DNA of 64,000 nt from Jiella avicenniae (GTDB taxonomy: Bacteria > Pseudomonadota > Alphaproteobacteria > Rhizobiales > Rhizobiaceae). The notes below the pieces were generated by a model that was not told the DNA's origin, did not search any database, and was given only the letters and a program-made list of their open reading frames with translations. Shown here piece by piece: positions 1 through 64,000 of the stretch (its first letter is position 1; the number at the start of each line of letters is the position of its first letter). Made by a program: the position numbers and the translations under genes. The DNA lies in assembly GCF_021390325.1 (NCBI RefSeq), contig NZ_JAJUWU010000010.1, positions 124,001 to 188,000 of the forward strand. Direction: 5' to 3'.

Positions 1-1
1 C

Positions 2-1249
2 TTCACCGAAGCCGACCGCAGAATTGGACACTGTCGCACGGCGGGACGCGAGCTTGCCCTGGGCGTCATCGATCTCGATCGCTTCAAGGCCGCGAACGAC
101 ACGTTCGGTCACGTGGTCGGGGACGAGATTCTCGGTGCGGTCGGAGAGCGCTTGCGGGACATTTTCGTAAACCACGACGGGCTCGTGGCGCGTCTGGGCG
201 GTGACGAGTTCGCCTTCGTGGTCGAGGGTGACGATGCGAAGGCGCTGGCGCTCGCGGGACACGTTTGTCAGGCTCTCGCGGCACCGTTCCATCTGGAGGA
301 CATCACCGTCTCGATCGGCGCCTCCTGCGGCATCGCGACGACGCACGATGTCTTGGGGACCTCGCGCGAACTCTACGATTGTGCCGACTACGCCCTTTAC
401 AAGACCAAGAGCGAGCGCCGCGGCTTTGCGACACTCTACTCGCCCGAGCACGAACAGCGCATCCGCTCCGAACGAGCCGTGGAAGCGGCCCTTCAGGTGG
501 CCGACCTCGACGAAGAGATGGAGGTCCATCTCCAGCCGATCGCCAGCATCGACGGAGGGACCGTCGCGTTCGTAGAGGCGCTCGCGCGCTGGACGAGCCC
601 GGAACTCGGCCCGGTCGCGCCCGACGTCTTCATCCTGCTCGCCGAGCGGGCGGGCATCATGCACCGCCTGACCCTGACGCTTCTCGGCAAGGCGCTTGCC
701 CACCTCGAACGGCTTCCGGCGGAGGTGATGCTCTCCTTCAATCTGTCGGCGCACGACATCACCTGTCACGAGACGGTGGTCGCCATCATGTCGCTCGTGC
801 GGCGCTCGGGCGTTCACCCGTCCCGGCTCGTCATGGAGCTGACGGAAACCGCTGTCGTCAGAGATTTCGAGGCCGCCGAGGCGTCGATGCGGCTGCTTCG
901 CTCGCTCGGGATCAAGATCGCTCTCGACGATTTCGGCACCGGGCAGTCGAGCCTCAGCTATCTGCGCAGGCTGCCGATCGACAAGGTCAAGATCGACAGA
1001 AGCTTCGTCGCCGGCGCCGACGATGTCGAAGGGCGCGAGCTACTCTCCGCCGTCGTCGCCTTCTGCAAGTCGATGCGCATGCAATGCATCGCGGAAGGCG
1101 TGGAAGACGCCTCGCAGCTTCGCTTCCTGCAGTCGATCGACTGCGACTTCTTTCAGGGTTATCTGCTCGCCAAGCCACTGCCGATCGACGAGCTCGTCGT
1201 TCTGGTGCAGGGCAGGGGACTGCCGGACCAACGGCTGGCAAAAGCCTGA
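2..1249 (+). CDS. GGDEF-EAL cyclic-di-GMP enzyme, 5' end outside window
   Basis: This is the C-terminal 415 residues of a protein that makes and/or degrades the second messenger cyclic di-GMP. The reading frame is open from the first bases, and the GGDEF fold already shows the sequence DLDRFKAANDTFGH ahead of any plausible start, so the true start lies upstream. The diguanylate cyclase signature GGDEF is intact at 197-211. The inhibitory RxxD site that normally sits just before it is replaced by NHDG. An EAL phosphodiesterase domain follows, with EAL at 575-583 and the later conserved pieces ELTET, DDFGTG, KIDRSF and EGVED all present. Both domains therefore look catalytically competent. Any N-terminal sensor or membrane part cannot be seen. 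Confidence 0.93.
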   Translation, partial: FTEADRRIGHCRTAGRELALGVIDLDRFKAANDTFGHVVGDEILGAVGERLRDIFVNHDGLVARLGGDEFAFVVEGDDAKALALAGHVCQALAAPFHLEDITVSIGASCGIATTHDVLGTSRELYDCADYALYKTKSERRGFATLYSPEHEQRIRSERAVEAALQVADLDEEMEVHLQPIASIDGGTVAFVEALARWTSPELGPVAPDVFILLAERAGIMHRLTLTLLGKALAHLERLPAEVMLSFNLSAHDITCHETVVAIMSLVRRSGVHPSRLVMELTETAVVRDFEAAEASMRLLRSLGIKIALDDFGTGQSSLSYLRRLPIDKVKIDRSFVAGADDVEGRELLSAVVAFCKSMRMQCIAEGVEDASQLRFLQSIDCDFFQGYLLAKPLPIDELVVLVQGRGLPDQRLAKA

Positions 1250-1411
1250 TCATGCTTCCGGCCCGGACGATTCCTCGGCAACGATCGAACCCCCGCGGCC
1301 GCCCGCCGTCGCCTCAGCCTTGACCGGCCTCCCGCCCCCGTGGCAACTCGCGTCCGACCCCTTTTCGCCCGTCGCGTCCAGCCGCGCGGGCTCATGCCGG
1401 ACCGCCCCATC

Positions 1412-2353
1412 ATGTCAGACATCGCCCCCCACATGGACCCGCGCCGCTCGTTTCAGGCGCTGATCCTGACGCTGCATCGCTACTGGGCCGACTATGGCTG
1501 CGTCGTGCTCCAGCCCTACGACATGGAGGTCGGCGCCGGCACCTTCCATCCGGCGACGACGCTGCGGGCCTTGGGTCCGCGGCCGTGGAATGCCGCATAC
1601 GTCCAGCCGTCGCGGCGGCCGAAGGACGGGCGCTACGGCGAGAACCCCAACCGGCTGCAGCACTACTATCAGTATCAGGTGATCCTGAAGCCGAACCCGG
1701 CGAACCTGCAGGAGCTCTATCTCGGCTCTTTAAAGGCGATCGGCATCGACACCGGCCTGCACGACATCCGTTTCGTCGAGGACGACTGGGAGAGCCCGAC
1801 GCTCGGCGCCTGGGGCCTCGGCTGGGAGTGCTGGTGCGACGGCATGGAGGTCTCGCAGTTCACCTACTTCCAGCAGGTCTGCGGCATCGAATGCGCGCCC
1901 GTCGCCGGCGAGCTGACCTACGGGCTTGAGCGTCTGGCGATGTACGTCCAGAACGTCGACAACGTCTACGACCTCAATTTCAACGGCCGCGAGGGGGCCG
2001 AGAAAGTCTTCTATGGCGACGTCTTCCTGCAGGCCGAGCAGGAATATTCCCGCTTCAACTTCGAGATCGCCGATACGAAGATCCTGCATCAGCACTTCAT
2101 CGATGCGGAAAACGAGTGCAAGGCAGTGCTGGCCTTCGGCGCCCCGGCGGAAGCCGGCGGCCTGCACAAATGCGTCCTGCCGGCCTACGACCAGTGCATC
2201 AAGGCGTCCCACGTCTTCAACCTGCTCGACGCCCGCGGCGTCATCTCGGTGACCGAGCGCCAGAGCTACATCCTGCGCGTCCGGAACCTCGCCAAGGCCT
2301 GCGGCGAGGCGTTTTTGCTGACGGATGCCGGTGGGGCGAACTGGAAGGGCTGA
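1412..2353 (+). CDS. glyQ: Glycyl-tRNA synthetase alpha subunit
   Basis: This is the catalytic alpha chain of the bacterial alpha2-beta2 glycyl-tRNA synthetase, which activates glycine and charges tRNA-Gly in the cytoplasm. The family hallmarks are unmistakable: [21 protein letters not shown] near the N-terminus, [38 protein letters not shown] and [13 protein letters not shown] chose the ATG at 1412, giving 313 residues beginning [14 protein letters not shown], because this matches the usual alphaproteobacterial N-terminus. The upstream in-frame starts at 1340 and 1394 would add an Arg/Pro-rich stretch not seen in the family, and the ATG at 1433 is also possible. The beta-subunit gene glyS does not follow; a toxin-antitoxin pair on the other strand sits immediately downstream and glyS is not found in the window. 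Confidence 0.96.
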
Positions 2354-2371
2354 TCGTCCATTGCGACGATC
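2352..2371 (+). terminator. Hairpin directly after glyQ
   Basis: GATCGTC and GACGATC form a perfect 7-bp stem with a 6-nt loop starting one base after the glyQ stop. No uridine run follows directly, so it is a weak terminator or a 3'-end stabiliser. Confidence 0.35.
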
Positions 2372-2445
2372 GTCGCGCGGGATTTTGCCGCCTGCCGCCC
2401 AGCGCGGGAATGGCTTGAGGCCCTGGCCCGGGTGCTGCCTGACGC

Positions 2446-2874
2446 CTAGCCCGGACCCTGCACGAACGGATCGATGACCGTGATCTCGGGAAAGCGGAAA
2501 TCCCGCGTGTTCCTGGTGAGTACCACGAGGCCGTGGACTGCGGCCGTCGCGGCAATCAGGCTGTCATAGCTCTCGGTGGCTGCCTCGGCCTGCATCGCGC
2601 CGCAGAGCAGCGCCTCCGTCGCGCCGAACGGCAGTATTCGGCCGTCATAGGCAGGCAGGACGTTGCCGGCGAGCCAGCGGTCGAGGACTGCCGCCTCGTC
2701 GGGCGCGCGGCGCTTGAGCCGAAGGATGCCCCTCCGGATTTCCATGATGGTGAACGCCGACAGGAAGAAGGCACGCTGTGGCACCTCCACGAACCACCGC
2801 TGCACCAGCGGAGCGGCCCGACGCCCCTTGCGCGCTTCCGAAAGGACGTTCGTGTCGACGAGGTATGTCGTCAA
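2446..2874 (-). CDS. vapC: VapC-type PIN-domain toxin ribonuclease
   Basis: This 142-residue protein is a PIN-domain endoribonuclease, the toxin of a type II toxin-antitoxin pair. Such toxins cleave tRNA or rRNA when free of the antitoxin. The acidic metal-binding residues are visible in order: VDTNVLSE near residue 7, MEIRRG in the middle, YDSLIAATA near residue 103 and TRNTRDF near residue 121. Length and motif spacing are typical. The start codon is TTG at 2874 and overlaps the antitoxin stop codon as TTGA, so translation is coupled and the toxin should be made only after the antitoxin. The gene lies convergent to glyQ. The actual RNA target cannot be inferred. Confidence 0.9.
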   Translation of the reverse strand: MTTYLVDTNVLSEARKGRRAAPLVQRWFVEVPQRAFFLSAFTIMEIRRGILRLKRRAPDEAAVLDRWLAGNVLPAYDGRILPFGATEALLCGAMQAEAATESYDSLIAATAAVHGLVVLTRNTRDFRFPEITVIDPFVQGPG

Positions 2875-3122
2875 AACGTGACCTGCCGGCCAGCCGGGGC
2901 AGGGCGCTCGAAGTCGATGTCGATGCCGGAGGCGTCCTCGCTGGCGAGGAGATCGAGCATGGTGGGGCCGGCCTTCTCGCCACTCATCCGCCGAAATTCC
3001 TCGTGGGTCATCAAGACGAAGGCGGGCTTGCCCCGATCTGTGATGACGACCGGCGACACGGCGGCGGCGCGCTTTGCTGCTCCGATGTCCTGATTGAGTT
3101 CGCGCGACGAGATCGTGGTCAT
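2871..3122 (-). CDS. Phd/YefM-family antitoxin
   Basis: This 83-residue protein is the antitoxin of the pair. It has the Phd/YefM N-terminal DNA-binding fold (MTTISSRELNQDIGAAKRAA, then VVITDRGKPAFVLMTHEEF) and a disordered, charged C-terminal tail that would wrap the PIN toxin. A strong Shine-Dalgarno sequence, AAGGAGG, stands 5 nt before its ATG. The protein should repress its own promoter through the inverted repeat at 3135-3160, which overlaps the -10 element, as Phd-type antitoxins do. The pairing of a Phd-type antitoxin with a VapC toxin is common. An intact pair with a good promoter suggests a functional module rather than a relic. Confidence 0.9.
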   Translation of the reverse strand: MTTISSRELNQDIGAAKRAAAVSPVVITDRGKPAFVLMTHEEFRRMSGEKAGPTMLDLLASEDASGIDIDFERPAPAGRQVTF

Positions 3123-3134
3123 GACCGCCTCCTT

Positions 3135-3160
3135 GTAGTAACGAAAAAATAGGTTACTAC
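3135..3160. promoter_or_regulatory. Antitoxin operator inverted repeat
   Basis: GTAGTAAC (3135-3142) and GTTACTAC (3153-3160) are perfect 8-bp inverted arms separated by 10 bp. They cover the -10 box and start site of the toxin-antitoxin promoter, the expected place for autorepression by the antitoxin or the toxin-antitoxin complex. Confidence 0.65.
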
Positions 3161-3174
3161 ATTGAGCTGGTCAA
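3146..3174 (-). promoter_or_regulatory. Promoter of the toxin-antitoxin operon
   Basis: On the minus strand a -35 box TTGACC (3169-3174) and a -10 box TATTTT (3146-3151) are separated by exactly 17 bp. Transcription would start near 3139, giving a short leader that contains the AAGGAGG ribosome site. Confidence 0.7.
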
Positions 3175-3363
3175 GAAGCTCAGACCCACGCGGTGGCGCC
3201 ACCGGAGCTTGGAGCCCGGCAGCGTTACGGGCAAGTCCCGCTGATCTTCGTCCGAGCTCGCGATGTCGGGAAAGGGTACCATGGGCCGTAGCGCACGGGC
3301 CCTTCCGGGGAACGTCGGCGGAAAGGCTCTCGATGCTCAGATCGTAGGACGTCTCGATCGCAA

Positions 3364-3466
3364 TAGAGCATGATCCCGAAAAGTGGGAACCGGTTTTCGG
3401 AAAAGATCATGCGCAAACAGAAAGATGGAGCGGGACGATGAGCGAAGCTCATTTTATCTCGCTCTA
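3364..3466. repeat. Rhizobial intergenic mosaic repeat with two hairpins
   Basis: This is a palindromic element of the type scattered between genes in Rhizobiales. The outer arms GCATGATC (3368-3375) and GATCATGC (3405-3412) enclose inner arms CCGAAAA (3376-3382) and TTTTCGG (3394-3400). A second hairpin follows, with ATGAGC (3438-3443) and GCTCAT (3447-3452) flanked by GAGCGGGA and TCTCGCTC. I recognise the type from its sequence; only one copy is in this window. The rest of the 3123-3761 gap, apart from the toxin-antitoxin promoter, holds no gene I can support. Confidence 0.65.
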
Positions 3467-3761
3467 GCGAACCAGCCGCGGAAGTCGCCCCGTCCGAGCC
3501 CGGATGGAAGGCGTAGAAGGTGGCTGTCGATTGCGGTTCAGAAGGGGTTTGGAAAACGTCGGAGAAAGCGGGACGCGCGACCGAAGTGACGCGCAAGCCC
3601 TGACGGAGCGTTGACGCGTCTAAACCGCGATCGCGGAAAGCCGTCTTCTCGGTTCGCTTCGCGGTCGAGGCTTTTGCATTGGCTTCCAACGCACTAGGTT
3701 GGTGACACACAAGCGAGAGCCGTGTTCTCGCCAGCCGACGCGCTCCGCAATCGACGGGCTC

Positions 3762-6700
3762 ATGAACCGACTGACAATTCCCCAGCCCTCAGCCACGGCG
3801 CGCCCCGCCGACGCCAACGTCACGGCCGTCCTCGGGCCGACGAACACCGGCAAGACCCATCTCGCCATCGAGCGGATGATCGCCCATGGCTCCGGCACCA
3901 TCGGCCTGCCGCTCAGGCTCTTGGCGCGGGAAGTCTATCAGAAGGTCTGCGACCGGGTCGGCGCCGGCCATGTGGCGCTGATCACCGGCGAGGAGAAGAT
4001 CCGGCCGCCGAACGCCCGCTATTTCGTCTGCACCGTCGAAGCGATGCCGCGCAATCCCGGCACCGCCTTCGTCGCCGTCGACGAGGTGCAACTCGCCGGT
4101 GATCTCGAACGCGGCCATACCTTCACCGACCGGATCCTCACCGCCAGGGGCTTTCAGGAAACGCTGCTGCTCGGCGCCGGCACCATGCAGGGCGTCCTCT
4201 CCCGGCTGATCCCCGGCCTGTCCACCCAGACCCGGCCGCGCATGTCGAACCTCGTCTACGCCGGCTCGAAGAAGATCACCCGGCTGCCGCGGCGCTCGGC
4301 CATCGTCGCCTTCTCGGCGGAGGAGGTCTATGCGATCGCCGAGCTGATCCGCCGCCAGCGCGGCGGCGCGGCGGTCGTCCTCGGGGCGCTCTCGCCCCGC
4401 ACCCGCAACGCCCAGGTCGAGCTCTACCAGGCCGGCGAGGTCGACTATCTCGTCGCCACCGACGCCATCGGCATGGGCCTCAATCTCGACGTCGATCACG
4501 TCGCCTTCGCCCAGGACTGGAAATATGACGGCTTCCAGTACCGCCAGCTGACCGCGGCCGAATACGGTCAGATCGCCGGCCGGGCCGGCCGCCACGTGCG
4601 CGACGGCACCTTCGGCGTGACCGGCCAGGTCAATCCGCTGCCGGACGAACTCGTCGAGGCGTTGGAAGCCCACAGCTTCGCGCCGGTGAAGGTCGTCCAG
4701 TGGCGAAGCGGCGATCTCGATTTCGCGTCCATCGACGCGCTGAAGGACAGTCTGGAGCGCCCGCCGCCGAACGAGGCCCTGGCGAAGGCTTTGCCGGCCG
4801 TCGACCAGCGGGCGCTGGAATTCCTCGCCCGCCTGCCGGAGATCACCCGGCGGGCGCGGGGCGCAAAACGCGTCGAACTCTTGTGGGAGGCCTGCAAGCT
4901 TCCCGATTATCGGCGCATCGCGCCGGCCCAGCATGCCGAAATCATCGCCTCGATCTTCGCCGACGTCGCCGACAACGGCCATGTGTCCGAAGACTACATG
5001 GCCGCACAGGTGCGGCGGGCCGACCGCACCGAAGGCGATCTCGACACCCTGTCCCAGCGCATCGCCGAAATCCGCACCTGGACTTATATTTCGCACCGCC
5101 CGGACTGGCTTGCCGATCCGACACACTGGCAGGAAAAGACTCGCGACATCGAGGACCGGCTGTCCGACGCCCTGCACGACAGGTTGACGAAACGGTTCGT
5201 AGACCGCAGGACAAGCGTCTTGATGAAGCGGCTGAGAGAGAACGCGTTCATGGAAGCAGAAATCGCCAGCGACGGTACGGTGTCGGTCGAGGGCCACGCC
5301 GTGGGCGAACTGCAGGGTTTCCGTTTCTCGCCCGACACGAAAGCCGAGGGCGCGGACGGGCGGGCCGTCCGCACGGCTGCGCAAAAGGCGCTGGCCGGCG
5401 AGTTCGAAAAGCGGGCGGAGCGCTTCGCCAATGCTCCGAACGGCGATCTGGCGCTCGGCTCCGACGGGCTGATCCGCTGGCTCGGTGCGCCGGTCGCGAC
5501 GCTGACGGGGGGCGAGGATCCGCTCAAGCCGCGAATCGTCGTGCTGGCCGACGAGCAGCTGACCGGCCCGGCGCGGGACATGGTCTCGGCCCGGCTCGAG
5601 CGATTCGTCACCTATCAGGTCTCCACCATCCTGAAGCCGCTCGCCGATCTGAAGCAGGGCGAGGGCCTCGAGGGCGTCGCCCGCGGGCTCGCCTATCGCC
5701 TCGTCGAGGAATACGGCATCCTGCAGCGCCGCGACGTCTCGGAGGAAGTGCGCGGGCTCGATCAGGCGGCGAGAGCCGCCCTGCGGCGCTGCGGCGTCCG
5801 GTTCGGCGCCTACCACATCTTCGTGCCGACGCTGATCAAGCCGGCCCCGGCCAGCCTCCTGACGCTGCTCTGGGCGATCCAGAACGACGGCCGCGACCGG
5901 CCGGGCTTCAGCGACGTGACGCATCTGCTTTCGACCGGACGGACCTCGGCCGTCGCCGATACGGCCTACGATCCGATCTTCTACAAGCTCGCCGGCTACA
6001 GGCTGCTCGGCCGCAGGGCGGTGCGCGTCGACATTCTGGAGCGTCTCGCCGATCTCATCCGGCCGGCGCTCGGCTGGAAGCCCGGCACCGGCAAGCGCCC
6101 GGACGGCGGCTACAACGGCGCCCAGTTCCTGGTGACTCCGGCGATGATGTCGATCCTCGGCGCGACCGCCGACGACATGGACGAGATCCTCAAGGGTCTC
6201 GGCTATCGGCCGCAGCCGATGCAGGCTGACGCCGTCGAGGCGGAGCTGTCGCGTCTCGACGAGGAAGCCGCCGCCAAGGACGCGGCCGACAAGGCCGAGG
6301 CCGCGCGCAAGGCTGCCGAAGCCGCCGCCAGCGCCGCAGCGCCGCAGCCGCCCGAGGCGTCTGGCGAGGAAGCGCCGGCGGGTGAGGCGGGCGAAGCCGT
6401 CGCCGCAGAAGCTCCCGAAGCGGGCCAGCCGGACGTCGTCGCTGCGCATGATGACGAGGCTGCCCCCGCTGCGGACCGCGCCGATCCGACGGATGGCGAA
6501 GCCCCGGCAACTTCCGGGGATGCGGCGCAACTGCCTGCGTCAGAGCCGGAGCCGGCCAGCGAAACGCCGGCCGCGACCCCCGCCGAGTATGGAGCCGGCG
6601 CCGCCGGTGAAGCCGTCGTCGAGGCTGCCGTGGCGCCGGTCGCCACGGATGCCGTCTCGGCCGGCGACGAGACGGAGGCAGCAGGCGGCGACGTCGCCGC

Positions 6701-7202
6701 CGAGGCATCGAGCGGGCCCGCCCCGGAAGGGACGTCGGCTGCCGATCCGGCTGCTGCGCCGGAACAGGCCGCGGGCGGAGAGGCGCCGGCCCAGCCCGAG
6801 GAGCCCGCAGAGCCGCGCATCGTGCAGGTCTGGCGGCCGCATCGCGGCGACCGCAATCCCGGCCAGAACCGCCAGGGTCGCCGGGGACGCGCCGCAGGAC
6901 AGGGACGCCAGGGGCAGGGTCAGCCGGGCGAGGCGGCGACGGAGGCCGGCCCCTCCCAGGGGCGGCAGCGTTTCGCCCGTCGCCACGAGAACCAGGACGG
7001 CGAAGGCCGGCCGCAGCGCTTCGGCAAGGGCGGCGGTAAGGGCACGGACCAGAAGGGCCAGGATTTCGGGGATCGCTCCAACCGTGGCCCGCATCGCGAC
7101 AAGAACGACGGCGGCGGCCGACGGGACAAGGCGCCGCAGCGCATCGATCCGGATTCGCCCTTCGCCAAGCTGGCAGCCCTGAAGGAAAAGCTTGGACGCT
7201 GA
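3762..7202 (+). CDS. Suv3-like DEAD/DEAH-type RNA helicase with long low-complexity tail
   Basis: This large protein (1146 residues from the ATG at 3762) is a superfamily 2 helicase of the Suv3 type, the bacterial relative of the mitochondrial RNA degradosome helicase. The Walker A sequence GPTNTGKT is at about residue 25, DEVQ at about 100, the motif V region VATDAIGMGLNLDVDH at about 240 and motif VI QIAGRAGRH at about 285. After about residue 820 the sequence becomes Ala/Glu/Pro-rich and then Arg/Gly/Gln-rich, probably a disordered RNA-binding tail. In-frame TTG (3699) and GTG (3702) starts exist, but they would add a stretch before the conserved core that looks unrelated. The stop overlaps the start of the next gene by 11 nt, coupling it to an S4 RNA-binding protein. 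Confidence 0.9.
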   Translation: MNRLTIPQPSATARPADANVTAVLGPTNTGKTHLAIERMIAHGSGTIGLPLRLLAREVYQKVCDRVGAGHVALITGEEKIRPPNARYFVCTVEAMPRNPGTAFVAVDEVQLAGDLERGHTFTDRILTARGFQETLLLGAGTMQGVLSRLIPGLSTQTRPRMSNLVYAGSKKITRLPRRSAIVAFSAEEVYAIAELIRRQRGGAAVVLGALSPRTRNAQVELYQAGEVDYLVATDAIGMGLNLDVDHVAFAQDWKYDGFQYRQLTAAEYGQIAGRAGRHVRDGTFGVTGQVNPLPDELVEALEAHSFAPVKVVQWRSGDLDFASIDALKDSLERPPPNEALAKALPAVDQRALEFLARLPEITRRARGAKRVELLWEACKLPDYRRIAPAQHAEIIASIFADVADNGHVSEDYMAAQVRRADRTEGDLDTLSQRIAEIRTWTYISHRPDWLADPTHWQEKTRDIEDRLSDALHDRLTKRFVDRRTSVLMKRLRENAFMEAEIASDGTVSVEGHAVGELQGFRFSPDTKAEGADGRAVRTAAQKALAGEFEKRAERFANAPNGDLALGSDGLIRWLGAPVATLTGGEDPLKPRIVVLADEQLTGPARDMVSARLERFVTYQVSTILKPLADLKQGEGLEGVARGLAYRLVEEYGILQRRDVSEEVRGLDQAARAALRRCGVRFGAYHIFVPTLIKPAPASLLTLLWAIQNDGRDRPGFSDVTHLLSTGRTSAVADTAYDPIFYKLAGYRLLGRRAVRVDILERLADLIRPALGWKPGTGKRPDGGYNGAQFLVTPAMMSILGATADDMDEILKGLGYRPQPMQADAVEAELSRLDEEAAAKDAADKAEAARKAAEAAASAAAPQPPEASGEEAPAGEAGEAVAAEAPEAGQPDVVAAHDDEAAPAADRADPTDGEAPATSGDAAQLPASEPEPASETPAATPAEYGAGAAGEAVVEAAVAPVATDAVSAGDETEAAGGDVAAEASSGPAPEGTSAADPAAAPEQAAGGEAPAQPEEPAEPRIVQVWRPHRGDRNPGQNRQGRRGRAAGQGRQGQGQPGEAATEAGPSQGRQRFARRHENQDGEGRPQRFGKGGGKGTDQKGQDFGDRSNRGPHRDKNDGGGRRDKAPQRIDPDSPFAKLAALKEKLGR

Positions 7203-7635
7203 CGAGGACGAGAACGGCCCGGCGGGCAAGGGCGCCCAGCGTCTCGACAAGTGGCTGTTCTTCGCCCGCGTCGTGAAGTCCCGCACTCTCGCCCAGAAGC
7301 TCGTCCTTTCCGGCGGCGTGCGACTCAATCGCGACAAGATCACCAATCCGGCGAGGCAGGTGCGGGTCGGCGATACGCTGACGATCTCCTATGCCCGCGC
7401 GGTCCGCGTGCTGAAAATCCGCCAGCCGGGCGCAAGGCGCGGCCCGGCGAGCGAGGCGGCCGGACTCTACGAGGACCTGTCGCCGGCGCCGATCCGGGCG
7501 GCGTCCGGCGAAGATGGTGACGAGGCGCCGAGATCTACGCCTGCTGCCGCGGCGAGGGCGCCGGAAGCGGATGCACCGCGGCCTTCCAAGAAGGATCGGC
7601 GGGCGCTCGCCCGTCTGAAGGGCGGCGATCCGTAA
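7192..7635 (+). CDS. S4-domain RNA-binding protein, Hsp15/HslR-like
   Basis: This 147-residue protein carries an S4 RNA-binding domain at about residues 15-75 (QRLDKWLFFARVVKSRTLAQ, then GGVRLNRDKI and VRVGDTLTI). It resembles Hsp15 (HslR), which binds free 50S ribosomal subunits carrying a stalled nascent chain. The C-terminal half is Ala/Pro/acidic and ends in a basic segment, as is common in alphaproteobacterial versions. The start is TTG at 7192, inside the end of the helicase gene, with GAAGGAAAAG just upstream as ribosome site. The overlap points to one transcript for two RNA-handling proteins. The exact substrate is inferred from the family only. Confidence 0.85.
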   Translation: MDADEDENGPAGKGAQRLDKWLFFARVVKSRTLAQKLVLSGGVRLNRDKITNPARQVRVGDTLTISYARAVRVLKIRQPGARRGPASEAAGLYEDLSPAPIRAASGEDGDEAPRSTPAAAARAPEADAPRPSKKDRRALARLKGGDP

Positions 7636-7648
7636 CGCACCCTGCCTT

Positions 7649-7677
7649 CGGACGATCGGTGCGAAGGCGATCGTCCG
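7649..7677 (+). terminator. Strong hairpin after the S4 gene
   Basis: CGGACGATCG (7649-7658) and CGATCGTCCG (7668-7677) form a perfect 10-bp stem with a 9-nt loop, 14 nt after the stop. There is no clear uridine tract, so it may act as a terminator with help or as a 3' stabiliser. Confidence 0.5.
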
Positions 7678-7727
7678 GCCGGGAAATATCTTTGCGGATT
7701 CGGCCGCCGGGACGACAAGCTTTGCGC

Positions 7728-7756
7728 TTGCAAGGCAATTTGCGAGTGGCTAGGTC
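7728..7756 (+). promoter_or_regulatory. Candidate fdxA promoter
   Basis: TTGCAA (7728-7733) and TAGGTC (7751-7756) are spaced 17 bp and lie about 80 nt upstream of fdxA. The -10 match is poor. Confidence 0.3.
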
Positions 7757-7836
7757 CTGTGACGAAGGATAGGCCCCGTGTGCCGCCACGCGGCCCGGGC
7801 GAGACGGCGGTCTCAGGCCGCCCGAGAGGATGACAG

Positions 7837-8175
7837 ATGACTTATGTCGTGACCGACAATTGCATTCGCTGCAAATACATGGACTGCGTCGAAGTGTGTC
7901 CGGTCGACTGTTTCTACGAAGGCGAGAACATGCTCGTCATCCATCCCGACGAATGCATCGACTGCGGCGTCTGCGAACCCGAATGTCCGGCCGAGGCGAT
8001 CAAGCCCGACACCGAGCCCGACCTCGACAAGTGGCTGACGGTCAACGCCGAATATGCCGAGAAATGGCCGAACATCACGATCAAGCGTGAAGCGCCGGCG
8101 GATGCCGAGAAATACGACGGCGAGGACGGCAAGTTCGAGAAATACTTCTCGGCCGAGTCCGGCCAGGGCGACTGA
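7837..8175 (+). CDS. fdxA: Seven-iron ferredoxin (3Fe-4S/4Fe-4S)
   Basis: This 112-residue electron carrier is a FdxA-type 7Fe ferredoxin. The first cluster motif is [17 protein letters not shown] near residues 9-25, where the usual second cysteine position is modified as in 3Fe-4S sites. The second is [12 protein letters not shown] at about residues 40-51, a classic 4Fe-4S binding site. The C-terminal 50 residues, with [20 protein letters not shown], match the long tail of the alphaproteobacterial family. The ATG is preceded by GAGAGGATGAC. The gene stands alone between the S4 gene and carD. Its redox partner cannot be inferred here; in related organisms it is a general, often essential, ferredoxin. 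Confidence 0.96.
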
Positions 8176-8694
8176 GGCAGTCGCGCATCGAGGGCGCCGA
8201 CGTCCTTCGGGCAGCGCGCGAAGCGCTTCGGCTCGGGCCCGCAAGCCGTCATTTCAAGGCAATGAGCGATTGCGTTCCGCATGCCGGTGGTCGGCGCGCG
8301 GGCGCGTCGGCCTCGCGATTCGTCCGGCGACGTGGCGGATTCCGCCGCTGCGTTGCACAATCGCGGCATCCCCCCGAATTCCTTGAATTTTCCGGCAGGA
8401 TATTGTAAGCTGCCATACACAGTCGGGTGCAAAGGCACTTGAGCATCCAGTCCCGAGGTTCGGGACGAGATGGTTTTCCGAAAGGATGTTTCCCCCAGCG
8501 CGGCCAAGTCGACGGTTCTGCCGAAGAACCGGTGTCGAACATGTGGCTCGCGCCTCGGTCGGCGACATTCTGCCTGGCGCGGCTGCGATCTGTCGATCCT
8601 TCCGGAGGGATCGTCGCCAACCGGTGGCTCTCAAGCTGCCGCCCGTGTCTAGCGGCTGTTTCGGCCCGGCACAATAGGGAGTTAGAAAAAGCGT
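8176..8694. other. 519-bp gap between fdxA and carD
   Basis: No supported gene lies here. It contains a candidate promoter (8383-8411) and a small hairpin, TCCCGA-GGT-TCGGGA at 8451-8465, in what would be the carD leader. The open frames through it have no recognisable similarity or ribosome sites. Confidence 0.5.
8383..8411 (+). promoter_or_regulatory. Candidate carD promoter
   Basis: TTGAAT (8383-8388) and TAAGCT (8406-8411) are separated by 17 bp in a locally AT-richer patch. If used, the carD mRNA would have a leader of about 280 nt. Confidence 0.35.
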
Positions 8695-9300
8695 ATGAGC
8701 AGTCAGAAGAAGGCAACGGCAAGCCAGGGTTTCAAGACCGGTGAGAGCATCGTCTACCCTGCGCACGGTGTCGGTCAGATCGTCGCGATCGAGGAACAGG
8801 TGGTCGCGGGCATGACGCTCGAGCTGTTCGTCATCGACTTCGAGAAGGACAAGATGCGGCTCAAGGTGCCGGTTGCCAAGGCCAAATCCGTCGGCATGCG
8901 CAAGCTGTCGGAAACCGATTTCGTCGAGCGCGCGCTGAAGGTGGTCCAGGGCCGGGCGCGCGTGAAGAAGACGATGTGGAGCCGACGGGCGCAGGAATAC
9001 GACGCCAAGATCAATTCGGGCGATCTCATCCAGATCGCCGAGGTCGTGCGCGATCTCTACCGCGCCGAGAGCCAGCCCGAGCAGTCCTATTCCGAGCGCC
9101 AGCTCTACGAGGCGGCCCTCGGCCGCATGGCGCGCGAGCTCGCAGCCGTCAACGAGGTTTCCGAGACCGAGGCGGTGCAGCTGATCGAACTCAACCTCAA
9201 CAAGGGGCCGAAGCGCGGGCCGAAGGGCGCCGCCGAAGCCGAGGGCGAAGGCGAGGCCGACGCGGACGACGCGACCGAGGAGCAGGAAGAAGCGGCCTGA
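8695..9300 (+). CDS. carD: CarD-family transcription regulator
   Basis: This 201-residue protein is a CarD/CdnL-type factor that binds the RNA polymerase beta subunit and stabilises open complexes, notably at rRNA promoters. The N-terminal Tudor-like RNA-polymerase interaction domain is visible as GESIVYPAHGVGQIVAIEEQ, followed by LFVIDFEKDKMRLKVPV. The middle helical DNA-binding part includes MWSRRAQEYDAKINSGDLI and SYSERQLYEAALGRMARELA. The acidic tail after about residue 170 is low complexity. The gene is monocistronic, with a strong terminator 71 nt after its stop and an rpoH-type sigma factor downstream. The family assignment is secure; which genes it controls is not visible. Confidence 0.94.
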   Translation: MSSQKKATASQGFKTGESIVYPAHGVGQIVAIEEQVVAGMTLELFVIDFEKDKMRLKVPVAKAKSVGMRKLSETDFVERALKVVQGRARVKKTMWSRRAQEYDAKINSGDLIQIAEVVRDLYRAESQPEQSYSERQLYEAALGRMARELAAVNEVSETEAVQLIELNLNKGPKRGPKGAAEAEGEGEADADDATEEQEEAA

Positions 9301-9371
9301 GCCGGTCCTGGCGGCCGACTGCCGCCGTCTCTTTCCTCCGCGGGACACGCGATCGGAAAGTGCGAAAAATC

Positions 9372-9411
9372 GGACCGGCCGTCCTGGAAAGGGCGGCCGG
9401 TCCTTTTTTTT
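9372..9411 (+). terminator. Rho-independent terminator of carD
   Basis: GGACCGGCCG (9372-9381) and CGGCCGGTCC (9394-9403) form a perfect 10-bp stem, immediately followed by eight T residues (9404-9411). Confidence 0.9.
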
Positions 9412-9441
9412 GTCGGCCAGTGGTGTTACAAAATCAGAAGA

Positions 9442-9491
9442 AAGCGTTACCGCCATGAAACGCTTGTCTTTTTCCTCTCTCTTTCTATTTC
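9442..9491 (+). promoter_or_regulatory. Candidate rpoH promoter with inverted repeat
   Basis: AAGCGTT (9442-9448) and AACGCTT (9459-9465) are perfect inverted arms 10 bp apart. The second overlaps a possible -35 box TTGTCT (9464-9469), spaced 16 bp from TATTTC (9486-9491). Farther down, GGAACGTT occurs twice (9515-9522 and 9524-9531), 9 bp apart. GGAAC resembles an ECF sigma -35, but no matching -10 is found. Confidence 0.4.
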
Positions 9492-9612
9492 GCGCCAAAA
9501 AGTTTGCCGTTTTGGGAACGTTTGGAACGTTCGCGCATTTCCTCAGGACCCGGAGCGTGTGTCCCCCACACGCCAGAGCTATCAAAAGCCGTCTGACCGA
9601 CCGGAGGGTCCC

Positions 9613-10479
9613 ATGAAGTCACAGTCCGCTCGCCGCACCATGATCCGCGCCGCCATGGCCGCGCCCTACCTCCAGCGGGAGGAGGAATACGATCTGGCCG
9701 TCCGCTGGAAGGAGCAGGGCGATCAGGAGGCCCTCCACAAGATCACCTCCGCGCACATGCGTCTGGTCATCTCCATGGCATCGAAGTTCCGGCATTTCGG
9801 TCTGGCGATGAGCGATCTGATCCAGGAGGGGCACGTCGGTCTCCTCGAAGCTGCGGCCCGTTTCGAGCCGGAGCGCGAGGTGCGCTTTTCGACCTACGCC
9901 ACCTGGTGGATCCGCGCCTCCATCCAGGACTACATCCTGCGCAACTGGTCGATCGTCCGCGGCGGCACGTCGTCGGCCCAGAAGGCTCTCTTCTTCAATC
10001 TCCGGCGCCTGCGAGCCCGGCTCAGCCAAGGCTCGGAGAGCCTCTCCGGCACGGCGATGTATCGTGAGATCGCCACCGCCCTGAAGGTTTCGGAGGGCGA
10101 CGTGGCGTTGATGGATTCGCGGCTCTCGGGCCCCGACTCCTCGCTCAATGCGCCCTTGATCGAGGACGAGTCCGGTTCGGCGGATCGGCAGGACTTTCTC
10201 GTTTCCGACGCGCCGCTGCCCGACGAAATGGTCTCGACCTCGATCGATGACGAGCGCCGGGTGACCTGGCTGAACAGCGCGCTCAACGTCCTGTCCGAGC
10301 GCGAGTTGAAGATCATCCGGGAGCGCCGGCTTCAGGACGACGGCGCGACGCTGGAGGCGCTCGGCACGAAGCTCGGCATCTCCAAGGAGCGCGTCCGTCA
10401 GATCGAGACCCGGGCGCTCGAAAAGCTGCGGACCGCGCTGCTCGAGACCAACGGCGACCGCGCGGCTTACGTGAGCTGA
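9613..10479 (+). CDS. rpoH: RNA polymerase sigma factor, RpoH family (RpoH2-like)
   Basis: This 288-residue protein is a group 3 (heat-shock type) sigma factor. Region 2 is clear: SAHMRLVISMASKFRHFGL, DLIQEGHVGLLEAAARFEP, then FSTYATWWIRASIQDYILRN. The RpoH box, QKALFFNLRRLR, distinguishes it from other sigma factors. Region 4 contains the helix-turn-helix ATLEALGTKLGISKERVRQI. The N-terminus lacks the longer region 1 of RpoH1 and starts directly at AAMAAPYLQREEEYDLA, which fits the RpoH2 branch of alphaproteobacteria, linked to oxidative and general stress. I chose the ATG at 9613 because CCGGAGGGTCCC precedes it; an in-frame ATG at 9559 lacks such a site. The gene is followed by its own terminator. 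Confidence 0.88.
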   Translation: MKSQSARRTMIRAAMAAPYLQREEEYDLAVRWKEQGDQEALHKITSAHMRLVISMASKFRHFGLAMSDLIQEGHVGLLEAAARFEPEREVRFSTYATWWIRASIQDYILRNWSIVRGGTSSAQKALFFNLRRLRARLSQGSESLSGTAMYREIATALKVSEGDVALMDSRLSGPDSSLNAPLIEDESGSADRQDFLVSDAPLPDEMVSTSIDDERRVTWLNSALNVLSERELKIIRERRLQDDGATLEALGTKLGISKERVRQIETRALEKLRTALLETNGDRAAYVS

Positions 10480-10509
10480 CGCGGGTCGAAGCGATGCCGT
10501 GAGGACGGA

Positions 10510-10537
10510 ACGGGGAAGCGCCATGCTTTCCCGTTTT
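10510..10537 (+). terminator. Terminator after rpoH
   Basis: ACGGGGAAGC (10510-10519) pairs with GCTTTCCCGT (10525-10534) with one G-T wobble and a 5-nt loop, and runs into TTTT. Confidence 0.65.
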
Positions 10538-10711
10538 CATATGGTGGTTCCGCCTGGCGGCGATCGCTCGGTCGCAAGGTGAAGGCGCCGCAACTCGGCG
10601 CCGAATACGGCTTCCCGCCGCATCTTCCCGCGTGCTCCCGTAGAGCCCCGATGGCGCACAGGCATACGGAGGATCTGTGAGGCGGCGTCCGCACGGCGGA
10701 GCGAGCCGAGG

Positions 10712-11101
10712 TCAGGTTCCGGAACGCTCGCTCCTGATCCGCTGCATGATCTGATCGATCAGCCGGTCCACGGCGAGCCGGCTGGCGCGCTCCTCCGTCT
10801 CCGGCGCGGGGGTGTCGCCCTCGTGGGAAGGATCTTCACCGGCAGCCGAGCCGGCGGCCGGGCCCTCGTAGCCCTCGAAAAAATACGTCGGAGAAACGTT
10901 GAGGCGCCTGCAGGCGAGGTAGAGGCGCCCCGCACCGACCCGCTCGGCGCCGCATTCATATTGATGGACCCGCTCGGCACTGACGCCGAGTGCAAGCGCC
11001 AGTTCCTCCTGGCTCAGCTGGGCCGTGAGCCTCGCGTGACGCAGCCGTGCTCCGACATGGGCATCAACGGGGTCATTCACGCTCGAAGCACTCCCAATCA
11101 A
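10712..11101 (-). CDS. XRE-family helix-turn-helix regulator
   Basis: This 129-residue protein has a Cro/CI-type helix-turn-helix at about residues 17-72 (RLRHARLTAQLSQEELALAL, GVSAERVHQYECGAERVGAG, LYLACRRLNVSPTYFFEG). The YFFEG end of the domain is typical of the short rhizobial XRE regulators. The C-terminal part is acidic and then Arg-rich, without a known ligand domain, so it is probably a simple DNA-binding repressor. The start is ATG at 11101. The gene lies downstream of, and on the same strand as, the LysR gene, but a gap of 188 bp suggests its own promoter. Targets are unknown. Confidence 0.85.
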   Translation of the reverse strand: MIGSASSVNDPVDAHVGARLRHARLTAQLSQEELALALGVSAERVHQYECGAERVGAGRLYLACRRLNVSPTYFFEGYEGPAAGSAAGEDPSHEGDTPAPETEERASRLAVDRLIDQIMQRIRSERSGT

Positions 11102-11289
11102 AACCGACTCCAGCGGTGAAGTCTTGGTGGCGGATTCCGGCGCCGTGTGGGCGGGCCGGCCAACCGAGTTCGAAATTGACCGGACGCTCGTCGAAAAGCT
11201 GGTGAGGTGAGGTTTTCACGATTCGCGATCCGGCCTGGGGTCCCGCTCCAGGACACGATCCGCGCCCCAACTCCACTGCGATCCATATA

Positions 11290-12309
11290 TCATATTTCGG
11301 TTGGGCTAACGTAGTGCGGTGTGAGCCCTTGAAAATACGTCGCGAGATCTTTCTGCGAAAACCGCTCGGCAATTTCCTCGGGCCGCATGAATGCCTCGCC
11401 GAACCAGGGGAACTGCCGTTCGGAGAAGGAGTCGACCAGCCAATCGATGAAGGCCCGGTGGCGAACGGTGTTTCTCACCTCGGGATGCAACGCCATCCAG
11501 ATGTCCAGCGAGAAGACCAGATTGATATCCACCGGCACGACGTCGGCGCCGATGGCGATGGCATAGTTCGGCAACAGCCCGATCCCCGCGCCCTTGGCGA
11601 TCGCCCAATAGTGGGCGCTGGCGAAATTGGTGTTGAGCTTGACGATCCGCTCGCCGAGATCGATGCCGAAGATCGCCGCGAAGTCGATGTGCTGAAGCTG
11701 TTCGGTCTGCTGCACGACGACGCGATGGCGCGCGAGATCGGCGATGTTGCGGGGCGTTCCGTAGCGTTCGAGATAGGAGCGGCTGGCAAACGGCATCGTG
11801 TGGAGGCGGCCGAGCCGCCGCTTGACCAGTTCGGGGGCGGTGGGTTCGGTCAGCTGGATCGAGACGTCGGCCTCGAGCCGCAAGACGTCGACCGAGCGCA
11901 TGGCACATTGCAGGTTGATCTGGATGTCGCGCCCTTCCTCCGTCTCCATGAATTCGGCGAGGCGCGGGGTCAGCCAGAAACTGCCGAGGCCCTCGGTGAT
12001 GGCGAGGTAGACCGGCCCGCCGCGGGTCGAGGCCGATGTCTGCGCCACCCGCCACATGTCGGACATCGACTGCTCGACCTCCCGGGCCGAGGTGATGACC
12101 CGTCGACCCTCGGGCGTCAGCGTCACGCCGCCGACCTCGCGGTAGAACAGCTTGTATCCGAGCTGGTCTTCGAGCCGGCTGACGGCGTTGCGCACCGTGT
12201 TCACGCCGACGCCGAGCTCCTCGGCGGCGCCGCGAAAGCTGCGCTGGCGATCGACCATGATGAAGATGCGGACGGTATCCCAGTCGACCCCGCGCCACGA
12301 GTGTTCCAT
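11290..12309 (-). CDS. LysR-family transcription regulator
   Basis: This 339-residue protein has the LysR winged helix-turn-helix at about residues 9-68 (DTVRIFIMVDRQRSFRGAAE, LGVGVNTVRNAVSRLEDQLG, KLFYREVGGVTLTPEGR). A periplasmic-binding-like effector domain begins at about 95. It is somewhat longer than the usual 300 residues because of an extended C-terminus. It is divergent from a GNAT protein with only 80 bp between the two starts, the classic LysR layout for controlling the neighbour and itself. The effector cannot be deduced. The two genes are probably a regulator-target pair, which is inference from arrangement. Confidence 0.9.
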   Translation of the reverse strand: MEHSWRGVDWDTVRIFIMVDRQRSFRGAAEELGVGVNTVRNAVSRLEDQLGYKLFYREVGGVTLTPEGRRVITSAREVEQSMSDMWRVAQTSASTRGGPVYLAITEGLGSFWLTPRLAEFMETEEGRDIQINLQCAMRSVDVLRLEADVSIQLTEPTAPELVKRRLGRLHTMPFASRSYLERYGTPRNIADLARHRVVVQQTEQLQHIDFAAIFGIDLGERIVKLNTNFASAHYWAIAKGAGIGLLPNYAIAIGADVVPVDINLVFSLDIWMALHPEVRNTVRHRAFIDWLVDSFSERQFPWFGEAFMRPEEIAERFSQKDLATYFQGLTPHYVSPTEI

Positions 12310-12389
12310 CAGCGGAACGCCCCCCTTTCAATTCGGTAAAACCTAGGCGCGAGGATGTCGCGTAGATTGACCCCACGGCAAGCTATTTC

Positions 12390-13547
12390 ATGGGGAAGAA
12401 AATGGGAAATCAGGCAGAGACTGGCGCTGCACGCGCCGCCCGTCTGATCGAAGTACGAAACACGGTCACCGCCGAAGCGATCGAATCTCTCCTTCCGAAG
12501 GCCGAAAGGGCCATGGGGCCTTTGGCCAAAGCCGCGACGATCGAGCGGCTGACGAAGACCAATCCCGACACGATCTGGCTCGTGGCGCGGCGCGGCGCTG
12601 CGCGGCCTGAAGGCTTCGTCACCGTCCTGCTTCTCAACGAGGAAGGGTACGAAGCGCTCTTGAACGACCGAATGGATCTCGCCGATCCGGACGATCGCTA
12701 TCTCGTCCGGCAGTCGGAGACGCCGGCGGCCGTCTATAGTTGGGCCTCCTATACGCCGGGGATCCTGGCGAACGCCATACCGCTCGTCGTCGATCACTTC
12801 TCTTCGCCCCGCTATGCCAGCGCCGACATGATCGCCAACGTCACCACCGAGCGCGGGCGCCGGGCGATGCTGCGGCTCGGCTTCGACGAAGGGCTCGAAT
12901 GGCGCGGAACATTCAAGCCCAACCTCTTCATCAAGCACCGCGCACCTAATTCCCGGCTCTTCCCGCGCCGGCGCTACGACCAGACGGTCGATTCGACCCC
13001 CGGCACGGGCATCACCGTGGTCCACGGCATCGACGAGCTGTTCCGTGTCGCCGCGGTGCGGAGCGCCGTCTATATCGGCGAGCAATCCTGTCCCTACGAC
13101 GAGGAATTCGACGGCAACGACTTCGCGGCGACCCATCTGCTCTATTCGGTGAAGGGCGAGCCGGCCGGCTGCATGCGCATCCGCTTCTTCGGCGACTTCG
13201 CCAAGATGGAGCGGCTTGCCGTCCGCAAGGAGTTCCGCCGCTCGACCATCGCCTTCGAACTGGTGCGGGCGAGCGTCGACCTCTGCCGCGACAAGGGGTT
13301 CCGCAAGATCTACGGCCACGCGCGGGAGGACTATCTGCCATTCTGGCAGCGCTTCGGTTTCAAGCTGAAACACAACGGCGCGCCCTTCGGCTTTTCGGGC
13401 CACACCTTCGTGGAGATGGTCGACGACGTCGAGCCGTCGGACGACGCGATCTCGATCGACGACGGCCCCTACAAGCTCATCCGTCCCGAGGGGCAATGGA
13501 ACTATCCCGGTGTCCTCGATCGATCCGGACGCAGTCCATGGCTCTAG
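12390..13547 (+). CDS. Two-domain GNAT acyltransferase-like protein
   Basis: This 385-residue protein ends in a GNAT fold at about residues 205-345, with the acyl-CoA-binding region MERLAVRKEFRRSTIAFELV and the later FRKIYGHAREDYLPFWQRFG. The preceding segment, SAVYIGEQSCPYDEEFDGND, resembles the N-terminal part of GNATs related to acyl-homoserine-lactone and N-acyl amino acid synthases. The first 190 residues look like a second, degenerate GNAT domain (VTAEAIESLLPKAERAMGPL, then TTERGRRAMLRLGFDEGLEW). An ATG at 12402 is preceded by GGGGAAGAAA and may be the real start. The stop overlaps the next small gene. It is divergent from the LysR gene. The acceptor substrate is unknown. Confidence 0.8.
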   Translation: MGKKMGNQAETGAARAARLIEVRNTVTAEAIESLLPKAERAMGPLAKAATIERLTKTNPDTIWLVARRGAARPEGFVTVLLLNEEGYEALLNDRMDLADPDDRYLVRQSETPAAVYSWASYTPGILANAIPLVVDHFSSPRYASADMIANVTTERGRRAMLRLGFDEGLEWRGTFKPNLFIKHRAPNSRLFPRRRYDQTVDSTPGTGITVVHGIDELFRVAAVRSAVYIGEQSCPYDEEFDGNDFAATHLLYSVKGEPAGCMRIRFFGDFAKMERLAVRKEFRRSTIAFELVRASVDLCRDKGFRKIYGHAREDYLPFWQRFGFKLKHNGAPFGFSGHTFVEMVDDVEPSDDAISIDDGPYKLIRPEGQWNYPGVLDRSGRSPWL

Positions 13548-13843
13548 CGGCAAGGGGGGACCTGGACCTACAGATGGCAAACCTCATACACGAGATCGCC
13601 CATTGCAAGGAACTGGCGGAAAAGGCGGATCTGCGGTTCGCGTCGCGGCTTCTCGACATGTGCCTGCTCGAGGTCGCGATGGAGTGGGAAGGGCGTGGAC
13701 GCCTCGAGCCGCTGGGCGACGAGGAACTCCTGATCGTGCTCCTGCGCTCCAAGCTCAAGATCGCCGTGAGTGGTGCAGGGCGTTCGATCACTGTCGGCTC
13801 GCCCCCTCCACGGGGATCAGTGCCCGATCCGGACCAGGCGTGA
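13538..13843 (+). CDS. Small hypothetical protein coupled to the GNAT gene
   Basis: This 101-residue frame starts with an ATG at 13538 that overlaps the last codons of the GNAT gene, which suggests translational coupling. A later ATG at 13574 (MANLIHEIAHCKELAEKADL) is an alternative. The central part, IAHCKELAEKADLRFASRLLDMCLLEVAME, is predicted helical with alternating charged and hydrophobic residues, and the last 25 residues are Ser/Pro/Gly-rich. I do not recognise a family. It could be a small partner of the acyltransferase. Support rests on codon character, helix-like composition and the overlap, so moderate doubt remains. Confidence 0.6.
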   Translation: MALAARGDLDLQMANLIHEIAHCKELAEKADLRFASRLLDMCLLEVAMEWEGRGRLEPLGDEELLIVLLRSKLKIAVSGAGRSITVGSPPPRGSVPDPDQA

Positions 13844-13876
13844 TCGCAGGACGCGTTCAGAAAGCCGCTCCGCATG

Positions 13877-13918
13877 AGATCGGGCGGCCGTGCGAAAAGC
13901 CGCACGGCCGCCCGATCT
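13877..13918. terminator. Bidirectional terminator with 18-bp stem
   Basis: AGATCGGGCGGCCGTGCG (13877-13894) and CGCACGGCCGCCCGATCT (13901-13918) form a perfect 18-bp stem with the 6-nt loop AAAAGC. It lies exactly between two convergent genes and touches the stop codon of the M48 gene. Confidence 0.8.
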
Positions 13919-15416
13919 ATTCCGCGACGATCTTGTATCGCTGGTCGCTTTTCACCGCATCGTCCGGTCCGAGCTCGTTGAGCAGCCGGAAAAGCCGCTC
14001 CCGGCCGTCGACGCCGACCATCCGGTTCGACAGCGTCTCGGCCGTATCGCCCGACTTGGCGGTGACGACGCGGATGCGCAGGGGCTTGAGCGCCGCCTGC
14101 TCCTGCGGCGTCAGCTGGTGGAACGAATCGGCCGTCTCGACCGCGATCGTCTCGGCATTGACGTTCGCCTTGGAAGGCACCGCCGTGAGGAAGCGGTAGA
14201 CCTGCCCGCCGAGGCGCACCACCGTGACGTCGAAATCGTATTCGCCGCCGCGCGCCTTGGCCGAGACCGCTTCGAGCCCGTGGATCCGGCGCTGGCGCAC
14301 GCTGCCGGGTTCCAGTCCGCCGATCCAGCCGGAATTGACGTAGTCGACGAGACTGCGATTGGGCGGCAGCGCCACGCCGTCGAAGCGGATCGCCGTGTCG
14401 TCCGGGCCGGTCGCCATCACCGCCTCGGCGGTGTTGTCGAGGACGAAGCCCTTCGGCACGGTGAAGCTGATGCCGAGGCCGGGATGCAGGAAGGTGCGCT
14501 CGCGAACGTAGCCTTCCGCCGCCGAGTCGCCGAACAGCATGCCGTCGACGCCGTCGAGATAGCGGTCGCGATCCCGCTTGGCGGCGTTGGCCGCCGGGTT
14601 GACCTCGCCGGCCAGCCTCTCGGCCAGCTGGATGCGCTGGGGTGCCGAGGGATGGGAGGCCAGGAAGTCCAGATTCGGGTCCTTCGCCTGGAAGGCGTTG
14701 CGCATGTTGGCGTAGGCGTCCATCGCCCTCAGGAAGCGCGCCGCCGCGAAGGGATCGTAGCCGGCGCGGGCGACGTGGCGGATGCCGAGGTCGTCGGCCT
14801 GAAGTTCCTGTTGGCGGGAGAACTGGGCGAGCGAGAGCTTGCCCTTGGCGAGCGCGATCTGCCCGGCCGATTCGTTTTCCAAAACCTCGGAGACGACGCG
14901 GCTGGCGAGTTCCGCCGCCTGTTCGCGCTGCTGGCGCTGGATGCCGTGATTGGCCGTGATGTGGCCCATCTCGTGGCCGATCACCGCCGCGACCTCGGAG
15001 GAATCGTTGGCGAGCGCCAGGAGGCCGCGGGTGATGTAGACGTAGCCGCCGGGCAGCGCGAAGGCGTTGATGTTGGGCGAATTGAGGATGGTGATCCGAT
15101 AGGCCCGGCTGGGATCGTCGCTCGCCGCCGCCAGCTTGCCGACGATGCCGGCGAGCGCCTGCTCGAGCTTGGGATCGGAGTAGGCGCCGCCATAGGCGGC
15201 GAGGATCTTCGGATGCTGGCTGCGGCCGATGACCGACTGGGGATCGCCCTGCTGCGCGGTTTCGAAGGTGATCGGCTGCCGGGTCGAGGTGTAGCCCGCC
15301 TGCAGGCTGTCGGAACCCGGCGTCGCGGCGAGACCGTCGAGGCCCGCCTCGATGGTCGTGCAGCCTGCGGCGATGGCGAGCGCACCGATGGCGGCAGCGC
15401 TCAGGAGCGCCCGCAT
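13917..15416 (-). CDS. M48-family zinc metalloprotease lipoprotein
   Basis: This protein (499 residues from the ATG at 15416) is a secreted M48 peptidase of the BepA/LoiP type, thought to act in envelope quality control. The N-terminus MRALLSAAAIGALAIAAGC is a lipoprotein signal with its lipobox cysteine at residue 19. The zinc motif HEMGH sits in AAVIGHEMGHITANHG, and the third ligand region is QQELQADDLGIRHVARAGYD. The C-terminal 220 residues form a second conserved part and end with a segment, VVTAKSGDTAETLSNRM, reminiscent of LysM-like repeats in this family. In-frame ATGs at 15455 and 15479 are possible starts but would lengthen the region before the signal. It is convergent with the small gene at 13538. 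Confidence 0.88.
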   Translation of the reverse strand: MRALLSAAAIGALAIAAGCTTIEAGLDGLAATPGSDSLQAGYTSTRQPITFETAQQGDPQSVIGRSQHPKILAAYGGAYSDPKLEQALAGIVGKLAAASDDPSRAYRITILNSPNINAFALPGGYVYITRGLLALANDSSEVAAVIGHEMGHITANHGIQRQQREQAAELASRVVSEVLENESAGQIALAKGKLSLAQFSRQQELQADDLGIRHVARAGYDPFAAARFLRAMDAYANMRNAFQAKDPNLDFLASHPSAPQRIQLAERLAGEVNPAANAAKRDRDRYLDGVDGMLFGDSAAEGYVRERTFLHPGLGISFTVPKGFVLDNTAEAVMATGPDDTAIRFDGVALPPNRSLVDYVNSGWIGGLEPGSVRQRRIHGLEAVSAKARGGEYDFDVTVVRLGGQVYRFLTAVPSKANVNAETIAVETADSFHQLTPQEQAALKPLRIRVVTAKSGDTAETLSNRMVGVDGRERLFRLLNELGPDDAVKSDQRYKIVAE

Positions 15417-15638
15417 TCTCGGCCCGATCTTCAGTTCATGCCATGGTGCTGTCATTGACGCGAATGACGCCTCGTCCATCCCGACCGCGATTCTGCTTCC
15501 GCCGCCTCGAAGATCGCAATTAATCGAATCGGCCGCCTGCCCGAAAGCGTGGAAAGGCAACATTGCCGATCAATTCACGGAAAGGAATCCCCCGATCCCC
15601 CTCCTTATGACTTATGTAGGAATTCCGCCGGAAATGCG

Positions 15639-16409
15639 TCAGGCCTTTCGGCTTCGAAGCCCGAGATAATCCGAAACGCGCGGATCGGTCCTTCCGGAGA
15701 GCATAGCCGCCGCCGGGCCGATCGCGGCGATCTCGCCGGCCTGGAGGTAGGCGACGCGATCGGCATGGGAGGCGGCGTCCTCCGGATGATGGGTCACCAT
15801 GACGATTGCTGCGGGCGGCGCTCCATCGCGCCGCCGAAGCGCGTCGAGAAGCCCCAGCATGTCGCGCCTCAGGGCCGGTCCGAGTGCGGCGAAGGGCTCG
15901 TCGAGAAGGATCAGCGGGCGCCTGCGCAGGAAGGCCCGCGCGAGCGCCACCCGCTGGCGCTCGCCGCCGGACATTTCGGCGGGCCGCCGCCGGCCGTAGC
16001 CTTCGAGGCCGACCGCCGAGAGGGCCGCCTCGATCTGTCGCCGCTCGTCCTTCGAGACCCGGAGACGCGGCGCGATGCCGAGCGCGACGTTGCGGAAGGC
16101 GTCGAGTTGGGGAAACAGGTTGTTTTCCTGGAACAGCATGGAAAGCGGGCGTTCGGCCGGGGCGAGCCGGGTGACGTTCGCGCCGGCCATCAGGATCTGC
16201 CCGGCGCTCGGCGTCAGGAAGCCGGCGGCAAGGTCGAGCAGCGTCGACTTGCCCGCCCCGCTCGGCCCGATCAGCGCCAGCCACTCGCCGGAGCGAACCG
16301 TCAGGTCGAAGCGGAACGCCGCTCCGCCATGGGCGAAGCGGACGTCGTCGAGGCGAAGCGCGGCCCGTGCGTCGCTGGCGACGTCGCCTCGATCGGACGG
16401 GCTCCTCAC
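15639..16409 (-). CDS. thiQ: Thiamine ABC transporter ATPase
   Basis: This 256-residue protein is the ATP-binding subunit of the ThiBPQ importer for thiamine and its phosphates. Walker A is GPSGAGKST, the Q-loop is in MLFQENNLFPQL, the signature is MSGGERQRVALARA and Walker B is LILLDEPFAALGP. The FQENNLFPQL segment is typical of ThiQ. The start is GTG at 16409, 14 nt after the thiP stop, with GGAAAGAGAC as ribosome site; no ATG fits ahead of the conserved core. It is the last gene of the riboswitch-controlled thiB-thiP-thiQ operon. Confidence 0.92.
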   Translation of the reverse strand: MRSPSDRGDVASDARAALRLDDVRFAHGGAAFRFDLTVRSGEWLALIGPSGAGKSTLLDLAAGFLTPSAGQILMAGANVTRLAPAERPLSMLFQENNLFPQLDAFRNVALGIAPRLRVSKDERRQIEAALSAVGLEGYGRRRPAEMSGGERQRVALARAFLRRRPLILLDEPFAALGPALRRDMLGLLDALRRRDGAPPAAIVMVTHHPEDAASHADRVAYLQAGEIAAIGPAAAMLSGRTDPRVSDYLGLRSRKA

Positions 16410-16423
16410 GTCTCTTTCCGCCG

Positions 16424-18049
16424 TCAAAGGTCCGGCTCCTCTTTTCCGGCGAAACCACGCTCGACCAGCCCCATCAGCATCACCGTGACGAGGCCGAGGA
16501 TCAGCGCGAGACCCGCCGCGTCGGCGGTGCGGTAGCTCCCCATGCGCTGGAGGAGCAGATAGGGCAGGGTGACGAAATCGCTCGATCCGAACAGGGCGAT
16601 GGCGCCGAGATCGCCGAAAGAGAGCGCCAGGGAAAAGGCGAAGGCGAGGGCCAGCGGCCGGCGCATCGCCGGCCAGTCGACGAAGGCGAAGCGGGCCGCC
16701 CCGGTGAGTCCGAGGCCTTCGGCGAGCTTGCCGGTCTCGCCGTTGGCCTGCCTGAGCGCCGGTCCGACGATCCGCACGATGAAGGGCATCGCCATCACGG
16801 CATTGGTCGCGACGACGACGTAGGGCGCAGCGGCAAGGACCTCCGTCACCTGGCGCAGCGCCAGGAACCAGCCGGCGCCGACGATCACCGGCGACACGAC
16901 GAGGACGAGGCTCGTCGCGGTTTCGAGGCCGATCCGGACGCCGTCGCGCGCGTTCCCGGGCCGCGGGCCGAAGCGCAGCGCCTCGATCGCCATCAGGACG
17001 AGGGTGGAGACGAGGAGCGAGAGCGAGGCGGCCGCGGCGGCGACGAGAAGGCTCGTCGCCGCCGCCTCCTGGACGGCCGCTTCCGAGACGAGGCGCCAAA
17101 GATCGGCGGCAAGGCCGGAGACGAGGATCGCGGCGAAGGGGCTGACGACGAAGAGCGTGCCGAGTATCACGACGAGGCCGTCGCCAGCGTCTCTCAGGCG
17201 ATTCGGAGCATCGAACCGTCGGGCCTTGCCGCCGGCGCCGAAGCCGCCGGCCGGATCGCGCCCGAGGAGCAGCGTCGCGACGAGGACGAGGGCCGTCAGG
17301 ACGATCTGGACGATCGACAGGCCGATCGCCCGGCCGGGATCGAAATCGTAGCGCAGGGCCTGATAGACGGCGACTTCGAGGGTCGTCGCCGCCGGCCCGC
17401 CGCCGAGCACGAGGACGATGGTGAAGCTCGTCACGCAGAGCATGAAGATCAGCGCCGCAGCGCCGGGAAGGGCGCCGCGCAGCGCCGGCCATTCGACGGT
17501 GCGAAAGACCGTGAAAGGCGGCAGGGCGAGCTGGCCGGCGAGCTTCCAGCCTTCCGCCGGGACCCGGTCGAGCGCGGCGACGAACAGCCTCGCCGCGAGC
17601 GGCATGTTGAAGAAGACGTGGGCGACGAGGATTCCGGAAAGGCCGTAGACGTCGAGCCGCGGCAGGCCGATCGCGGCAAGCCCCTCCGAAACGACGCCGT
17701 TGCGGCCCCAGACGGTGATGACCGCCAGCGCTCCGACGAGCACCGGCAGCGCCTGTGGCAGAAGGAACAGCCGAAGGATCGGCCGCTTGCCCGGAAAGCG
17801 AGCCCGATGGAGGGCGAGGGCGAGGGGGATCGCCAGGATGACCGAGAAGAGGGTGGAAAGCCCGGCCTGCGTGAGGGTGAAACCGAGGATCGACCGGACG
17901 TAAGGATCGCCGAGAAGCGCCACGACGTCCGGCGCCTTGTCGGTGGCGACGACGAGAACGAGGATGCCGCCGAGCAGAAAGCCGAGGGCGAGGAGTGCGG
18001 CGGTGATCCCGGCGCCGATGCGGATGCGGCGGTCGGTGCGGGTGTTCAT
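16424..18049 (-). CDS. thiP: Thiamine ABC transporter permease
   Basis: This 541-residue inner-membrane protein is the fused double permease of the thiamine importer. It has about twelve hydrophobic segments in two homologous halves. Each half carries an EAA-type coupling loop, around VPAEGWKLAGQLALPPFTVF in the first and GLGLTGAARFAFVDWPAMRR in the second. Length and layout fit ThiP. The start is ATG at 18049 with only a weak ribosome site. It is separated from thiB by 262 bp that contain a long inverted repeat, an unusual distance for a three-gene transporter operon. Confidence 0.92.
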   Translation of the reverse strand: MNTRTDRRIRIGAGITAALLALGFLLGGILVLVVATDKAPDVVALLGDPYVRSILGFTLTQAGLSTLFSVILAIPLALALHRARFPGKRPILRLFLLPQALPVLVGALAVITVWGRNGVVSEGLAAIGLPRLDVYGLSGILVAHVFFNMPLAARLFVAALDRVPAEGWKLAGQLALPPFTVFRTVEWPALRGALPGAAALIFMLCVTSFTIVLVLGGGPAATTLEVAVYQALRYDFDPGRAIGLSIVQIVLTALVLVATLLLGRDPAGGFGAGGKARRFDAPNRLRDAGDGLVVILGTLFVVSPFAAILVSGLAADLWRLVSEAAVQEAAATSLLVAAAAASLSLLVSTLVLMAIEALRFGPRPGNARDGVRIGLETATSLVLVVSPVIVGAGWFLALRQVTEVLAAAPYVVVATNAVMAMPFIVRIVGPALRQANGETGKLAEGLGLTGAARFAFVDWPAMRRPLALAFAFSLALSFGDLGAIALFGSSDFVTLPYLLLQRMGSYRTADAAGLALILGLVTVMLMGLVERGFAGKEEPDL

Positions 18050-18092
18050 GGGTGGTGGTGGTTCGTAGGGCAGGTTGGCTCTCTACGGCATA

Positions 18093-18260
18093 CCCCCCTC
18101 TGCCTGCCGGCATCTCCCCCACAAGGGGGGAGATCGAAACGGCAGCGGCCGCGTCTCCTCGGCAGCGTTTCTGCCGCCGCAACCGTTGACGGGTTGGAGC
18201 TGCGCCCGACGTTGCCTGATCTCCCCCCTGGTGGGGGAGATGCCGGCAGGCAGAGGGGGG
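18093..18260. repeat. RIME-like palindromic repeat between thiB and thiP
   Basis: Two 43-bp arms, 18093-18135 and 18218-18260, are inverted copies with a single mismatch, separated by 82 bp. Each arm carries a G/C-rich core with CTCCCCC and GGGGGAG blocks next to TGCCGGCAGGCAGAGGGGGG. This is the architecture of rhizobial intergenic mosaic elements. Transcribed, it would fold into a very large hairpin between the first two genes of the thi operon. Confidence 0.8.
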
Positions 18261-18311
18261 CGCCCAGCAGCACCGGCACAGGCATCGCTCCGACCACGCG
18301 CGCGACAGAAA

Positions 18312-19352
18312 TCATCGCGCTCCGACCGCTTGCAGCCACTCGTCGGTCCAGGCCCTGCGGTTCTTCGCCACCGTCTCCGGATCGATCAGCAGCGGCCTGT
18401 CGACGCTCACGAGGTCCGAAAACGCTTCCGGCAGATCGATGTCGTCGCGAACCGGCAGCGTCCAGTTGGTGGTCGGCAGGATCGCCTGGGCTTCCTTGCC
18501 GACGAGGAACGACAGGAACGTCCGGGCGAGTTCGGCGTGCGGCGTTTCCTTCAGGACGCCGGCGACCTCGATCTGCAGGTACTGGCCTTCCGCAAAGCCG
18601 GCCGCCTTGTAGCGATCCGTCCCCTCCTCGATGGCGTGATAGGCCGGCGAGGTGGTGTAGGACAGGACGATCGGCACCTCGCCCTTGGTGAACAGGCCAT
18701 AGGCCTCGCTCCAGCCGGGGGTGACGGTGAGGATGCGCGGGCGAAGCTCTTCCCACCTGGCCGCCGCCTCGTCGCCGTAGACCGCCTTCATCCACAACAG
18801 GAAACCGAGGCCCGGCGTCGAGGTGCGCGGATCCTCGATGGCGATCTTCTGGTCGGGATCGCCCGAGACGAGATCGGCGAGGCTCTTCGGCGGGTTCTCG
18901 ACGCTTTCGGAATCGTAGACGAAGGCGAGATAGGAATAGTCGTAGGGCACGAAGACCGGGTCGGAAAAGCCGGTCGGGACCTCGAGTTCCGATAGGTCGA
19001 CCCGACTGTCCGTGAACATGCCGGTGGCCTTGGCCTCGGGGATGAGGTCGGAGGTGAGACCGAGGGCGACGTCGGCCTTGGTCGAGGGGCCTTCCAGCTT
19101 CAGCCGGTTGAGGATGGCGACGCCGTCCTCGAGGCCGACGAAATCGAGGGTGCAATCGCAGTTCGCCTCGAAGGCCTGCTTCAGCTTCGGCCCCGGGCCC
19201 CACTCGGCCGAGAAGCTGTCATAGGTGTAGACCGTCAGCGTCGGCCGGTCGCCGGCCTGGGCGGCGGCCCCGCCGGTCAGGGCCGCGACGGCGGCGAGCG
19301 CGGTCGCGATGAGGGGCGAAAACCGGAGGAAGGGTCTGAGAAGCTGGGGCAT
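18312..19352 (-). CDS. thiB: Thiamine-binding periplasmic protein
   Basis: This 346-residue protein is the periplasmic substrate-binding component of the thiamine transporter. A signal peptide covers about residues 1-31, ending in GGAAAQA. The mature start, LTVYTYDSFSAEWGPGPKLK, and the following CDCTLDFVGLEDGVAILNRL are characteristic of ThiB. VPYDYSYLAFVYDSESV and SYTTSPAYHAIEEGTDRYKA contribute to the ligand pocket in the family. The ATG is at 19352, about 70 nt downstream of the TPP riboswitch. The gene heads the thiBPQ operon. Confidence 0.94.
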   Translation of the reverse strand: MPQLLRPFLRFSPLIATALAAVAALTGGAAAQAGDRPTLTVYTYDSFSAEWGPGPKLKQAFEANCDCTLDFVGLEDGVAILNRLKLEGPSTKADVALGLTSDLIPEAKATGMFTDSRVDLSELEVPTGFSDPVFVPYDYSYLAFVYDSESVENPPKSLADLVSGDPDQKIAIEDPRTSTPGLGFLLWMKAVYGDEAAARWEELRPRILTVTPGWSEAYGLFTKGEVPIVLSYTTSPAYHAIEEGTDRYKAAGFAEGQYLQIEVAGVLKETPHAELARTFLSFLVGKEAQAILPTTNWTLPVRDDIDLPEAFSDLVSVDRPLLIDPETVAKNRRAWTDEWLQAVGAR

Positions 19353-19420
19353 TTTCGGCGCTTTCCTCTTGCCGGAAGGGAAAGGCTTGCGCCGCGTGTC
19401 GGAAAGCCACCGCCTGGCGC

Positions 19421-19503
19421 CCGCAATCCCTCCGCCGGCATGATCCGGATCAGGTTCGACGGGTTGGCTTCTCGCCTCTCAGCCTGCTTGGCACCCCGTG
19501 TGA
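19421..19503 (-). ncRNA. TPP riboswitch (thi box)
   Basis: Read on the minus strand, the segment contains the conserved pieces in order: ACGGGGTGCC, GGCTGAGAGG, AACCCGTCGAACCTGATC, CGGATCATGCCGGCG and GGAGGGA. These match the P2/J3-2 CTGAGA and the P4/P5 ACCTGAT...GGAGGGA of thiamine-pyrophosphate riboswitches. It ends about 70 nt before thiB and should switch off the importer when TPP is plentiful. Confidence 0.95.
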
Positions 19504-19509
19504 GCTTTT

Positions 19510-19541
19510 CGGTTACGTAACCGTTTCGGCGGCCGAAGCAA
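19510..19541 (-). promoter_or_regulatory. Candidate promoter and palindrome upstream of the TPP riboswitch
   Basis: On the minus strand, TTGCTT (19536-19541) and ACGTAA (19513-19518) are 17 bp apart, which would start transcription just before the riboswitch. The -10 lies inside a perfect 14-bp palindrome, CGGTTACGTAACCG (19510-19523), a possible operator or the terminator stem of the gene upstream. Confidence 0.4.
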
Positions 19542-19577
19542 GGGGGAAGCAAGGCCGAGGGAAGAGGGAAGGACGCT

Positions 19578-21167
19578 CTACCGCAACTCGTCGTCGCCGT
19601 TCCGACCGCCGCCGTGCTTGTCGTCGCCGTCGAACCTCGGCTCGTCGTCTTCGGGGCGATGGGGCCAGGTGGGCGGACGATTGCGTTCGGTATCGCCGCC
19701 CTCGGCGTCGAGCCAGCCTTCGTCGTTCACACCATCGTCGTGCCAGCCGTCGCGCTCGCCCCGTGACGGCGGCGCCGCTGCCTCGACCTCCTCCATCTCC
19801 TCCATTGCCGCGTCGAGCACCTCGGGATCGGTCTCCTGCACGTCGGCGACCGGCTCCGCGAGCCCGCCGGCGTGGAAGGCCGACTTCTTCGGCGGAACGA
19901 GAACCGTCGCCGGACGGATCCGGAGCTTCGAGATACGGTTCTTCTCGCGCTTCAGGACGGTGAAGCGCTTGTTGAAGAAGGTGAAAGCCTGGCGTTCCTC
20001 GGGGATCGTCTGGGTCTCGTGGATGACGAGGCCGGCGATGGTCACCGCCTCCTCGTCCGGCAGGTTCCAGTCGAGCGCCCGGTTGAGGTCGCGGATCGGC
20101 ACCTGGCCGTCGACCACCACCGAGCCGTCGGCCTCCAGCTTGACGCCCTGCATGTCGACGTCGTGCTCGTCTGCGATGTTGCCGACGATCTCCTCGAGGA
20201 TATCCTCGAGGGTGATCATCCCTTCGACCTCGCCATATTCGTCGACGACGATGGCGAAATGCGCCTTCCGGCGCAGGAAGGCGTTGAGCTGGTCCTGCAG
20301 GGTGGTCGTCTCCGGCACGAACCACGGCCTGGTGCAGATCTTCTGGACGTTGATCTTCGCCGGGTCGTTGTCGACCTCGTGCAGAGCCCGCAACACGTCC
20401 TTGGCGTGGATGACGCCGATGATGTTGTCGAAATGGCCGCGCCAGACCGGCATGCGGGTGTAGGGGCTTTCGAGCACCTGCCGGACGATGTCCGCCGGCG
20501 CATCCTCGGCGTTGATCTGCCGCATCGAGGTGCGGTGGACCATGACGTCGGAAACTTCGAGTTCGTGCAGGTCGAGAAGGCCGCCGAGCCGGTTGCGGTC
20601 GGCATTGACCAGCGAGCCCTCGCGATGCAGCACCTCGACGGCGCCGCGCAGTTCCTCGTGGGCCGTGAGCAGCGAGGCCCCCGATTCGAGCCCCACTCCG
20701 AACAGGGAGAGAATGCGGCGGACGACGAAGTTGACCGTCGCCGTCACGGGTCCGAAGGCGGCCACCACGAAGGCGACCGGCCGCGCGACGTGGAGCGCGA
20801 AACCGTCCGGTCGTGCGATTGCGGCGGACTTCGGCAGCACCTCGGCGAAGATGACGACGATGATGGTCATCGCGATCGTCGCGTAGACGACACCCGTTTC
20901 GCCGAACAGGCCGAGAAAGGCACTGGTGGCGAGCGAAGAGGCGAGGATGTTGACGAGATTGTTGCCGATCAGGAGCGCGCCGATCAGCCGGTCCTTCTTC
21001 TCGATCAGCCGCTGGACGATCCCCGCCCGCACGTCGCCGTTCTTCTCGTGGCTCATCATCCGGGCGCGGGAAACCGCGGTCAGTGCCGTTTCCGACCCCG
21101 AGAAGAAGGCCGAGACGCAGATGAGGCAGATGACGATGCCGAGATAGACCCAGAGCGCTGTGGTCAT
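19578..21167 (-). CDS. CNNM/CorC-HlyC family membrane protein with CBS domains
   Basis: This 529-residue protein combines an N-terminal CNNM (DUF21) membrane domain, two CBS domains and a C-terminal CorC_HlyC domain. Members are linked to Mg/Co ion efflux or homeostasis. The membrane part begins [20 protein letters not shown] and includes GSETALTAVSRARM and FAEVLPKSAA. The CBS pair covers about residues 205-330 (MVHRTSMRQINAEDAPADIV, then VDEYGEVEGMITLEDILEEI). The transporter-associated domain follows, and the last 100 residues are acidic and unstructured. The ATG at 21167 overlaps the aroB stop as ATGA, so it is the third gene of the aroK-aroB operon, an arrangement I associate with rhizobia. 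Confidence 0.9.
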   Translation of the reverse strand: MTTALWVYLGIVICLICVSAFFSGSETALTAVSRARMMSHEKNGDVRAGIVQRLIEKKDRLIGALLIGNNLVNILASSLATSAFLGLFGETGVVYATIAMTIIVVIFAEVLPKSAAIARPDGFALHVARPVAFVVAAFGPVTATVNFVVRRILSLFGVGLESGASLLTAHEELRGAVEVLHREGSLVNADRNRLGGLLDLHELEVSDVMVHRTSMRQINAEDAPADIVRQVLESPYTRMPVWRGHFDNIIGVIHAKDVLRALHEVDNDPAKINVQKICTRPWFVPETTTLQDQLNAFLRRKAHFAIVVDEYGEVEGMITLEDILEEIVGNIADEHDVDMQGVKLEADGSVVVDGQVPIRDLNRALDWNLPDEEAVTIAGLVIHETQTIPEERQAFTFFNKRFTVLKREKNRISKLRIRPATVLVPPKKSAFHAGGLAEPVADVQETDPEVLDAAMEEMEEVEAAAPPSRGERDGWHDDGVNDEGWLDAEGGDTERNRPPTWPHRPEDDEPRFDGDDKHGGGRNGDDELR

Positions 21168-22342
21168 TTGGCGAGCTCTTCGTCGAGGAACCGCTCGACA
21201 TCGGCACGGTCGACGTCCCTGGCGACGAAGGCCCGGCCGATGCCATGGGTGAGGATGAAGGTGAGGCGACCGCGCGAGACCTTCTTGTCCTGGGCGATCG
21301 CTTCCATCAGGGTCGGCCGGTCGAGAGCCGGGCCGGGAATCGCCGCGATTTCGGTCGGCAGCCCCGCAGCCTGGAGATGCGCCGCGACGCGGCCGGCGTC
21401 TTGCCCCGTCGCAAGGCCCATCCTCACCGAAAAGCGGTGCGCCAGCGCCATGCCGATCGCAACGCCTTCGCCGTGGACGAGGCGGGCGGGATCGTAGCCC
21501 ACTGCGCGCTCCAGCGCATGGCCGAAGGTATGGCCGAGATTGAGCAGCGCCCTGTCGCCGTGTTCCGCCTCGTCGGCGGCGACCACCGCGGCCTTCGCCT
21601 GGCAGGAGATCGCGATCGCTTCGGCACGCTCGGGCCCGCCGGCGAAGATGGCCTCCCGCCGTCGTTCGAGAAAGTCGAAGAAGTCCGGCCGGTCGATCAG
21701 CCCGTATTTGACCACCTCGGCATAGCCCGCGGCGAATTCGCGCGGGCTGAGCGTGTCGAGGAGGGCGATGTCGGACAGGACCAGAGACGGCTGGTGGAAG
21801 GCGCCGACGAGGTTCTTGCCGCGGGGGGTGTTGATCCCGGTCTTGCCGCCGACGGAGGAGTCCACCTGGGCGAGCAGCGTCGTCGGAATCTGGACGAAAT
21901 TGGTACCGCGCTTGACGATCGCGCTGGCAAAGCCGGCGAGATCGCCGATGACGCCGCCGCCGAGTGCGATGACGGCGTCGCCACGCTCCAGCCGCGCTTC
22001 GAGAATCGCGTCCACCGCCCGTTCGAGCTGGGCGAAGGACTTGGTGGTCTCGCCGGCCGGCAGCGTCACGCTCGTCGATCCGATGCCGGCACTTTGGAGG
22101 GCGATCTCGAGCCGCGTCAGATGGAGCCTCGCCACGGTCTCGTCGGTGAGGACGACGGCGCGGATGCCGGGCAGGACGGCGGCGATCTCCGCGCCGGCCC
22201 GGTCGATCAGCCCTTCGCCGATGACGATGTCGTAGGAGCGGCTGCCGAGCGAAACCTCGACACGGCGCATGTCGGCGACGCGGGCCGGCGCATGGGGGAC
22301 CGAACGGGGCGGGGCGAGGGGCGCTTCGCCGGAGGGGGTCAA
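21164..22342 (-). CDS. aroB: 3-Dehydroquinate synthase
   Basis: This 392-residue enzyme converts DAHP to 3-dehydroquinate, the second step of the shikimate pathway, using NAD and a divalent metal. Recognisable segments are the NAD-binding [54 protein letters not shown] and the metal ligands in [11 protein letters not shown] and HGEGVAIGM. The longest frame uses a TTG at 22342 that overlaps the aroK stop as TTGA. An in-frame ATG at 22270 ([15 protein letters not shown]) is the other candidate and lies close to the usual family start. Either way it is coupled to aroK and to the CorC-like gene. Confidence 0.96.
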
Positions 22343-22983
22343 CGGCTCGTCCCTCCATGCAAATGGTTGCCGAGTGCCGCGACGAGTTCGTCTGCGATCA
22401 CCTCCCGTTTGACCGGCCGCGACATCACCGTGAGATCGGCTCCGGCATAGACGGGATAACGCATGTCCATGAGTTCCTGCATCACCTTTCGCGGGTTCGA
22501 CGCCTTCAGGAGCGGCCGGTCCGCCCGACGGGCGACCCGCTCCATCAGCGTGTCGAGATCGGCCTTCAGCCAGACGGTCACCGCCTTGTCGCCGAGAAGC
22601 GCCCGCGTCTCGCCATTCATATAGGCGCCGCCGCCGGTGGCGATCACCCGCCGCCCATCCTGCACCAGCCGGGCGATGACCCGCGCCTCCAGCGCCCGGA
22701 ACTCCGGTTCGCCGTAGGCTTCGAACAACTCGGGAACGGTCATCGTCGAGACCGCCTCGATCTCGGCATCGCTGTCGACGAAGGGCAGCGACAGCAGCGA
22801 TGCGACGCGGCGTCCGACCGTGGTCTTGCCGGCCCCCATCAGCCCGACGAGGACAATCGGCCGTCCGCCGAGCCGTTCCCGGATCGTCGATCCCCTGTCC
22901 TCAACACTCTCGCCATCCATCGGCTCGACCGTCCCTCCGCTCGGCGCATATCGTTCCGCGGACGACGCCGGGGACGTCCGCAT
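22339..22983 (-). CDS. aroK: Shikimate kinase
   Basis: This protein phosphorylates shikimate at the 3-hydroxyl. It shows the P-loop [11 protein letters not shown], the shikimate-binding DSDAEIE and GGGAYMN, and the lid arginines in [26 protein letters not shown]. From the ATG at 22983 it is 214 residues. The ATG at 22920 ([20 protein letters not shown]) gives a more usual length and has GGAGGG 12 nt upstream, so the start is uncertain. It heads the aroK-aroB-CorC operon and is divergent from the small membrane gene and xerD, the usual arrangement in Rhizobiales. Confidence 0.94.
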
Positions 22984-23085
22984 CGGGCGTCGGCACCCTT
23001 ATCGTCTTGCGTCTCGCCATATTCCCACTAGAAGCGGGTCACAGGGACGCGAGCCGTGGCTCGAAATTGAGTTCGCCAGACGCCG

Positions 23086-23274
23086 ATGCCGACACTCGTA
23101 CGCCTCTTGACGATCCTTGCCCTCGTTTGCGGCACCATCTACGGCATCATGGCCGCTCTCGTCTACTTCGTCGAACCGACGCGGACGGAGGTGACGGTCC
23201 CCGTGACGCTGCCGGAGGTGGGCGAGGAAGCCGAACCGGCGGCGACCGACGGCCTCTCGGAGCTGCGGCCGTGA
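23086..23274 (+). CDS. Small single-span membrane protein upstream of xerD
   Basis: This 62-residue protein has one hydrophobic segment at about residues 5-27 ([20 protein letters not shown]) and then a short extracytoplasmic-type tail with [13 protein letters not shown] comparable small membrane protein with a VEPT-like motif commonly precedes xerD in rhizobia, which I recall from family knowledge rather than compute here. Its stop overlaps the xerD GTG start as GTGA, so the two are co-translated. No function is known. Conservation of place and the overlap argue that it is real despite its length. Confidence 0.75.
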
Positions 23275-24236
23275 CGGCTCCGGCGGCGGCGCGCGGCGCC
23301 GGCTTCGAAGCCGAAGCCTTTCTGGAGATGATGGCCGTCGAGCGCGGCGCGGCGCAGAACACGCTCGACGCCTACCGGCGAGACCTCGAGGATGCGGCCG
23401 GCCATTTTTCCGGCCGCGGCCTGTCGCTGAAGAGCGCCGATACGCAGGCCGTCCGCGGCTACGTCGCGGCGCTCGCCGCCGAGGGCCTCGCCGACTCGAG
23501 CCGGGCCCGCCGGCTTTCGGCACTGCGCCAGTTCTACCGGTTTCTCTATGTCGAAGGGCACCGGGCCGACGACCCGATGGGACCGATCGCGGGGGCGAAG
23601 AAGAAGCGGCCGCTGCCCAAGGTGATGGGCGAGGATGAGGTCGACCGGCTCCTCGATCTTGCCGCGGCAGAGGCCGGCAATCCGGCATTGTCGCCATCGG
23701 CGAGGCTGCGGGCGGCGCGGCTCTGTGCCCTGGTCGAGCTTCTCTATGCGACGGGGCTGCGCGTCTCGGAACTCGTCGCCCTGCCGCGCGCGGTGCTGCG
23801 GGCGACGGGTCAGGCGATCGTCGTCAGGGGCAAGGGCGGCAAGGAGCGCATGGTGCCGATCGGCGAGGCTGCGGGTGACGCCATGCGCCGTTACGTCGAG
23901 GTGGCGAGGGCGCCGGGGCGAAAGCCGGAGGGCGACGAGCGCTTTCTGTTTCCCGCCGCCTCCGAGACCGGCCATCTCACCCGCCAGGCCTTCGCCCGCG
24001 ACCTGAAGTCGCTCGCCGCCCGCGCCGGCATTCCCGCCGCGAAGATCTCGCCGCACGTCCTGCGCCACGCCTTCGCCAGCCATCTCCTGAAGCACGGGGC
24101 GGACCTGCGCGCCGTGCAGGAACTTCTCGGCCACAGCGACATCTCGACGACGCAGATCTACACCCACATCCTGGAAGAACGGCTGATTCGGCTCGTCACC
24201 GATCATCACCCGTTGTCACCGGCGAGCCGGGATTGA
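23271..24236 (+). CDS. xerD: Tyrosine recombinase XerD
   Basis: This 321-residue tyrosine recombinase resolves chromosome dimers at dif together with XerC. The N-terminal SAM-like core-binding domain covers about residues 8-95 ([20 protein letters not shown]). The catalytic domain shows all the active-site residues: Arg in [12 protein letters not shown], Lys in [13 protein letters not shown], the HxxR in [14 protein letters not shown], His in [11 protein letters not shown] and the Tyr nucleophile in IYTHI. The start is GTG at 23271 overlapping the stop of the small membrane gene. XerD rather than XerC is chosen from its position next to aroK. It is not associated with any mobile element here. 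Confidence 0.92.
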
Positions 24237-24313
24237 TGCCGTCGGCGTACAGGTCGACAATGCGGAAACGCTACCGGGTCGGCTTCGGCGACGGAGCGTC
24301 GAAACGCGCTTCC

Positions 24314-24342
24314 TTGACATTCCAGCGCCCCGTCGCCAGTTT
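24314..24342 (+). promoter_or_regulatory. Candidate accA promoter
   Basis: A perfect -35 box TTGACA (24314-24319) is 17 bp from CAGTTT (24337-24342), a poor -10. It lies about 125 nt upstream of accA in the xerD-accA gap. Confidence 0.35.
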
Positions 24343-24468
24343 CCGCCGCGATGAATTCCCCGCCGCAGGCGGGGCGACGCGCCGGAATCGCCGCAGCCGC
24401 CCCGCGGTCGCCCAGCCGCCCGGCGCTCTTTTGCTTATCCGCTCAGGACGGCCGCAGCCGCAGGATGC

Positions 24469-25422
24469 ATGCACAACTATCTGGATTTCGAAAAACCGGT
24501 CGCCGATCTGGAAGGCCAGATCATCGAGCTGAGGAAGATCGAGACGGGCGAGGACGCGGTCAAGGTGACCGACGAGATCGACCGGCTGGAAAAGCGGTCG
24601 AAAGAGGCGCTCGAGGACCTCTACAAGAAGCTCACGCCCTGGCAGAAGACCCAGGTCGCCCGCCATCCGGACCGGCCGCATTGCGTCGACTACATCGGCC
24701 GGCTGATCACCGACTTCGTGCCGCTCGCCGGTGACCGCTACTACGCCGAGGACTACGCGGTCATCGCCGGCTTCGGCCGCTTCGACGGCGCCTCGGTCGC
24801 GGTGATCGGCCAGGAAAAGGGCGCCGATACGCAGACGCGGCTGAAGCACAATTTCGGCATGGCGCGGCCGGAGGGCTACCGCAAGGCGGTGCGGATCATG
24901 GATCTCGCCGAGCGTTTCGGCATTCCCGTCCTGACGCTGGTCGACACCGCCGGCGCCTATCCCGGCATCGGCGCCGAGGAGCGTGGCCAGGCCGAGGCGA
25001 TCGCAAGGTCCATCGAGGCCTGCCTCAATCTGAAGGTGCCGCTGGTCTCGCTGGTCATCGGCGAGGGCGGCTCGGGCGGGGCGATGGCGATCGCCGCGGC
25101 CAACCGCGTCCTGATGATGGAACACGCAATCTACAACGTCATCGCGCCCGAGGCGGGCGCGTCGATTCTCTACCGGGACGCGGCGCGGGCGCGCGACGTC
25201 GCCCAGGCGATGAAGATGACGGCGCAGGATCTCATGGGATTCGGCATCATCGACGCCATCGTCGAGGAGCCGCTCGGCGGCGCCCACCGGGCTCCGGAAA
25301 CGGCGGTCGATGCCGCCGCAGAGCAGATTCGCCGGGCGTTCGGCGCGCTCGCTCCCCTCTCGGGGGAGGAGTTGAAGCGCCAGCGGCGGGAAAAGTTCCT
25401 GGCCATCGGTCGCAATCTCTGA
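24469..25422 (+). CDS. accA: Acetyl-CoA carboxylase carboxyltransferase alpha subunit
   Basis: This 317-residue protein is the alpha chain of the carboxyltransferase that moves the carboxyl group from biotin to acetyl-CoA in fatty acid synthesis. Family hallmarks are YLDFEKPVADLEGQI, AGDRYYAEDYAVIAGFGRFD, HNFGMARPEGYRKAVRIM, LVDTAGAYPGIGAEERGQAE and IGEGGSGGAMAIAAANRVLM. Length is exactly as expected. ATG at 24469. It stands alone, apart from accD as in most proteobacteria. Confidence 0.97.
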   Translation: MHNYLDFEKPVADLEGQIIELRKIETGEDAVKVTDEIDRLEKRSKEALEDLYKKLTPWQKTQVARHPDRPHCVDYIGRLITDFVPLAGDRYYAEDYAVIAGFGRFDGASVAVIGQEKGADTQTRLKHNFGMARPEGYRKAVRIMDLAERFGIPVLTLVDTAGAYPGIGAEERGQAEAIARSIEACLNLKVPLVSLVIGEGGSGGAMAIAAANRVLMMEHAIYNVIAPEAGASILYRDAARARDVAQAMKMTAQDLMGFGIIDAIVEEPLGGAHRAPETAVDAAAEQIRRAFGALAPLSGEELKRQRREKFLAIGRNL

Positions 25423-25725
25423 CGACAGTTGCAGCCCGGCCACAGGGCGCAACTTCCATTCCCTATCGTCATTTGCCAGAATGTCGCCATCGTCGCAGGT
25501 CAGACTGCAGCGATGGGGTGCGAAAAAGGGGTCGCGCCCCGGCGTCGGGATGGCACGGTTTACGTCCGCTTAAGACAATCGTGAAAGACTGCCGCCAACC
25601 ATGCGTCGCGATGGGCTCTTCGAGGGGTGTCCAGGGCGTGATGAGGGGCCGTCGATCGCGGCGGTCGTTCGAGAGGGGCGGTGGGCGATGACGCGCTCGC
25701 CGCAGGCGATTGGGGACTTGAGGGG
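25423..25725. other. 303-bp gap between accA and the L,D-transpeptidase gene
   Basis: No gene or convincing promoter or terminator was recognised. Short open frames across it have no similarity I recognise. The in-frame extension of the next gene to a GTG at 25681 is possible but would disturb its lipoprotein signal. Confidence 0.4.
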
Positions 25726-26715
25726 ATGTTCGTCCGACGTATCCTGACGGCCGCGGCCATGGCCGCGCTGATGGCCGTTTCCGCCTGCAATTACGAGGAT
25801 CTGGCGCCGGAAAAGGCGCCGTTGCCGCCGGATCTGGCGCGGGCCATCCAGGCCAACAACATGGGGGTCAACTCGCCGATCCTCGTCCGCCTCTTCAAGG
25901 AGGAGTCGGACCTGGAGGTCTGGAAGCAGAAGACCGACGGCACTTACGCGCTGCTCAAGACCTACGAGATCTGCGCCTGGTCCGGAAAGCTCGGGCCGAA
26001 GCAGAGGGAGGGCGACCGCCAGGCACCCGAGGGCTTCTACACGGTGACGCCGGCGCAGCTCAATCCGAAGTCGAACTACCACCTCGCCATCAACATGGGC
26101 TACCCCAACGCCTATGACCGGGCCAACGGCCGGACCGGCACCCATCTGATGATCCACGGCTCCTGCAACTCGTCGGGCTGCTATGCGATGGACGACGAGC
26201 AGGTGCAGGAGATCTACACCCTCGCCCGCTATTCCTTCGACGGCGGCCAGCGCGCCTTCCAGATCCAGGCCTATCCCTTCCGGATGACGCCGAAGAACAT
26301 GGCGCGGCACAAGAATTCCGAGCACTACGGCTTTTGGCAGATGCTGAAGAAGGGCTCGGATTATTTCGAGACGACGCATCTGCCGCCGAATGTCGGCGTC
26401 TGCGAGCGTCAGTACATCTTCGACCAGACGGCCCAGACGGTTGCCGGTCTGTCGCCGGCGGGTCCGTGCCCCGAAGTGGCGGTGCCGCAGGTCGTCGCGG
26501 CGAAATATCAGTCGGACGAAGCCCAGGCGCAGGAAATTGCCGCCCGCATGGCCCCGAGCGAGTTCGCCACCTCGACGACCTTCTCCTACCGCACCGGCCA
26601 GCCGATCACCGCGGAAGCCTACGCCCAGGAGCAGCATCGCCGCGAAGGCTACGACCGGAACGGCAAGCGTGTCGGCGGCGCCGGAGGCGGTTCGATCTTC
26701 AGCCTCTTCGAATAA
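25726..26715 (+). CDS. L,D-transpeptidase-family lipoprotein (YafK-like)
   Basis: This protein (329 residues) belongs to the YkuD/L,D-transpeptidase family, enzymes that cross-link or hydrolyse peptidoglycan-linked peptides. The N-terminus MFVRRILTAAAMAALMAVSAC is a lipoprotein signal with the lipobox cysteine at residue 21, which is why I prefer the ATG at 25726. The catalytic segment is LMIHGSCNSSGCYAM, with His and the SxGC nucleophile cysteine. The preceding KTYEICAWSGKLGPKQREGD and PEGFYTVTPAQLNPKSNYHL are typical of the YafK-like branch (DpaA, which removes Braun lipoprotein from peptidoglycan in E. coli). The exact activity is inferred. A clear terminator follows about 90 nt downstream. 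Confidence 0.87.
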   Translation: MFVRRILTAAAMAALMAVSACNYEDLAPEKAPLPPDLARAIQANNMGVNSPILVRLFKEESDLEVWKQKTDGTYALLKTYEICAWSGKLGPKQREGDRQAPEGFYTVTPAQLNPKSNYHLAINMGYPNAYDRANGRTGTHLMIHGSCNSSGCYAMDDEQVQEIYTLARYSFDGGQRAFQIQAYPFRMTPKNMARHKNSEHYGFWQMLKKGSDYFETTHLPPNVGVCERQYIFDQTAQTVAGLSPAGPCPEVAVPQVVAAKYQSDEAQAQEIAARMAPSEFATSTTFSYRTGQPITAEAYAQEQHRREGYDRNGKRVGGAGGGSIFSLFE

Positions 26716-26807
26716 CGTCCGTCGACGGGCGGCGGGCCGCGCCAAACCGGCGATGGACGCCAAACGTGGCCGGGAGGGAAAGTCGCCCGCCGAAAGCGGA
26801 CAAATGA

Positions 26808-26835
26808 AAAAGGCCGGTCCTTGCACCGGCCTTTT
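26808..26835. terminator. Bidirectional terminator
   Basis: AAAAGGCCGGT (26808-26818) and ACCGGCCTTTT (26825-26835) form a perfect 11-bp stem with A and T ends, usable in both directions. It lies between convergent operons. Confidence 0.85.
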
Positions 26836-27093
26836 CGCTGTTTCGAAGCCTCTTCGGCATGATGCCGAGGCCATTGCCTGCACGCTGCATCTTTGCCGCC
26901 ATTCGGCAGATCGACCGTCGGTTGCCGTTCGCAGCCCTCATGTCCGCTCGTCGACGGTGGGGCTACCCCGGCCGTCCGATGGAAAACGCCCGACCGGCTC
27001 TCGCTTTTTGAGGACGATGCCAGGGTCGATTGGCAGGGATCGGTTCGCGTGTCGGAACTGGAGTCCGGTCGGCGTCTTCCGGGTTCTGGCGGA
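26836..27093. other. Remainder of the 378-bp convergent gap 26716-27093
   Basis: Apart from the terminator at 26808-26835 no feature was recognised. It lies between convergently transcribed genes. Confidence 0.4.
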
Positions 27094-28095
27094 TCAGTCC
27101 GCGGGATCGAGGATCTTCGTGTCGCTCTGCTTGTAGCGGAACTTGGTGTCGGTCAGTCCGGCGGCATCGGAGAGGGTGGCGGCGAGAAGCTGCGGCGCGA
27201 AGATGTCGTAGATCGCCTGCAGCACACGATCCTGCGATTTCGGCACGTCGATCACCGTCAGGGTCTTGCCGTCGGCAATTCCGGTCTCGCCGGTGATCAG
27301 CAGCGCCGGGCAGCCGATCTCGTCGAGTTGGCGGGCAAGTTCCAGTTCCCGGCCGTTGCCGAAGATCACGACGCCGGTCGTCTCGTCCATCGATTCCATC
27401 GGGCCGTGCAGATAATGGCGGGTGTCGTAGGCGGCGGCCGGGATGCGCGAGGCCTCGCGGATGAGCAGCGAGGCTTCGTCCGCCGTCCCGAGCGCCGCGC
27501 CCGCGCCGACGCAGTCGATGGCGCGACGATTGGCGAAGAGGCGGCCGAGCCGGTCCATCTTGGCATTCGCCGTCTCGAAGATCGCCGTGGCCTGTTCGGG
27601 GAGCGAGTCCCAGTCGGCGCCGCGCGCGCCGGTGATCGCGTCGAGGACGAGGCCGGCGACGAGAAGCGTCGCGGTGTAGCCGGTGCTCGACGGCGTCGCG
27701 TCGGCGCCGTTCGCCTGCGTCACGTGATGGTCGGCGGCTTCGGCCAGCGGGCTTTCGGCACTGTTGGTGATCGCCAGGCTCTCGGCGTTCGGCAGCTTGC
27801 GCAGGGCGTCGACCGTTTCGACGCTGCGGCCGCGATGCGACAGGGCGATGATCGAATCGGCGAGATCGCGGCCTTCGGCCATGTCGACCGCGCGGATCGG
27901 CACGGCACGCTTGCCCCGCCGCTGCATCTCGCTCGCCACGATCACCGCGGCGGCGAAGCTCGCACCGATGCCGGTCACGGCCGTCAGCCCTTTGCCGAAG
28001 CCGGACAGGTCCATGCCTGCGAGTTCGCTTCGCGCCGCCGCGAGGCTGTCGGCAAGCGATTGCGTCTGCCGGGCGACTGTCGATCGATAGCTCAT
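27094..28095 (-). CDS. SIS-domain sugar-phosphate isomerase/deaminase
   Basis: This 333-residue protein has two SIS (sugar isomerase) domains, as in the isomerase half of GlmS and in NagB-II-type glucosamine-6-phosphate deaminases. The first covers about residues 25-150 (LTAVTGIGASFAAAVIVASE, then ALSHRGRSVETVDALRKLPN and ITNSAESPLAEAADHHV). The second covers about 190-310 (IDCVGAGAALGTADEASLLI, HYLHGPMESMDETTGVVIFG). The HGP motif is typical of GlmS-like phosphosugar enzymes. The ATG overlaps the kinase stop as ATGA. Last of a six-gene sugar operon, it most likely acts on the 6-phosphate made by the kinase; amino-sugar 6-phosphate deamination is inference. Confidence 0.85.
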   Translation of the reverse strand: MSYRSTVARQTQSLADSLAAARSELAGMDLSGFGKGLTAVTGIGASFAAAVIVASEMQRRGKRAVPIRAVDMAEGRDLADSIIALSHRGRSVETVDALRKLPNAESLAITNSAESPLAEAADHHVTQANGADATPSSTGYTATLLVAGLVLDAITGARGADWDSLPEQATAIFETANAKMDRLGRLFANRRAIDCVGAGAALGTADEASLLIREASRIPAAAYDTRHYLHGPMESMDETTGVVIFGNGRELELARQLDEIGCPALLITGETGIADGKTLTVIDVPKSQDRVLQAIYDIFAPQLLAATLSDAAGLTDTKFRYKQSDTKILDPAD

Positions 28096-29071
28096 GAAGA
28101 TGCCTTTGCTGTCATGTTGGCTGTGCGGGGTCGCACGAAGAGCGCGTCCGGTTCGCTGCGGGCGAGGTGCTCGGCGAGGCGGCAGGCGCCTTCGACGGGC
28201 GCGCCGGTGAAGAGAAGTGGCTCGATCCGGCCCTCGCAGCTCTGCTCGAGGCCGTCGCGGAAGGCACGCCAGAGGCTCGGCTGCGAGGAGATCACGCTGC
28301 CGCCGGCAACGACCCTCGAAGCACCGGCGCCGCGGCGATCGAGCCGGGCGACGAGTTCGGCGAGCGAACCTCCACCTTCGCGGATCACCCGCGCGGCGAG
28401 TTCCGATCCCGCCGCTTCGGCGGCAAAGACCACGGGCGCGAAGGATCCGGCGACGGCCGCCCCGCCGATCTGGCCGAGGCGGCTGCCGATCCGCGCCGGC
28501 GAGGGGATGTCGAGGGCTTCGAAAAGCGCCGCCGCCAGCGGCTCGTCCCGCGCGCCGCCTTCGTCGAGATGGCGTGCCACCGCCTTCGCCGCCTCGCGGA
28601 CGAGGCTGGCGGCGCTGCCCTCGTCGCCGATGATCCAGCCCCATCCGCCGGCGACCAGCATCTCGCCGGACGGCGTGCGGCAGACCGCGATCGATCCCGT
28701 CCCGGCGACGAGGCCGATCTCGCCCGGATGGCCGAGGGCCGCCGGCATCAGCTCGGCGTCGTTGACGACGCGGACGGGAAACGGGCTGATGGGGGCGAAG
28801 GCCGCCTCGAAGGCTTCGCATTCCGCCGCGTCGTCGCAGCCATGCGCGCCGACGGCCATGGCCGTGATGGGAGTGCCTTCGCAAAGCTCGCGGACCAGCC
28901 GGAGCAGTGCGGTGGCATCCGCGTGCCATTCGCGCGACCGCCAGCGGGCGGTGGGGACGATCTCGTCCCTCGCAAGGTCCGGTCCAAGCAGCCGCAGATG
29001 CGTCTTCGTCCCGCCGATGTCGATTCCGACCACCGCCATCGGGCCTGAGGCTTCGTCGCCCTTTCCGACGG

Positions 29072-29075
<4 letters not shown>
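28092..29075 (-). CDS. BadF/BadG-family sugar kinase (N-acetylglucosamine kinase-like)
   Basis: This 327-residue protein is an ASKHA-fold ATPase of the BadF/BadG/BcrA/BcrD family, which includes N-acetylglucosamine kinases. The phosphate-1 loop is [15 protein letters not shown]. Other conserved parts are [13 protein letters not shown], the phosphate-2 loop GTGSIAVC and [16 protein letters not shown], and the adenosine motif VVAGGSVI. It lacks the 2-hydroxyacyl-CoA dehydratase context of the BadF reductase activators and instead sits in a sugar transport operon, so a sugar kinase role is preferred. Start ATG at 29075 overlaps the ABC ATPase stop; its own stop overlaps the SIS gene. Confidence 0.85.
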
Positions 29076-30178
<1,103 letters not shown>

Positions 30179-30196
30179 CTGTGCCTCGGTGAAGCC

Positions 30197-31072
30197 TCAG
30201 CCTTTCGATCCGGACATCGCGATGCCCTCGACGATCTTGCGCTGGAATATGAGGAAGAAGAGGAGCGGCGGGATGGCCGCGAGGAGATTGGCGGTCATCA
30301 CCACGTCCACCGTCTGGTGGGAGAAAGGCGCGTTGAAGAGCCCGACGACCTGGCTGACCGTGTATTTCTCGGCGTTCGACAGAACGATGAGCGGCCAGAT
30401 GAAATTGCCCCAGGTCTTCATGAAGGTGAGGATCGCCAGCGTCACCATGGCGTTGCGCGTCAGCGGAAGGACGACGTGCCAGTAGATCTGAAAATGCCGC
30501 GCCCCGTCGAGCCGCGCCGCCTCGATCATCTCCTTCGGCAGGCCCTTCATGAACTCGACCAGGAGGAACAGGCCGAAGGCCGAGGCGAGGCCGGGCGCGA
30601 CGAGGCCCTGCATCGTGTTGATCCAGCCGAGATCGGCGGTGAGGAGATAGGTCGGAATGATGGTGACGGCGGTCGGCACCATCAGGGACAGCATGATCAG
30701 GCCGAAGAGCGGACGCTTGCCGGGAAACTCGAACAGCGCGAATTCGAAGGCCGCCATCGAGCCGAGAAGGAGCACGCCGGCGATGGTCAGGAGCGCATAG
30801 GCCATCGACATGTAGTAGGCGTGGAGATAGCCGGTCTCCCGCAGGATCATCGCGACCTTGTCCCAGCCGGCCGCAAACGAGGTCGGATAGAGCCGCGGAT
30901 TGATCGAGACGGGCGTGCCGGGCTCGGTGAAGACGACGTTGATCATCCACCAGATCGGGAAGACCACGACGATCGTCACCGAGATCGCCAGGGCCCAGCG
31001 GCACAGGTCCCAGGCCGTGATCGTGGGCCAGCGCCTGCGGCGGCTCTCGGTCGCTTCGAGCGCGATCGTCAT
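30197..31072 (-). CDS. Sugar ABC transporter permease (MalG/UgpE type)
   Basis: This 291-residue inner-membrane protein has six predicted transmembrane segments and the EAA loop EMIEAARLDGARHFQIYWHVVLP cut here to its core EAARLDGARHFQIYWHV. The N-terminal region after the first span (MINVVFTEPGTPVSINPRLY) is typical of the second permease of CUT1 systems. ATG at 31072 overlaps the stop of the other permease as ATGA, which fixes the start. Confidence 0.92.
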   Translation of the reverse strand: MTIALEATESRRRRWPTITAWDLCRWALAISVTIVVVFPIWWMINVVFTEPGTPVSINPRLYPTSFAAGWDKVAMILRETGYLHAYYMSMAYALLTIAGVLLLGSMAAFEFALFEFPGKRPLFGLIMLSLMVPTAVTIIPTYLLTADLGWINTMQGLVAPGLASAFGLFLLVEFMKGLPKEMIEAARLDGARHFQIYWHVVLPLTRNAMVTLAILTFMKTWGNFIWPLIVLSNAEKYTVSQVVGLFNAPFSHQTVDVVMTANLLAAIPPLLFFLIFQRKIVEGIAMSGSKG

Positions 31073-31953
31073 GCCTTTCTCCTCATGGCTCTGAGGCCGA
31101 ACATCCCGGCCGTGACGACGATGATCAGCGCGGTGAGAATGAAGCCGTAGGCAGAGGCCTGGCCGAAGCGGACCGACCCGAAGGCGCGCCCCATCATGTC
31201 CATCACCGGAAACAGCAGCGCGTTCTGCCGGCCGCCGTAGTTGGTGAAGGACGAACCGGTGAGGAGCCAGGGGACGTCGAAGACCTGGAGGGCCGAGATC
31301 AGGCCGTAGGTCATCACGAAGAAGAGGACCGGCGCCAGCATCGGGATGGTCACGTGGCGCACCTGCTGCAGCCGGCTCGCGCCGTCGAGACGCGCCGCCT
31401 CGTAGAGGTCGACGGGAATGTTCTTCAGGCCGGCGAGCAGGATGACCATGTTGAAGCCGGCCGACACCCAGATGTCGACCGCGATCAGCGAGTAGAGCAT
31501 CGTGTCGGTGTCGTTGAGGAAGTTGACCGACGGATAGCCGAACCAGCCCAGCACCATGTTCACCAGGCCGAAGTTCGGCGCATACATCCACCGCCAGATC
31601 GTCGCCGCGAGAAAGGCGGGAAGGACGACGGGCAGGAAGAAGACGCTGCGGAAGAGGTTCGACCAGAAGCCGCTGAAGCTGTCGACGAGAAGCGCCAGGC
31701 CGAAGGCCACCGCGATCCCGAGCGGTACGGTGATGACGACGTAGGTGACGAGGTTCCACATGGCGCGGGAGAAATCCCGCGAACCGACGATCCGCTCGTA
31801 ATTCGCGAGCCCGACGAAGTGCGGCTCGGTCACGGCGTTCCAGTCGTGGAAGCTGTAGTAGAAGCCGCTGACGATCGGATAGAGGAAGAAGGCCGCGAAC
31901 AGCGCCACGAAGGGCAGAACCATCAGGTAGTGCGGCAGATGTCTGGAGTTCAT
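31069..31953 (-). CDS. Sugar ABC transporter permease (MalF/UgpA type)
   Basis: This 294-residue protein has six membrane segments and the coupling loop DLYEAARLDGASRLQQVRHV. It begins MNSRHLPHYLMVLPFVALFA and contains SFHDWNAVTEPHFVGLANYE, typical of first permeases of CUT1 transporters. ATG at 31953, about 50 nt after the binding-protein stop. It forms the membrane channel with the adjacent permease. Confidence 0.92.
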   Translation of the reverse strand: MNSRHLPHYLMVLPFVALFAAFFLYPIVSGFYYSFHDWNAVTEPHFVGLANYERIVGSRDFSRAMWNLVTYVVITVPLGIAVAFGLALLVDSFSGFWSNLFRSVFFLPVVLPAFLAATIWRWMYAPNFGLVNMVLGWFGYPSVNFLNDTDTMLYSLIAVDIWVSAGFNMVILLAGLKNIPVDLYEAARLDGASRLQQVRHVTIPMLAPVLFFVMTYGLISALQVFDVPWLLTGSSFTNYGGRQNALLFPVMDMMGRAFGSVRFGQASAYGFILTALIIVVTAGMFGLRAMRRKA

Positions 31954-32006
31954 GGCACGCTTTCCGGGCAGGCGTCCGGCGGCAGGGCCGGACGCGCTTT
32001 CTTCGC

Positions 32007-33269
32007 TCAGTTCGCCAGGCAGTCGTTGAGTTCCTCGACCAGTTCCTGCGCTCCCTCTTCAGGGGTGGCATCGCCGTCGGCGACCATCGCGGCATTGTCG
32101 GTGACGATCGAGCGGTAGCAGTTCGGATAGGCGCCGGCGAAATAGGGAGGCATGACGTCGACGGCATATTTCACCGCCTGAACCGACTTCTCGATCAGCG
32201 GCAGTTCGGCGACGTCCGGCTCCGCCATGGCTTCGGCATTGGCGTTGTAGCGCGACAGCAGCTTCGCCCAGCGGGCCATCTGGTTCTTCTCGGTGATGTA
32301 GGCGGCGAACTCGAAGGCGATCTTCTGGTGCTCGCCCGGCGCCACGCCGACGATCTCGTAGCTCTTGATGCCGCCGTGCTGGTCTTCCTTCATCCCTGGC
32401 ACCAGTACGAAGTCGTATTTCAGGCCGGACTCCTTCGCCGCCTGCTCGTAAGTCGGATTGACCCACGGACCGACGACGTGGAACGCCAGCTGGTTGGTGA
32501 TGAAGAGGTCCTTGGTCGACTGGTCGTTGCGGCTGGTGCCGCTGTTGAGCGGCGCCATGTCGACGAAGAGCTGCAGGACCTTCTGATAGGTCGCCGGATC
32601 GATCTTGGTCTTCATCGCGTCGAAATCGATGCCCCAGCCGTCGATGCCGCCGACGATCGCATAGGTGCTGGCGACCGAGTTGAAGACCTGGGTCTGGTCG
32701 GGAACGGCGTATTTGCCGGCCTCGTGCACGGCCTGCATCTGCGCGTACCACTCGTTCCAGTCCTTGGGCGGCTTCGCGGTGTCGATGCCGGCTTCCTTCA
32801 GGACGGTCAGGTTGCGGAACATGATCTCGCCGAAGCCGGTATAGGGCAGGCAGTAGAGTTCCTCCGGCTTCGGCATGCAGCTCTTCAGCGCGTCCTCGTC
32901 GAACTGGTCGCGGTAGGACTGGGGCATCTCCATCCACAGCGGGTAGAGATTGGAGAGCGCCCCGACCTCGACGAGCTGTGCGCCAACCGACAGGCCGTTC
33001 ATGAAGACGTCGGGCAGGGTGCCGCTCGCCGCGCCGGCGATCTGGCCGGCCGTCAGGTCGTCGTCGCCCCGCCCGGAGATGTTGATGGTGACGTTCGGGT
33101 GCTTTTCCTTGAACTCGGAAATGAAGGTCTGCTGCAGCGCCAGCGCATCGCCCTGGGCGAAGTCGGAATAGACCCAGTATTCGAGCGTCACCGGCTCGTC
33201 GGCGAAGGCGGGGCTGGCCGCGATGGCCAAAAGGACGGATGCTGACTTCACAACGGCGGAACTGCGCAT
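32007..33269 (-). CDS. Sugar ABC transporter substrate-binding protein
   Basis: This 420-residue extracellular solute-binding protein (family 1) captures the sugar in the periplasm. The signal peptide is MRSSAVVKSASVLLAIAASP with likely cleavage after AFA. The mature domain starts VTLEYWVYSDFAQGDALALQ and contains TINISGRGDDDLTAGQIAGA and LPDVFMNGLSVGAQL. The ATG at 33269 is chosen because GGAGAGCCTC precedes it and it gives a proper signal; an upstream ATG at 33299 would spoil it. It heads the operon binding protein, two permeases, ATPase, kinase, SIS isomerase. Confidence 0.92.
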   Translation of the reverse strand: MRSSAVVKSASVLLAIAASPAFADEPVTLEYWVYSDFAQGDALALQQTFISEFKEKHPNVTINISGRGDDDLTAGQIAGAASGTLPDVFMNGLSVGAQLVEVGALSNLYPLWMEMPQSYRDQFDEDALKSCMPKPEELYCLPYTGFGEIMFRNLTVLKEAGIDTAKPPKDWNEWYAQMQAVHEAGKYAVPDQTQVFNSVASTYAIVGGIDGWGIDFDAMKTKIDPATYQKVLQLFVDMAPLNSGTSRNDQSTKDLFITNQLAFHVVGPWVNPTYEQAAKESGLKYDFVLVPGMKEDQHGGIKSYEIVGVAPGEHQKIAFEFAAYITEKNQMARWAKLLSRYNANAEAMAEPDVAELPLIEKSVQAVKYAVDVMPPYFAGAYPNCYRSIVTDNAAMVADGDATPEEGAQELVEELNDCLAN

Positions 33270-33331
33270 GAGGCTCTCCATTTGCTCGACGGGCATCAAA
33301 CTCTCAGCCGCTCGACCGGGCGCGACTTATG

Positions 33332-33360
33332 TTAGGCATGTTAACAAACAAAATACGACG
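33332..33360 (-). promoter_or_regulatory. AT-rich operator region before the sugar operon
   Basis: About 60 bp upstream of the binding-protein gene an AT-rich patch contains the palindrome TGTTAACA (33339-33346) within GTTAACAAACAAAAT. Such AT-rich sites are typical for ROK repressors, and the ROK gene is next door. No clear -35/-10 pair could be assigned. Confidence 0.45.
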
Positions 33361-33538
33361 CGCAAGCTGAAAAATGCGCCGTGCCCGTTTTCAAGTCTTC
33401 AGGCGCCGCGCGGCGGCAGTCTCAGCGATGTCTCCGATCGGCCGGAACGGCGAACGGGTGCAGGGAAAAGAGGGACGGCGCAGGACCGTGGCGCTCACGC
33501 CCCATGGCCGTTCGGCGAGGCCGTGGGGCCGCCTCTCG

Positions 33539-34720
33539 TCAGGGCGAGGTCTGCACCAGCACGACGTCGAGCGCGCGGTCGACGGCCAGCTTCTCGATGC
33601 CGAGCACGGTCGCGTCGGGGCCGAGCGAACTCGTCTCGACGTCGACCGGATAGCTGAGGGCGTTTGCGACCGTCCGCACGACGGGAAGGATCAGCGGGCT
33701 GGTTCCCACCCCGCCGCCGAGGACGACGAGGCCGGGGTCGACGATGGCGACGCAGCTCGCGACCAGCGCCCCGATGTCGGCGGCATGCCGCTCGACGTGC
33801 TCGCGGGCGGGAGCGTCGCCGTTTTCGGCGCGATGGAAAAGCGCGCCGGCGTCTTCGGGGGGCGGCCCCGCCTTTTCGGGCCACGCCTGGCGGACGCGAC
33901 GCATCAGCATTTCCGTGCCGAGATAGGTCTCGGCCTCGCCGGCGACGGGCGTGTGGCCGGGCGCAAAGGGGTAGGCGAGGTGGCCGATCTCGCCGGCCGC
34001 GCCGTTGCGGCCGCGGATCAGCCGGCCGGAGAGCATCAGGCCCATGCCGAGCTTCAGGCCGATCTGGATATAGGCGAAGTCGTCCCGCCCCTTGGCGACT
34101 CCGTAGACTCTCTCGGCGACGGCAGCGCAGTTGACGTTGTTTTCCAAAACGAGTTCGGGGCCGGCTGGCGGCGCGAAGTGGGTGAAGAGTTCGTCCTGGC
34201 GGGTGGCGGCCCGCTCGGCGCCGTCGGCGACCACCCGCGACGGCAGGGCGATGCCGACGGCCCGCAAAGGCCCCCAGCCCGTCTCCGCCTCGCCGGCGGC
34301 TGCCGCGAACTCTTCGGCCACGGCGCGGCTGATTTCCTCGTTCATCAGCCGATGGCTGGCCGGCAGGCGGTAGGTGCGGCTGTGCAGCAGGCGGTGGTCG
34401 AGCGTCGCCACCCGAAGCCGCACATGGGTCGAGCCGGCGTCGATCGCCATCACGCGGCCGGCACCGGCGCCGACGCGGTAGAGTGCCGCCTTGCGCCCGA
34501 GGCTGCCTTGCGATTCGCCGACCTTTTCGACATAGCCGAGCCGCTCCAGTTCGCCGATCGAGGCCGACATGGTCGGCCGCGACAGCGCCAGTTGCTCGCC
34601 GATCTGCGGCCGGGTTGCCGGGCCGCTCGCCACGAGGCTGCGAAAAACCGCCTTGGCGCTCGGCGTCAGTTCGGCCGCCGAAAAACTCTCGCCCGGTCTC
34701 GACAAATGACTGAAACCCAT
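33539..34720 (-). CDS. ROK-family transcription repressor (NagC/XylR-like)
   Basis: This 393-residue protein joins an N-terminal winged helix (about residues 20-85: AVFRSLVASGPATRPQIGEQ, LALSRPTMSASIGELERLGY) to a ROK sugar-binding domain. The ROK part has AIDAGSTHVRLRVATLD, a degenerate ATP loop suggesting regulation rather than catalysis, then ENNVNCAAVAERVYG, GLKLGMGLMLSGRLIRGRNGAAGEIGH cut here to GRNGAAGEIGH, and VVLGGGVGTSPLIL. The usual ROK zinc motif CxCGxxGC is not visible; the corresponding place reads PVAGEAETYLG. It lies upstream of the sugar operon and divergent from the PLP enzyme, so both are likely targets. The inducer is probably the transported sugar or its phosphate. Confidence 0.9.
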   Translation of the reverse strand: MGFSHLSRPGESFSAAELTPSAKAVFRSLVASGPATRPQIGEQLALSRPTMSASIGELERLGYVEKVGESQGSLGRKAALYRVGAGAGRVMAIDAGSTHVRLRVATLDHRLLHSRTYRLPASHRLMNEEISRAVAEEFAAAAGEAETGWGPLRAVGIALPSRVVADGAERAATRQDELFTHFAPPAGPELVLENNVNCAAVAERVYGVAKGRDDFAYIQIGLKLGMGLMLSGRLIRGRNGAAGEIGHLAYPFAPGHTPVAGEAETYLGTEMLMRRVRQAWPEKAGPPPEDAGALFHRAENGDAPAREHVERHAADIGALVASCVAIVDPGLVVLGGGVGTSPLILPVVRTVANALSYPVDVETSSLGPDATVLGIEKLAVDRALDVVLVQTSP

Positions 34721-34723
34721 TTG

Positions 34724-34740
34724 TTATGAAGCTTTATGAA
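34724..34740. promoter_or_regulatory. Tandem TTATGAA repeats between the ROK and PLP-enzyme genes
   Basis: TTATGAA occurs at 34724-34730 and again at 34734-34740, exactly one helical turn apart, in the 55-bp gap between the divergent starts. It is a good candidate for the ROK operator controlling both directions. Confidence 0.5.
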
Positions 34741-34775
34741 TTATCGTGGCGTGATGATCCGATTGGAGGAAGCAT

Positions 34776-35948
34776 ATGTCACGGCAAAGGGAAAATGGCA
34801 AAATGCGTGATTGGTCGGCGTTCGAAATCGGCTACGACGTGCCGGCCCTGCCCGGCATGGCCCTCAGCGACGTGCAGACGCCGGCCCTGGTCGTCGACCT
34901 CGATGCCCTCGAACGCAATCTCGACCGGATGCGCACCCATGCCGCGGCGGCGGGAATGCGCCTGCGGGCGCATGCCAAGAGCCACAAGTCGGCCGACATT
35001 GCCGCGCTGCAGATCGGTCGGGGCGGGGCCTGCGGGATCTGCTGTCAGAAGGTTTCGGAAGCCGAAGCCATGGTGCGCGCCGGCATCGGCGACATCCTGG
35101 TCACCAACGAGGTGCGCGATCCGGTCAAGCTCGACCGCTTGGCCCGGCTCGCCGAGCGGGCCCGGATCGTCGTCTGCGTCGACGATCCGGAGAATGTCGG
35201 GCCGCTGTCACGGGCGGCGCGACGCCACGGCGTCACCGTCGAGGCTCTGGTCGAGATCGACTGCGGTGCCGGCCGCTGCGGCATCCGTCCCGGCGCACCC
35301 GCCGTGGGCCTCGCGCAGGCGATCGCGGCGGCGGAGGGGCTGCGTTTCGCCGGTCTGCAGGCTTATCACGGTCCCGCCCAGCACATCGCCGATCCCGCCG
35401 AACGGGCCGCCACCATCGCGGCGGCCGCCGACGTCACGGCCCGGACGGTTTCGCTCCTTTGGGACGCCGGCCTCGCCTGCGACATCGTCGGCGGCGCCGG
35501 CACGGGGAGCTTTCCCTTCGAGGCGCGTTCGGGCGTCTACAACGAACTGCAATGCGGCTCCTACGTCTTCATGGATGCCGACTACGAGCGGATCCGCGCC
35601 GAAGACGGCGGGCGGGTGGGCGGCTTCGAGAATGCCCTCTTCGTCCTGACCTCCGTCATGAGCCGTCCAAGGCCCGATCGCGCCGTCTGCGACGCGGGCC
35701 TGAAGGCCCTTGCCGTCGACAGCGGCCTGCCGCGGGTGTTCGGCAGGGAAGGAGTGCGATACGACGGCGCTTCCGACGAGCACGGCGTCCTCGCGATCGA
35801 CGGTGGGGACGTCGCGATCGACGAGCGGATCAGGCTCGTGCCCGGCCATTGCGACCCGACCTGCAATCTCCACGACTGGTTCGTCGCGCTGCGCGGCGAA
35901 ACGGTCGAGACCCTCTGGCCGGTGACCGCGCGCGGCAAGGTCTTCTGA
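34776..35948 (+). CDS. D-threonine aldolase/D-serine dehydratase-like PLP enzyme (DSD1 family)
   Basis: This 390-residue protein is a fold-type III PLP enzyme of the alanine-racemase-like group that includes metal-activated D-threonine aldolase, D-serine dehydratase and D-3-hydroxyaspartate aldolase. It begins QTPALVVDLDALERNLDRM. The PLP lysine is in RAHAKSHKSADIA. EIDCGAGRCGI and GLQAYHGPAQHI follow, and the metal-binding HxC motif is in VPGHCDPTCNLHDW near the end. The ATG at 34776 has GGAGGA 7 nt upstream. Divergent from the ROK repressor beside an amino-sugar-like operon, it may act on a D-hydroxyamino acid derived from the sugar, for example an amino-sugar acid. That link is inference. 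Confidence 0.85.
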   Translation: MSRQRENGKMRDWSAFEIGYDVPALPGMALSDVQTPALVVDLDALERNLDRMRTHAAAAGMRLRAHAKSHKSADIAALQIGRGGACGICCQKVSEAEAMVRAGIGDILVTNEVRDPVKLDRLARLAERARIVVCVDDPENVGPLSRAARRHGVTVEALVEIDCGAGRCGIRPGAPAVGLAQAIAAAEGLRFAGLQAYHGPAQHIADPAERAATIAAAADVTARTVSLLWDAGLACDIVGGAGTGSFPFEARSGVYNELQCGSYVFMDADYERIRAEDGGRVGGFENALFVLTSVMSRPRPDRAVCDAGLKALAVDSGLPRVFGREGVRYDGASDEHGVLAIDGGDVAIDERIRLVPGHCDPTCNLHDWFVALRGETVETLWPVTARGKVF

Positions 35949-36179
35949 CGAAAGCCCCGCCCTTGCCTGCAAGCGGCGAGGCCATCCCGGCTGCCCTGGC
36001 TTCGCCCCGTGCCCATCGCCGGCCGGCGCCCCACCACGGACGGCGGAGCTGGACCGCCGGCGGTGATCGGGGGACGTCCGTCGCGGCAGGTCGGCTCCTT
36101 CGGCCGCGAAACAGGCGACGCGTCCCTCGACGATCGAAAAGTCGCGTGCGCTGGAGGACGGATCGTATTAATTCGGGAG

Positions 36180-36522
36180 GCAAGATCGTATCCGATCCAC
36201 ATCTGCACTATCGAGCCGATCGCCTGGGTGACGACGATTTCGCCCGACGGGGTGGTGAACGCCGCCCCCTATTCCTTCTTCAACTGCCTCTCCGCAGACC
36301 CTACGACTGTCGCGATCGGGGTCGGGAACCGGCCGGACCGCAGCCATGAGGACACGACCCAGAATATCCCCATGACCGAGGTGTTCACGATCCACATCGT
36401 CGATCGCGCCAATGTCGAGGCGATGGCCGCGACGGCAGCCCAGGCTCTGGGTTCGGGACTACTTCGATCACGCCCCGCCGAGCGCGTGCGACGTCGAGCG
36501 TCGCGGCGTCGGGGTCTTCTGA
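36180..36522 (+). pseudogene. Decayed flavin-reductase-like (FMN-binding split barrel) gene
   Basis: The frame through about 36180-36440 encodes an unmistakable piece of a flavin-reductase-type protein: IHICTIEPIAWVTTISPDGV, VNAAPYSFFNCLSADPTTVA, NRPDRSHEDTTQNI and FTIHIVDRANVEAMA. No good start codon precedes it. After about 36440 the sense continues in another frame (VRDYFDHAPPSACDVERRG, stop at 36520-36522), and the second half of the family, with the remaining FMN contacts, is missing. A frameshift plus truncation therefore seems likely. It may once have supplied reduced flavin or partnered the Rieske protein downstream. Confidence 0.65.
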
Positions 36523-36619
36523 TGACGTCGCGCCGCGTCGCCGGACGCATCCGATCGCATGGCCGCGACAGGCTCCGCGATCGGGGCTCGCGGACGGCGC
36601 GGCCGGCCAAGGAATTTCG

Positions 36620-36985
36620 ATGGGACTGACCGGCGAGGAGGGGCGCCCGGGCGAGGCGCCGCGCTGGCATCCGTTGTTTCCGGCATCGGAGCTGGCAGAC
36701 GGCGCGCTGCGCCCCGCTGCCGTCGCCGGCCACGTCGTCGTCGTGGTGCGGGACGGCGCGCGGTTCTATGCGTTTCAGCGGGCCTGCCCGCATGAAGGAG
36801 CGGATCTGTCGGAGGGATGGTGCGCGGCCGGCCGGTTGCATTGCCCGCGTCATCAGGCCTCCTTCGACCTGTCGAGCGGGGCGGTCGCGGCCGGTTGGTC
36901 CTTCGCCCCGCCGAAAACCTATCCTCTCGAGGTTCGCGGCGGCGTCGTCTTCATCGCGATTCCCTCGGCCCGGCCGGCCCCTTGA
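36620..36985 (+). CDS. Rieske [2Fe-2S] ferredoxin-like protein
   Basis: This 121-residue protein is a stand-alone Rieske ferredoxin. The two cluster-binding boxes are CPHEGADLS and CPRHQASFDL (pattern CxH ... CxxH), spaced 18 residues as in oxygenase-type ferredoxins and NirD-like proteins. The N-terminus is hydrophilic with no signal, so it is cytoplasmic. It follows the decayed flavin reductase. No oxygenase or reductase partner is found next to it, so its electron donor and acceptor are unknown. Confidence 0.85.
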   Translation: MGLTGEEGRPGEAPRWHPLFPASELADGALRPAAVAGHVVVVVRDGARFYAFQRACPHEGADLSEGWCAAGRLHCPRHQASFDLSSGAVAAGWSFAPPKTYPLEVRGGVVFIAIPSARPAP

Positions 36986-36995
36986 GGCGCTGCCG

Positions 36996-37871
36996 TCAGG
37001 CCCGGCCCTGCGGGCGCCGTCCTTCGGGCAAGAGTTCCGTCGCCGCCGCGACGAGACGGCCGGAGGGCGACCGCAATTCGTCGAGGATGGTGAAATGGTC
37101 GGCGCCCTCGATGGCGATCAGCGGCCCCGGAGCGCCCGCCGCGGCGCGCTTGGCGTGCAGGCGCATCGCATCGTGGACGAGGGCCGGAACCTCGCGGGAG
37201 CCGTAGGCGACGGCGAGCGGCTTCCGGGTCACCGGCAGGCGCAGCGGCGAGAGCGTCTCGATTTCCCGATCGGTGAGCTTCAGCGCCTCGTTCAGATAGG
37301 TGTCCCGGATCGGGCCGAGTTCGTAGACGCCGGAAACCGCCAGTCCCGCCACGACCGAGGAATGGCCGAGCAGCATCGCGGTCAGCTGGGCGCCCGCCGA
37401 CCAGCCCGCCAGCACGATCGGCCCGCCGATGCCGTGCATGCGGCCTTCCCGGGCGATCCAGTCGAGGGCGTCGCCGATCTCCGCGACGATGTCCGTCAGG
37501 CTGGCGTGGGGGGCGAGGGTGTGGCTCGGCATCGCCACCGACCAGCCGGCCTCGAGCGGCCCCTCGGCATAGGCGGCGAAGACCTCGCGCGAGTTCTTCT
37601 GCCAGTAGCCGCCATGGATGAAGACCAGGCAGGGGGCGTTCGGATCGGCGGCGGGGTAGAGGTCGAAGAGCATGCGCTCCTTGCCGCCATAGGAGAGATC
37701 GAGCTTGGCCGGATAGGTCCCGCGCAGCTTGGTGGAGGCGCGATCGCGCGCCGCCACCAGATCGGCGCTGTTCTTCACCGCCGCGTTGTTGTCGTAGGCG
37801 GCGTCCCGCTCGGCCTGGGAAAGTTTTGCCCAGACGTCCTGGGGGGCGGGCGCCGGCTCGGTCCCGCTCAT
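36996..37871 (-). CDS. Alpha/beta hydrolase with HGGYW motif (formamidase/esterase-like)
   Basis: This 291-residue alpha/beta hydrolase has the oxyanion-hole motif VFIHGGYWQKNSREVF, the nucleophile elbow GWSAG (VLAGWSAGAQLTAMLLG), an acid in the region after SREVPALVHDAM and a catalytic His in EGADHFTILDEL. HGGYW is characteristic of the kynurenine-formamidase-like esterase branch. No signal peptide. The ATG at 37871 overlaps the stop of the amidohydrolase gene as ATGA, so the two are co-translated and likely act in sequence on one amide or ester substrate. The substrate is unknown. Confidence 0.85.
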   Translation of the reverse strand: MSGTEPAPAPQDVWAKLSQAERDAAYDNNAAVKNSADLVAARDRASTKLRGTYPAKLDLSYGGKERMLFDLYPAADPNAPCLVFIHGGYWQKNSREVFAAYAEGPLEAGWSVAMPSHTLAPHASLTDIVAEIGDALDWIAREGRMHGIGGPIVLAGWSAGAQLTAMLLGHSSVVAGLAVSGVYELGPIRDTYLNEALKLTDREIETLSPLRLPVTRKPLAVAYGSREVPALVHDAMRLHAKRAAAGAPGPLIAIEGADHFTILDELRSPSGRLVAAATELLPEGRRPQGRA

Positions 37872-39151
37872 GCCGCGACCGCCACCGGCAGGATCGGCGC
37901 GTCGGCATCGAAACGCTCGCCGGCCCTGAGGCAGAATGCGGGGCGCAGGAGACGCTCGGCGATGATGCGCATGTCCTCGTTGTCGCGCAGGAGGAAGCGG
38001 CCGCGATCGTCGTGAAGCACCGACACGTCGGCGACGCGTCCGACGGCGAGGCTGCCGATCTCCTCGCTCATGCCCAGCATCTCGGCCGGATGGCTGGTCA
38101 CCATGGGGACGACCTCCTCCAGCGACAGGCCGAGGGTCATCATCGAACTCATCGCCTGGGTGAGGCTGAAGCGCGCCTGGCCCTTGAAGGGATGGTTCTC
38201 GTCGTCGTGATGCTCCTCGGGCGTTCCCGCGGGGGCCGGCACCTCGGGGATCTCGGTGTTGTAGCCGTGCATGTCGGCGCCCAGCGTATAGGGGATCACG
38301 CCCGCCGGGAGCGCCGCCTTGGCCACCCGGTAGGAGAAGTGGCTGCCATGGCCGACATCGACCTTCAGACCGGCATCCATGGCGGTCTGGATGATGTGAT
38401 GCACCTCGCCCTGTTCGTTGATGAAGCCGCCGGGATGGCGCGTGAACGGATGCGCCAGAACGTCGCCGGGGCGCAGAAGCGGGATCACCCGCTCCATGAT
38501 CGTGTCGGCGTCCTCGCCGTTGGCGCCGCTTTCGGGAAGGCCCCAGAGCTGGCCGAAATGGACGTAGAGCGGCAGGTCCGAGCGCCGGCTGATCTCGGCC
38601 GCCAGTTCCATCACCTTGATGCCCCAGCGGGCGAAGCCGCCGATCTCGGCATGGCCCTTGATGCCGCGCACGATGTCCTTGTTGGCCCGCGCCGAGCGGA
38701 CGGTCGCTTCGACGTCGACCCCGTCCGGGCTGTAGAGATTGGGATAGAAATGCCCCTCGAGGCCGCCGACGAGATAGGCCGAGAGAAACGCCATGACGCG
38801 GGTCTTCGCCGGCTCGGCGATGAATTTGCGAAAGCCGGGAAGCGTCATGCAGGACGGGCCGCCCTGATCGACGACGGTGGTGACGCCGGAATGGACGCCG
38901 ACCATGTCCGCCGGCAGTCCGAAACGGCCGGTGACATACTGGTAGACGTGGCCGTGCGTGTCGATCATCCCCGGCAGCACCAGCTTGCCGGAGACGTCGA
39001 CGACCTCCCTGGCGCTGGCCGGCAGGATGGTCGGCGCGATGGCGGCGATTCGCCCGTCCTTGACGGCGACGTCGTTGATGCCGTCGATCCCCGAGGCCGG
39101 GCAGATCACCCGCCCGCCCTTGAGAACGAGATCGTATCCGCTGACTTCCAT
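37868..39151 (-). CDS. Amidohydrolase, dihydroorotase/deacetylase-like
   Basis: This 427-residue protein is a metal-dependent amidohydrolase. The metal ligands are seen in GMIDTHGHVY near residue 60, a probable carboxylated lysine region GIKGHAEIGG, LYVHFGQ, LAHPFTRHPGG and, for the last acidic residue, LGADMHGY. The C-terminal strand GRVADVSVLHDDRGRFLLRD is typical. It resembles the family of dihydroorotase-like deacetylases with D-amino-acid or hydantoin-type substrates. I chose the ATG at 39151 because GAAGGAAAACGCC precedes it; an upstream ATG at 39226 lies beyond the operator. It is divergent from a MarR regulator. Confidence 0.85.
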   Translation of the reverse strand: MEVSGYDLVLKGGRVICPASGIDGINDVAVKDGRIAAIAPTILPASAREVVDVSGKLVLPGMIDTHGHVYQYVTGRFGLPADMVGVHSGVTTVVDQGGPSCMTLPGFRKFIAEPAKTRVMAFLSAYLVGGLEGHFYPNLYSPDGVDVEATVRSARANKDIVRGIKGHAEIGGFARWGIKVMELAAEISRRSDLPLYVHFGQLWGLPESGANGEDADTIMERVIPLLRPGDVLAHPFTRHPGGFINEQGEVHHIIQTAMDAGLKVDVGHGSHFSYRVAKAALPAGVIPYTLGADMHGYNTEIPEVPAPAGTPEEHHDDENHPFKGQARFSLTQAMSSMMTLGLSLEEVVPMVTSHPAEMLGMSEEIGSLAVGRVADVSVLHDDRGRFLLRDNEDMRIIAERLLRPAFCLRAGERFDADAPILPVAVAA

Positions 39152-39198
39152 GGCGTTTTCCTTCGCGGCGGCGTGGCGATGTGGACGTGATGGGAAAA

Positions 39199-39214
39199 GC
39201 GAAGCATACTTCGC
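39199..39214. promoter_or_regulatory. Candidate MarR operator
   Basis: GCGAAG (39199-39204) and CTTCGC (39209-39214) form a perfect inverted repeat with a 4-bp centre, midway between the divergent amidohydrolase and MarR genes. This is a typical place for a MarR site. Confidence 0.5.
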
Positions 39215-39267
39215 ATTCCAGTGCAAGCGACCGGTCGCCCCATGCGCGGCCCGAGAGGAAGGACGAG

Positions 39268-39828
39268 ATGGCAGATCCCGGGGTGCCGCAGGGCGGACTG
39301 ACGCATTGGCCGCTGGACGAGCGGCCGGGCTTTCTGGCGCGGCGCCTCTATCAGATCCATGTCAGCCTGTTCAGCACGCTGTGCGCCGAGTTCGCCGTGA
39401 CGCCGGTGCAATACAGCCTTCTGTCGACCCTGGGAGAGACCGGCGAGGCGGACCAGACGAGCCTTGCCCGCGCCGTCGCGCTCGACCGCACGACGACGAC
39501 CGGCGCCTTGAAGCGGCTGGAAGGGCGCGATCTCGTCCGGCGCCAGGTCGGCACGCGCGACCGCCGCGCCCAGACCTGCCGGCTGACGCCGGCGGGGCAC
39601 GCGCTGCTGGTGGCGATGGAGGCGGCGGTTCGCAGGGCCCACCAGGCGACGGTGGAGCGGCTCGACCCGGCGGAGCAGGCGCAGTTGATCGCTCTGATGC
39701 AGAAGCTGGTGGCGGCCCATGACGGCCCGTCCGATGGAGAACCGATGGACGGAGAGGACGCGATGCGCCGTTTCGGCGGGGCAGGCCCCGCGTCGGCCGG
39801 ACGCGAGGAAAGTCGCCCGAACGGTTGA
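39268..39828 (+). CDS. MarR-family regulator (first of two paralogues)
   Basis: This 186-residue protein is a MarR-type dimeric winged-helix repressor. The helical N-terminus RPGFLARRLYQIHVSLFSTL, the recognition region LARAVALDRTTTTGALKRLE and the wing RRQVGTRDRRAQTCRLTPAG are plain. The ATG at 39268 is preceded by GAGGAAGGACGAG; a longer frame from 39181 would run through the operator. It is divergent from the amidohydrolase-hydrolase pair and convergent with the phosphoribosyltransferase. It is clearly related to the MarR protein at 52058-52594 (shared RPGFL.RRL.QIHV.LF, TPVQ.S.LS.L.ETG, LDRT.T). The ligand is probably a degradation substrate. Confidence 0.9.
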   Translation: MADPGVPQGGLTHWPLDERPGFLARRLYQIHVSLFSTLCAEFAVTPVQYSLLSTLGETGEADQTSLARAVALDRTTTTGALKRLEGRDLVRRQVGTRDRRAQTCRLTPAGHALLVAMEAAVRRAHQATVERLDPAEQAQLIALMQKLVAAHDGPSDGEPMDGEDAMRRFGGAGPASAGREESRPNG

Positions 39829-39896
39829 CCGCAGGAACGCCCGGACGCGGCGGTGACCACGGCTACTGCGGCGCCGCCGCGTCGCCGTGGCGTCGG

Positions 39897-40664
39897 TCAC
39901 CGGGCGGGCGCGATCGTCGGCGGCCCGTCGTCCCCGACCGATGCGACCGGCCGCCAGCATCCGTTTTCCGTGCGCCTGAGCAGGGGCGTCGCGAAGACGC
40001 CCGCGATCTTGCCGGTGAAGCCCGGCAGCGCCGTCGCCACCGCGACGCGCCAGCGATCGGTCTGCAGCATGGCGGCGGCGACGACCACCGGTTCGACCCC
40101 GAGCTTTCCGAGCAGCCTGAGCACGGCGACGAGCGAGGAGCCGGTCGAGACGACGTCGTCCACCACCGCGACGCGGCGCCCGATCAGAAGCGGCACGAGG
40201 CGCGGATCGACGAACAGCGTCTTCGGCGTTTTGCGGCTGCTGATCGAGGAGGAGGGCTCGCTGAGGGCGTCGTCGTACCAGAACTTGCGGGTGGTCCCGA
40301 GCGCCACCATTCGCGGATGGCCGAGCCGGCGGGCGACGCCGTTCGCCAGCGTCAGGCCGAGCGTCGGGACGGCGACGACGATCTCGGCGCCGGCCCGCGC
40401 AACGATCGCGGCCATCGCGTCCATCAGCGCGTCCTCGACGGCGAAGCTCGCCTGATTGACGATCAGCGAGGCGACGGCGAAGCCCGCCTCGTCGGGTAGC
40501 GGACGGATCGGCAGGACGATCTGGCGGCCGTCGGGAAGGCTGGCGGGAAACGTCTCGCGATGATCGCTGCGATGAGGATCGGCGAAGCTGCCGGGCGGAT
40601 GCAGCGTCTGCCAGACCTCGGATGGCGCGACGGAAGATGCCGGCGAAGGCGTGTTCCCGCTCAT
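39897..40664 (-). CDS. Phosphoribosyltransferase-fold protein
   Basis: This 255-residue protein has a type I phosphoribosyltransferase fold. The PRPP-binding motif is RVAVVDDVVSTGSSLVAVLR at about residue 165, preceded by VAVPTLGLTLANGVARRLGH, the region that binds pyrophosphate in adenine-type enzymes. The N-terminal 40 residues (SEVWQTLHPPGSF, then ETFPASLPDGRQIVLPIRPL) are not standard. The ATG at 40664 overlaps the stop of the ABC ATPase gene as ATGA, so it is the last member of a transport operon. A salvage or activating role on an imported base or related heterocycle is a reasonable inference. Confidence 0.82.
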   Translation of the reverse strand: MSGNTPSPASSVAPSEVWQTLHPPGSFADPHRSDHRETFPASLPDGRQIVLPIRPLPDEAGFAVASLIVNQASFAVEDALMDAMAAIVARAGAEIVVAVPTLGLTLANGVARRLGHPRMVALGTTRKFWYDDALSEPSSSISSRKTPKTLFVDPRLVPLLIGRRVAVVDDVVSTGSSLVAVLRLLGKLGVEPVVVAAAMLQTDRWRVAVATALPGFTGKIAGVFATPLLRRTENGCWRPVASVGDDGPPTIAPAR

Positions 40665-42397
40665 CGGGCCGCAAGGGCCGCCGCGGCGGCTGCGGGCGCC
40701 GCACCGGGGCGGGGATCCCGCGGCTCGATCGTGGGGATGGCGTCGATCAGCTCGCGCGTATAGGCGTCCTTCGGGTCGGTCAGGACCTCCGTCGTCGCTC
40801 CCTCTTCGACGATGACGCCGCCGCGCATGACGATCACCCGGTCGCAGAGCAGGCGAACGACTTCGAGATCATGGCTGATGAACAGATAGCTCAGCCCCAT
40901 TTCGGCCCGCAGATCGGCGAGGAGGTTGAGGACGACGGCCTGCACCGAGACGTCGAGCGCCGCCGTCGGCTCGTCGAGGATCAGGAGGTCCGGCGACAGG
41001 GCGATCGCCCGGGCGATGCCGACGCGCGCCTTCTGGCCGCCGGAGAGCTGGTGCGGAAAGCGATCGAGCAGGGCTTGCGGCAGCGAGACCCTGTCGGCGA
41101 GCTCGGCCACCCGGTCGTCGACCGAGCGTCCGTCGCCGCGGCGCCCGAGCCTGAGGATCGGATCGGCGATGGACCGGCGCGCGGTGAAGCGCGGGTTGAG
41201 GCTCGCAGTGTGGTCCTGGAAGACCATCTGCATGCGGGCCCTCAGCGGCGACCTCGCAAAGCTCGCGCGGGGGATCTGGTCGATGCGCTCGCCGTCGAAG
41301 ACGATCTCGCCCGCGGTGGGATCGAGAAGCCGCATGATCATCGACGAGGTCGTCGACTTTCCGCAGCCGGATTCGCCGACGAGTCCGAGGCTCTCGCCGC
41401 GATCGAGGGTGAAGGATATGTCGTCGACGGCCGGCGCCGGCGGTTCGGCCTTGCCGAGGAGCCGGCCCGGCAGGCCGCGCTTCTTCGCGAAAGTCTTGGT
41501 GAGGCCGGAGATTTCGAGGAGCGGCCTGGCGGCGGTCGCCGGCCACGCGGCCGGCGCCGTGCCGCGCTCGGCGTCGCCGGTGGGAAGCAGGTCCCGCAGG
41601 CCGGCGGTCCGTCGGGGCATGGCGGCGATCAGGCGCCGGGTATAGGGGTGCTGCGGGTCGTCGAACAGGCTGCGGGCGGGCGCCGTCTCGACGATCCGGC
41701 CCTTCTCCATGACGACGATCCGGTCGCAATAGGTCGCCGCCAGCCCGAGGTCGTGGGTGATCAGCAACATCGAGAGGTTCGATTGCCGGCGCAGCTCGTC
41801 TGCGAGGTCCATCACCGCCTTCTGGGTCGTCACGTCGAGCCCGGTGGTCGGCTCGTCGGCGATGAGGAGCTGCGGATCGCAGGCGAGCGCGATGGCGATG
41901 ACGACGCGCTGGCACATGCCGCCGGACAGTTCGAACGGATAGGCGTGATAGCGCTCCTCCGGCCGGGCGATCCGCACCTTGCGCAGCATCTCGACCGCCT
42001 TGGCGCGGACGTCGTGCCGCGTCGCCTGGGAATGGCGCAACAGCACGTCCTCGATTTGCCGGCCGACGGTGCGGATCGGATTGAGGGCCGAGCGCGGGTC
42101 CTGGAAGATCATCGACATTTCGCGGCCGCGCAGGTCCGACATCGCGGCTTCGCTCGCCGTCCCGAGATCCATGCCGCCGAAGGTGATGCTGCCGCTCGCC
42201 ACCGTGCCGTTGCGGTCGAGGATCTTCATCGCGGCGTAGGAGGTCACCGACTTTCCCGAACCGGATTCGCCGACGATGCCGAGCGCCTCGCCCTTCTGCA
42301 GCCTGAAGGAGACGTCGCGCACCGCCTCCACCGTGCCGCCACGGGTCTCGAAGGTCACGGCGAGATCGTCGATCTGGAGCAGCGGAATGTCGTTCAT
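40661..42397 (-). CDS. Peptide-type ABC transporter fused ATPase (DppD-DppF)
   Basis: This 578-residue protein carries two complete ABC ATPase domains in one chain. The first has GESGSGKS, SMIFQDPRSALNPIRTVG, ELSGGMCQRVVIAIAL and LLIADEPTTGLDVTTQ. The second has GESGCGKST, MVFQDHTASLNPRFTARRSI, QLSGGQKARVGIARAI and LILDEPTAALDVSVQAV. The HPYTRRLIAAMPRR segment after the first domain is typical of the oligopeptide/nickel family. In most systems these are two proteins. ATG at 42397. It energises the DppB- and DppC-type permeases encoded just upstream. Confidence 0.92.
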   Translation of the reverse strand: MNDIPLLQIDDLAVTFETRGGTVEAVRDVSFRLQKGEALGIVGESGSGKSVTSYAAMKILDRNGTVASGSITFGGMDLGTASEAAMSDLRGREMSMIFQDPRSALNPIRTVGRQIEDVLLRHSQATRHDVRAKAVEMLRKVRIARPEERYHAYPFELSGGMCQRVVIAIALACDPQLLIADEPTTGLDVTTQKAVMDLADELRRQSNLSMLLITHDLGLAATYCDRIVVMEKGRIVETAPARSLFDDPQHPYTRRLIAAMPRRTAGLRDLLPTGDAERGTAPAAWPATAARPLLEISGLTKTFAKKRGLPGRLLGKAEPPAPAVDDISFTLDRGESLGLVGESGCGKSTTSSMIMRLLDPTAGEIVFDGERIDQIPRASFARSPLRARMQMVFQDHTASLNPRFTARRSIADPILRLGRRGDGRSVDDRVAELADRVSLPQALLDRFPHQLSGGQKARVGIARAIALSPDLLILDEPTAALDVSVQAVVLNLLADLRAEMGLSYLFISHDLEVVRLLCDRVIVMRGGVIVEEGATTEVLTDPKDAYTRELIDAIPTIEPRDPRPGAAPAAAAAALAAR

Positions 42398-42407
42398 CGT
42401 TGCCGCC

Positions 42408-43313
42408 TCACGTTCGCTGGCGCGGATCGACGAGATCGCGCAGGCCGTCGCCGAGAAGGTTGAAGGTGAAGACGGCGAGCATCAGCGTCGCGCCGGGAAA
42501 CAGCGCCAGCCACCACTCGCCGGAGATGATGAAGTTCGAGCCCTCCGCGACCATGATCCCCCATTCGGGGGTCGGCGGGCGCACGCCGAGACCGATGAAG
42601 GACAGGCCCGCGGCGTTCAGCATCGCCCAGCCGAGATTGAGCGAGATCTGCACCATCAGGGGCGGCAGCACGTTCGGAAAGAGGTGCACCGCCATGATGC
42701 GCAGGTCGCCGTTGCCGGACAGGCGGGCAGCCTGGACGAAACCGGATTCGCGTCGCACGGCGATCTCCGAGCGCACGATCCGGGCGTAGAAGGGCAGATT
42801 GATGATCGCCGTGGCGTAGACGATGTTTTCCACCGTGTTGCCGGCGGCGGCGACGATGCCCATCGCGAGCACGAACAGCGGAAAGGCCATGATCACGTCG
42901 ATCAGGCGGCCGAACACCGCATCCACCCAGCCGCCGAAATAGCCCGACAGGGAGCCGATCAGCGAACCGGCGACGAAGGAGAGCGCGACCGCGCCAAAGG
43001 CGATGCCGAGATCGAGCCGGGTCGCGACGACGACGCGGGAGAAGACGTCGCGGCCGAGATTGTCGGTGCCGAACCAGAAGTCGAAGGAGGGCGGCTGGAG
43101 CGCCGCCTGCGGATTGGAGGCCAGCGGATCGTAAGGCACAATTGCCGGCCCGAGGATCGCCGCGAGGACGAAGACGGCAGCCATCGCCATCGCCAGCATC
43201 GTCGTCGTCGAGCCGCGGGCGATGTAGGCGGCGAGGCGCAGGCGGTCGCCGATCGCGCCCTTCAGCCGGCCGCCGGGCGACCTGGGGAGCGCGTTGGGTA
43301 CGGTCTTGCTCAT
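42408..43313 (-). CDS. Peptide-type ABC transporter permease (DppC-like)
   Basis: This 301-residue protein is the second permease of the peptide/nickel-type importer, with six membrane segments, the conserved HxFGTDxxGRDVFSR-type entry (FWFGTDNLGRDVFSRVV) and the coupling loop FVQAARLSGNGDLRIMAVHLFPN, whose core is QAARLSGNGDLRI. It ends PPTPEWGIMVAEGSNFI and FNLLGDGLRDLVDPR, as usual. I prefer the ATG at 43313 (MSKTVPNALPRSPGG); an ATG at 43331 overlapping the previous gene is also possible. Confidence 0.92.
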   Translation of the reverse strand: MSKTVPNALPRSPGGRLKGAIGDRLRLAAYIARGSTTTMLAMAMAAVFVLAAILGPAIVPYDPLASNPQAALQPPSFDFWFGTDNLGRDVFSRVVVATRLDLGIAFGAVALSFVAGSLIGSLSGYFGGWVDAVFGRLIDVIMAFPLFVLAMGIVAAAGNTVENIVYATAIINLPFYARIVRSEIAVRRESGFVQAARLSGNGDLRIMAVHLFPNVLPPLMVQISLNLGWAMLNAAGLSFIGLGVRPPTPEWGIMVAEGSNFIISGEWWLALFPGATLMLAVFTFNLLGDGLRDLVDPRQRT

Positions 43314-43320
43314 CGTCGGG

Positions 43321-44340
43321 TCAGGTCTCATGGGCGATCCGCGGATCGAGCAGGGTGTAGAGGATGTCGATCACGAGATTCAGCGTCACGAACAGCAGCG
43401 CCATCGTCAGGACGAAGCCCTGGACGGCGGCATAGTCGGAGGAGATCAGCGCATCGACGGCATAGGAGCCGATGCCTGGCCAGGCAAAGACCTTCTCGAC
43501 CAGGACGTTGGCGCCGAGGGCGAAGGAGAACACCATGCCGAGGGTCGTCACCACCGGCAGGAGCGCATTGCGCAGCGCGTAGACGAACAGCACCGTGCGG
43601 CGCGACAGGCCGGCGGCGCGGGCGGTGCGGATGTATTCGCTGCCGAGCGCGGCGATCATCGAGGCGCGGGTCATCCGGGCGATCGGCGCCATGGTGAAGA
43701 GCGCCAGCGTGATCGACGGCAGGAGCAGCTGCGCCAGCGATGCGCGGAACGTCTCGATGTCGCCGGCAATCAGGGAATCGACGAGGTAGAAGCCTGTCAC
43801 GGCGGGCGGCGGAAGGTACAGGATGTCGAGGCGACCGAGCGGCGAGGGCGCCCAGCCGAGCTTGAAGTAGAAGATGAACAAAAGGAGCAGGCCGGTGAAG
43901 AAGGTCGGCAGGCTGACGCCGGCCGTCACCAGGAACCGCGTCGCCTGATCGATGATCCCGTCGGGGCGGGTCGCCGCGAGGATGCCCGCGGGAATGGCGA
44001 CGACGAGGGACATGAACAGCGCCAGAAAGGTCAGTTCGAGCGAGGCCGGCAGGCGTGTCAGGAGATCCGACAGGACGCTCTGCCCGGTCGAGATCGACCG
44101 GCCGAGATCGCCCGCGGCGAGATCCTGCAGATAGCCGACGAACTGCACGGGCAGCGACCGGTCGAGACCGAGCGAACGGCGGATCTCGGAGATGGATTCC
44201 GGCGTCGCCGTCGGCCCGGCGAAATAGGCGGCGGGATCGCCGGGCAGCGCCCGCGTCAACAGGAAGCTGATGACGATCACGCCGAAGATCGTCGGCAAGG
44301 AGAGCGCGATGCGTCCCGCGGCGAGGGATAGGCGACCCAT
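43321..44340 (-). CDS. Peptide-type ABC transporter permease (DppB-like)
   Basis: This 339-residue protein is the first permease of the importer. It has the N-terminal IFGVIVISFLLTRALPGDPA, the family segment LGLDRSLPVQFVGYLQDLAA, LGRSI, and the coupling loop YIRTARAAGLSRRTVLFVYA followed by ALRNALLPVVTTLG. The end EKVFAWPGIGSYAVDALISSD and DILYTLLDPRI is canonical. ATG at 44340. It is separated from the binding-protein gene by 96 bp that contain an extreme G/C homopolymer hairpin. Confidence 0.93.
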   Translation of the reverse strand: MGRLSLAAGRIALSLPTIFGVIVISFLLTRALPGDPAAYFAGPTATPESISEIRRSLGLDRSLPVQFVGYLQDLAAGDLGRSISTGQSVLSDLLTRLPASLELTFLALFMSLVVAIPAGILAATRPDGIIDQATRFLVTAGVSLPTFFTGLLLLFIFYFKLGWAPSPLGRLDILYLPPPAVTGFYLVDSLIAGDIETFRASLAQLLLPSITLALFTMAPIARMTRASMIAALGSEYIRTARAAGLSRRTVLFVYALRNALLPVVTTLGMVFSFALGANVLVEKVFAWPGIGSYAVDALISSDYAAVQGFVLTMALLFVTLNLVIDILYTLLDPRIAHET

Positions 44341-44376
44341 CTGTCGTGTCCGATCGGTTTTCTGGCGAGGCTGGAT

Positions 44377-44427
44377 GGGCGGGGGGGGGGGGGGGGCCGG
44401 GCCCGCCCCCCCCCCCCCCCCCCGCCC
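44377..44427. repeat. G16/C18 homopolymer inverted repeat
   Basis: A run of 16 G (44381-44396) preceded by GGGC and a run of 18 C (44406-44423) followed by GCCC face each other across CCGGGCCCG. The whole is a near-perfect inverted repeat of about 20 bp arms in the gap between the binding protein and permease genes. Homopolymers of this length are prone to slippage and sequencing error. Confidence 0.85.
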
Positions 44428-44436
44428 TCTGGCGTC

Positions 44437-46050
44437 TCAGGCCTCGAACTTCAGCGGCCGGGCGTCGATCTGGCGGTGGAACCAGAACTCGTAGCCGTCG
44501 AGATTTTCGGCCATCGCCGAGTTCAGGGTCGGCTGCCACAGCGGGATGCGCGGCAGATCGTCGATGGCGATCTCGATCATCCGCCTGACGTTCGGCGCAT
44601 AGTCCGGCGCGTCGACGGGCATCGGCAGCGTCGCGTCGACGAGCTTCTGCATTTCCGGATTGTCGTAGTTCGAGGCGTTGAAGAGGTTGCCCTTCAGATA
44701 GGAGAAGTAGAAGTAGTAATCCGGGGTATCGAGCCAGCCGCCGAAATTCTCGAGCAAGAGCGGCAGGCGCTTCTCGACCAGCGCGATGGTGCGCCAGTTC
44801 GCCCCGGGAATCTTCTCCAGCGTCACGTTGATGCCGATCTGGCGCAGCGAATCCTGGATCAGCGCCGCCGCCGGCTCGCCCCAGTCGGCGAAGTCGAGGC
44901 TGAAGGACAGGGGAACGTCGAAACCCTTGGCATAGTCGGTCTCGGCCAGCAGCGAGCGCGCCTTGTCGAGGTCGGTCGTGTAGGGGAAGGGCTGCGGCCA
45001 GCTGATGTCCTGCGGCGCCGTGCTCTCGCCGCCCCACAGCGGGACGCCGAGCCCGTAGGCGGCCTGATCGAAGAGCTGCTGATAGGGCAGCGCCCAGGCC
45101 AGTGCCTGGCGCACCCTTTTGTCCTTGAACGGCTCGAAGGTCAGATTGGGGCAGAGCGTGTGGATGCAGTTGGCGATCGGCGAGCCGACGACCTTCACGG
45201 TCTTGGAATCCTTGAGATCCTTGGCATCCTTGTTGGGGATGTCGAAGGACAGGGTCACGTCGCCGCGCTCGACGAGGGCACGCCGGGTCGACAGGCTCGG
45301 AACCTCGCGGACGATGACCCGCTCCATCGCCGGGACCGGGCCGCAGGTCCACGCTTCGTTGCGCGCATAGACGATCTGCTGGCCGGGATCCCAGCGTTCC
45401 ACCTTGAAGGCGCCGCCACCGGCGGGTGTGCGGTGGAGATAGTCGCTCGCCCAGGGGTCGGCGTCGGTGGCGTTTTCGAGGGCGAGCTTGGAATTGATGA
45501 CGATGGCGACGGGCACGCCGAGATCGGGCAGCGACAGTTTCGACGGCTCCTTCAGGTCGACCCGGAAGGTAGCCTCGTCGACGGCGACGAACTGAGCCGG
45601 ATCGGTGAACCCGCCGGCGCCCATCTGCGATTTGGGAAACCCGCCGAGGGCGAGCGCCCGTTCGAACGACCAGCGCACGTCCTCGGCCGTCACCTTCGCG
45701 CCGTCCCAGAACTTCGCGTCGGACCTGAGCTTGAAGGTGATCGACTTGCCGTCCTCGGCGCTCTCCCAGCTTTCGGCGAGTTCCGGCACGACCTGCGAAT
45801 AGTCGAAGGTATAGGAGCCGTCCTCGCGCTGATTGACCCCGAAGCTCACCAGCCGGTCGTAGACGTTGACCGCCACCTGATAGCTCGGCCGGTTGGTGCC
45901 AGTGCGATGGATGTCGAGACTGTTGATCGATCCGCCGGTGACGACGACGGCCTGCTGGCGGCCCTGCGCATGGGCGAGGTTGCGCAGAAAGGGAAGGTTG
46001 GCCGCGGCGAGGCCGCCGGCGGTGGCCTTGAAGAATGTTCTGCGATCCAT
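44437..46050 (-). CDS. Peptide-type ABC transporter substrate-binding protein (Tat-like signal)
   Basis: This 537-residue family 5 solute-binding protein captures the substrate in the periplasm. The N-terminus MDRRTFFKATAGGLAAANLP contains a twin-arginine motif (DRRTFFK) and a hydrophobic stretch, so it is probably exported folded by Tat. The mature part has GGSINSLDIHRTGTNRPSYQ, FKLRSDAKFWDGAKVTAEDV, DYLHRTPAGGGAFKVERWDP and VRQALAWALPYQQLFDQAAY, all typical. It heads the operon binding protein, DppB, DppC, DppDF, phosphoribosyltransferase, and is transcribed from a sigma-54-type promoter at 46146-46163. Confidence 0.92.
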   Translation of the reverse strand: MDRRTFFKATAGGLAAANLPFLRNLAHAQGRQQAVVVTGGSINSLDIHRTGTNRPSYQVAVNVYDRLVSFGVNQREDGSYTFDYSQVVPELAESWESAEDGKSITFKLRSDAKFWDGAKVTAEDVRWSFERALALGGFPKSQMGAGGFTDPAQFVAVDEATFRVDLKEPSKLSLPDLGVPVAIVINSKLALENATDADPWASDYLHRTPAGGGAFKVERWDPGQQIVYARNEAWTCGPVPAMERVIVREVPSLSTRRALVERGDVTLSFDIPNKDAKDLKDSKTVKVVGSPIANCIHTLCPNLTFEPFKDKRVRQALAWALPYQQLFDQAAYGLGVPLWGGESTAPQDISWPQPFPYTTDLDKARSLLAETDYAKGFDVPLSFSLDFADWGEPAAALIQDSLRQIGINVTLEKIPGANWRTIALVEKRLPLLLENFGGWLDTPDYYFYFSYLKGNLFNASNYDNPEMQKLVDATLPMPVDAPDYAPNVRRMIEIAIDDLPRIPLWQPTLNSAMAENLDGYEFWFHRQIDARPLKFEA

Positions 46051-46145
46051 GATCTGTCCTTGCTGGCTTGGGATGGAAATGGAAAAGGCCTTGGAGCGAA
46101 CGAGATGGTCTTTGGGGGCCGGAGTCGGTTATGTCGTGAAATTGC

Positions 46146-46163
46146 ATGCAATCATCGTGCCAA
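46146..46163 (-). promoter_or_regulatory. Sigma-54 promoter of the peptide-type ABC operon
   Basis: On the minus strand the sequence TTGGCACGATGATTGCAT matches the RpoN consensus YTGGCACG-N4-TTGCW at every fixed position, with GG and GC exactly 10 bp apart. The start would fall near 46136, about 85 nt before the binding-protein ATG. The -12 element lies in the palindrome ATTGCATGCAAT (46141-46152). Confidence 0.8.
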
Positions 46164-46439
46164 GACGAAAGTGCAGGATTTTCAGTGGGATGAGAATTTT
46201 CGCCCGAAGGTCACTGCCTGTTTCCTGTGCGATGGCGCGAAACTTCGGGCATCGAAGGGGGCACGCGGCGCGGCGTCGACGTCGGTCGCCGCAAGGCCTC
46301 GCTCACCCGGCGCGGATGGCCGGCGTTTGGGTCGCGCGCGCCCAGCTACGGCCGGCGTTCCAGGCGAGAGCCGTTGGAAATGGGCTTCGGTCGCGCCGGT
46401 CGGGTCGTGCGCCGTCTTCGATCTTCGCCGGATCCGGCG
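46164..46439. other. Remainder of the 389-bp gap 46051-46439
   Basis: No gene recognised. It lies upstream of the sigma-54 promoter and is where enhancer-binding sites would be expected, but none could be assigned by eye. The palindrome CGCCGGATCCGGCG (46426-46439) abuts the stop of the ATPase gene at 46440. Confidence 0.4.
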
Positions 46440-47228
46440 CTATTGCGCCGAGTAGCGCAGCAGGAACTGCCGGGCACGATCGGTCTTCGGCCGGGTGAAG
46501 AACTCTTCGGGCGCCCCGCTTTCGACGATCCGGCCCTGGTCGAGAAACACCACCCGGCTGGCCACGTCCCGCGCAAAGGCCATCTCGTGGGTCACCACGA
46601 CCATGGTCATGCCCTCGCGGGCGAGATCCTTCATCACAGCCAGCACTTCGCCGACGAGTTCCGGGTCGAGCGCACTGGTCGGCTCATCGAACAGCAGCAG
46701 ATCGGGTTTCATGGCCAGTGCCCGGGCGATGCCGACCCGCTGCTTCTGGCCGCCGGAGAGTCGCGCCGGATACTGCCCCGCCTTGTCGGCGATGCCGACC
46801 CGCTGGAGCAGCGCCTCCGCCTCGCGCCGGACCTCCGCCTTGTCCCGGCGCTGCACGTGGATCGGCGCTTCCATGACGTTTTCGAGCACGGTCAGGTGCG
46901 GCCAGAGGGCGAAATGCTGGAACACCATGCCGATGCGCGTTCGGATCGCGGCGAGTTCCCTGTCGTTCATGACGATGTTGCCGGACGGGCGGATGCCGAT
47001 CCTCTGGCCCTTCAGGACGATGAAGCCGGCGTCCGGCTCCTCGAGCCAGTTGAGGCAGCGCAGGAAGGTCGATTTTCCCGACCCGGAGGGGCCGAGGAGG
47101 CAGACGGTCTCGCCCTTTCGGACGGTCAGCTCCATGTCGGTGAGAACCGTATTGGCGCCGAAAGACTTCGAGACGCCGTGCGCGGCGAGCACCACCGGCG
47201 CTTCGGCGTCATCCATGGGCGGGGTCAT
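46440..47228 (-). CDS. Polar amino acid ABC transporter ATPase (GlnQ/HisP type)
   Basis: This 262-residue ATPase belongs to the polar amino acid uptake family. Walker A is GPSGSGKST, followed by [20 protein letters not shown], the Q-loop in [20 protein letters not shown], the signature [15 protein letters not shown] and Walker [21 protein letters not shown], then [17 protein letters not shown]. These sequences are diagnostic for the GlnQ/HisP branch. Last gene of a four-gene operon; it starts 10 nt after the permease stop. Confidence 0.93.
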
Positions 47229-47238
47229 TGCAGCTCCG

Positions 47239-47892
47239 TCATTGCCGGGCCTTCGCGACGCGTCCGACGAAGGCGACGCCGGTCTCGATCGCCATGCAGG
47301 TGATCCAGTAGAGGGCGATCGCCGCGACGAAGGAGGCGAAGGGCACGAAATAGGTGGTCTGGATGGCCATCGCCGCCTGGGTCAGTTCCGCCACCGCGAT
47401 GATCGTCAGGAAGGCGCTGTCCTTGATGATCTGGATCGTCTGGTTGCCGATCATCGGCACGGCGGCGAAGAACACCGGCGGCAGGATGATCCGCCGCACG
47501 AGCTTCAGCCCGTGGAAGCCGAAGGCGTGGCCCGCCTCGATCGATTCCTTGGGAAGATTCGCCCAGGCGGCGCGCAGCAATTCGGCCATGTAGGCGACGT
47601 TGTAGACGATCAGCGCGATGAGGCCGGAGGTCCAGTTGCTCATCCTGATGCCGAAGCTCGGCAGGCCGTAATAGATCAGATAGGCGAGCAGCAGGAACGG
47701 CACGCAGCGCATCGCGTCGACATAGACGGTCGCGCCGATGCGGGCCGCCTTGCTGCGCGCCATCAGCGCCATGGCGAGAAGCGCGCCGAGGACGAGCGAG
47801 ACGACGGCGGCGATGGCCGACAGGGCGATGGTGTTGGCAAAGCCCGACAGGAGGACGTCGCGATTGTCCCAGACGATGGTGAAACCGTTCAT
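47239..47892 (-). CDS. Polar amino acid ABC transporter permease 2
   Basis: This 217-residue HisMQ-type permease has about five membrane segments. The family features are [40 protein letters not shown] and the coupling loop [20 protein letters not shown]. The ATG at 47892 overlaps the stop of the other permease (ATGA). It pairs with that permease to form the channel. Confidence 0.92.
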
Positions 47893-48539
47893 CGCAGCGC
47901 CTCCATTTCGGCGGCGCGACGGCGCTCGATCAGCCGCTGCGTCATGACGAAGACCGCGACGATCAGGCTGTAGAGGACGAGGGCGACGACGAAGGGCGGC
48001 AGCGGATCGTAGGTCCGTGCGCCGACGCGGGAGGCGGCGCGGGTGATGTCGACGAGGCCGAGGACGGCGATCGCCGGGCTCGACTTCACCTGCAGCGTCA
48101 TTTCGTTGACGAGCGCCGGCAGGGCCGAATGGACGAGCTGGGGAAAGACGATACGGCGGAAGCGCAGGCCCCTCGTCATGCCGAAGGCACGGGCCGATTC
48201 GAGCTGCTCGCGCGGAAAGCTCATCAGGGCGCCGCGCCAGATCTCGGTGTTGAACGCCGCCGTCGACAAAGTGAGCGTGACGACGGCGGCGGTGACGGCG
48301 CCGAGCGAGATCCCCACCACCGGCAGGGCAAAGAAGATCAGGAGCGCCAGCGTCACCGCGGGCGAGGCCCGGATGACGCTGACATAGACGACGACGAAAC
48401 GGTCGAGAACGGGGACGCTGGACCAGCGAATGAGGGCGAAGCCGAGGCCGAGCGGCAGGCCGATGACGATGCTCGCGAGCGAGATCGACACCGTGAACAC
48501 GGCGCCCTGAAATATGGCGTAGACGTCGTACCAGGTCAT
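47889..48539 (-). CDS. Polar amino acid ABC transporter permease 1
   Basis: This 216-residue HisMQ-type permease shows FTVSISLASIVIGLPLGLGF, YVSVIRASPAVTLALLIFFA and the coupling loop QLESARAFGMTRGLRFRRIV. ATG at 48539, 38 nt after the binding-protein stop. First permease of the pair. Confidence 0.92.
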   Translation of the reverse strand: MTWYDVYAIFQGAVFTVSISLASIVIGLPLGLGFALIRWSSVPVLDRFVVVYVSVIRASPAVTLALLIFFALPVVGISLGAVTAAVVTLTLSTAAFNTEIWRGALMSFPREQLESARAFGMTRGLRFRRIVFPQLVHSALPALVNEMTLQVKSSPAIAVLGLVDITRAASRVGARTYDPLPPFVVALVLYSLIVAVFVMTQRLIERRRAAEMEALR

Positions 48540-48577
48540 GCGGCGATCCGGCGTCCTTTCAACTCACACCGCTCGGA

Positions 48578-49432
48578 TCACTTGATGGCTTCCGGCATGT
48601 CCTCGAACGACGCGCCGAACCACTTCTTCTGCAGCTCGTACATCGTGCCGTCCTTGCGGGCCTCGAGCAGGACCGAACTGACGTATTCGACCAGCGCGTC
48701 GTTGCCCTTGGCCGTCGCCCAGGCGATGTAGACCGGTTCCGAAACCGCTTCGCCGAGTTCGAAGACGTCGGGCTTCTCGTTGACCAGCGCCTGGACGTTG
48801 ATCAGCGTGTTGACGACGGCGTCGGTGCGGCCGATGGCGAGATCCTGATAGGCTTCCGGATAGCTCTGATATTCGACGATCCTGGCAATGCCCGCGCCGC
48901 CGTCCGCCTTCAGCTTCGCGTCGAAGGTCTGCAGGTGCTTGAGCATGGCGCTGCCGGCCTGAACGCCGACGGTCTTGCCGCTGAGATCGCTCGCCGAGGC
49001 GATGCCGTCCTGTCCCTTCTTCATCACGTAGAAGCTGGTGGATTCGGCGACCGGGCTGGTGAAGGCGAGGGTCTGCTTGCGCTCGTCGTTGACGAGGACG
49101 GCGGTGACGGCCATGTCGTACTTGCCCGTCGTCACGCCCGGCAGGATGCCCGCCCAGGGGATGATGTCCTGCTCGATCTCGAACGGCGCCTTCTCGCGGA
49201 CGAGATCGAGAAGTGCGTTGTCGTAACCGCTCGGCTTGCCGTCCTCGATGAATTCGAATGGATGGAAATCGTCCTCGGTGGCGACATGCATCGTGCCGCT
49301 CGACTTGATCGCCTCCAGATCCGCGGCTTTCGCATCACTGACGCCGGCACCGGCCAGAGGCGCCAGGAGGACGGCTGCAAGCGCGAGACGCCGCAAGGCG
49401 AAGCGCGGAAGAAGATCACGGTCGAGGCGCAT
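48578..49432 (-). CDS. Polar amino acid ABC transporter substrate-binding protein
   Basis: This 284-residue family 3 binding protein has a signal peptide (MRLDRDLLPRFALRRLALAA, cleavage probably after SDAKA) and the typical mature start LEAIKSSGTMHVATEDDFHP, then FEFIEDGKPSGYDNALLDLV and KYDMAVTAVLVNDERKQTLA. The ATG at 49432 is chosen because AGGAG lies 6 nt upstream and the signal fits. In this family the guanidinium-binding residues vary, so the ligand cannot be named; amino acids and guanidino compounds are both possible. It heads the operon and is driven from a sigma-54 promoter. Confidence 0.92.
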   Translation of the reverse strand: MRLDRDLLPRFALRRLALAAVLLAPLAGAGVSDAKAADLEAIKSSGTMHVATEDDFHPFEFIEDGKPSGYDNALLDLVREKAPFEIEQDIIPWAGILPGVTTGKYDMAVTAVLVNDERKQTLAFTSPVAESTSFYVMKKGQDGIASASDLSGKTVGVQAGSAMLKHLQTFDAKLKADGGAGIARIVEYQSYPEAYQDLAIGRTDAVVNTLINVQALVNEKPDVFELGEAVSEPVYIAWATAKGNDALVEYVSSVLLEARKDGTMYELQKKWFGASFEDMPEAIK

Positions 49433-49574
49433 TGGGGGCTCCTGTTCATCAGGCTGAAAAGGCGCAGCCGGCGGGGCTGCTGGGGTGACGATCGACGCCG
49501 TGCCGAAAGGCGCCGTCTTTCGCCAGCCGGGCTGGCGTCGAGGGCGTGACGGACGGCCAATCGTAAGCATGCTG

Positions 49575-49591
49575 AGCAAGTGTCGTGCCAA
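49575..49591 (-). promoter_or_regulatory. Sigma-54 promoter of the amino acid ABC operon
   Basis: On the minus strand TTGGCACGACACTTGCT fits the RpoN consensus YTGGCACG-N4-TTGCW perfectly, with the required 10 bp between GG and GC. The leader to the binding-protein ATG would be about 130 nt. Confidence 0.8.
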
Positions 49592-49868
49592 GCCGCCCGG
49601 ACGGTGCCGGACGCGGCTGTTCCGTTGGAATCCCTCCAATCGCGACCGGAAGCGCCCGCTGTCGCCGGCCGACACGGTCGCGGCGGCTTCGCCCATTAAC
49701 TGGGCAACAGGCGAGATCTCTGCCTAGCTTTCAGGCGCAAATCGTCAGTATGCTGATGGTATCTGCGCTCTTGGGTCGGCGCCATGACGGTCGGCGATCG
49801 ATACGCGCCAAATGCCGACGGCAGGGTGTTACTTTCAGTGTGCTGCACAATTGCCTCGCTGCCGCGTA
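49592..49868. other. Regulatory space between two divergent sigma-54-type promoters
   Basis: About 277 bp with no gene. It contains two perfect inverted repeats, GCCCA-TTAAC-TGGGC (49691-49705) and TGTGC-T-GCACA (49839-49849), and an imperfect TTGGA-ATCCC-TCCAA around 49625-49640. These are candidates for enhancer-binding protein sites that could serve both directions. Confidence 0.45.
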
Positions 49869-49884
49869 TGGCCCGCCGCTTGCT
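49869..49884 (+). promoter_or_regulatory. Sigma-54-like promoter of the DUF1989-ureohydrolase pair
   Basis: TGGCCCGCCGCTTGCT resembles TGGCACG-N4-TTGCW with one mismatch and correct GG-N10-GC spacing. It stands about 55-65 nt before the ribosome site and ATG of the DUF1989 gene. Confidence 0.55.
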
Positions 49885-49948
49885 TGCGTCCCGCACGACG
49901 CGGCCGTCGCGGTCGCACCCATCCGATCAGCCATTCTGGAGCTTTGCC

Positions 49949-50581
49949 ATGACATCCCCCACCCGACCGGCCTCCGCCGCCGCATCGACCGAGATCGTTC
50001 CCCCCGGCGGGCGCTGGTCCGGCCGGCTGGAAGCCGGCGACCGGCTGCGCATCACCGATATCGAGGGCCAGCAGGCGGTGGATTTCCTCTGCTACGGCGC
50101 CGACATGCCGCTCGACAGGATGAATCTTCCGAACACGATCAAGCTCAACAAGTCGCTCTACGTGACCAGGGGCTGCCGGATCTATTCCGATCACGCCCGC
50201 GTCCTGTTCACGGTCGAGGAGGACAGCTGCGGCTATCACGACACGCTGGCGGGCTGCTGCAGCAACGAGAGCAACAAGCTTCGCTACGACGTCGACACCA
50301 CGGCGAGCTGCCGCGCCAACTTCATCGCCGAGCTGTCGAAATGGGGGCTCGGTCCCTCGGAGATCGTCTCGAACATCAACTTCTTCATGCGGGTCCCCTT
50401 CAAAGAGGACGGCCATGTCGTCATCGCCGACGGCATCTCGAAAGCCGGCGACCACGTGGTGCTGAAGGCGGAGCGGCCGGTGCTCGCGGTTCTGTCCAAC
50501 TGTCCGCAGGAACACAATCCGGCGGCTGGCGGTAAGCCGACGCCGATCGAGGTCGAGGTCATCCGCGCCGCTTCGCTCTGA
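49949..50581 (+). CDS. DUF1989 (urea carboxylase-associated family) protein
   Basis: This 210-residue protein belongs to the DUF1989 family, whose members accompany urea or guanidine carboxylase and include the carboxyguanidine deiminase subunits CgdA and CgdB. Diagnostic segments are DIEGQQAVDFLCYGADMPLD, LYVTRGCRIYSDHARVLFTV, GCCSNESNKLRY and VLSNCPQEHNPAAGGKPTPI, with Cys and His residues that bind zinc in the family. The ATG at 49949 is preceded by GGAG; an upstream frame from 49784 lacks similarity. Normally two DUF1989 genes occur side by side with a carboxylase; here a single copy is coupled to an agmatinase-like ureohydrolase 11 nt downstream. Its reaction is unknown here. Confidence 0.88.
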   Translation: MTSPTRPASAAASTEIVPPGGRWSGRLEAGDRLRITDIEGQQAVDFLCYGADMPLDRMNLPNTIKLNKSLYVTRGCRIYSDHARVLFTVEEDSCGYHDTLAGCCSNESNKLRYDVDTTASCRANFIAELSKWGLGPSEIVSNINFFMRVPFKEDGHVVIADGISKAGDHVVLKAERPVLAVLSNCPQEHNPAAGGKPTPIEVEVIRAASL

Positions 50582-50592
50582 AAGATCCCGTC

Positions 50593-51558
50593 ATGGCTGA
50601 ACACGGATACGCCTCGGGCCGGCTCAACCTTCCCTTCGTCGGCATCTCCACCTTCGCGAAAAGCCCCTATGTCGGCGACTGGGACGCCATCGAGGCCGAT
50701 GTCGCCGTCCTTGGCGCTCCCTTCGACATGGGGACGCAGTGGCGCTCCGGCGCCCGCTTCGGGCCGCGCGGCATCCGCGAGGCCTCGACGCTGTTTTCCT
50801 TCGGCCATGCCGGCGCATACGATCACGAGGACGACGTCACCTATCTCGACGACGTGCGGATCGTCGATCTCGGCGATGCCGACATGGTGCACACCGACAC
50901 CGCGACGAGCCACGCCAATATCGAGGCGGGGGTGCGCAAGATCCTCGCCGCCGGGGCGTTGCCCGTCGTGCTGGGGGGCGATCACTCGATCAACATCCCC
51001 TGCATCGCCGCCTTTTCCGATCAGGAGCCGGTGCATCTGGTCCAGATCGATGCCCATCTCGACTTCGTCGACGAGCGCCACGGCGTCCGATACGGCCACG
51101 GCAATCCGATGCGTCGGGCGGCGGAGCAATCCCATGTCACCGGGCTGACGCAGATCGGCATCCGCAACGTCTCCTCCACCGCCAGGGAAGGCTACGAGGC
51201 GGCCCGTGCCATGGGATCGGACATCCTGTCGGTGCGCGACCTCCGCCGGCTCGGCGTCGCCGCCGTGCTCGAGCGCATTCCCGCCGGCAAGCGCTATTAT
51301 CTCACCCTCGACATCGACGGGTTCGATCCCTCGATCGCACCGGGAACCGGAACGCCGAGCCATGGCGGCTTTCTCTATTACGAGGTGCTGGAGTTGATCG
51401 CCGGGCTGGCGGCGCGGGGCGAGATCGTCGGCATCGATCTCGTCGAGGTGGCGCCGCCCTATGATCCGGCGGAGGTCACCGCGATCCTCGCGGCGCAGGT
51501 TCTGCTCAATGCGATCGGCCGGATCTTCCATGCCCGCAAATCGCGCGGTGGCCTCTGA
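50593..51558 (+). CDS. Agmatinase-family ureohydrolase
   Basis: This 321-residue enzyme belongs to the arginase/agmatinase superfamily, binuclear metal enzymes that hydrolyse a guanidino group to urea. All ligand motifs are present: LGGDHSINIPC, DAHLDFVD and DIDGFDPSIAPGTGTPSHGG. The N-terminal FDMGTQWRSGARFGPRGIRE is typical of agmatinases. The family also contains guanidinobutyrase, guanidine hydrolase and metformin hydrolase, so the substrate is open. It starts with ATG 11 nt after the DUF1989 gene and is very probably in one operon with it, divergent from an amino acid ABC importer that could bring in the substrate. Confidence 0.92.
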   Translation: MAEHGYASGRLNLPFVGISTFAKSPYVGDWDAIEADVAVLGAPFDMGTQWRSGARFGPRGIREASTLFSFGHAGAYDHEDDVTYLDDVRIVDLGDADMVHTDTATSHANIEAGVRKILAAGALPVVLGGDHSINIPCIAAFSDQEPVHLVQIDAHLDFVDERHGVRYGHGNPMRRAAEQSHVTGLTQIGIRNVSSTAREGYEAARAMGSDILSVRDLRRLGVAAVLERIPAGKRYYLTLDIDGFDPSIAPGTGTPSHGGFLYYEVLELIAGLAARGEIVGIDLVEVAPPYDPAEVTAILAAQVLLNAIGRIFHARKSRGGL

Positions 51559-51621
51559 CCGAGCCGGGCGCAAGCCGTTCACCAAAAAGCGACGGGCGCG
51601 ATTGATGTCGCGGCCGTCGCC

Positions 51622-52005
51622 TCAATCCGCGGTCAGCGAAACATGCGCCGCGACGATCCGCCAGCCTTGCGGCATGCGCGCCCAGGTCTGCATTTGCCGG
51701 CCGATGCGGCTGGTCGCGGTGCGATGAAACAGGGTCGAGGCGGTGGCGAAGTCCGCGCCGAAGGTGGTGATGACGGTCTGCGAGAGTTCGCGCTCGAGGC
51801 CCTTGGCCGGGCGTGCGGCCCGGAATGCCTGGATCGCGGCATAACCATAGAGATTTTCCGACGCGCCGTAGCGCACCGTCAGGCCGCTCTGCCAGAACAG
51901 TTCGTCGAGGACGGCGACGTCGTTCGAGGTCAGTGCCGCCTCGTATCTTGCAAAGGCGGCCTCGACTTCGGCGACGATCTCCGGCCGGTTCACTTCGAAC
52001 GTCAT
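51622..52005 (-). CDS. HpxZ/AtzH-like SnoaL-fold protein (DUF3225)
   Basis: This 127-residue protein is a small NTF2/SnoaL-fold member of the DUF3225 family. It shows [60 protein letters not shown] and [20 protein letters not shown], nearly the family consensus. Relatives are HpxZ of oxalurate catabolism and AtzH, which accompanies the 1-carboxybiuret hydrolase of cyanuric acid breakdown. Both normally act beside an amidase (HpxY or AtzE), which is absent here. The ATG at 52005 has GGAG at the right distance. Convergent with the ureohydrolase; on the same strand as the MarR and molybdenum hydroxylase genes upstream. Confidence 0.88.
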
Positions 52006-52057
52006 GATCTGCACTCCGTTTTCGCCGTGGCGGTGCCGAGGCCCCCTCGCGTCGCCG

Positions 52058-52594
52058 TCAGGTGAGCCGCAGGGGGGCGCGGCCGACGTCGTTGTTGGCT
52101 TCGACCAGTGTGACGAGACTGTCGACGAAGCGCCGGCGTTCCTCCGCCGGCAACGACTGCACGGTCCGGTCATGGGCGCGGGCGGCGGCCGCCTTGATCC
52201 GCTCGAGCGTCGCCTGGCCGACGGTCGTCAGGCTGACGAGCTTGCGACGGCGGTCCTTGGCCGCGACGCGCCGGCGGATCAGCCCGCGCTTCTGCAGCCG
52301 GACCAGGACGTCGGCCGTGTTGGTGCGGTCGAGGCCGACCGCCTGGCCGAGGGTGGTCTGCTCGCAGCTTCCGGTTTCTTCCAGCGCCGAGAGGATGGAG
52401 AACTGGACCGGCGTGATGTTCTCGCCGGCGCATTCCTCGGCAAACAGCGCGACATGGATCTGGTGCAGCCGCCGGATGAGAAAGCCCGGGCGCTCGCGCA
52501 GGGCGGCCAGTGCCGGGCTTTCGGCGCTTTCGCCCGTAAAGGCCGGATCGTCGATGGCCGTTTCGGGGGAATCGTCTGAAGAAACCTGTGTCAT
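52058..52594 (-). CDS. MarR-family regulator (second paralogue)
   Basis: This 178-residue MarR-type repressor has the dimer helix [20 protein letters not shown], the recognition helix [20 protein letters not shown] and the wing [20 protein letters not shown]. It begins with an acidic extension. Start ATG at 52594; the palindrome TGATG-T-CATCA (52594-52604) overlaps the start and could be its own operator. It lies between the HpxZ-like gene and the molybdenum hydroxylase operon, both on the same strand, and probably controls them. It is closely related to the MarR protein at 39268-39828. Confidence 0.9.
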
Positions 52595-52656
52595 GATGTC
52601 ATCAAGCAGATCTGAACGGAGATCGTCAGGAAAAAATCCGTTGGCCGCAACGTGGA

Positions 52657-53820
52657 TCAACCGCGCAGCTTCGCCAACAGGGTCCGCATGCTCTTCGACA
52701 TCGTTTGGTAAAGGAGCCCGAAGCCGGACATCGGCGCGGCGTGAACCAGGCCCCGGCCTTCGGCGAGGGCCGCCAGGTTGTCGGCGAAGCGGGCGAGCAG
52801 CCTGTCGACGACGTCGGCGACGATGGCCGGGCGGCCGAATTGCGACAGCGGCCCTTTCAGCCGGTAGACGAGGGCGACGACGAGGACACTCTTCTTCTGC
52901 TGCTGGCCGGCCTCGACGGCAAAGCGCATCTCGCCTTCGCCCTGCGAACGGCTGACGGGGTCGCCGCCGGCGCCGCGGACACGGCCGGACCGGCGCGCGT
53001 CGTCGTAGGCGACGAGGGCGCGGCCCCGGAAGTTGGCCCGCATGGGCCCGATCGCGACGGTGAAGCTTCCCGTCACCGGCGCGTCGGGCGAGCCCGACGG
53101 CGTTTCCAGTGCGGCGCCCGGCAGGCAGCCGACCACGCTCTCGAAATCCTGAAGCAGCGCCCAGAGCCGGTCCGGCGCGATGTCCAGAGCCAGCCGCCTC
53201 TCCAGGGACACCCCACCGTCGATCCGCTCGGGGATCGGCAGCGACGTGGCGAAGGAGGTTTCCGCTGTCCTGGCAGGCGCTTTGACAGGTGCGGTCGATG
53301 GCTCCCCGTCGTCCTTGGAGCGAAGTGCCGGCCGTTCCCGCGGCTGCAGCGAGGCGGGCGTCGGGTCGGCGAGGACGTCCGCGATGGCCGCGACGATGCC
53401 GGCATAGCCGGTGCAGCGGCAGAGATTGCCGGCGAGTTCCTCGCGGATGCGCGCCTCGTCGGCCTCCGGCAGCCGGCACACGATGTCGTAGGCGGTGGTC
53501 AGCATCCCCGGCGTGCAGAAGCCGCACTGGAGTGCGTGGTGGCGGCTGAAGGCGCCGCGCAGCCGCGTCATCAGCGGATCCTCGCCGAAGCCTTCCACCG
53601 TCTGCACCTCGGCGCCGTCGCATGTTGCCGCGAAGGTCAGGCAGGAGCGCACCGGCCGGCCGTCGACCATCAGCGTGCAGGCGCCGCACACCCCGTGTTC
53701 GCAGCCGAGATGGGTTCCCGTCAGGAGAAGATCCTCGCGCAGGAAATCGGCGAGATGGGTGCGCGGCTCGACCTCGGCGGCATGGCGTCGGCCATTGACG
53801 GTCAGGGAAATGGCGGTCAC
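52657..53820 (-). CDS. Molybdenum hydroxylase [2Fe-2S] subunit fused to a CoxG/SRPBCC domain
   Basis: This 387-residue protein joins two modules. Residues 1-160 are the two-cluster iron-sulphur subunit of xanthine-dehydrogenase-family enzymes: GTHLGCEHGVCGACTLMVDG (plant-type cluster) and LQCGFCTPGMLTTAYDIVCR with GNLCRCTGYAGIV (second cluster). A Pro/Ala-rich linker follows, then at about 215-350 a CoxG-like SRPBCC domain (DRLWALLQDFESVVGCLPGA). CoxG helps recruit or mature CO dehydrogenase at the membrane. The usual state is two genes. The start is GTG at 53820 overlapping the FAD subunit stop as GTGA. Confidence 0.9.
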   Translation of the reverse strand: MTAISLTVNGRRHAAEVEPRTHLADFLREDLLLTGTHLGCEHGVCGACTLMVDGRPVRSCLTFAATCDGAEVQTVEGFGEDPLMTRLRGAFSRHHALQCGFCTPGMLTTAYDIVCRLPEADEARIREELAGNLCRCTGYAGIVAAIADVLADPTPASLQPRERPALRSKDDGEPSTAPVKAPARTAETSFATSLPIPERIDGGVSLERRLALDIAPDRLWALLQDFESVVGCLPGAALETPSGSPDAPVTGSFTVAIGPMRANFRGRALVAYDDARRSGRVRGAGGDPVSRSQGEGEMRFAVEAGQQQKKSVLVVALVYRLKGPLSQFGRPAIVADVVDRLLARFADNLAALAEGRGLVHAAPMSGFGLLYQTMSKSMRTLLAKLRG

Positions 53821-54647
53821 GACGGCATGTCCTCGTCTTTCGGTGCCGTCGCCGCGAGGCAGGCGCGGCGGACCGCGGCTGCGTGCAGCGCCAGGGTCGC
53901 CGGCGGGTTCGGCGCGGTGAGGCGCTTTAGCAGCGGCAGGACGGTCTCGGGATCGGCGAGAGCCGCCTGCGGATCGTCGAGGACGATCGGCGCCCGCTCG
54001 ATCGCGCCGACGACGATGCGGGTCTCGCCACGCTCGGCGTCGATCAGCACGGCGGCGCTGGCCTTGGCGAACTCGCCGGCCTTCTGGGCGAATTTCCAAT
54101 AGCCCCAGCGGGCGCCGGGGAGTCGTTTGCGCAAGCGGATGCCGGTGAGGACGTCGGCGGGTTCGAGCGCCGTCGACAGCGGCCCCCGGATGAAGTCGGT
54201 CATCGGCAGCGTTTTCGCACCATCCGGGCCGGCGATCACCACCTCGGCGCCGAGCGCGGTCAGCGTCACCACCCAGTCGGCGGCCGGATCGGCATGAGCG
54301 AGGCTTCCGCCGATCGTGCCGCGATTGCGCACGGCGCGATAGGCGATGCCGCGCGCGATGGCCGGCAACCAGCCCGGCGTCGCGTCGGCGACGTCGCCGT
54401 CCTCGAATTCGGCGTGGCGCAAAGCCGCACCGTAAAGCAGCGTGTCGCCCTCGTCGGTGACGCTTCGCAGATCGCCGGCGCGCGACAGGTCGACGAGCTG
54501 GCCCGGCCGGGCGAGCCGGAGGTTGAGCATCGGCCCGAGCGACTGGCCGCCGGCGAGGATCTTCGCCGCCCCGCCACCCGCGACGAGCTGCTGCCGTGCA
54601 TCCGCGGAGGAGGTGGCCGCAGAATAGTCGAAGGGCGCCGGCTTCAT
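53817..54647 (-). CDS. Molybdenum hydroxylase FAD-binding subunit (CoxM-like)
   Basis: This 276-residue protein is the flavin-binding medium subunit. FAD motifs are AKILAGGQSLGPMLNLRLAR and the second loop TIGGSLAHADPAADWVVTLT, as in CoxM. The N-terminus MKPAPFDYSAATSSADARQQ is typical. ATG at 54647 overlaps the large-subunit stop as ATGA. It passes electrons between the iron-sulphur subunit and the final acceptor. Confidence 0.93.
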   Translation of the reverse strand: MKPAPFDYSAATSSADARQQLVAGGGAAKILAGGQSLGPMLNLRLARPGQLVDLSRAGDLRSVTDEGDTLLYGAALRHAEFEDGDVADATPGWLPAIARGIAYRAVRNRGTIGGSLAHADPAADWVVTLTALGAEVVIAGPDGAKTLPMTDFIRGPLSTALEPADVLTGIRLRKRLPGARWGYWKFAQKAGEFAKASAAVLIDAERGETRIVVGAIERAPIVLDDPQAALADPETVLPLLKRLTAPNPPATLALHAAAVRRACLAATAPKDEDMPS

Positions 54648-57007
54648 GTTCCCTGTCCCTTCCGCTCGGCAATGGCGCGCAACACCCGTTCCGGCTTGAT
54701 CGGCACTTCGCCGATGCTGACGCCGAGATCGGCGAGCGCGTCGTTCACGGCATTGGCGATGGCGGCGGGCGGGCCGATGGCGCCGGATTCGCCGATGCCC
54801 TTCTGGCCGAAGCGGGTCAGCGGCGACGGCGATTCCATGTGTTGGATGCGGATCGCCGGGATCTCGGCGGCCCCCGGCAGGTGGTAGTCGGCGAACGTCG
54901 CGGCCATGGGCTGGCCGGAGGCGTCGAAGGCCATCTCCTCGTAGAGCGCCGTCCCGATCCCCTGTGCCGCCCCGCCGAAAACCTGGCCGTCGACGACCAT
55001 CGGATTGATCATCACGCCGGCATCCTCGACGATCACGTAGTCGAGCAGCCGCACCGAGCCGGTCTCCGCATCGAGCGAGACGACGACCGCGTGGCAGGCA
55101 TAGGAGAAGGTGCCGGTGTCGCGGGCCGGCTTGTAGGCCTCGGTGACTTCGAGGCCGGCGAGCTCGGCGCCTGCGGGCAGATGCTGCGGGCCGAGATACC
55201 AGAGGCGGCCGATCTCGGCGAGGGAGACTTCGCCCTGGCCGTTGACGGTGCGGGCCATGCCGCCGGCAAAGACGATCTCGCCGGCCGGCACCTGCAGGAG
55301 ATGGCCGGCGATCGTCTTGATGCGTTCGCCGAGCCTGGCGGTCGCGGCGGCCACCGCACCGCCGGCCATGACCGCGCAGCGCGAACCCCAGGTTCCGGTG
55401 GAATAGGGCGTCAGCGCCGTGTCGCCGTGAACGAGGCGCACCCGGGCGATCGGCACGCCGAGCTGCTCGTGGGCGATCTGGGCGAGCGTCGTCTCGAGGC
55501 TCTGACCATGGCTCTGGACGCCGACGCGGAGTTCCAGCCCACCATCGGGGGTGAGTCGGGCGCTCGCCTGTTCGGCGCCCGGCACCATCGGGATGCCCCA
55601 GCCGGCATAGACGGACGTGCCGTGGGCGCCCTGTTCGCAGAAGATCGAAAAGCCGACGCCGACGCGCTCGCCGGCCTTCTGCCGCGCTCTGACGGCAGGA
55701 ACGTCGATCGCTTCGACGGCGCGCCTGAGGGCCTCGGGATAATCGCCGCTGTCGAAATATTTGCCCGTGATGTTGGTGAAGGGCATGGCCTCGGGCGGCA
55801 CGAGGTTCTTCGCCCGGATCGCATGCGGCTCGATGCCGAGTTCACGGGCGAGCGCGTCCATCATCAGCTCCATGGCGAAGCAGACGCCGGTGCGCGCCAC
55901 GCCCCGATAGGGCAGGATGGCCGGCTTGTTGGTCGCCACAGACCAGGTGCGGCAGCGATAGCCGGCCATGCGGTAGGGGCCGGGCAGGATGCTGGCGACC
56001 TGCGCCGCCTCGAGGCAGGCGGAGAACGGATAGATCGAATAGGCGCCGGAATCGACGATCGCCTCGCAGTCGACGGCGAGCAACGTGCCGTCGGCGGCCG
56101 CATAGCCGGTGATCTCGTAGTGGTGCTCGCGGCAGTTGGCGTTGCCGGTCAGATGCTCGCGGCGATCCTCGATCCAGCGCACCGGCCGGCGCAGCGTCAT
56201 CGCCGCGAAGGCGACGAACACCTCCTCGCTGGACAGGATGCCCTTGTATCCGAAGCCGCCGCCGACATCCGGCGGGATCACCCGCACCTTCTCATGGGCG
56301 AGGCCGAGGCATTCGCAAAGCCCGGTGCGCACGATATGCGGCATCTGCGTCGCGGTGTAGACGACGAGTTGCTCGGCCTGATTGTCCCAAGTGGCGACGA
56401 CGCCCCGCCCTTCCATCGGCGCCATGCACTGGCGCGAGGTGCGGTAGGTCCGCTTCACAATCGCCGCTGCGCCGGCGATGGCGGCGTCGAAGCCATAGTC
56501 GACGGCGGTTTCCAGAAAGACGTTCTCGTCCCAGTGCTCGTGGACGAGGGGCATCTCGGCGTCGCGCGCCGTGGTCATCTCATGGATGGCGGGAAGTTCT
56601 TCCAGATCGACGATCACCGCGTCGGCGAGATCCTCGGCCTTCGCACGGGAGGTCGCGAGGCAGGCGGCGATGGCTTCGCCGACATGGCGGACCTTGGTTT
56701 CGGCGAGGATCGGCTGCACCGAGGAGCGAAAGCCGGGGAGGCCGGAATCGGCCCGAATGCCCTTCACGCCGGCGAGGTCGGCGGCGACGAAGACGTCTTC
56801 CCGGCCGTCCTCCGGCTTGGTGATCGCGCCGATGCGGGCATGGGCGAGGGGGCTGCGGACGAAGGCGACGTCCAGCATTCCGGGGAGCTTGATGTCGGCG
56901 ACGAAGCGTCCCCGGCCGGACAGGTAGCGCTCGTCCTCGAGCCGCAGGGCGGAGGCCCCGACTCCCTGCGCCGATTTCGCCCGCGCGTCGTTCAAGCTGT
57001 CATCCAT
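54644..57007 (-). CDS. Molybdenum hydroxylase large subunit (xanthine dehydrogenase/CO dehydrogenase family)
   Basis: This 787-residue subunit binds the molybdopterin-cytosine dinucleotide cofactor. It shows the N-terminal ALRLEDERYLSGRGRFVADI, the cofactor segments VGGGFGYKG and TGTWGSRCAVMAGGAV, and the C-terminal FGQKGIGESGAIGPPAAIAN with its catalytic Glu. The loop that reads AYRCSFR in CO dehydrogenases and YRGAGRPE in many form II enzymes here reads YRGVARTGVCFAME, so it is not a true CO dehydrogenase and the substrate, probably an aldehyde or N-heterocycle, is unknown. Start ATG at 57007 (or 57013), with CGAGG upstream; a longer frame to 57172 adds an Arg-rich stretch without similarity. 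Confidence 0.9.
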   Translation of the reverse strand: MDDSLNDARAKSAQGVGASALRLEDERYLSGRGRFVADIKLPGMLDVAFVRSPLAHARIGAITKPEDGREDVFVAADLAGVKGIRADSGLPGFRSSVQPILAETKVRHVGEAIAACLATSRAKAEDLADAVIVDLEELPAIHEMTTARDAEMPLVHEHWDENVFLETAVDYGFDAAIAGAAAIVKRTYRTSRQCMAPMEGRGVVATWDNQAEQLVVYTATQMPHIVRTGLCECLGLAHEKVRVIPPDVGGGFGYKGILSSEEVFVAFAAMTLRRPVRWIEDRREHLTGNANCREHHYEITGYAAADGTLLAVDCEAIVDSGAYSIYPFSACLEAAQVASILPGPYRMAGYRCRTWSVATNKPAILPYRGVARTGVCFAMELMMDALARELGIEPHAIRAKNLVPPEAMPFTNITGKYFDSGDYPEALRRAVEAIDVPAVRARQKAGERVGVGFSIFCEQGAHGTSVYAGWGIPMVPGAEQASARLTPDGGLELRVGVQSHGQSLETTLAQIAHEQLGVPIARVRLVHGDTALTPYSTGTWGSRCAVMAGGAVAAATARLGERIKTIAGHLLQVPAGEIVFAGGMARTVNGQGEVSLAEIGRLWYLGPQHLPAGAELAGLEVTEAYKPARDTGTFSYACHAVVVSLDAETGSVRLLDYVIVEDAGVMINPMVVDGQVFGGAAQGIGTALYEEMAFDASGQPMAATFADYHLPGAAEIPAIRIQHMESPSPLTRFGQKGIGESGAIGPPAAIANAVNDALADLGVSIGEVPIKPERVLRAIAERKGQGT

Positions 57008-57183
57008 CCGCATCGACCTCGGACAATCGTGGTGGAAACCGCGTCGGCGACGTCGCTTGCCCCTGGCTCGGCGGGCCCGGCGGGAGTGCATGTAGACCGC
57101 CGCCGTCGCCGGGCACAGCATCGACATCGACGGAACCGACGGCCCCTCGCGGTTCGGACCATCGGCCGTCATGCCAGTTTTTC

Positions 57184-57211
57184 ATTATACTGATGATTGG
57201 TATACTGACAA
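57184..57211 (-). promoter_or_regulatory. Promoter of the molybdenum hydroxylase operon
   Basis: On the minus strand TTGTCA (57206-57211) and a perfect TATAAT (57184-57189) are 16 bp apart. TATACTGA occurs twice in direct orientation on the plus strand (57186-57193 and 57201-57208), spanning both promoter boxes, and may be an operator. Confidence 0.65.
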
Positions 57212-57397
57212 GCAATACGAGTCGCTGCCTCTGCCTTTCGGTCCATGCCCTCGGGAGTGCCCGCGACGCCCATGGTGAGATGGAAGAGGTGCCGGACAGA
57301 TCGTCCGGCAGTGAAGCGACCGGGGCGAGCCCTGCTCCGAGCGGGATCGGCCGGCCCGTTGCGGCGCCGGCGGCGCAGAGTTTCCTCGCGACACGTC

Positions 57398-57426
57398 TTG
57401 TCAGTTTCAGTTTTGAAACTTATGCG
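57398..57426 (+). promoter_or_regulatory. RpiR gene promoter with operator in the spacer
   Basis: TTGTCA (57398-57403) and TATGCG (57421-57426) are 17 bp apart. The spacer contains a perfect inverted repeat GTTTCA-GTTT-TGAAAC (57404-57419). Bound repressor would block the polymerase. Transcription would start at about 57433, next to the ATG at 57434. Confidence 0.6.
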
Positions 57427-57433
57427 ATGGTCC

Positions 57434-58279
57434 ATGAAAACTCTGTCCCAACGCATTCTCGACGTGATCGACGATCTCACCCGCAGCGAGCGCCGTCTGG
57501 CGGAGCTCCTTCTGCAGGATCCCGATACGCTGGTGCTGCTCACCGCCTCCGAGCTCTCCGCCAAGGCCAATGTTTCGAAGGCGACGACGGCGAGGTTCTT
57601 CAGGCGGCTCGGATATCCGAGTTCGAAGACGGCCCAGAAAGAGGCCCGCCAGGCGATCGACGCGCCTCACCGTCGTCCGAAGCTGGACGACAGGCGCTTC
57701 GTCGCGACGAATATCAGCCAGCACCTCGCCACGGAGATGCAGAACCTCGTGCGCTCCGTGGAGCAGATGCGCTCGGACGATCTCAGCGCCGCCACCACCT
57801 TGCTGGCCCGGGGCGAAAAGCTCTGGATCGTCGGTTTCGGGGACAACTATCCGCTCGCCCATTTCGCGCGCTCGCTGCTGATCCGGGTCAAGCCGGACAT
57901 CCGGATGATCCCGATCGGCGGCTTTTCCGTGCCCGAGGAGTTCGCGTCGATCCGGGATACCGACGTCGTCGTCGCGCTCGGCGTCGGCCGCAAGTCGCGC
58001 GGGCTGCGCTCGATCATGCGCTCGGCCAGGGCCGCCGGGGCGGGGGTGATCCTGATCACCGATCAGGCGACGCCCGCCGCCAACGACGCCGCCACCATCA
58101 CTCTGCGGTGCAGGACGCAAGGGGCCAGCGTCTTCGACAGCGTGGTCGCCCCGGTCTCGCTGCTGAGCTTCCTCTGCTCGTCGCTGGCGTTGCGCATCGG
58201 CCAGGACGCGATCGACCGACTGCAGTTCATCGATCGGATCCACGAGGAATGGGGGGAGGTCCTGACGGAAGATCTTTGA
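57434..58279 (+). CDS. RpiR-family transcription regulator
   Basis: This 281-residue protein has an RpiR helix-turn-helix at about residues 1-75 (MKTLSQRILDVIDDLTRSER, LTASELSAKANVSKATTARF, FRRLGYPSSKTAQKEARQAI) and a SIS domain at about 120-250 (KLWIVGFGDNYPLAHFARSL, VVALGVGRKSRGLRSIMRSA). RpiR proteins sense phosphosugars or other small acids through SIS. I chose the ATG at 57434 because it starts at the domain boundary; in-frame ATGs at 57422 and 57245 lie before or within the promoter. It is followed in the same direction by a peptide-type ABC operon that has a similar AT-rich site in its promoter, so it is the likely regulator of that operon. Confidence 0.88.
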   Translation: MKTLSQRILDVIDDLTRSERRLAELLLQDPDTLVLLTASELSAKANVSKATTARFFRRLGYPSSKTAQKEARQAIDAPHRRPKLDDRRFVATNISQHLATEMQNLVRSVEQMRSDDLSAATTLLARGEKLWIVGFGDNYPLAHFARSLLIRVKPDIRMIPIGGFSVPEEFASIRDTDVVVALGVGRKSRGLRSIMRSARAAGAGVILITDQATPAANDAATITLRCRTQGASVFDSVVAPVSLLSFLCSSLALRIGQDAIDRLQFIDRIHEEWGEVLTEDL

Positions 58280-58609
58280 AGCCTTGCCCTGCTGCCGTCT
58301 CCGGAGGAGATGCCGTCAGGATATGACTCCTTTCATGGCCGTTCCTGCGAAAATGCCATCAAAAATGAAAATAATAACGCCTTTTCTGAAACTTTATTGA
58401 CCCGCCAAGCGCGATCGATACTATCCCTCCCATGGCGGATGACCGCATGGCACTGATCGCCGGGCACGGCGTGATGGCCGGGCCATTCGTCCTCGCGTTT
58501 CACTTCGTCAAGTTCGTCCACTTCGTCCGGGGCAGGCGCGCCGCGCTCTGTCGTCCATCCTTCGTGCCCTTTCACCCGGTATCTGCCTTCCTTGAGGAGA
58601 TCACGTCCC
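58280..58609. other. 330-bp gap between the RpiR gene and the second peptide ABC operon
   Basis: Contains an AT-rich stretch at 58350-58400, the promoter at 58397-58424 and a leader of about 180 nt. No gene recognised. Confidence 0.45.
58386..58424 (+). promoter_or_regulatory. Promoter of the second peptide-type ABC operon with RpiR-like site
   Basis: TTGACC (58397-58402) and TACTAT (58419-58424) are 16 bp apart. Just upstream, CTGAAACTTT overlaps the -35 and shares TGAAACTT with the operator of the RpiR gene. Confidence 0.6.
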
Positions 58610-60169
58610 ATGCCCATGCGAACGCGCCTCGGTTCCGCTCTGCTCGCTCTCGTGGCAGGCACCGCCATTCCCGCCACGGCTTCGGCCGGAGACATCGTCT
58701 GGGCCCGCTACGGCGACATCGACACGCTCGATCCGCACCGTGCGACCAGCACGCTGTCGCTCCAGGTCTGGAGCCTGATCTACGACACGCTGCTCGCGAC
58801 GGACAAGGACGGCAAGCCGGTGCCCAACCTCGCCGAATCCTGGGAAGCCAGCCCGGACGGCACCGAATATACCTTCAAGCTGCATGAAGGGGCCGTCTGC
58901 CACGACGGAACGCCGCTCGATGCGAACGACGTGAAATACACCGTCGATCGGGCCTTCGACGAGACGAACCCGAGCGTCACCAAGGCGAGCTGGGGTCCGA
59001 TCGAAAAGGTCGAGGTCGTCGATCCGACGACGGTGAAGTTCACTCTCGAAAAGCCTTTCGTCGCGCTGATCCCCTTCCTAGCCGACAGCTTCTCCTCGAT
59101 CATCTGCAATTCCAACGAGGGCAAGGACGGCTTTGGCACCAGCGTCGCCATCGGCTCCGGCCCCTGGAAATTCGCCAGCTGGACCAAGGGCGACCAGATC
59201 GTTCTCGAAAAGAACCCGGACTACAAGAACTTCGGCAAGCTCGCCGACAATCCCGGCGCGCCCTACGAGGATCGCCTGCTGATCACGACGGTGCCCGAGC
59301 CGCAGGCGCGGCTGGCCGGCCTCAAGACCGGGGCGATCGACGTCGCCGAGCCGCCGCTCGACGACGTGGCGATGCTGAAGGAGTCTGGCGACCTCGACGT
59401 CGTCACGGCCGAGAACACCGGCCAGAACGTGTTCTTCGAATTCGCCGTGCACCGGCCGCCCTTCGACGACGTGCGGGCGCGCCAGGCGGTCGCCTACGCC
59501 ACCGATCCGGAAGCCGCGATCAGCCTGATCTACGGCGATCTGTCGATGCCCGAACAGTGCCCGATCTCGCGCGGCGTCTTCGGCAACGACCAGGAGTTCT
59601 GTGCGAAACACCGGCCGCAATACGATCCCGAAAAGGCCACCGAGCTTCTGGGCGAGATGGGCTACGCACCGGACAAGCCGCTCGAAGTCAATCTCCTGGT
59701 CTGGACCGGCGGCAAGCGCGACAAGCTCGCCGAGGTCTTCCAGGCGCAGCTCGCCGCGGTCGGGATCAAGGCCGACATCCAGATGATGGACATCGGCACG
59801 ATGAATGCCCGCGTGCGCCAGGAGAACGAGAACCCCGAGGGCAAGGGCTCCATGGATATGATGACCTGGTCCTGGTACGACCCGGACATCCTCTACGCCC
59901 TGTGGCATTCGCCCGGCGCCTATCGCGGCTACACCTCGCCGGAACTCGACGCGATGCTGGAAAAGACCCGCGTCCTCACCGATCAGGACGAGCGCAGGAA
60001 GGCGGTCGAGGACGTCATGGCCCATCTCCTGGAAAAGGCAATCCACGTGCCGCTCTACACGCCCGGCTGGGAATGGGTCTTCGCGGTCCGGCCCGAGGTC
60101 GAGGGCTTCAAGGTCGCTCCCTTCGTCTATCCGATCTTCAGCGACGTGAAGATCGCCGACAAGGACTGA
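58610..60169 (+). CDS. Peptide-type ABC transporter substrate-binding protein 2
   Basis: This 519-residue family 5 binding protein starts with a Sec signal peptide (MPMRTRLGSALLALVAGTAI, cleavage probably after TASA). The mature part has DIDTLDPHRATSTLSLQVWS, LAESWEASPDGTEYTFKLHE, HDGTPLDANDVKYTVDRAFD and AIGSGPWKFASWTKGDQIVL. The ATG at 58610 has GAGGAG 11 nt upstream; 58616 is also possible. It heads a complete importer operon. Unlike the first peptide system its signal is Sec-type and its promoter is sigma-70-like. Confidence 0.92.
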   Translation: MPMRTRLGSALLALVAGTAIPATASAGDIVWARYGDIDTLDPHRATSTLSLQVWSLIYDTLLATDKDGKPVPNLAESWEASPDGTEYTFKLHEGAVCHDGTPLDANDVKYTVDRAFDETNPSVTKASWGPIEKVEVVDPTTVKFTLEKPFVALIPFLADSFSSIICNSNEGKDGFGTSVAIGSGPWKFASWTKGDQIVLEKNPDYKNFGKLADNPGAPYEDRLLITTVPEPQARLAGLKTGAIDVAEPPLDDVAMLKESGDLDVVTAENTGQNVFFEFAVHRPPFDDVRARQAVAYATDPEAAISLIYGDLSMPEQCPISRGVFGNDQEFCAKHRPQYDPEKATELLGEMGYAPDKPLEVNLLVWTGGKRDKLAEVFQAQLAAVGIKADIQMMDIGTMNARVRQENENPEGKGSMDMMTWSWYDPDILYALWHSPGAYRGYTSPELDAMLEKTRVLTDQDERRKAVEDVMAHLLEKAIHVPLYTPGWEWVFAVRPEVEGFKVAPFVYPIFSDVKIADKD

Positions 60170-60247
60170 TCCTGCGTATCGGTCACCGACCGAAAGGCCG
60201 GGGCGGCGCTTCGCCCCGGTCTCGCCGCTCAGCAAGAGGCTCGAACG

Positions 60248-61171
60248 ATGCTGCGGTTTCTCGGCCAGAGAGCGGCGATGGGGCTCCTGACGATCTTCGT
60301 CACCACCATTGCCGTCACGCTCCTGATCCATCTCGTGCCCGGAGATCCGGTCGAGATCATGTACGCCCAGAGCCAGGGGACGACCCCCGAGCAGATCGAG
60401 GCGATGCGCTCCAGCCTCGGCCTCGACCAGCCGATCCCGGTCCAGTATCTCCACTTCGTCGGTCGGCTTCTGCAGGGTGATCTCGGCGTCACCATCCGCG
60501 GGCAGCAGTCCGTCGCCCAGCTGCTCCTCCAGCGCCTGCCGAACACGCTGGCGCTCGCCGCCCTCGCCATGGCGATCGCGACCCTGATCGGCATGCCGCT
60601 CGGCTTCCTCGCGGCCTACAAGCGCGGTACGCTGCTCGACGGCGTGCTGATGGTGACGGCGATCGCCGGGATCTCTATCCCGCATTTCTGGCTCGGCCTT
60701 CTGCTGCTCTTTTGGCTCGCCGTCGATCTCGGCATTCTGCCGGTGGCCGGCAGCGGTCCGCTCAACATCGTCCTGCCGGCGTTGACGCTCGGCCTCTCCA
60801 ACGCCGCCATCGTCGCGCGCATGACGCGCTCGGCGATGATCGACGTGATGAGCCAGGACTTCATCCGCACGGCCCATGCCAAGGGCCTGCCCAAGAGCCG
60901 GGTGCTGCGTCGCCATGTCCTGCGCGCCGGCCTCGTCCCGGTGGTGACGGTCATGGGGCTGCAGTTCGCCTTCATGATGGGCGGGGCGATCGTGGTCGAG
61001 AACATCTTCGCCTGGAACGGCATCGGCCGCCTCGCCCTCGAGGCGATCTTCCAGCGCGACTACCCGGTGATCCAGGGCTTCATCCTCGTCTTCGCCACGA
61101 CCGTCGTCGTCGTGATGCTGGCCCTCGACGCCGTCTATGCGCTTCTCGATCCGCGCATCCGGAGAAGCTGA
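60248..61171 (+). CDS. Peptide-type ABC transporter permease 2 (DppB-like)
   Basis: This 307-residue permease shows LTIFVTTIAVTLLIHLVPGD, SSLGLDQPIPVQYLHFVGRL, LGVTIRGQ and the coupling loop FIRTAHAKGLPKSRVLRRHV, then ENIFAWNGIGRLALEAIFQR. ATG at 60248. The gap of 78 bp after the binding-protein gene holds no clear terminator. Confidence 0.93.
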   Translation: MLRFLGQRAAMGLLTIFVTTIAVTLLIHLVPGDPVEIMYAQSQGTTPEQIEAMRSSLGLDQPIPVQYLHFVGRLLQGDLGVTIRGQQSVAQLLLQRLPNTLALAALAMAIATLIGMPLGFLAAYKRGTLLDGVLMVTAIAGISIPHFWLGLLLLFWLAVDLGILPVAGSGPLNIVLPALTLGLSNAAIVARMTRSAMIDVMSQDFIRTAHAKGLPKSRVLRRHVLRAGLVPVVTVMGLQFAFMMGGAIVVENIFAWNGIGRLALEAIFQRDYPVIQGFILVFATTVVVVMLALDAVYALLDPRIRRS

Positions 61172-61174
61172 GCC

Positions 61175-62064
61175 ATGACCGACGTGACCGATACGGCCGA
61201 TGCACCCGGCCGCGAGGAGAGGAAGGGGCGGACGCCGTTCGTCGTGCGGCTGGTGCGCCAGCCTGCCGGCGCGATCGGTCTTGCCATCGTCGTCGCCCTC
61301 GTCGCCATAGCGCTCCTTGCCGATCAGATCGCGCCCTATTCGCCGATCAAGATGGCCGCCGGGCGCCCGCTCACCAGCCCGTCCTTCGAGCATCTTCTCG
61401 GAACCGACGAATTCGGTCGCGACATGTTCTCGCGCATCGTCCACGGCGCGCGGCTGACACTGCAGATCGGCCTCATCGCGGTCGGGATCTCGCTGACCGT
61501 CGGGACCCTGATCGGCCTCGTCGCAGCCTATGCCGGCGGCTTCGTCGAAAAGCTTCTGATGCGCTCGACCGACGTCGTCTTCTCCTTCACCGAGACGCTG
61601 ATCGCGCTCGCCTTCGTGGCGGTGCTGGGGCCGAGCCTCGAAAACGCGATGATCGCCGTCGGGATCGCCGGCGTGCCGTTCTACGCCCGCACCTGTTACG
61701 CGAGTGCCCTCGGCGAGGAGGGCAAGCCCTATTTCGAGGCCTCGATCGCCGCCGGCGCGGGCCATGCCCGGCTTCTGTTCCTGCATCTTCTGCCGAATGT
61801 CGTGCCGACGATGATCGTCATTGCGACGCTCGGGCTTTCCAATGCGATCCTTGCCGCGGCGGCCCTCAGCTTTCTCGGCCTCGGCGCCCAGCCGCCGACG
61901 CCCGAATGGGGCGCGATGCTTTCGGCTGGCCGCGACTTCTTCAACCGCGCGCCCTGGCTGATGCTCTATCCGGGGCTCGCCATCGCGCTCACCGTCCTGG
62001 CCTTCAACATCCTCGGCGATGCCCTGCGCGAGGCGCTGGATCCCCGCTCGAAGGACCGTTCCTG

Positions 62065-62065
<1 letters not shown>
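61175..62065 (+). CDS. Peptide-type ABC transporter permease 2 (DppC-like)
   Basis: This 296-residue permease has LLGTDEFGRDMFSRIVHGAR, the coupling loop YFEASIAAGAGHARLLFLHL, LPNVVPTMIVIATLGLSNAI and the usual end PPTPEWGAMLSAGRDFF, FNILGDALREALDPR. ATG at 61175, 3 nt after the previous stop. Its stop overlaps the ATPase start as TGATG. Confidence 0.93.
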
Positions 62066-63767
<1,702 letters not shown>

Positions 63768-63771
<4 letters not shown>

Positions 63772-64000
63772 CCATCGGCATAGCCGCACACGGTCCGGCC
63801 GCGGGCCGGGCCATCCTGTCCTCCCTTCGCGCGGTCGAAGGCTTTGCCTCCGGCGCGATCGGCGGCTTCGTCAGCGTCGCGGCGCTCGCTTCCGACGGTC
63901 AGATCCACCGGGCCGAAATTCAGGATGGCGGCGCAACGGCGCTTCTGGAACGTGATCGGGTTGCGCAGGCCGTGCTGGAAGCGCCGTCCGTCGTCCTGAT
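63768..64000 (+). CDS. Unrecognised protein coupled to the peptide ABC operon, 3' end outside window
   Basis: The frame starts with GTG at 63768, overlapping the ATPase stop as GTGA, and is open to the window end (about 77 residues). It begins VTIGIAAHGPAAGRAILSSL and continues RAVEGFASGAIGGFVSVAAL. It reminds me of an uncharacterised rhizobial family that begins with an AHGP.AG motif and often follows peptide transporters, but I cannot name a function. The Gly/Ala-rich start and GGFVS strand suggest an N-terminal-nucleophile-like or similar alpha/beta fold, which is speculation. Being co-translated with the transporter argues for action on the imported compound. Confidence 0.65.

Follow-up and report, generated by a model that had tools for sequence, protein, structure and literature searches.

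A putative dual-control switch combining a sigma-54 promoter and a MarR-type operator in a catabolic island of Jiella avicenniae

The region between a polar amino acid ABC importer operon and a divergent DUF1989-ureohydrolase operon in Jiella avicenniae is fairly likely to be a dual-control switch, in which sigma-54 and a MarR-family regulator, MarR2, jointly govern a nitrogen-scavenging catabolic island. This proposal builds on sites whose positions and conservation, like the RpoN and NtrC genes and the association of a palindrome with MarR genes, come from sequence and comparison, and from these we infer how the switch would operate. RpoN-containing RNA polymerase, driven by a global enhancer-binding protein that is most likely NtrC, would read the importer operon to the left from its site at 49575-49590 and, in this lineage, also the DUF1989-ureohydrolase operon to the right from the site at 49869-49884, and both operons would thereby respond to nitrogen limitation. 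MarR2 would act as a dedicated repressor that occupies sites at 49560, 49741 and, weakly, 49831 in addition to the CoxL promoter (57178/57193), and that departs once the substrate or an intermediate becomes available. The operator at 49560 would cover the -12 element and the expected start site of the importer promoter, and the importer would probably be on only when nitrogen is scarce and the substrate is at hand. All coordinates refer to the window, i.e. the whole stretch of 64,000 nucleotides that was analysed.

Genes of the island

The importer operon lies on the minus strand and consists of SBP3, a binding protein of the polar amino acid type (48578-49432; PF00497), whose NCBIfam matches fall below the cut-offs so that its substrate is not assignable, and of HisQ, HisM and HisP (46440-48539), open reading frames of which HisP and HisM were scanned and HisQ was named by its place and its similarity in relatives. 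On the plus strand follow the DUF1989 protein (49949-50581; PF09347), which stays below the cut-offs of UAAP1/UAAP2 (TIGR03425/TIGR03424; 176.7 vs 205.95 and 211.6 vs 284.7), and a ureohydrolase of the agmatinase family (50593-51558; PF00491), which passes TIGR01230 with 193.5 bits against a cut-off of 174.3 bits, a result that does not settle its substrate. Back on the minus strand are found an AtzH-like protein (51622-52014; PF11533, scanned as the longer open reading frame 51622-52173), the proposed regulator MarR2 (52058-52594; PF01047), and the molybdenum hydroxylase subunits CoxS, CoxM and CoxL (52657-57007), of which CoxL was scanned and the other two were named from their sequences. 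The same conserved island furthermore encodes, likewise on the minus strand, a cyclic amidohydrolase-type enzyme (37868-39151; PF01979/PF07969, NF006689 above cut-off, scanned as a longer open reading frame to 39226) and a phosphoribosyltransferase-family protein (39897-40664; PF00156, NF004689 above cut-off). A family-5 (peptide type) binding protein is encoded at 44437-46050 (minus strand; PF00496).

Sigma-54 promoters and their conservation

Sigma-54 sites were described by the pattern TGGCAC-N5-TTGCW, i.e. a -24 element TGGCAC and a -12 element TTGCW with the GG and GC at fixed spacing. Upstream of the SBP3-HisQ-HisM-HisP operon the pattern is present without mismatch as TGGCACGACACTTGCT (49575-49590, minus strand), and upstream of the DUF1989-ureohydrolase operon it is present with one mismatch as the probable promoter TGGCCCGCCGCTTGCT (49869-49884, plus strand), in agreement with the original prediction of a perfect RpoN site before the importer gene and a near-match before DUF1989. 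A third site, TGGCACGATGATTGCA (46147-46162, minus strand), is likewise perfect, both here and in the Jiella locus L032, and is located upstream of the operon of the family-5 binding protein (peptide importer), which likewise belongs to the island.

Site counts by themselves prove little, and it is position together with conservation that constitutes evidence for these sites. When up to two mismatches are allowed, 11 sites occur in the window against 16 expected, and with at most one mismatch the pattern is rarer in the genome of this organism than its reversed control (21+26 vs 57+56, i.e. 47 vs 113). Distinct perfect sites number six in 5.17 Mb (nine before contig duplicates were removed), and two of the six stand 3.4 kb apart in the window, at 49575 and 46147. 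Another is found upstream of urtA of a urea importer, which we count in favour of a role in the nitrogen response, and a further one upstream of dctP of a TRAP transporter, adjoining the gene of an enhancer-binding protein of the response-regulator type; the fifth precedes an operon that by our reading of its first sequence resembles an ABC transporter, and the sixth has no clear target. As to the duplicates, contig C45 opens with a copy of sequence from the window (99.975% over 15,964 bases), and C44 duplicates part of C49 (100% over 6491 bases); the C45/C49 and C44/C49 repeats are probably assembly overlap, and genome counts need de-duplication. A simple scan of 49433-49948 for promoters of the sigma-70 type found none, which carries little weight as only 0.1 would be expected by chance, and a simple scan of the intergenic region for terminators found none where chance would give 0.5.

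For comparison, DUF1989 relatives were taken from named genomes (23 loci), and SBP3 relatives were searched in 397 genomes of the order, with matches in 9 genomes, its own included. The 23 SBP3 loci counted below are the window, 14 loci found via DUF1989 and 8 found via SBP3, all with an identity of at least 45%, and those with names fall within Rhizobiales and Burkholderiales; rows below 45%, including L047 with an SBP3 of 41%, were left out before counting, and L073, G027 and G102 were taken as the same genome as L033 and counted once. In counts that are not independent, since the loci are related, a sigma-54 site with no more than one mismatch occurs within 420 bases of the SBP3 start in 18 of the 23 loci, alpha- and beta-proteobacterial alike (12/14 found via DUF1989, 5/8 found via SBP3, and the window), and one with at most two mismatches in 21, against 76 and 214 of 3400 random 420-mers, respectively, which were drawn from 34 loci that include the SBP3 loci themselves. 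The two loci in which no site with at most two mismatches was found in the 420 bases upstream of SBP3 are L113 and L119. In L047, a perfect site points away from both SBP3 and DUF1989. In an alignment of three species the block of importer promoter and operator is, judged by eye, the longest near-invariant stretch. Sigma-54 control of the importer is thus strongly suggested by the conservation of its site.

For the DUF1989 operon the corresponding evidence is moderate, and makes control by sigma-54 probable in this lineage. The near-match keeps its place 77-80 nucleotides before the DUF1989 start, being found at -77 with one mismatch in the Jiella locus L032, where its spacer is also identical, and at -79 with two mismatches in the Aurantimonas locus L033. 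A site with two mismatches is furthermore found at -82 in one Burkholderiales metagenome-assembled genome (MAG). In Burkholderia-type loci no sigma-54 site was found before DUF1989 and the palindrome described below stands there alone, and one might therefore suppose that the importer promoter is real but the near-match a product of chance, the operon having a different promoter that, as in those loci, answers to MarR2 only. We regard this as unlikely, even though the genome as a whole shows no enrichment of sites with one mismatch or none, because the distance to the start is the same in three genomes, the spacer is unchanged in Jiella, and the chance of meeting such a site is about 0.3% per 116-mer (0.29% of 20,000 random draws from the window). 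The predicted sigma-54 control of both operons consequently appears well founded for the importer and moderately so for DUF1989 in this lineage, and does not extend to the DUF1989 genes of Burkholderia-type loci.

The predicted link between importer and DUF1989 is borne out by the arrangement of the genes. Of the 23 SBP3 loci, 8 (L034, L035, L036, L040, L113, L115, L117 and L118) have DUF1989 on the importer's strand and downstream of it, 11 have it divergent, and for 4 the sequence fetched yielded no DUF1989 gene; in the 8 loci found via SBP3, which are the sole subset unbiased with respect to this linkage, DUF1989 is nearby in 4. Where the two are on the same strand, the importer promoter could serve DUF1989 as well. 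In L034 and L035, a site with one mismatch faces CoxL (2473-2488 and 2490-2505, respectively, minus strand), which may place the molybdenum hydroxylase operon of these two loci under sigma-54 control.

Palindromic operators and the MarR regulator

The upstream regions of the relatives have a palindrome in common, with the consensus TTCGTCAGTATACTGACGAA, and putative copies of this operator are found in two intergenic regions of the island. O1 (49560-49579) lies over the -12 element and the expected start site of the importer promoter, O2 (49741-49760) between both promoters, and O3 (49831-49850), a weak copy with a score of 10.0, upstream of DUF1989; the counterparts of O3 in L032 and L033, 117-118 nucleotides before the start, score higher. 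O4 (57178-57197) and the overlapping O5 (57193-57212) are found upstream of the CoxL-CoxM-CoxS operon, and in L032 a pair of copies likewise precedes CoxL. The placement of O1 over the promoter is repeated in L032, L033 and L112, the last of which was used for no matrix.

Building a matrix iteratively led to AT-rich words contributed by AT-rich loci, and in its place we used 20 hand-picked sites and a matrix of 13 beta-proteobacterial copies only. With the latter, the top four places in the 64-kb window are 49560, 49741, 57178 and 57193, in this order, with scores of 18.9, 15.3, 13.8 and 11.8, and these exceed 40, 39, 37 and about half, respectively, of 40 shuffle maxima (median 11.5, highest 15.7). 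The fourth score is weak, but all four top places fall within two intergenic regions of one island, which we take as an argument for the operators nonetheless. This test is not blind, since the 13 beta copies were picked with a motif first seen in the window and its relatives. When alpha copies are added, with a training set that then includes close relatives, the scores become 22.2, 21.9, 22.4 and 17.8, and O4 has the highest score in the window. An unseeded motif search on seven beta intergenic regions alone is blind but weaker than the beta-matrix test, and it returned the operator as motifs 1 and 2 and the sigma-54 site as motif 3. Applied to the window, motif 3 ranks 49573 first and 46145 second, and motif 2 has 49561 in first place, 57196 in second and 49832 in fourth; motif 1 places 57192 third, after 49909 and 3030, neither of which is an operator.

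The core TCAGYATRCTGA occurs in perfect form in the genome only at 49745-49756, within O2, and in the contig duplicate of this site. The 30-nucleotide composite of promoter and operator was found in 2 of the 397 genomes of the order, namely this one and G185, which has two, with Jiella and Aurantimonas genomes not among the rows of the search, and its reversed control gave none among the matches listed. The second G185 composite (L124, 11271-11301) is located upstream of an ABC transporter with genes for an alpha/beta hydrolase, an aldehyde dehydrogenase and a GMC oxidoreductase.

Of the 23 SBP3 loci, 13 have a gene of the MarR1/MarR2 family within the sequence fetched, which for L034 and L035 was extended by the adjacent stretches L085 and L084. 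A palindrome with a score of at least 13.5 is found within 420 bases of SBP3 in all 13 loci with such a gene and in none of the 10 loci without, at a threshold that was set after the scores were seen and that L039 passes narrowly (13.9); Fisher's test gives p 9e-7, a value that ignores both relatedness and the late choice of threshold. A score of 14 is reached by 90 of 3400 random 420-mers. The sequence fetched contains CoxL for 12 of the 13 MarR loci, that of L041 ending early, and for 2 of the 10 others (L036 and L050; a 27% match in L119 was not counted). Most simply, then, the palindrome would be the operator of a MarR repressor, and in this genome we infer MarR2 to be the one that binds it. 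The main alternative to MarR2 is its paralogue in the island, MarR1 (about 39181-39828), which could share the operators or own them.

A palindrome-like sequence, AAGCGAAGCATACTTCGCAT (39197-39216), is furthermore found upstream of the amidohydrolase and MarR1 genes and is identical in the Aurantimonas locus L033; it is perhaps a site of MarR1.

The ureohydrolase and the nature of the substrate

The genes around CoxL vary between loci, and this applies to the amidohydrolase, DUF1989, ureohydrolase, AtzH, phosphoribosyltransferase and a Rieske protein. AllG is found in L041, L042, L044, L045, L084 and L085 (by clustering, with Pfam run on L044) and in L112, and an amidase in L044 and L047. The ureohydrolase itself appears to be a variable passenger of the island. 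It is missing from the Jiella locus L032, in which the gene order is otherwise the same; it adjoins DUF1989 in the window and in Aurantimonas, lies about 12 kb off in Pseudolabrys and in a Rhodopseudomonas MAG, and is present as a shorter match in the Pararobbsia locus. At a threshold of E 1e-60, 8 of 20 DUF1989 genomes have a ureohydrolase match and 12 have none, and the eight matches comprise six of 77-90% over nearly the full length, one of 80% over 183 residues and one of 41%. In a separate search of 101 genomes of the family, ureohydrolase relatives were found in 20 genomes.

The original prediction was that one nitrogen-rich, probably guanidino, compound is imported and hydrolysed, and in a stricter form of this notion the whole system would serve to take up and hydrolyse a simple guanidino compound (guanidine or a guanidino acid). 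Ureohydrolase substrates typically contain a guanidine group, as stated in a passage of PMC11410670, and besides the neighbourhoods in Aurantimonas, Pseudolabrys, Rhodopseudomonas and Pararobbsia, where the enzyme is retained, a close ureohydrolase orthologue in L055 follows another polar amino acid importer. Yet the enzyme is missing from the Jiella genome and from most beta genomes searched, where the importer, DUF1989 and mostly CoxL and MarR stay. The ureohydrolase, moreover, lacks the residue by which the guanidinase GdmH is recognised: guanidinases, to which we take PDB chains 9fek and 7esr to belong, are recognised by a Thr and a Trp that correspond to T105 and W313 of N. inopinata, and here Thr254 (GTGT in place of GTGW) stands where, by our placement from the spacing to the metal-binding Asp pair, Trp should be. 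No guanidine riboswitch was found in the window, and the molybdenum hydroxylase, the cyclic amidohydrolase and AtzH, with AllG and amidase elsewhere, point instead to a heterocycle or ureide. A simple guanidino compound as the purpose of the system is accordingly rather improbable, and the guanidino part of the prediction is weakened; judging from the family names, a heterocycle or cyclic ureide is the more likely imported compound.

In L055 (4025-8985), the orthologue referred to above (82%) lies directly after the importer and beside a LysR-family gene, and no sigma-54 site with at most two mismatches was found in this stretch. The sole riboswitch in the window is a TPP riboswitch (RF00059, Rfam; 19409-19508, minus strand), which is far from the control region and unrelated to it; riboswitch control of the region was rejected with this distant element as the only one found.

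The activator

RpoN and enhancer-binding proteins are encoded in the genome, which has one RpoN match and eight PF00158 matches, of which four are strong: NtrC and NtrX, both above the NCBIfam cut-offs, one protein beside dctP and one elsewhere. With four enhancer-binding proteins as queries no enhancer-binding protein gene was found in the window, nor were any found in L032-L073, L084-L089, L112-L119 and L125, except in L051 (2051-8003; Hansschlegelia), where a DUF1989 gene lies between ntrC and ntrX matches. The NtrC-type site of E. coli is TGCACCA-N3-TGGTGCA, and in the importer region of the window the best match to it agrees in 8 of 14 positions (p about 0.99), although NtrC of alpha-proteobacteria may prefer another sequence; among 27 regions scored, only L037:8447 reached p 0.005. 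Half-sites of the NtrC type (GGTGC/GCACC) are enriched upstream of the importer promoter in eight beta loci (21 vs 6.6 at random; 0/1000 draws) and in four representative beta loci (12 vs 3.5; 0/1000 draws), and not in the window and the other alpha regions (12 vs 8.6, p 0.15), and a search for a common alpha enhancer motif by counting 7-mers yielded GC-rich words only. In L050, three copies of GCACCAAWAT, similar to NtrC sites, precede the sigma-54 site of SBP3. NtrC is the most likely activator, in this genome on grounds of function and exclusion.

The original prediction had also proposed that an enhancer-binding protein acts in both directions from two inverted repeats between the promoters, GCCCA-TTAAC-TGGGC (49691-49705) and TGTGC-T-GCACA (49839-49849). 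Both have arms of 5 bp each, and by our own estimate chance alone would give several such repeats in 516 bp. The former is altered in the Jiella and Aurantimonas loci L032 and L033 and is by eye without counterpart in L112, and the latter sits within O3, the weak copy of the conserved palindrome, which is most simply a MarR operator. This part of the prediction was consequently abandoned: an enhancer-binding protein at these repeats was rejected on the alteration of 49691-49705 in the relatives, and an enhancer site may still lie there.

In another variant there is no repressor at all, and both operons are activated by a single enhancer-binding protein sitting on the palindromes between their promoters. 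This would suit O2, whose distance upstream is about 150 bp for one promoter and 110 bp for the other, values that are usual for enhancers, and there is a gene of a GAF-domain enhancer-binding protein about 3.7 kb from the second G185 composite (L124). The variant is nonetheless quite improbable given that O1 overlaps the promoter in the window, L032, L033 and L112, as befits a repressor, that the palindrome tracks with MarR genes, that the searched stretches other than L051 gave no enhancer-binding protein gene, and that in the window and L032 the palindrome precedes CoxL at places that lack a sigma-54 site even when two mismatches are allowed.

Discussion

Control of the importer by RpoN is of a known kind, and what varies here is the MarR-type operator overlapping a conserved sigma-54 promoter, together with the island that has this operator in common. 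We take COG0834, COG0765 and COG1126 to be the groups of SBP3, HisQ/M and HisP. In alpha-, beta- and gamma-Proteobacteria these three groups, among others, are enriched for sigma-54 control, and in Bacillota the same is the case for arginase/agmatinase, according to passages of PMC12316311. The present importer resembles the polar amino acid ABC importers controlled by NtrC and RpoN in having a sigma-54 promoter upstream, but differs from them in that this promoter is overlapped by a MarR-type operator common to the molybdenum hydroxylase operon and in that an NtrC site is not recognisable in this genome. The short palindrome, its several copies, the regulator gene within the island and the overlap with a promoter are likewise reminiscent of MarR-family catabolic repressors with several targets. 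Such repressors usually sit on sigma-70 promoters, whereas the promoter targeted at the importer is of the sigma-54 type. No report of composite sigma-54/MarR control of such importers was met in the open-licence PMC literature.

Among the enzymes, the DUF1989 protein shares its family with the guanidine carboxylase pathway, of which the carboxyguanidine deiminase CgdAB is named as DUF1989 in a passage of PMC11271267, and L034 and L035 have two further DUF1989 genes directly downstream; unlike that pathway, however, the present island has one DUF1989 gene, and this is below the UAAP1/UAAP2 cut-offs. The ureohydrolase is similarly like GdmH and other ureohydrolases in its PF00491 domain and its score above the agmatinase equivalog cut-off, and unlike GdmH in having GTGT rather than GTGW at the position diagnostic of guanidinases. 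In the open-licence PMC literature we found no paper combining DUF1989 with sigma-54 or with a molybdenum hydroxylase, and none joining guanidine, carboxyguanidine deiminase, an ABC transporter and xanthine dehydrogenase.

To our knowledge, most DUF1989 proteins and many agmatinase-like ureohydrolases still lack an assigned substrate. The conserved control region narrows the search, as it ties the DUF1989 gene to a single importer, a single molybdenum hydroxylase operon and a single MarR regulator, so that the ligand of SBP3, the compound inducing MarR2 and the substrate of the enzymes should fall in one pathway. The region furthermore offers a clean test of the action of a repressor on a sigma-54 promoter. 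More tentatively, the island may represent a hitherto undescribed catabolic pathway for a nitrogen-rich heterocycle or cyclic ureide in Rhizobiales and Burkholderiales, with its importer under an AND gate, in the form of a sigma-54 promoter covered by a MarR operator, and with modules exchanged around a core. If this is true, nitrogen starvation would be sensed via the sigma-54 promoter and the substrate via the MarR operator, the core would consist of the importer, CoxLMS, the amidohydrolase and MarR, and DUF1989, the ureohydrolase, AtzH, amidase and AllG would each be present or absent, such that the exchanged modules would give several ways to take nitrogen from the ring-opened product.
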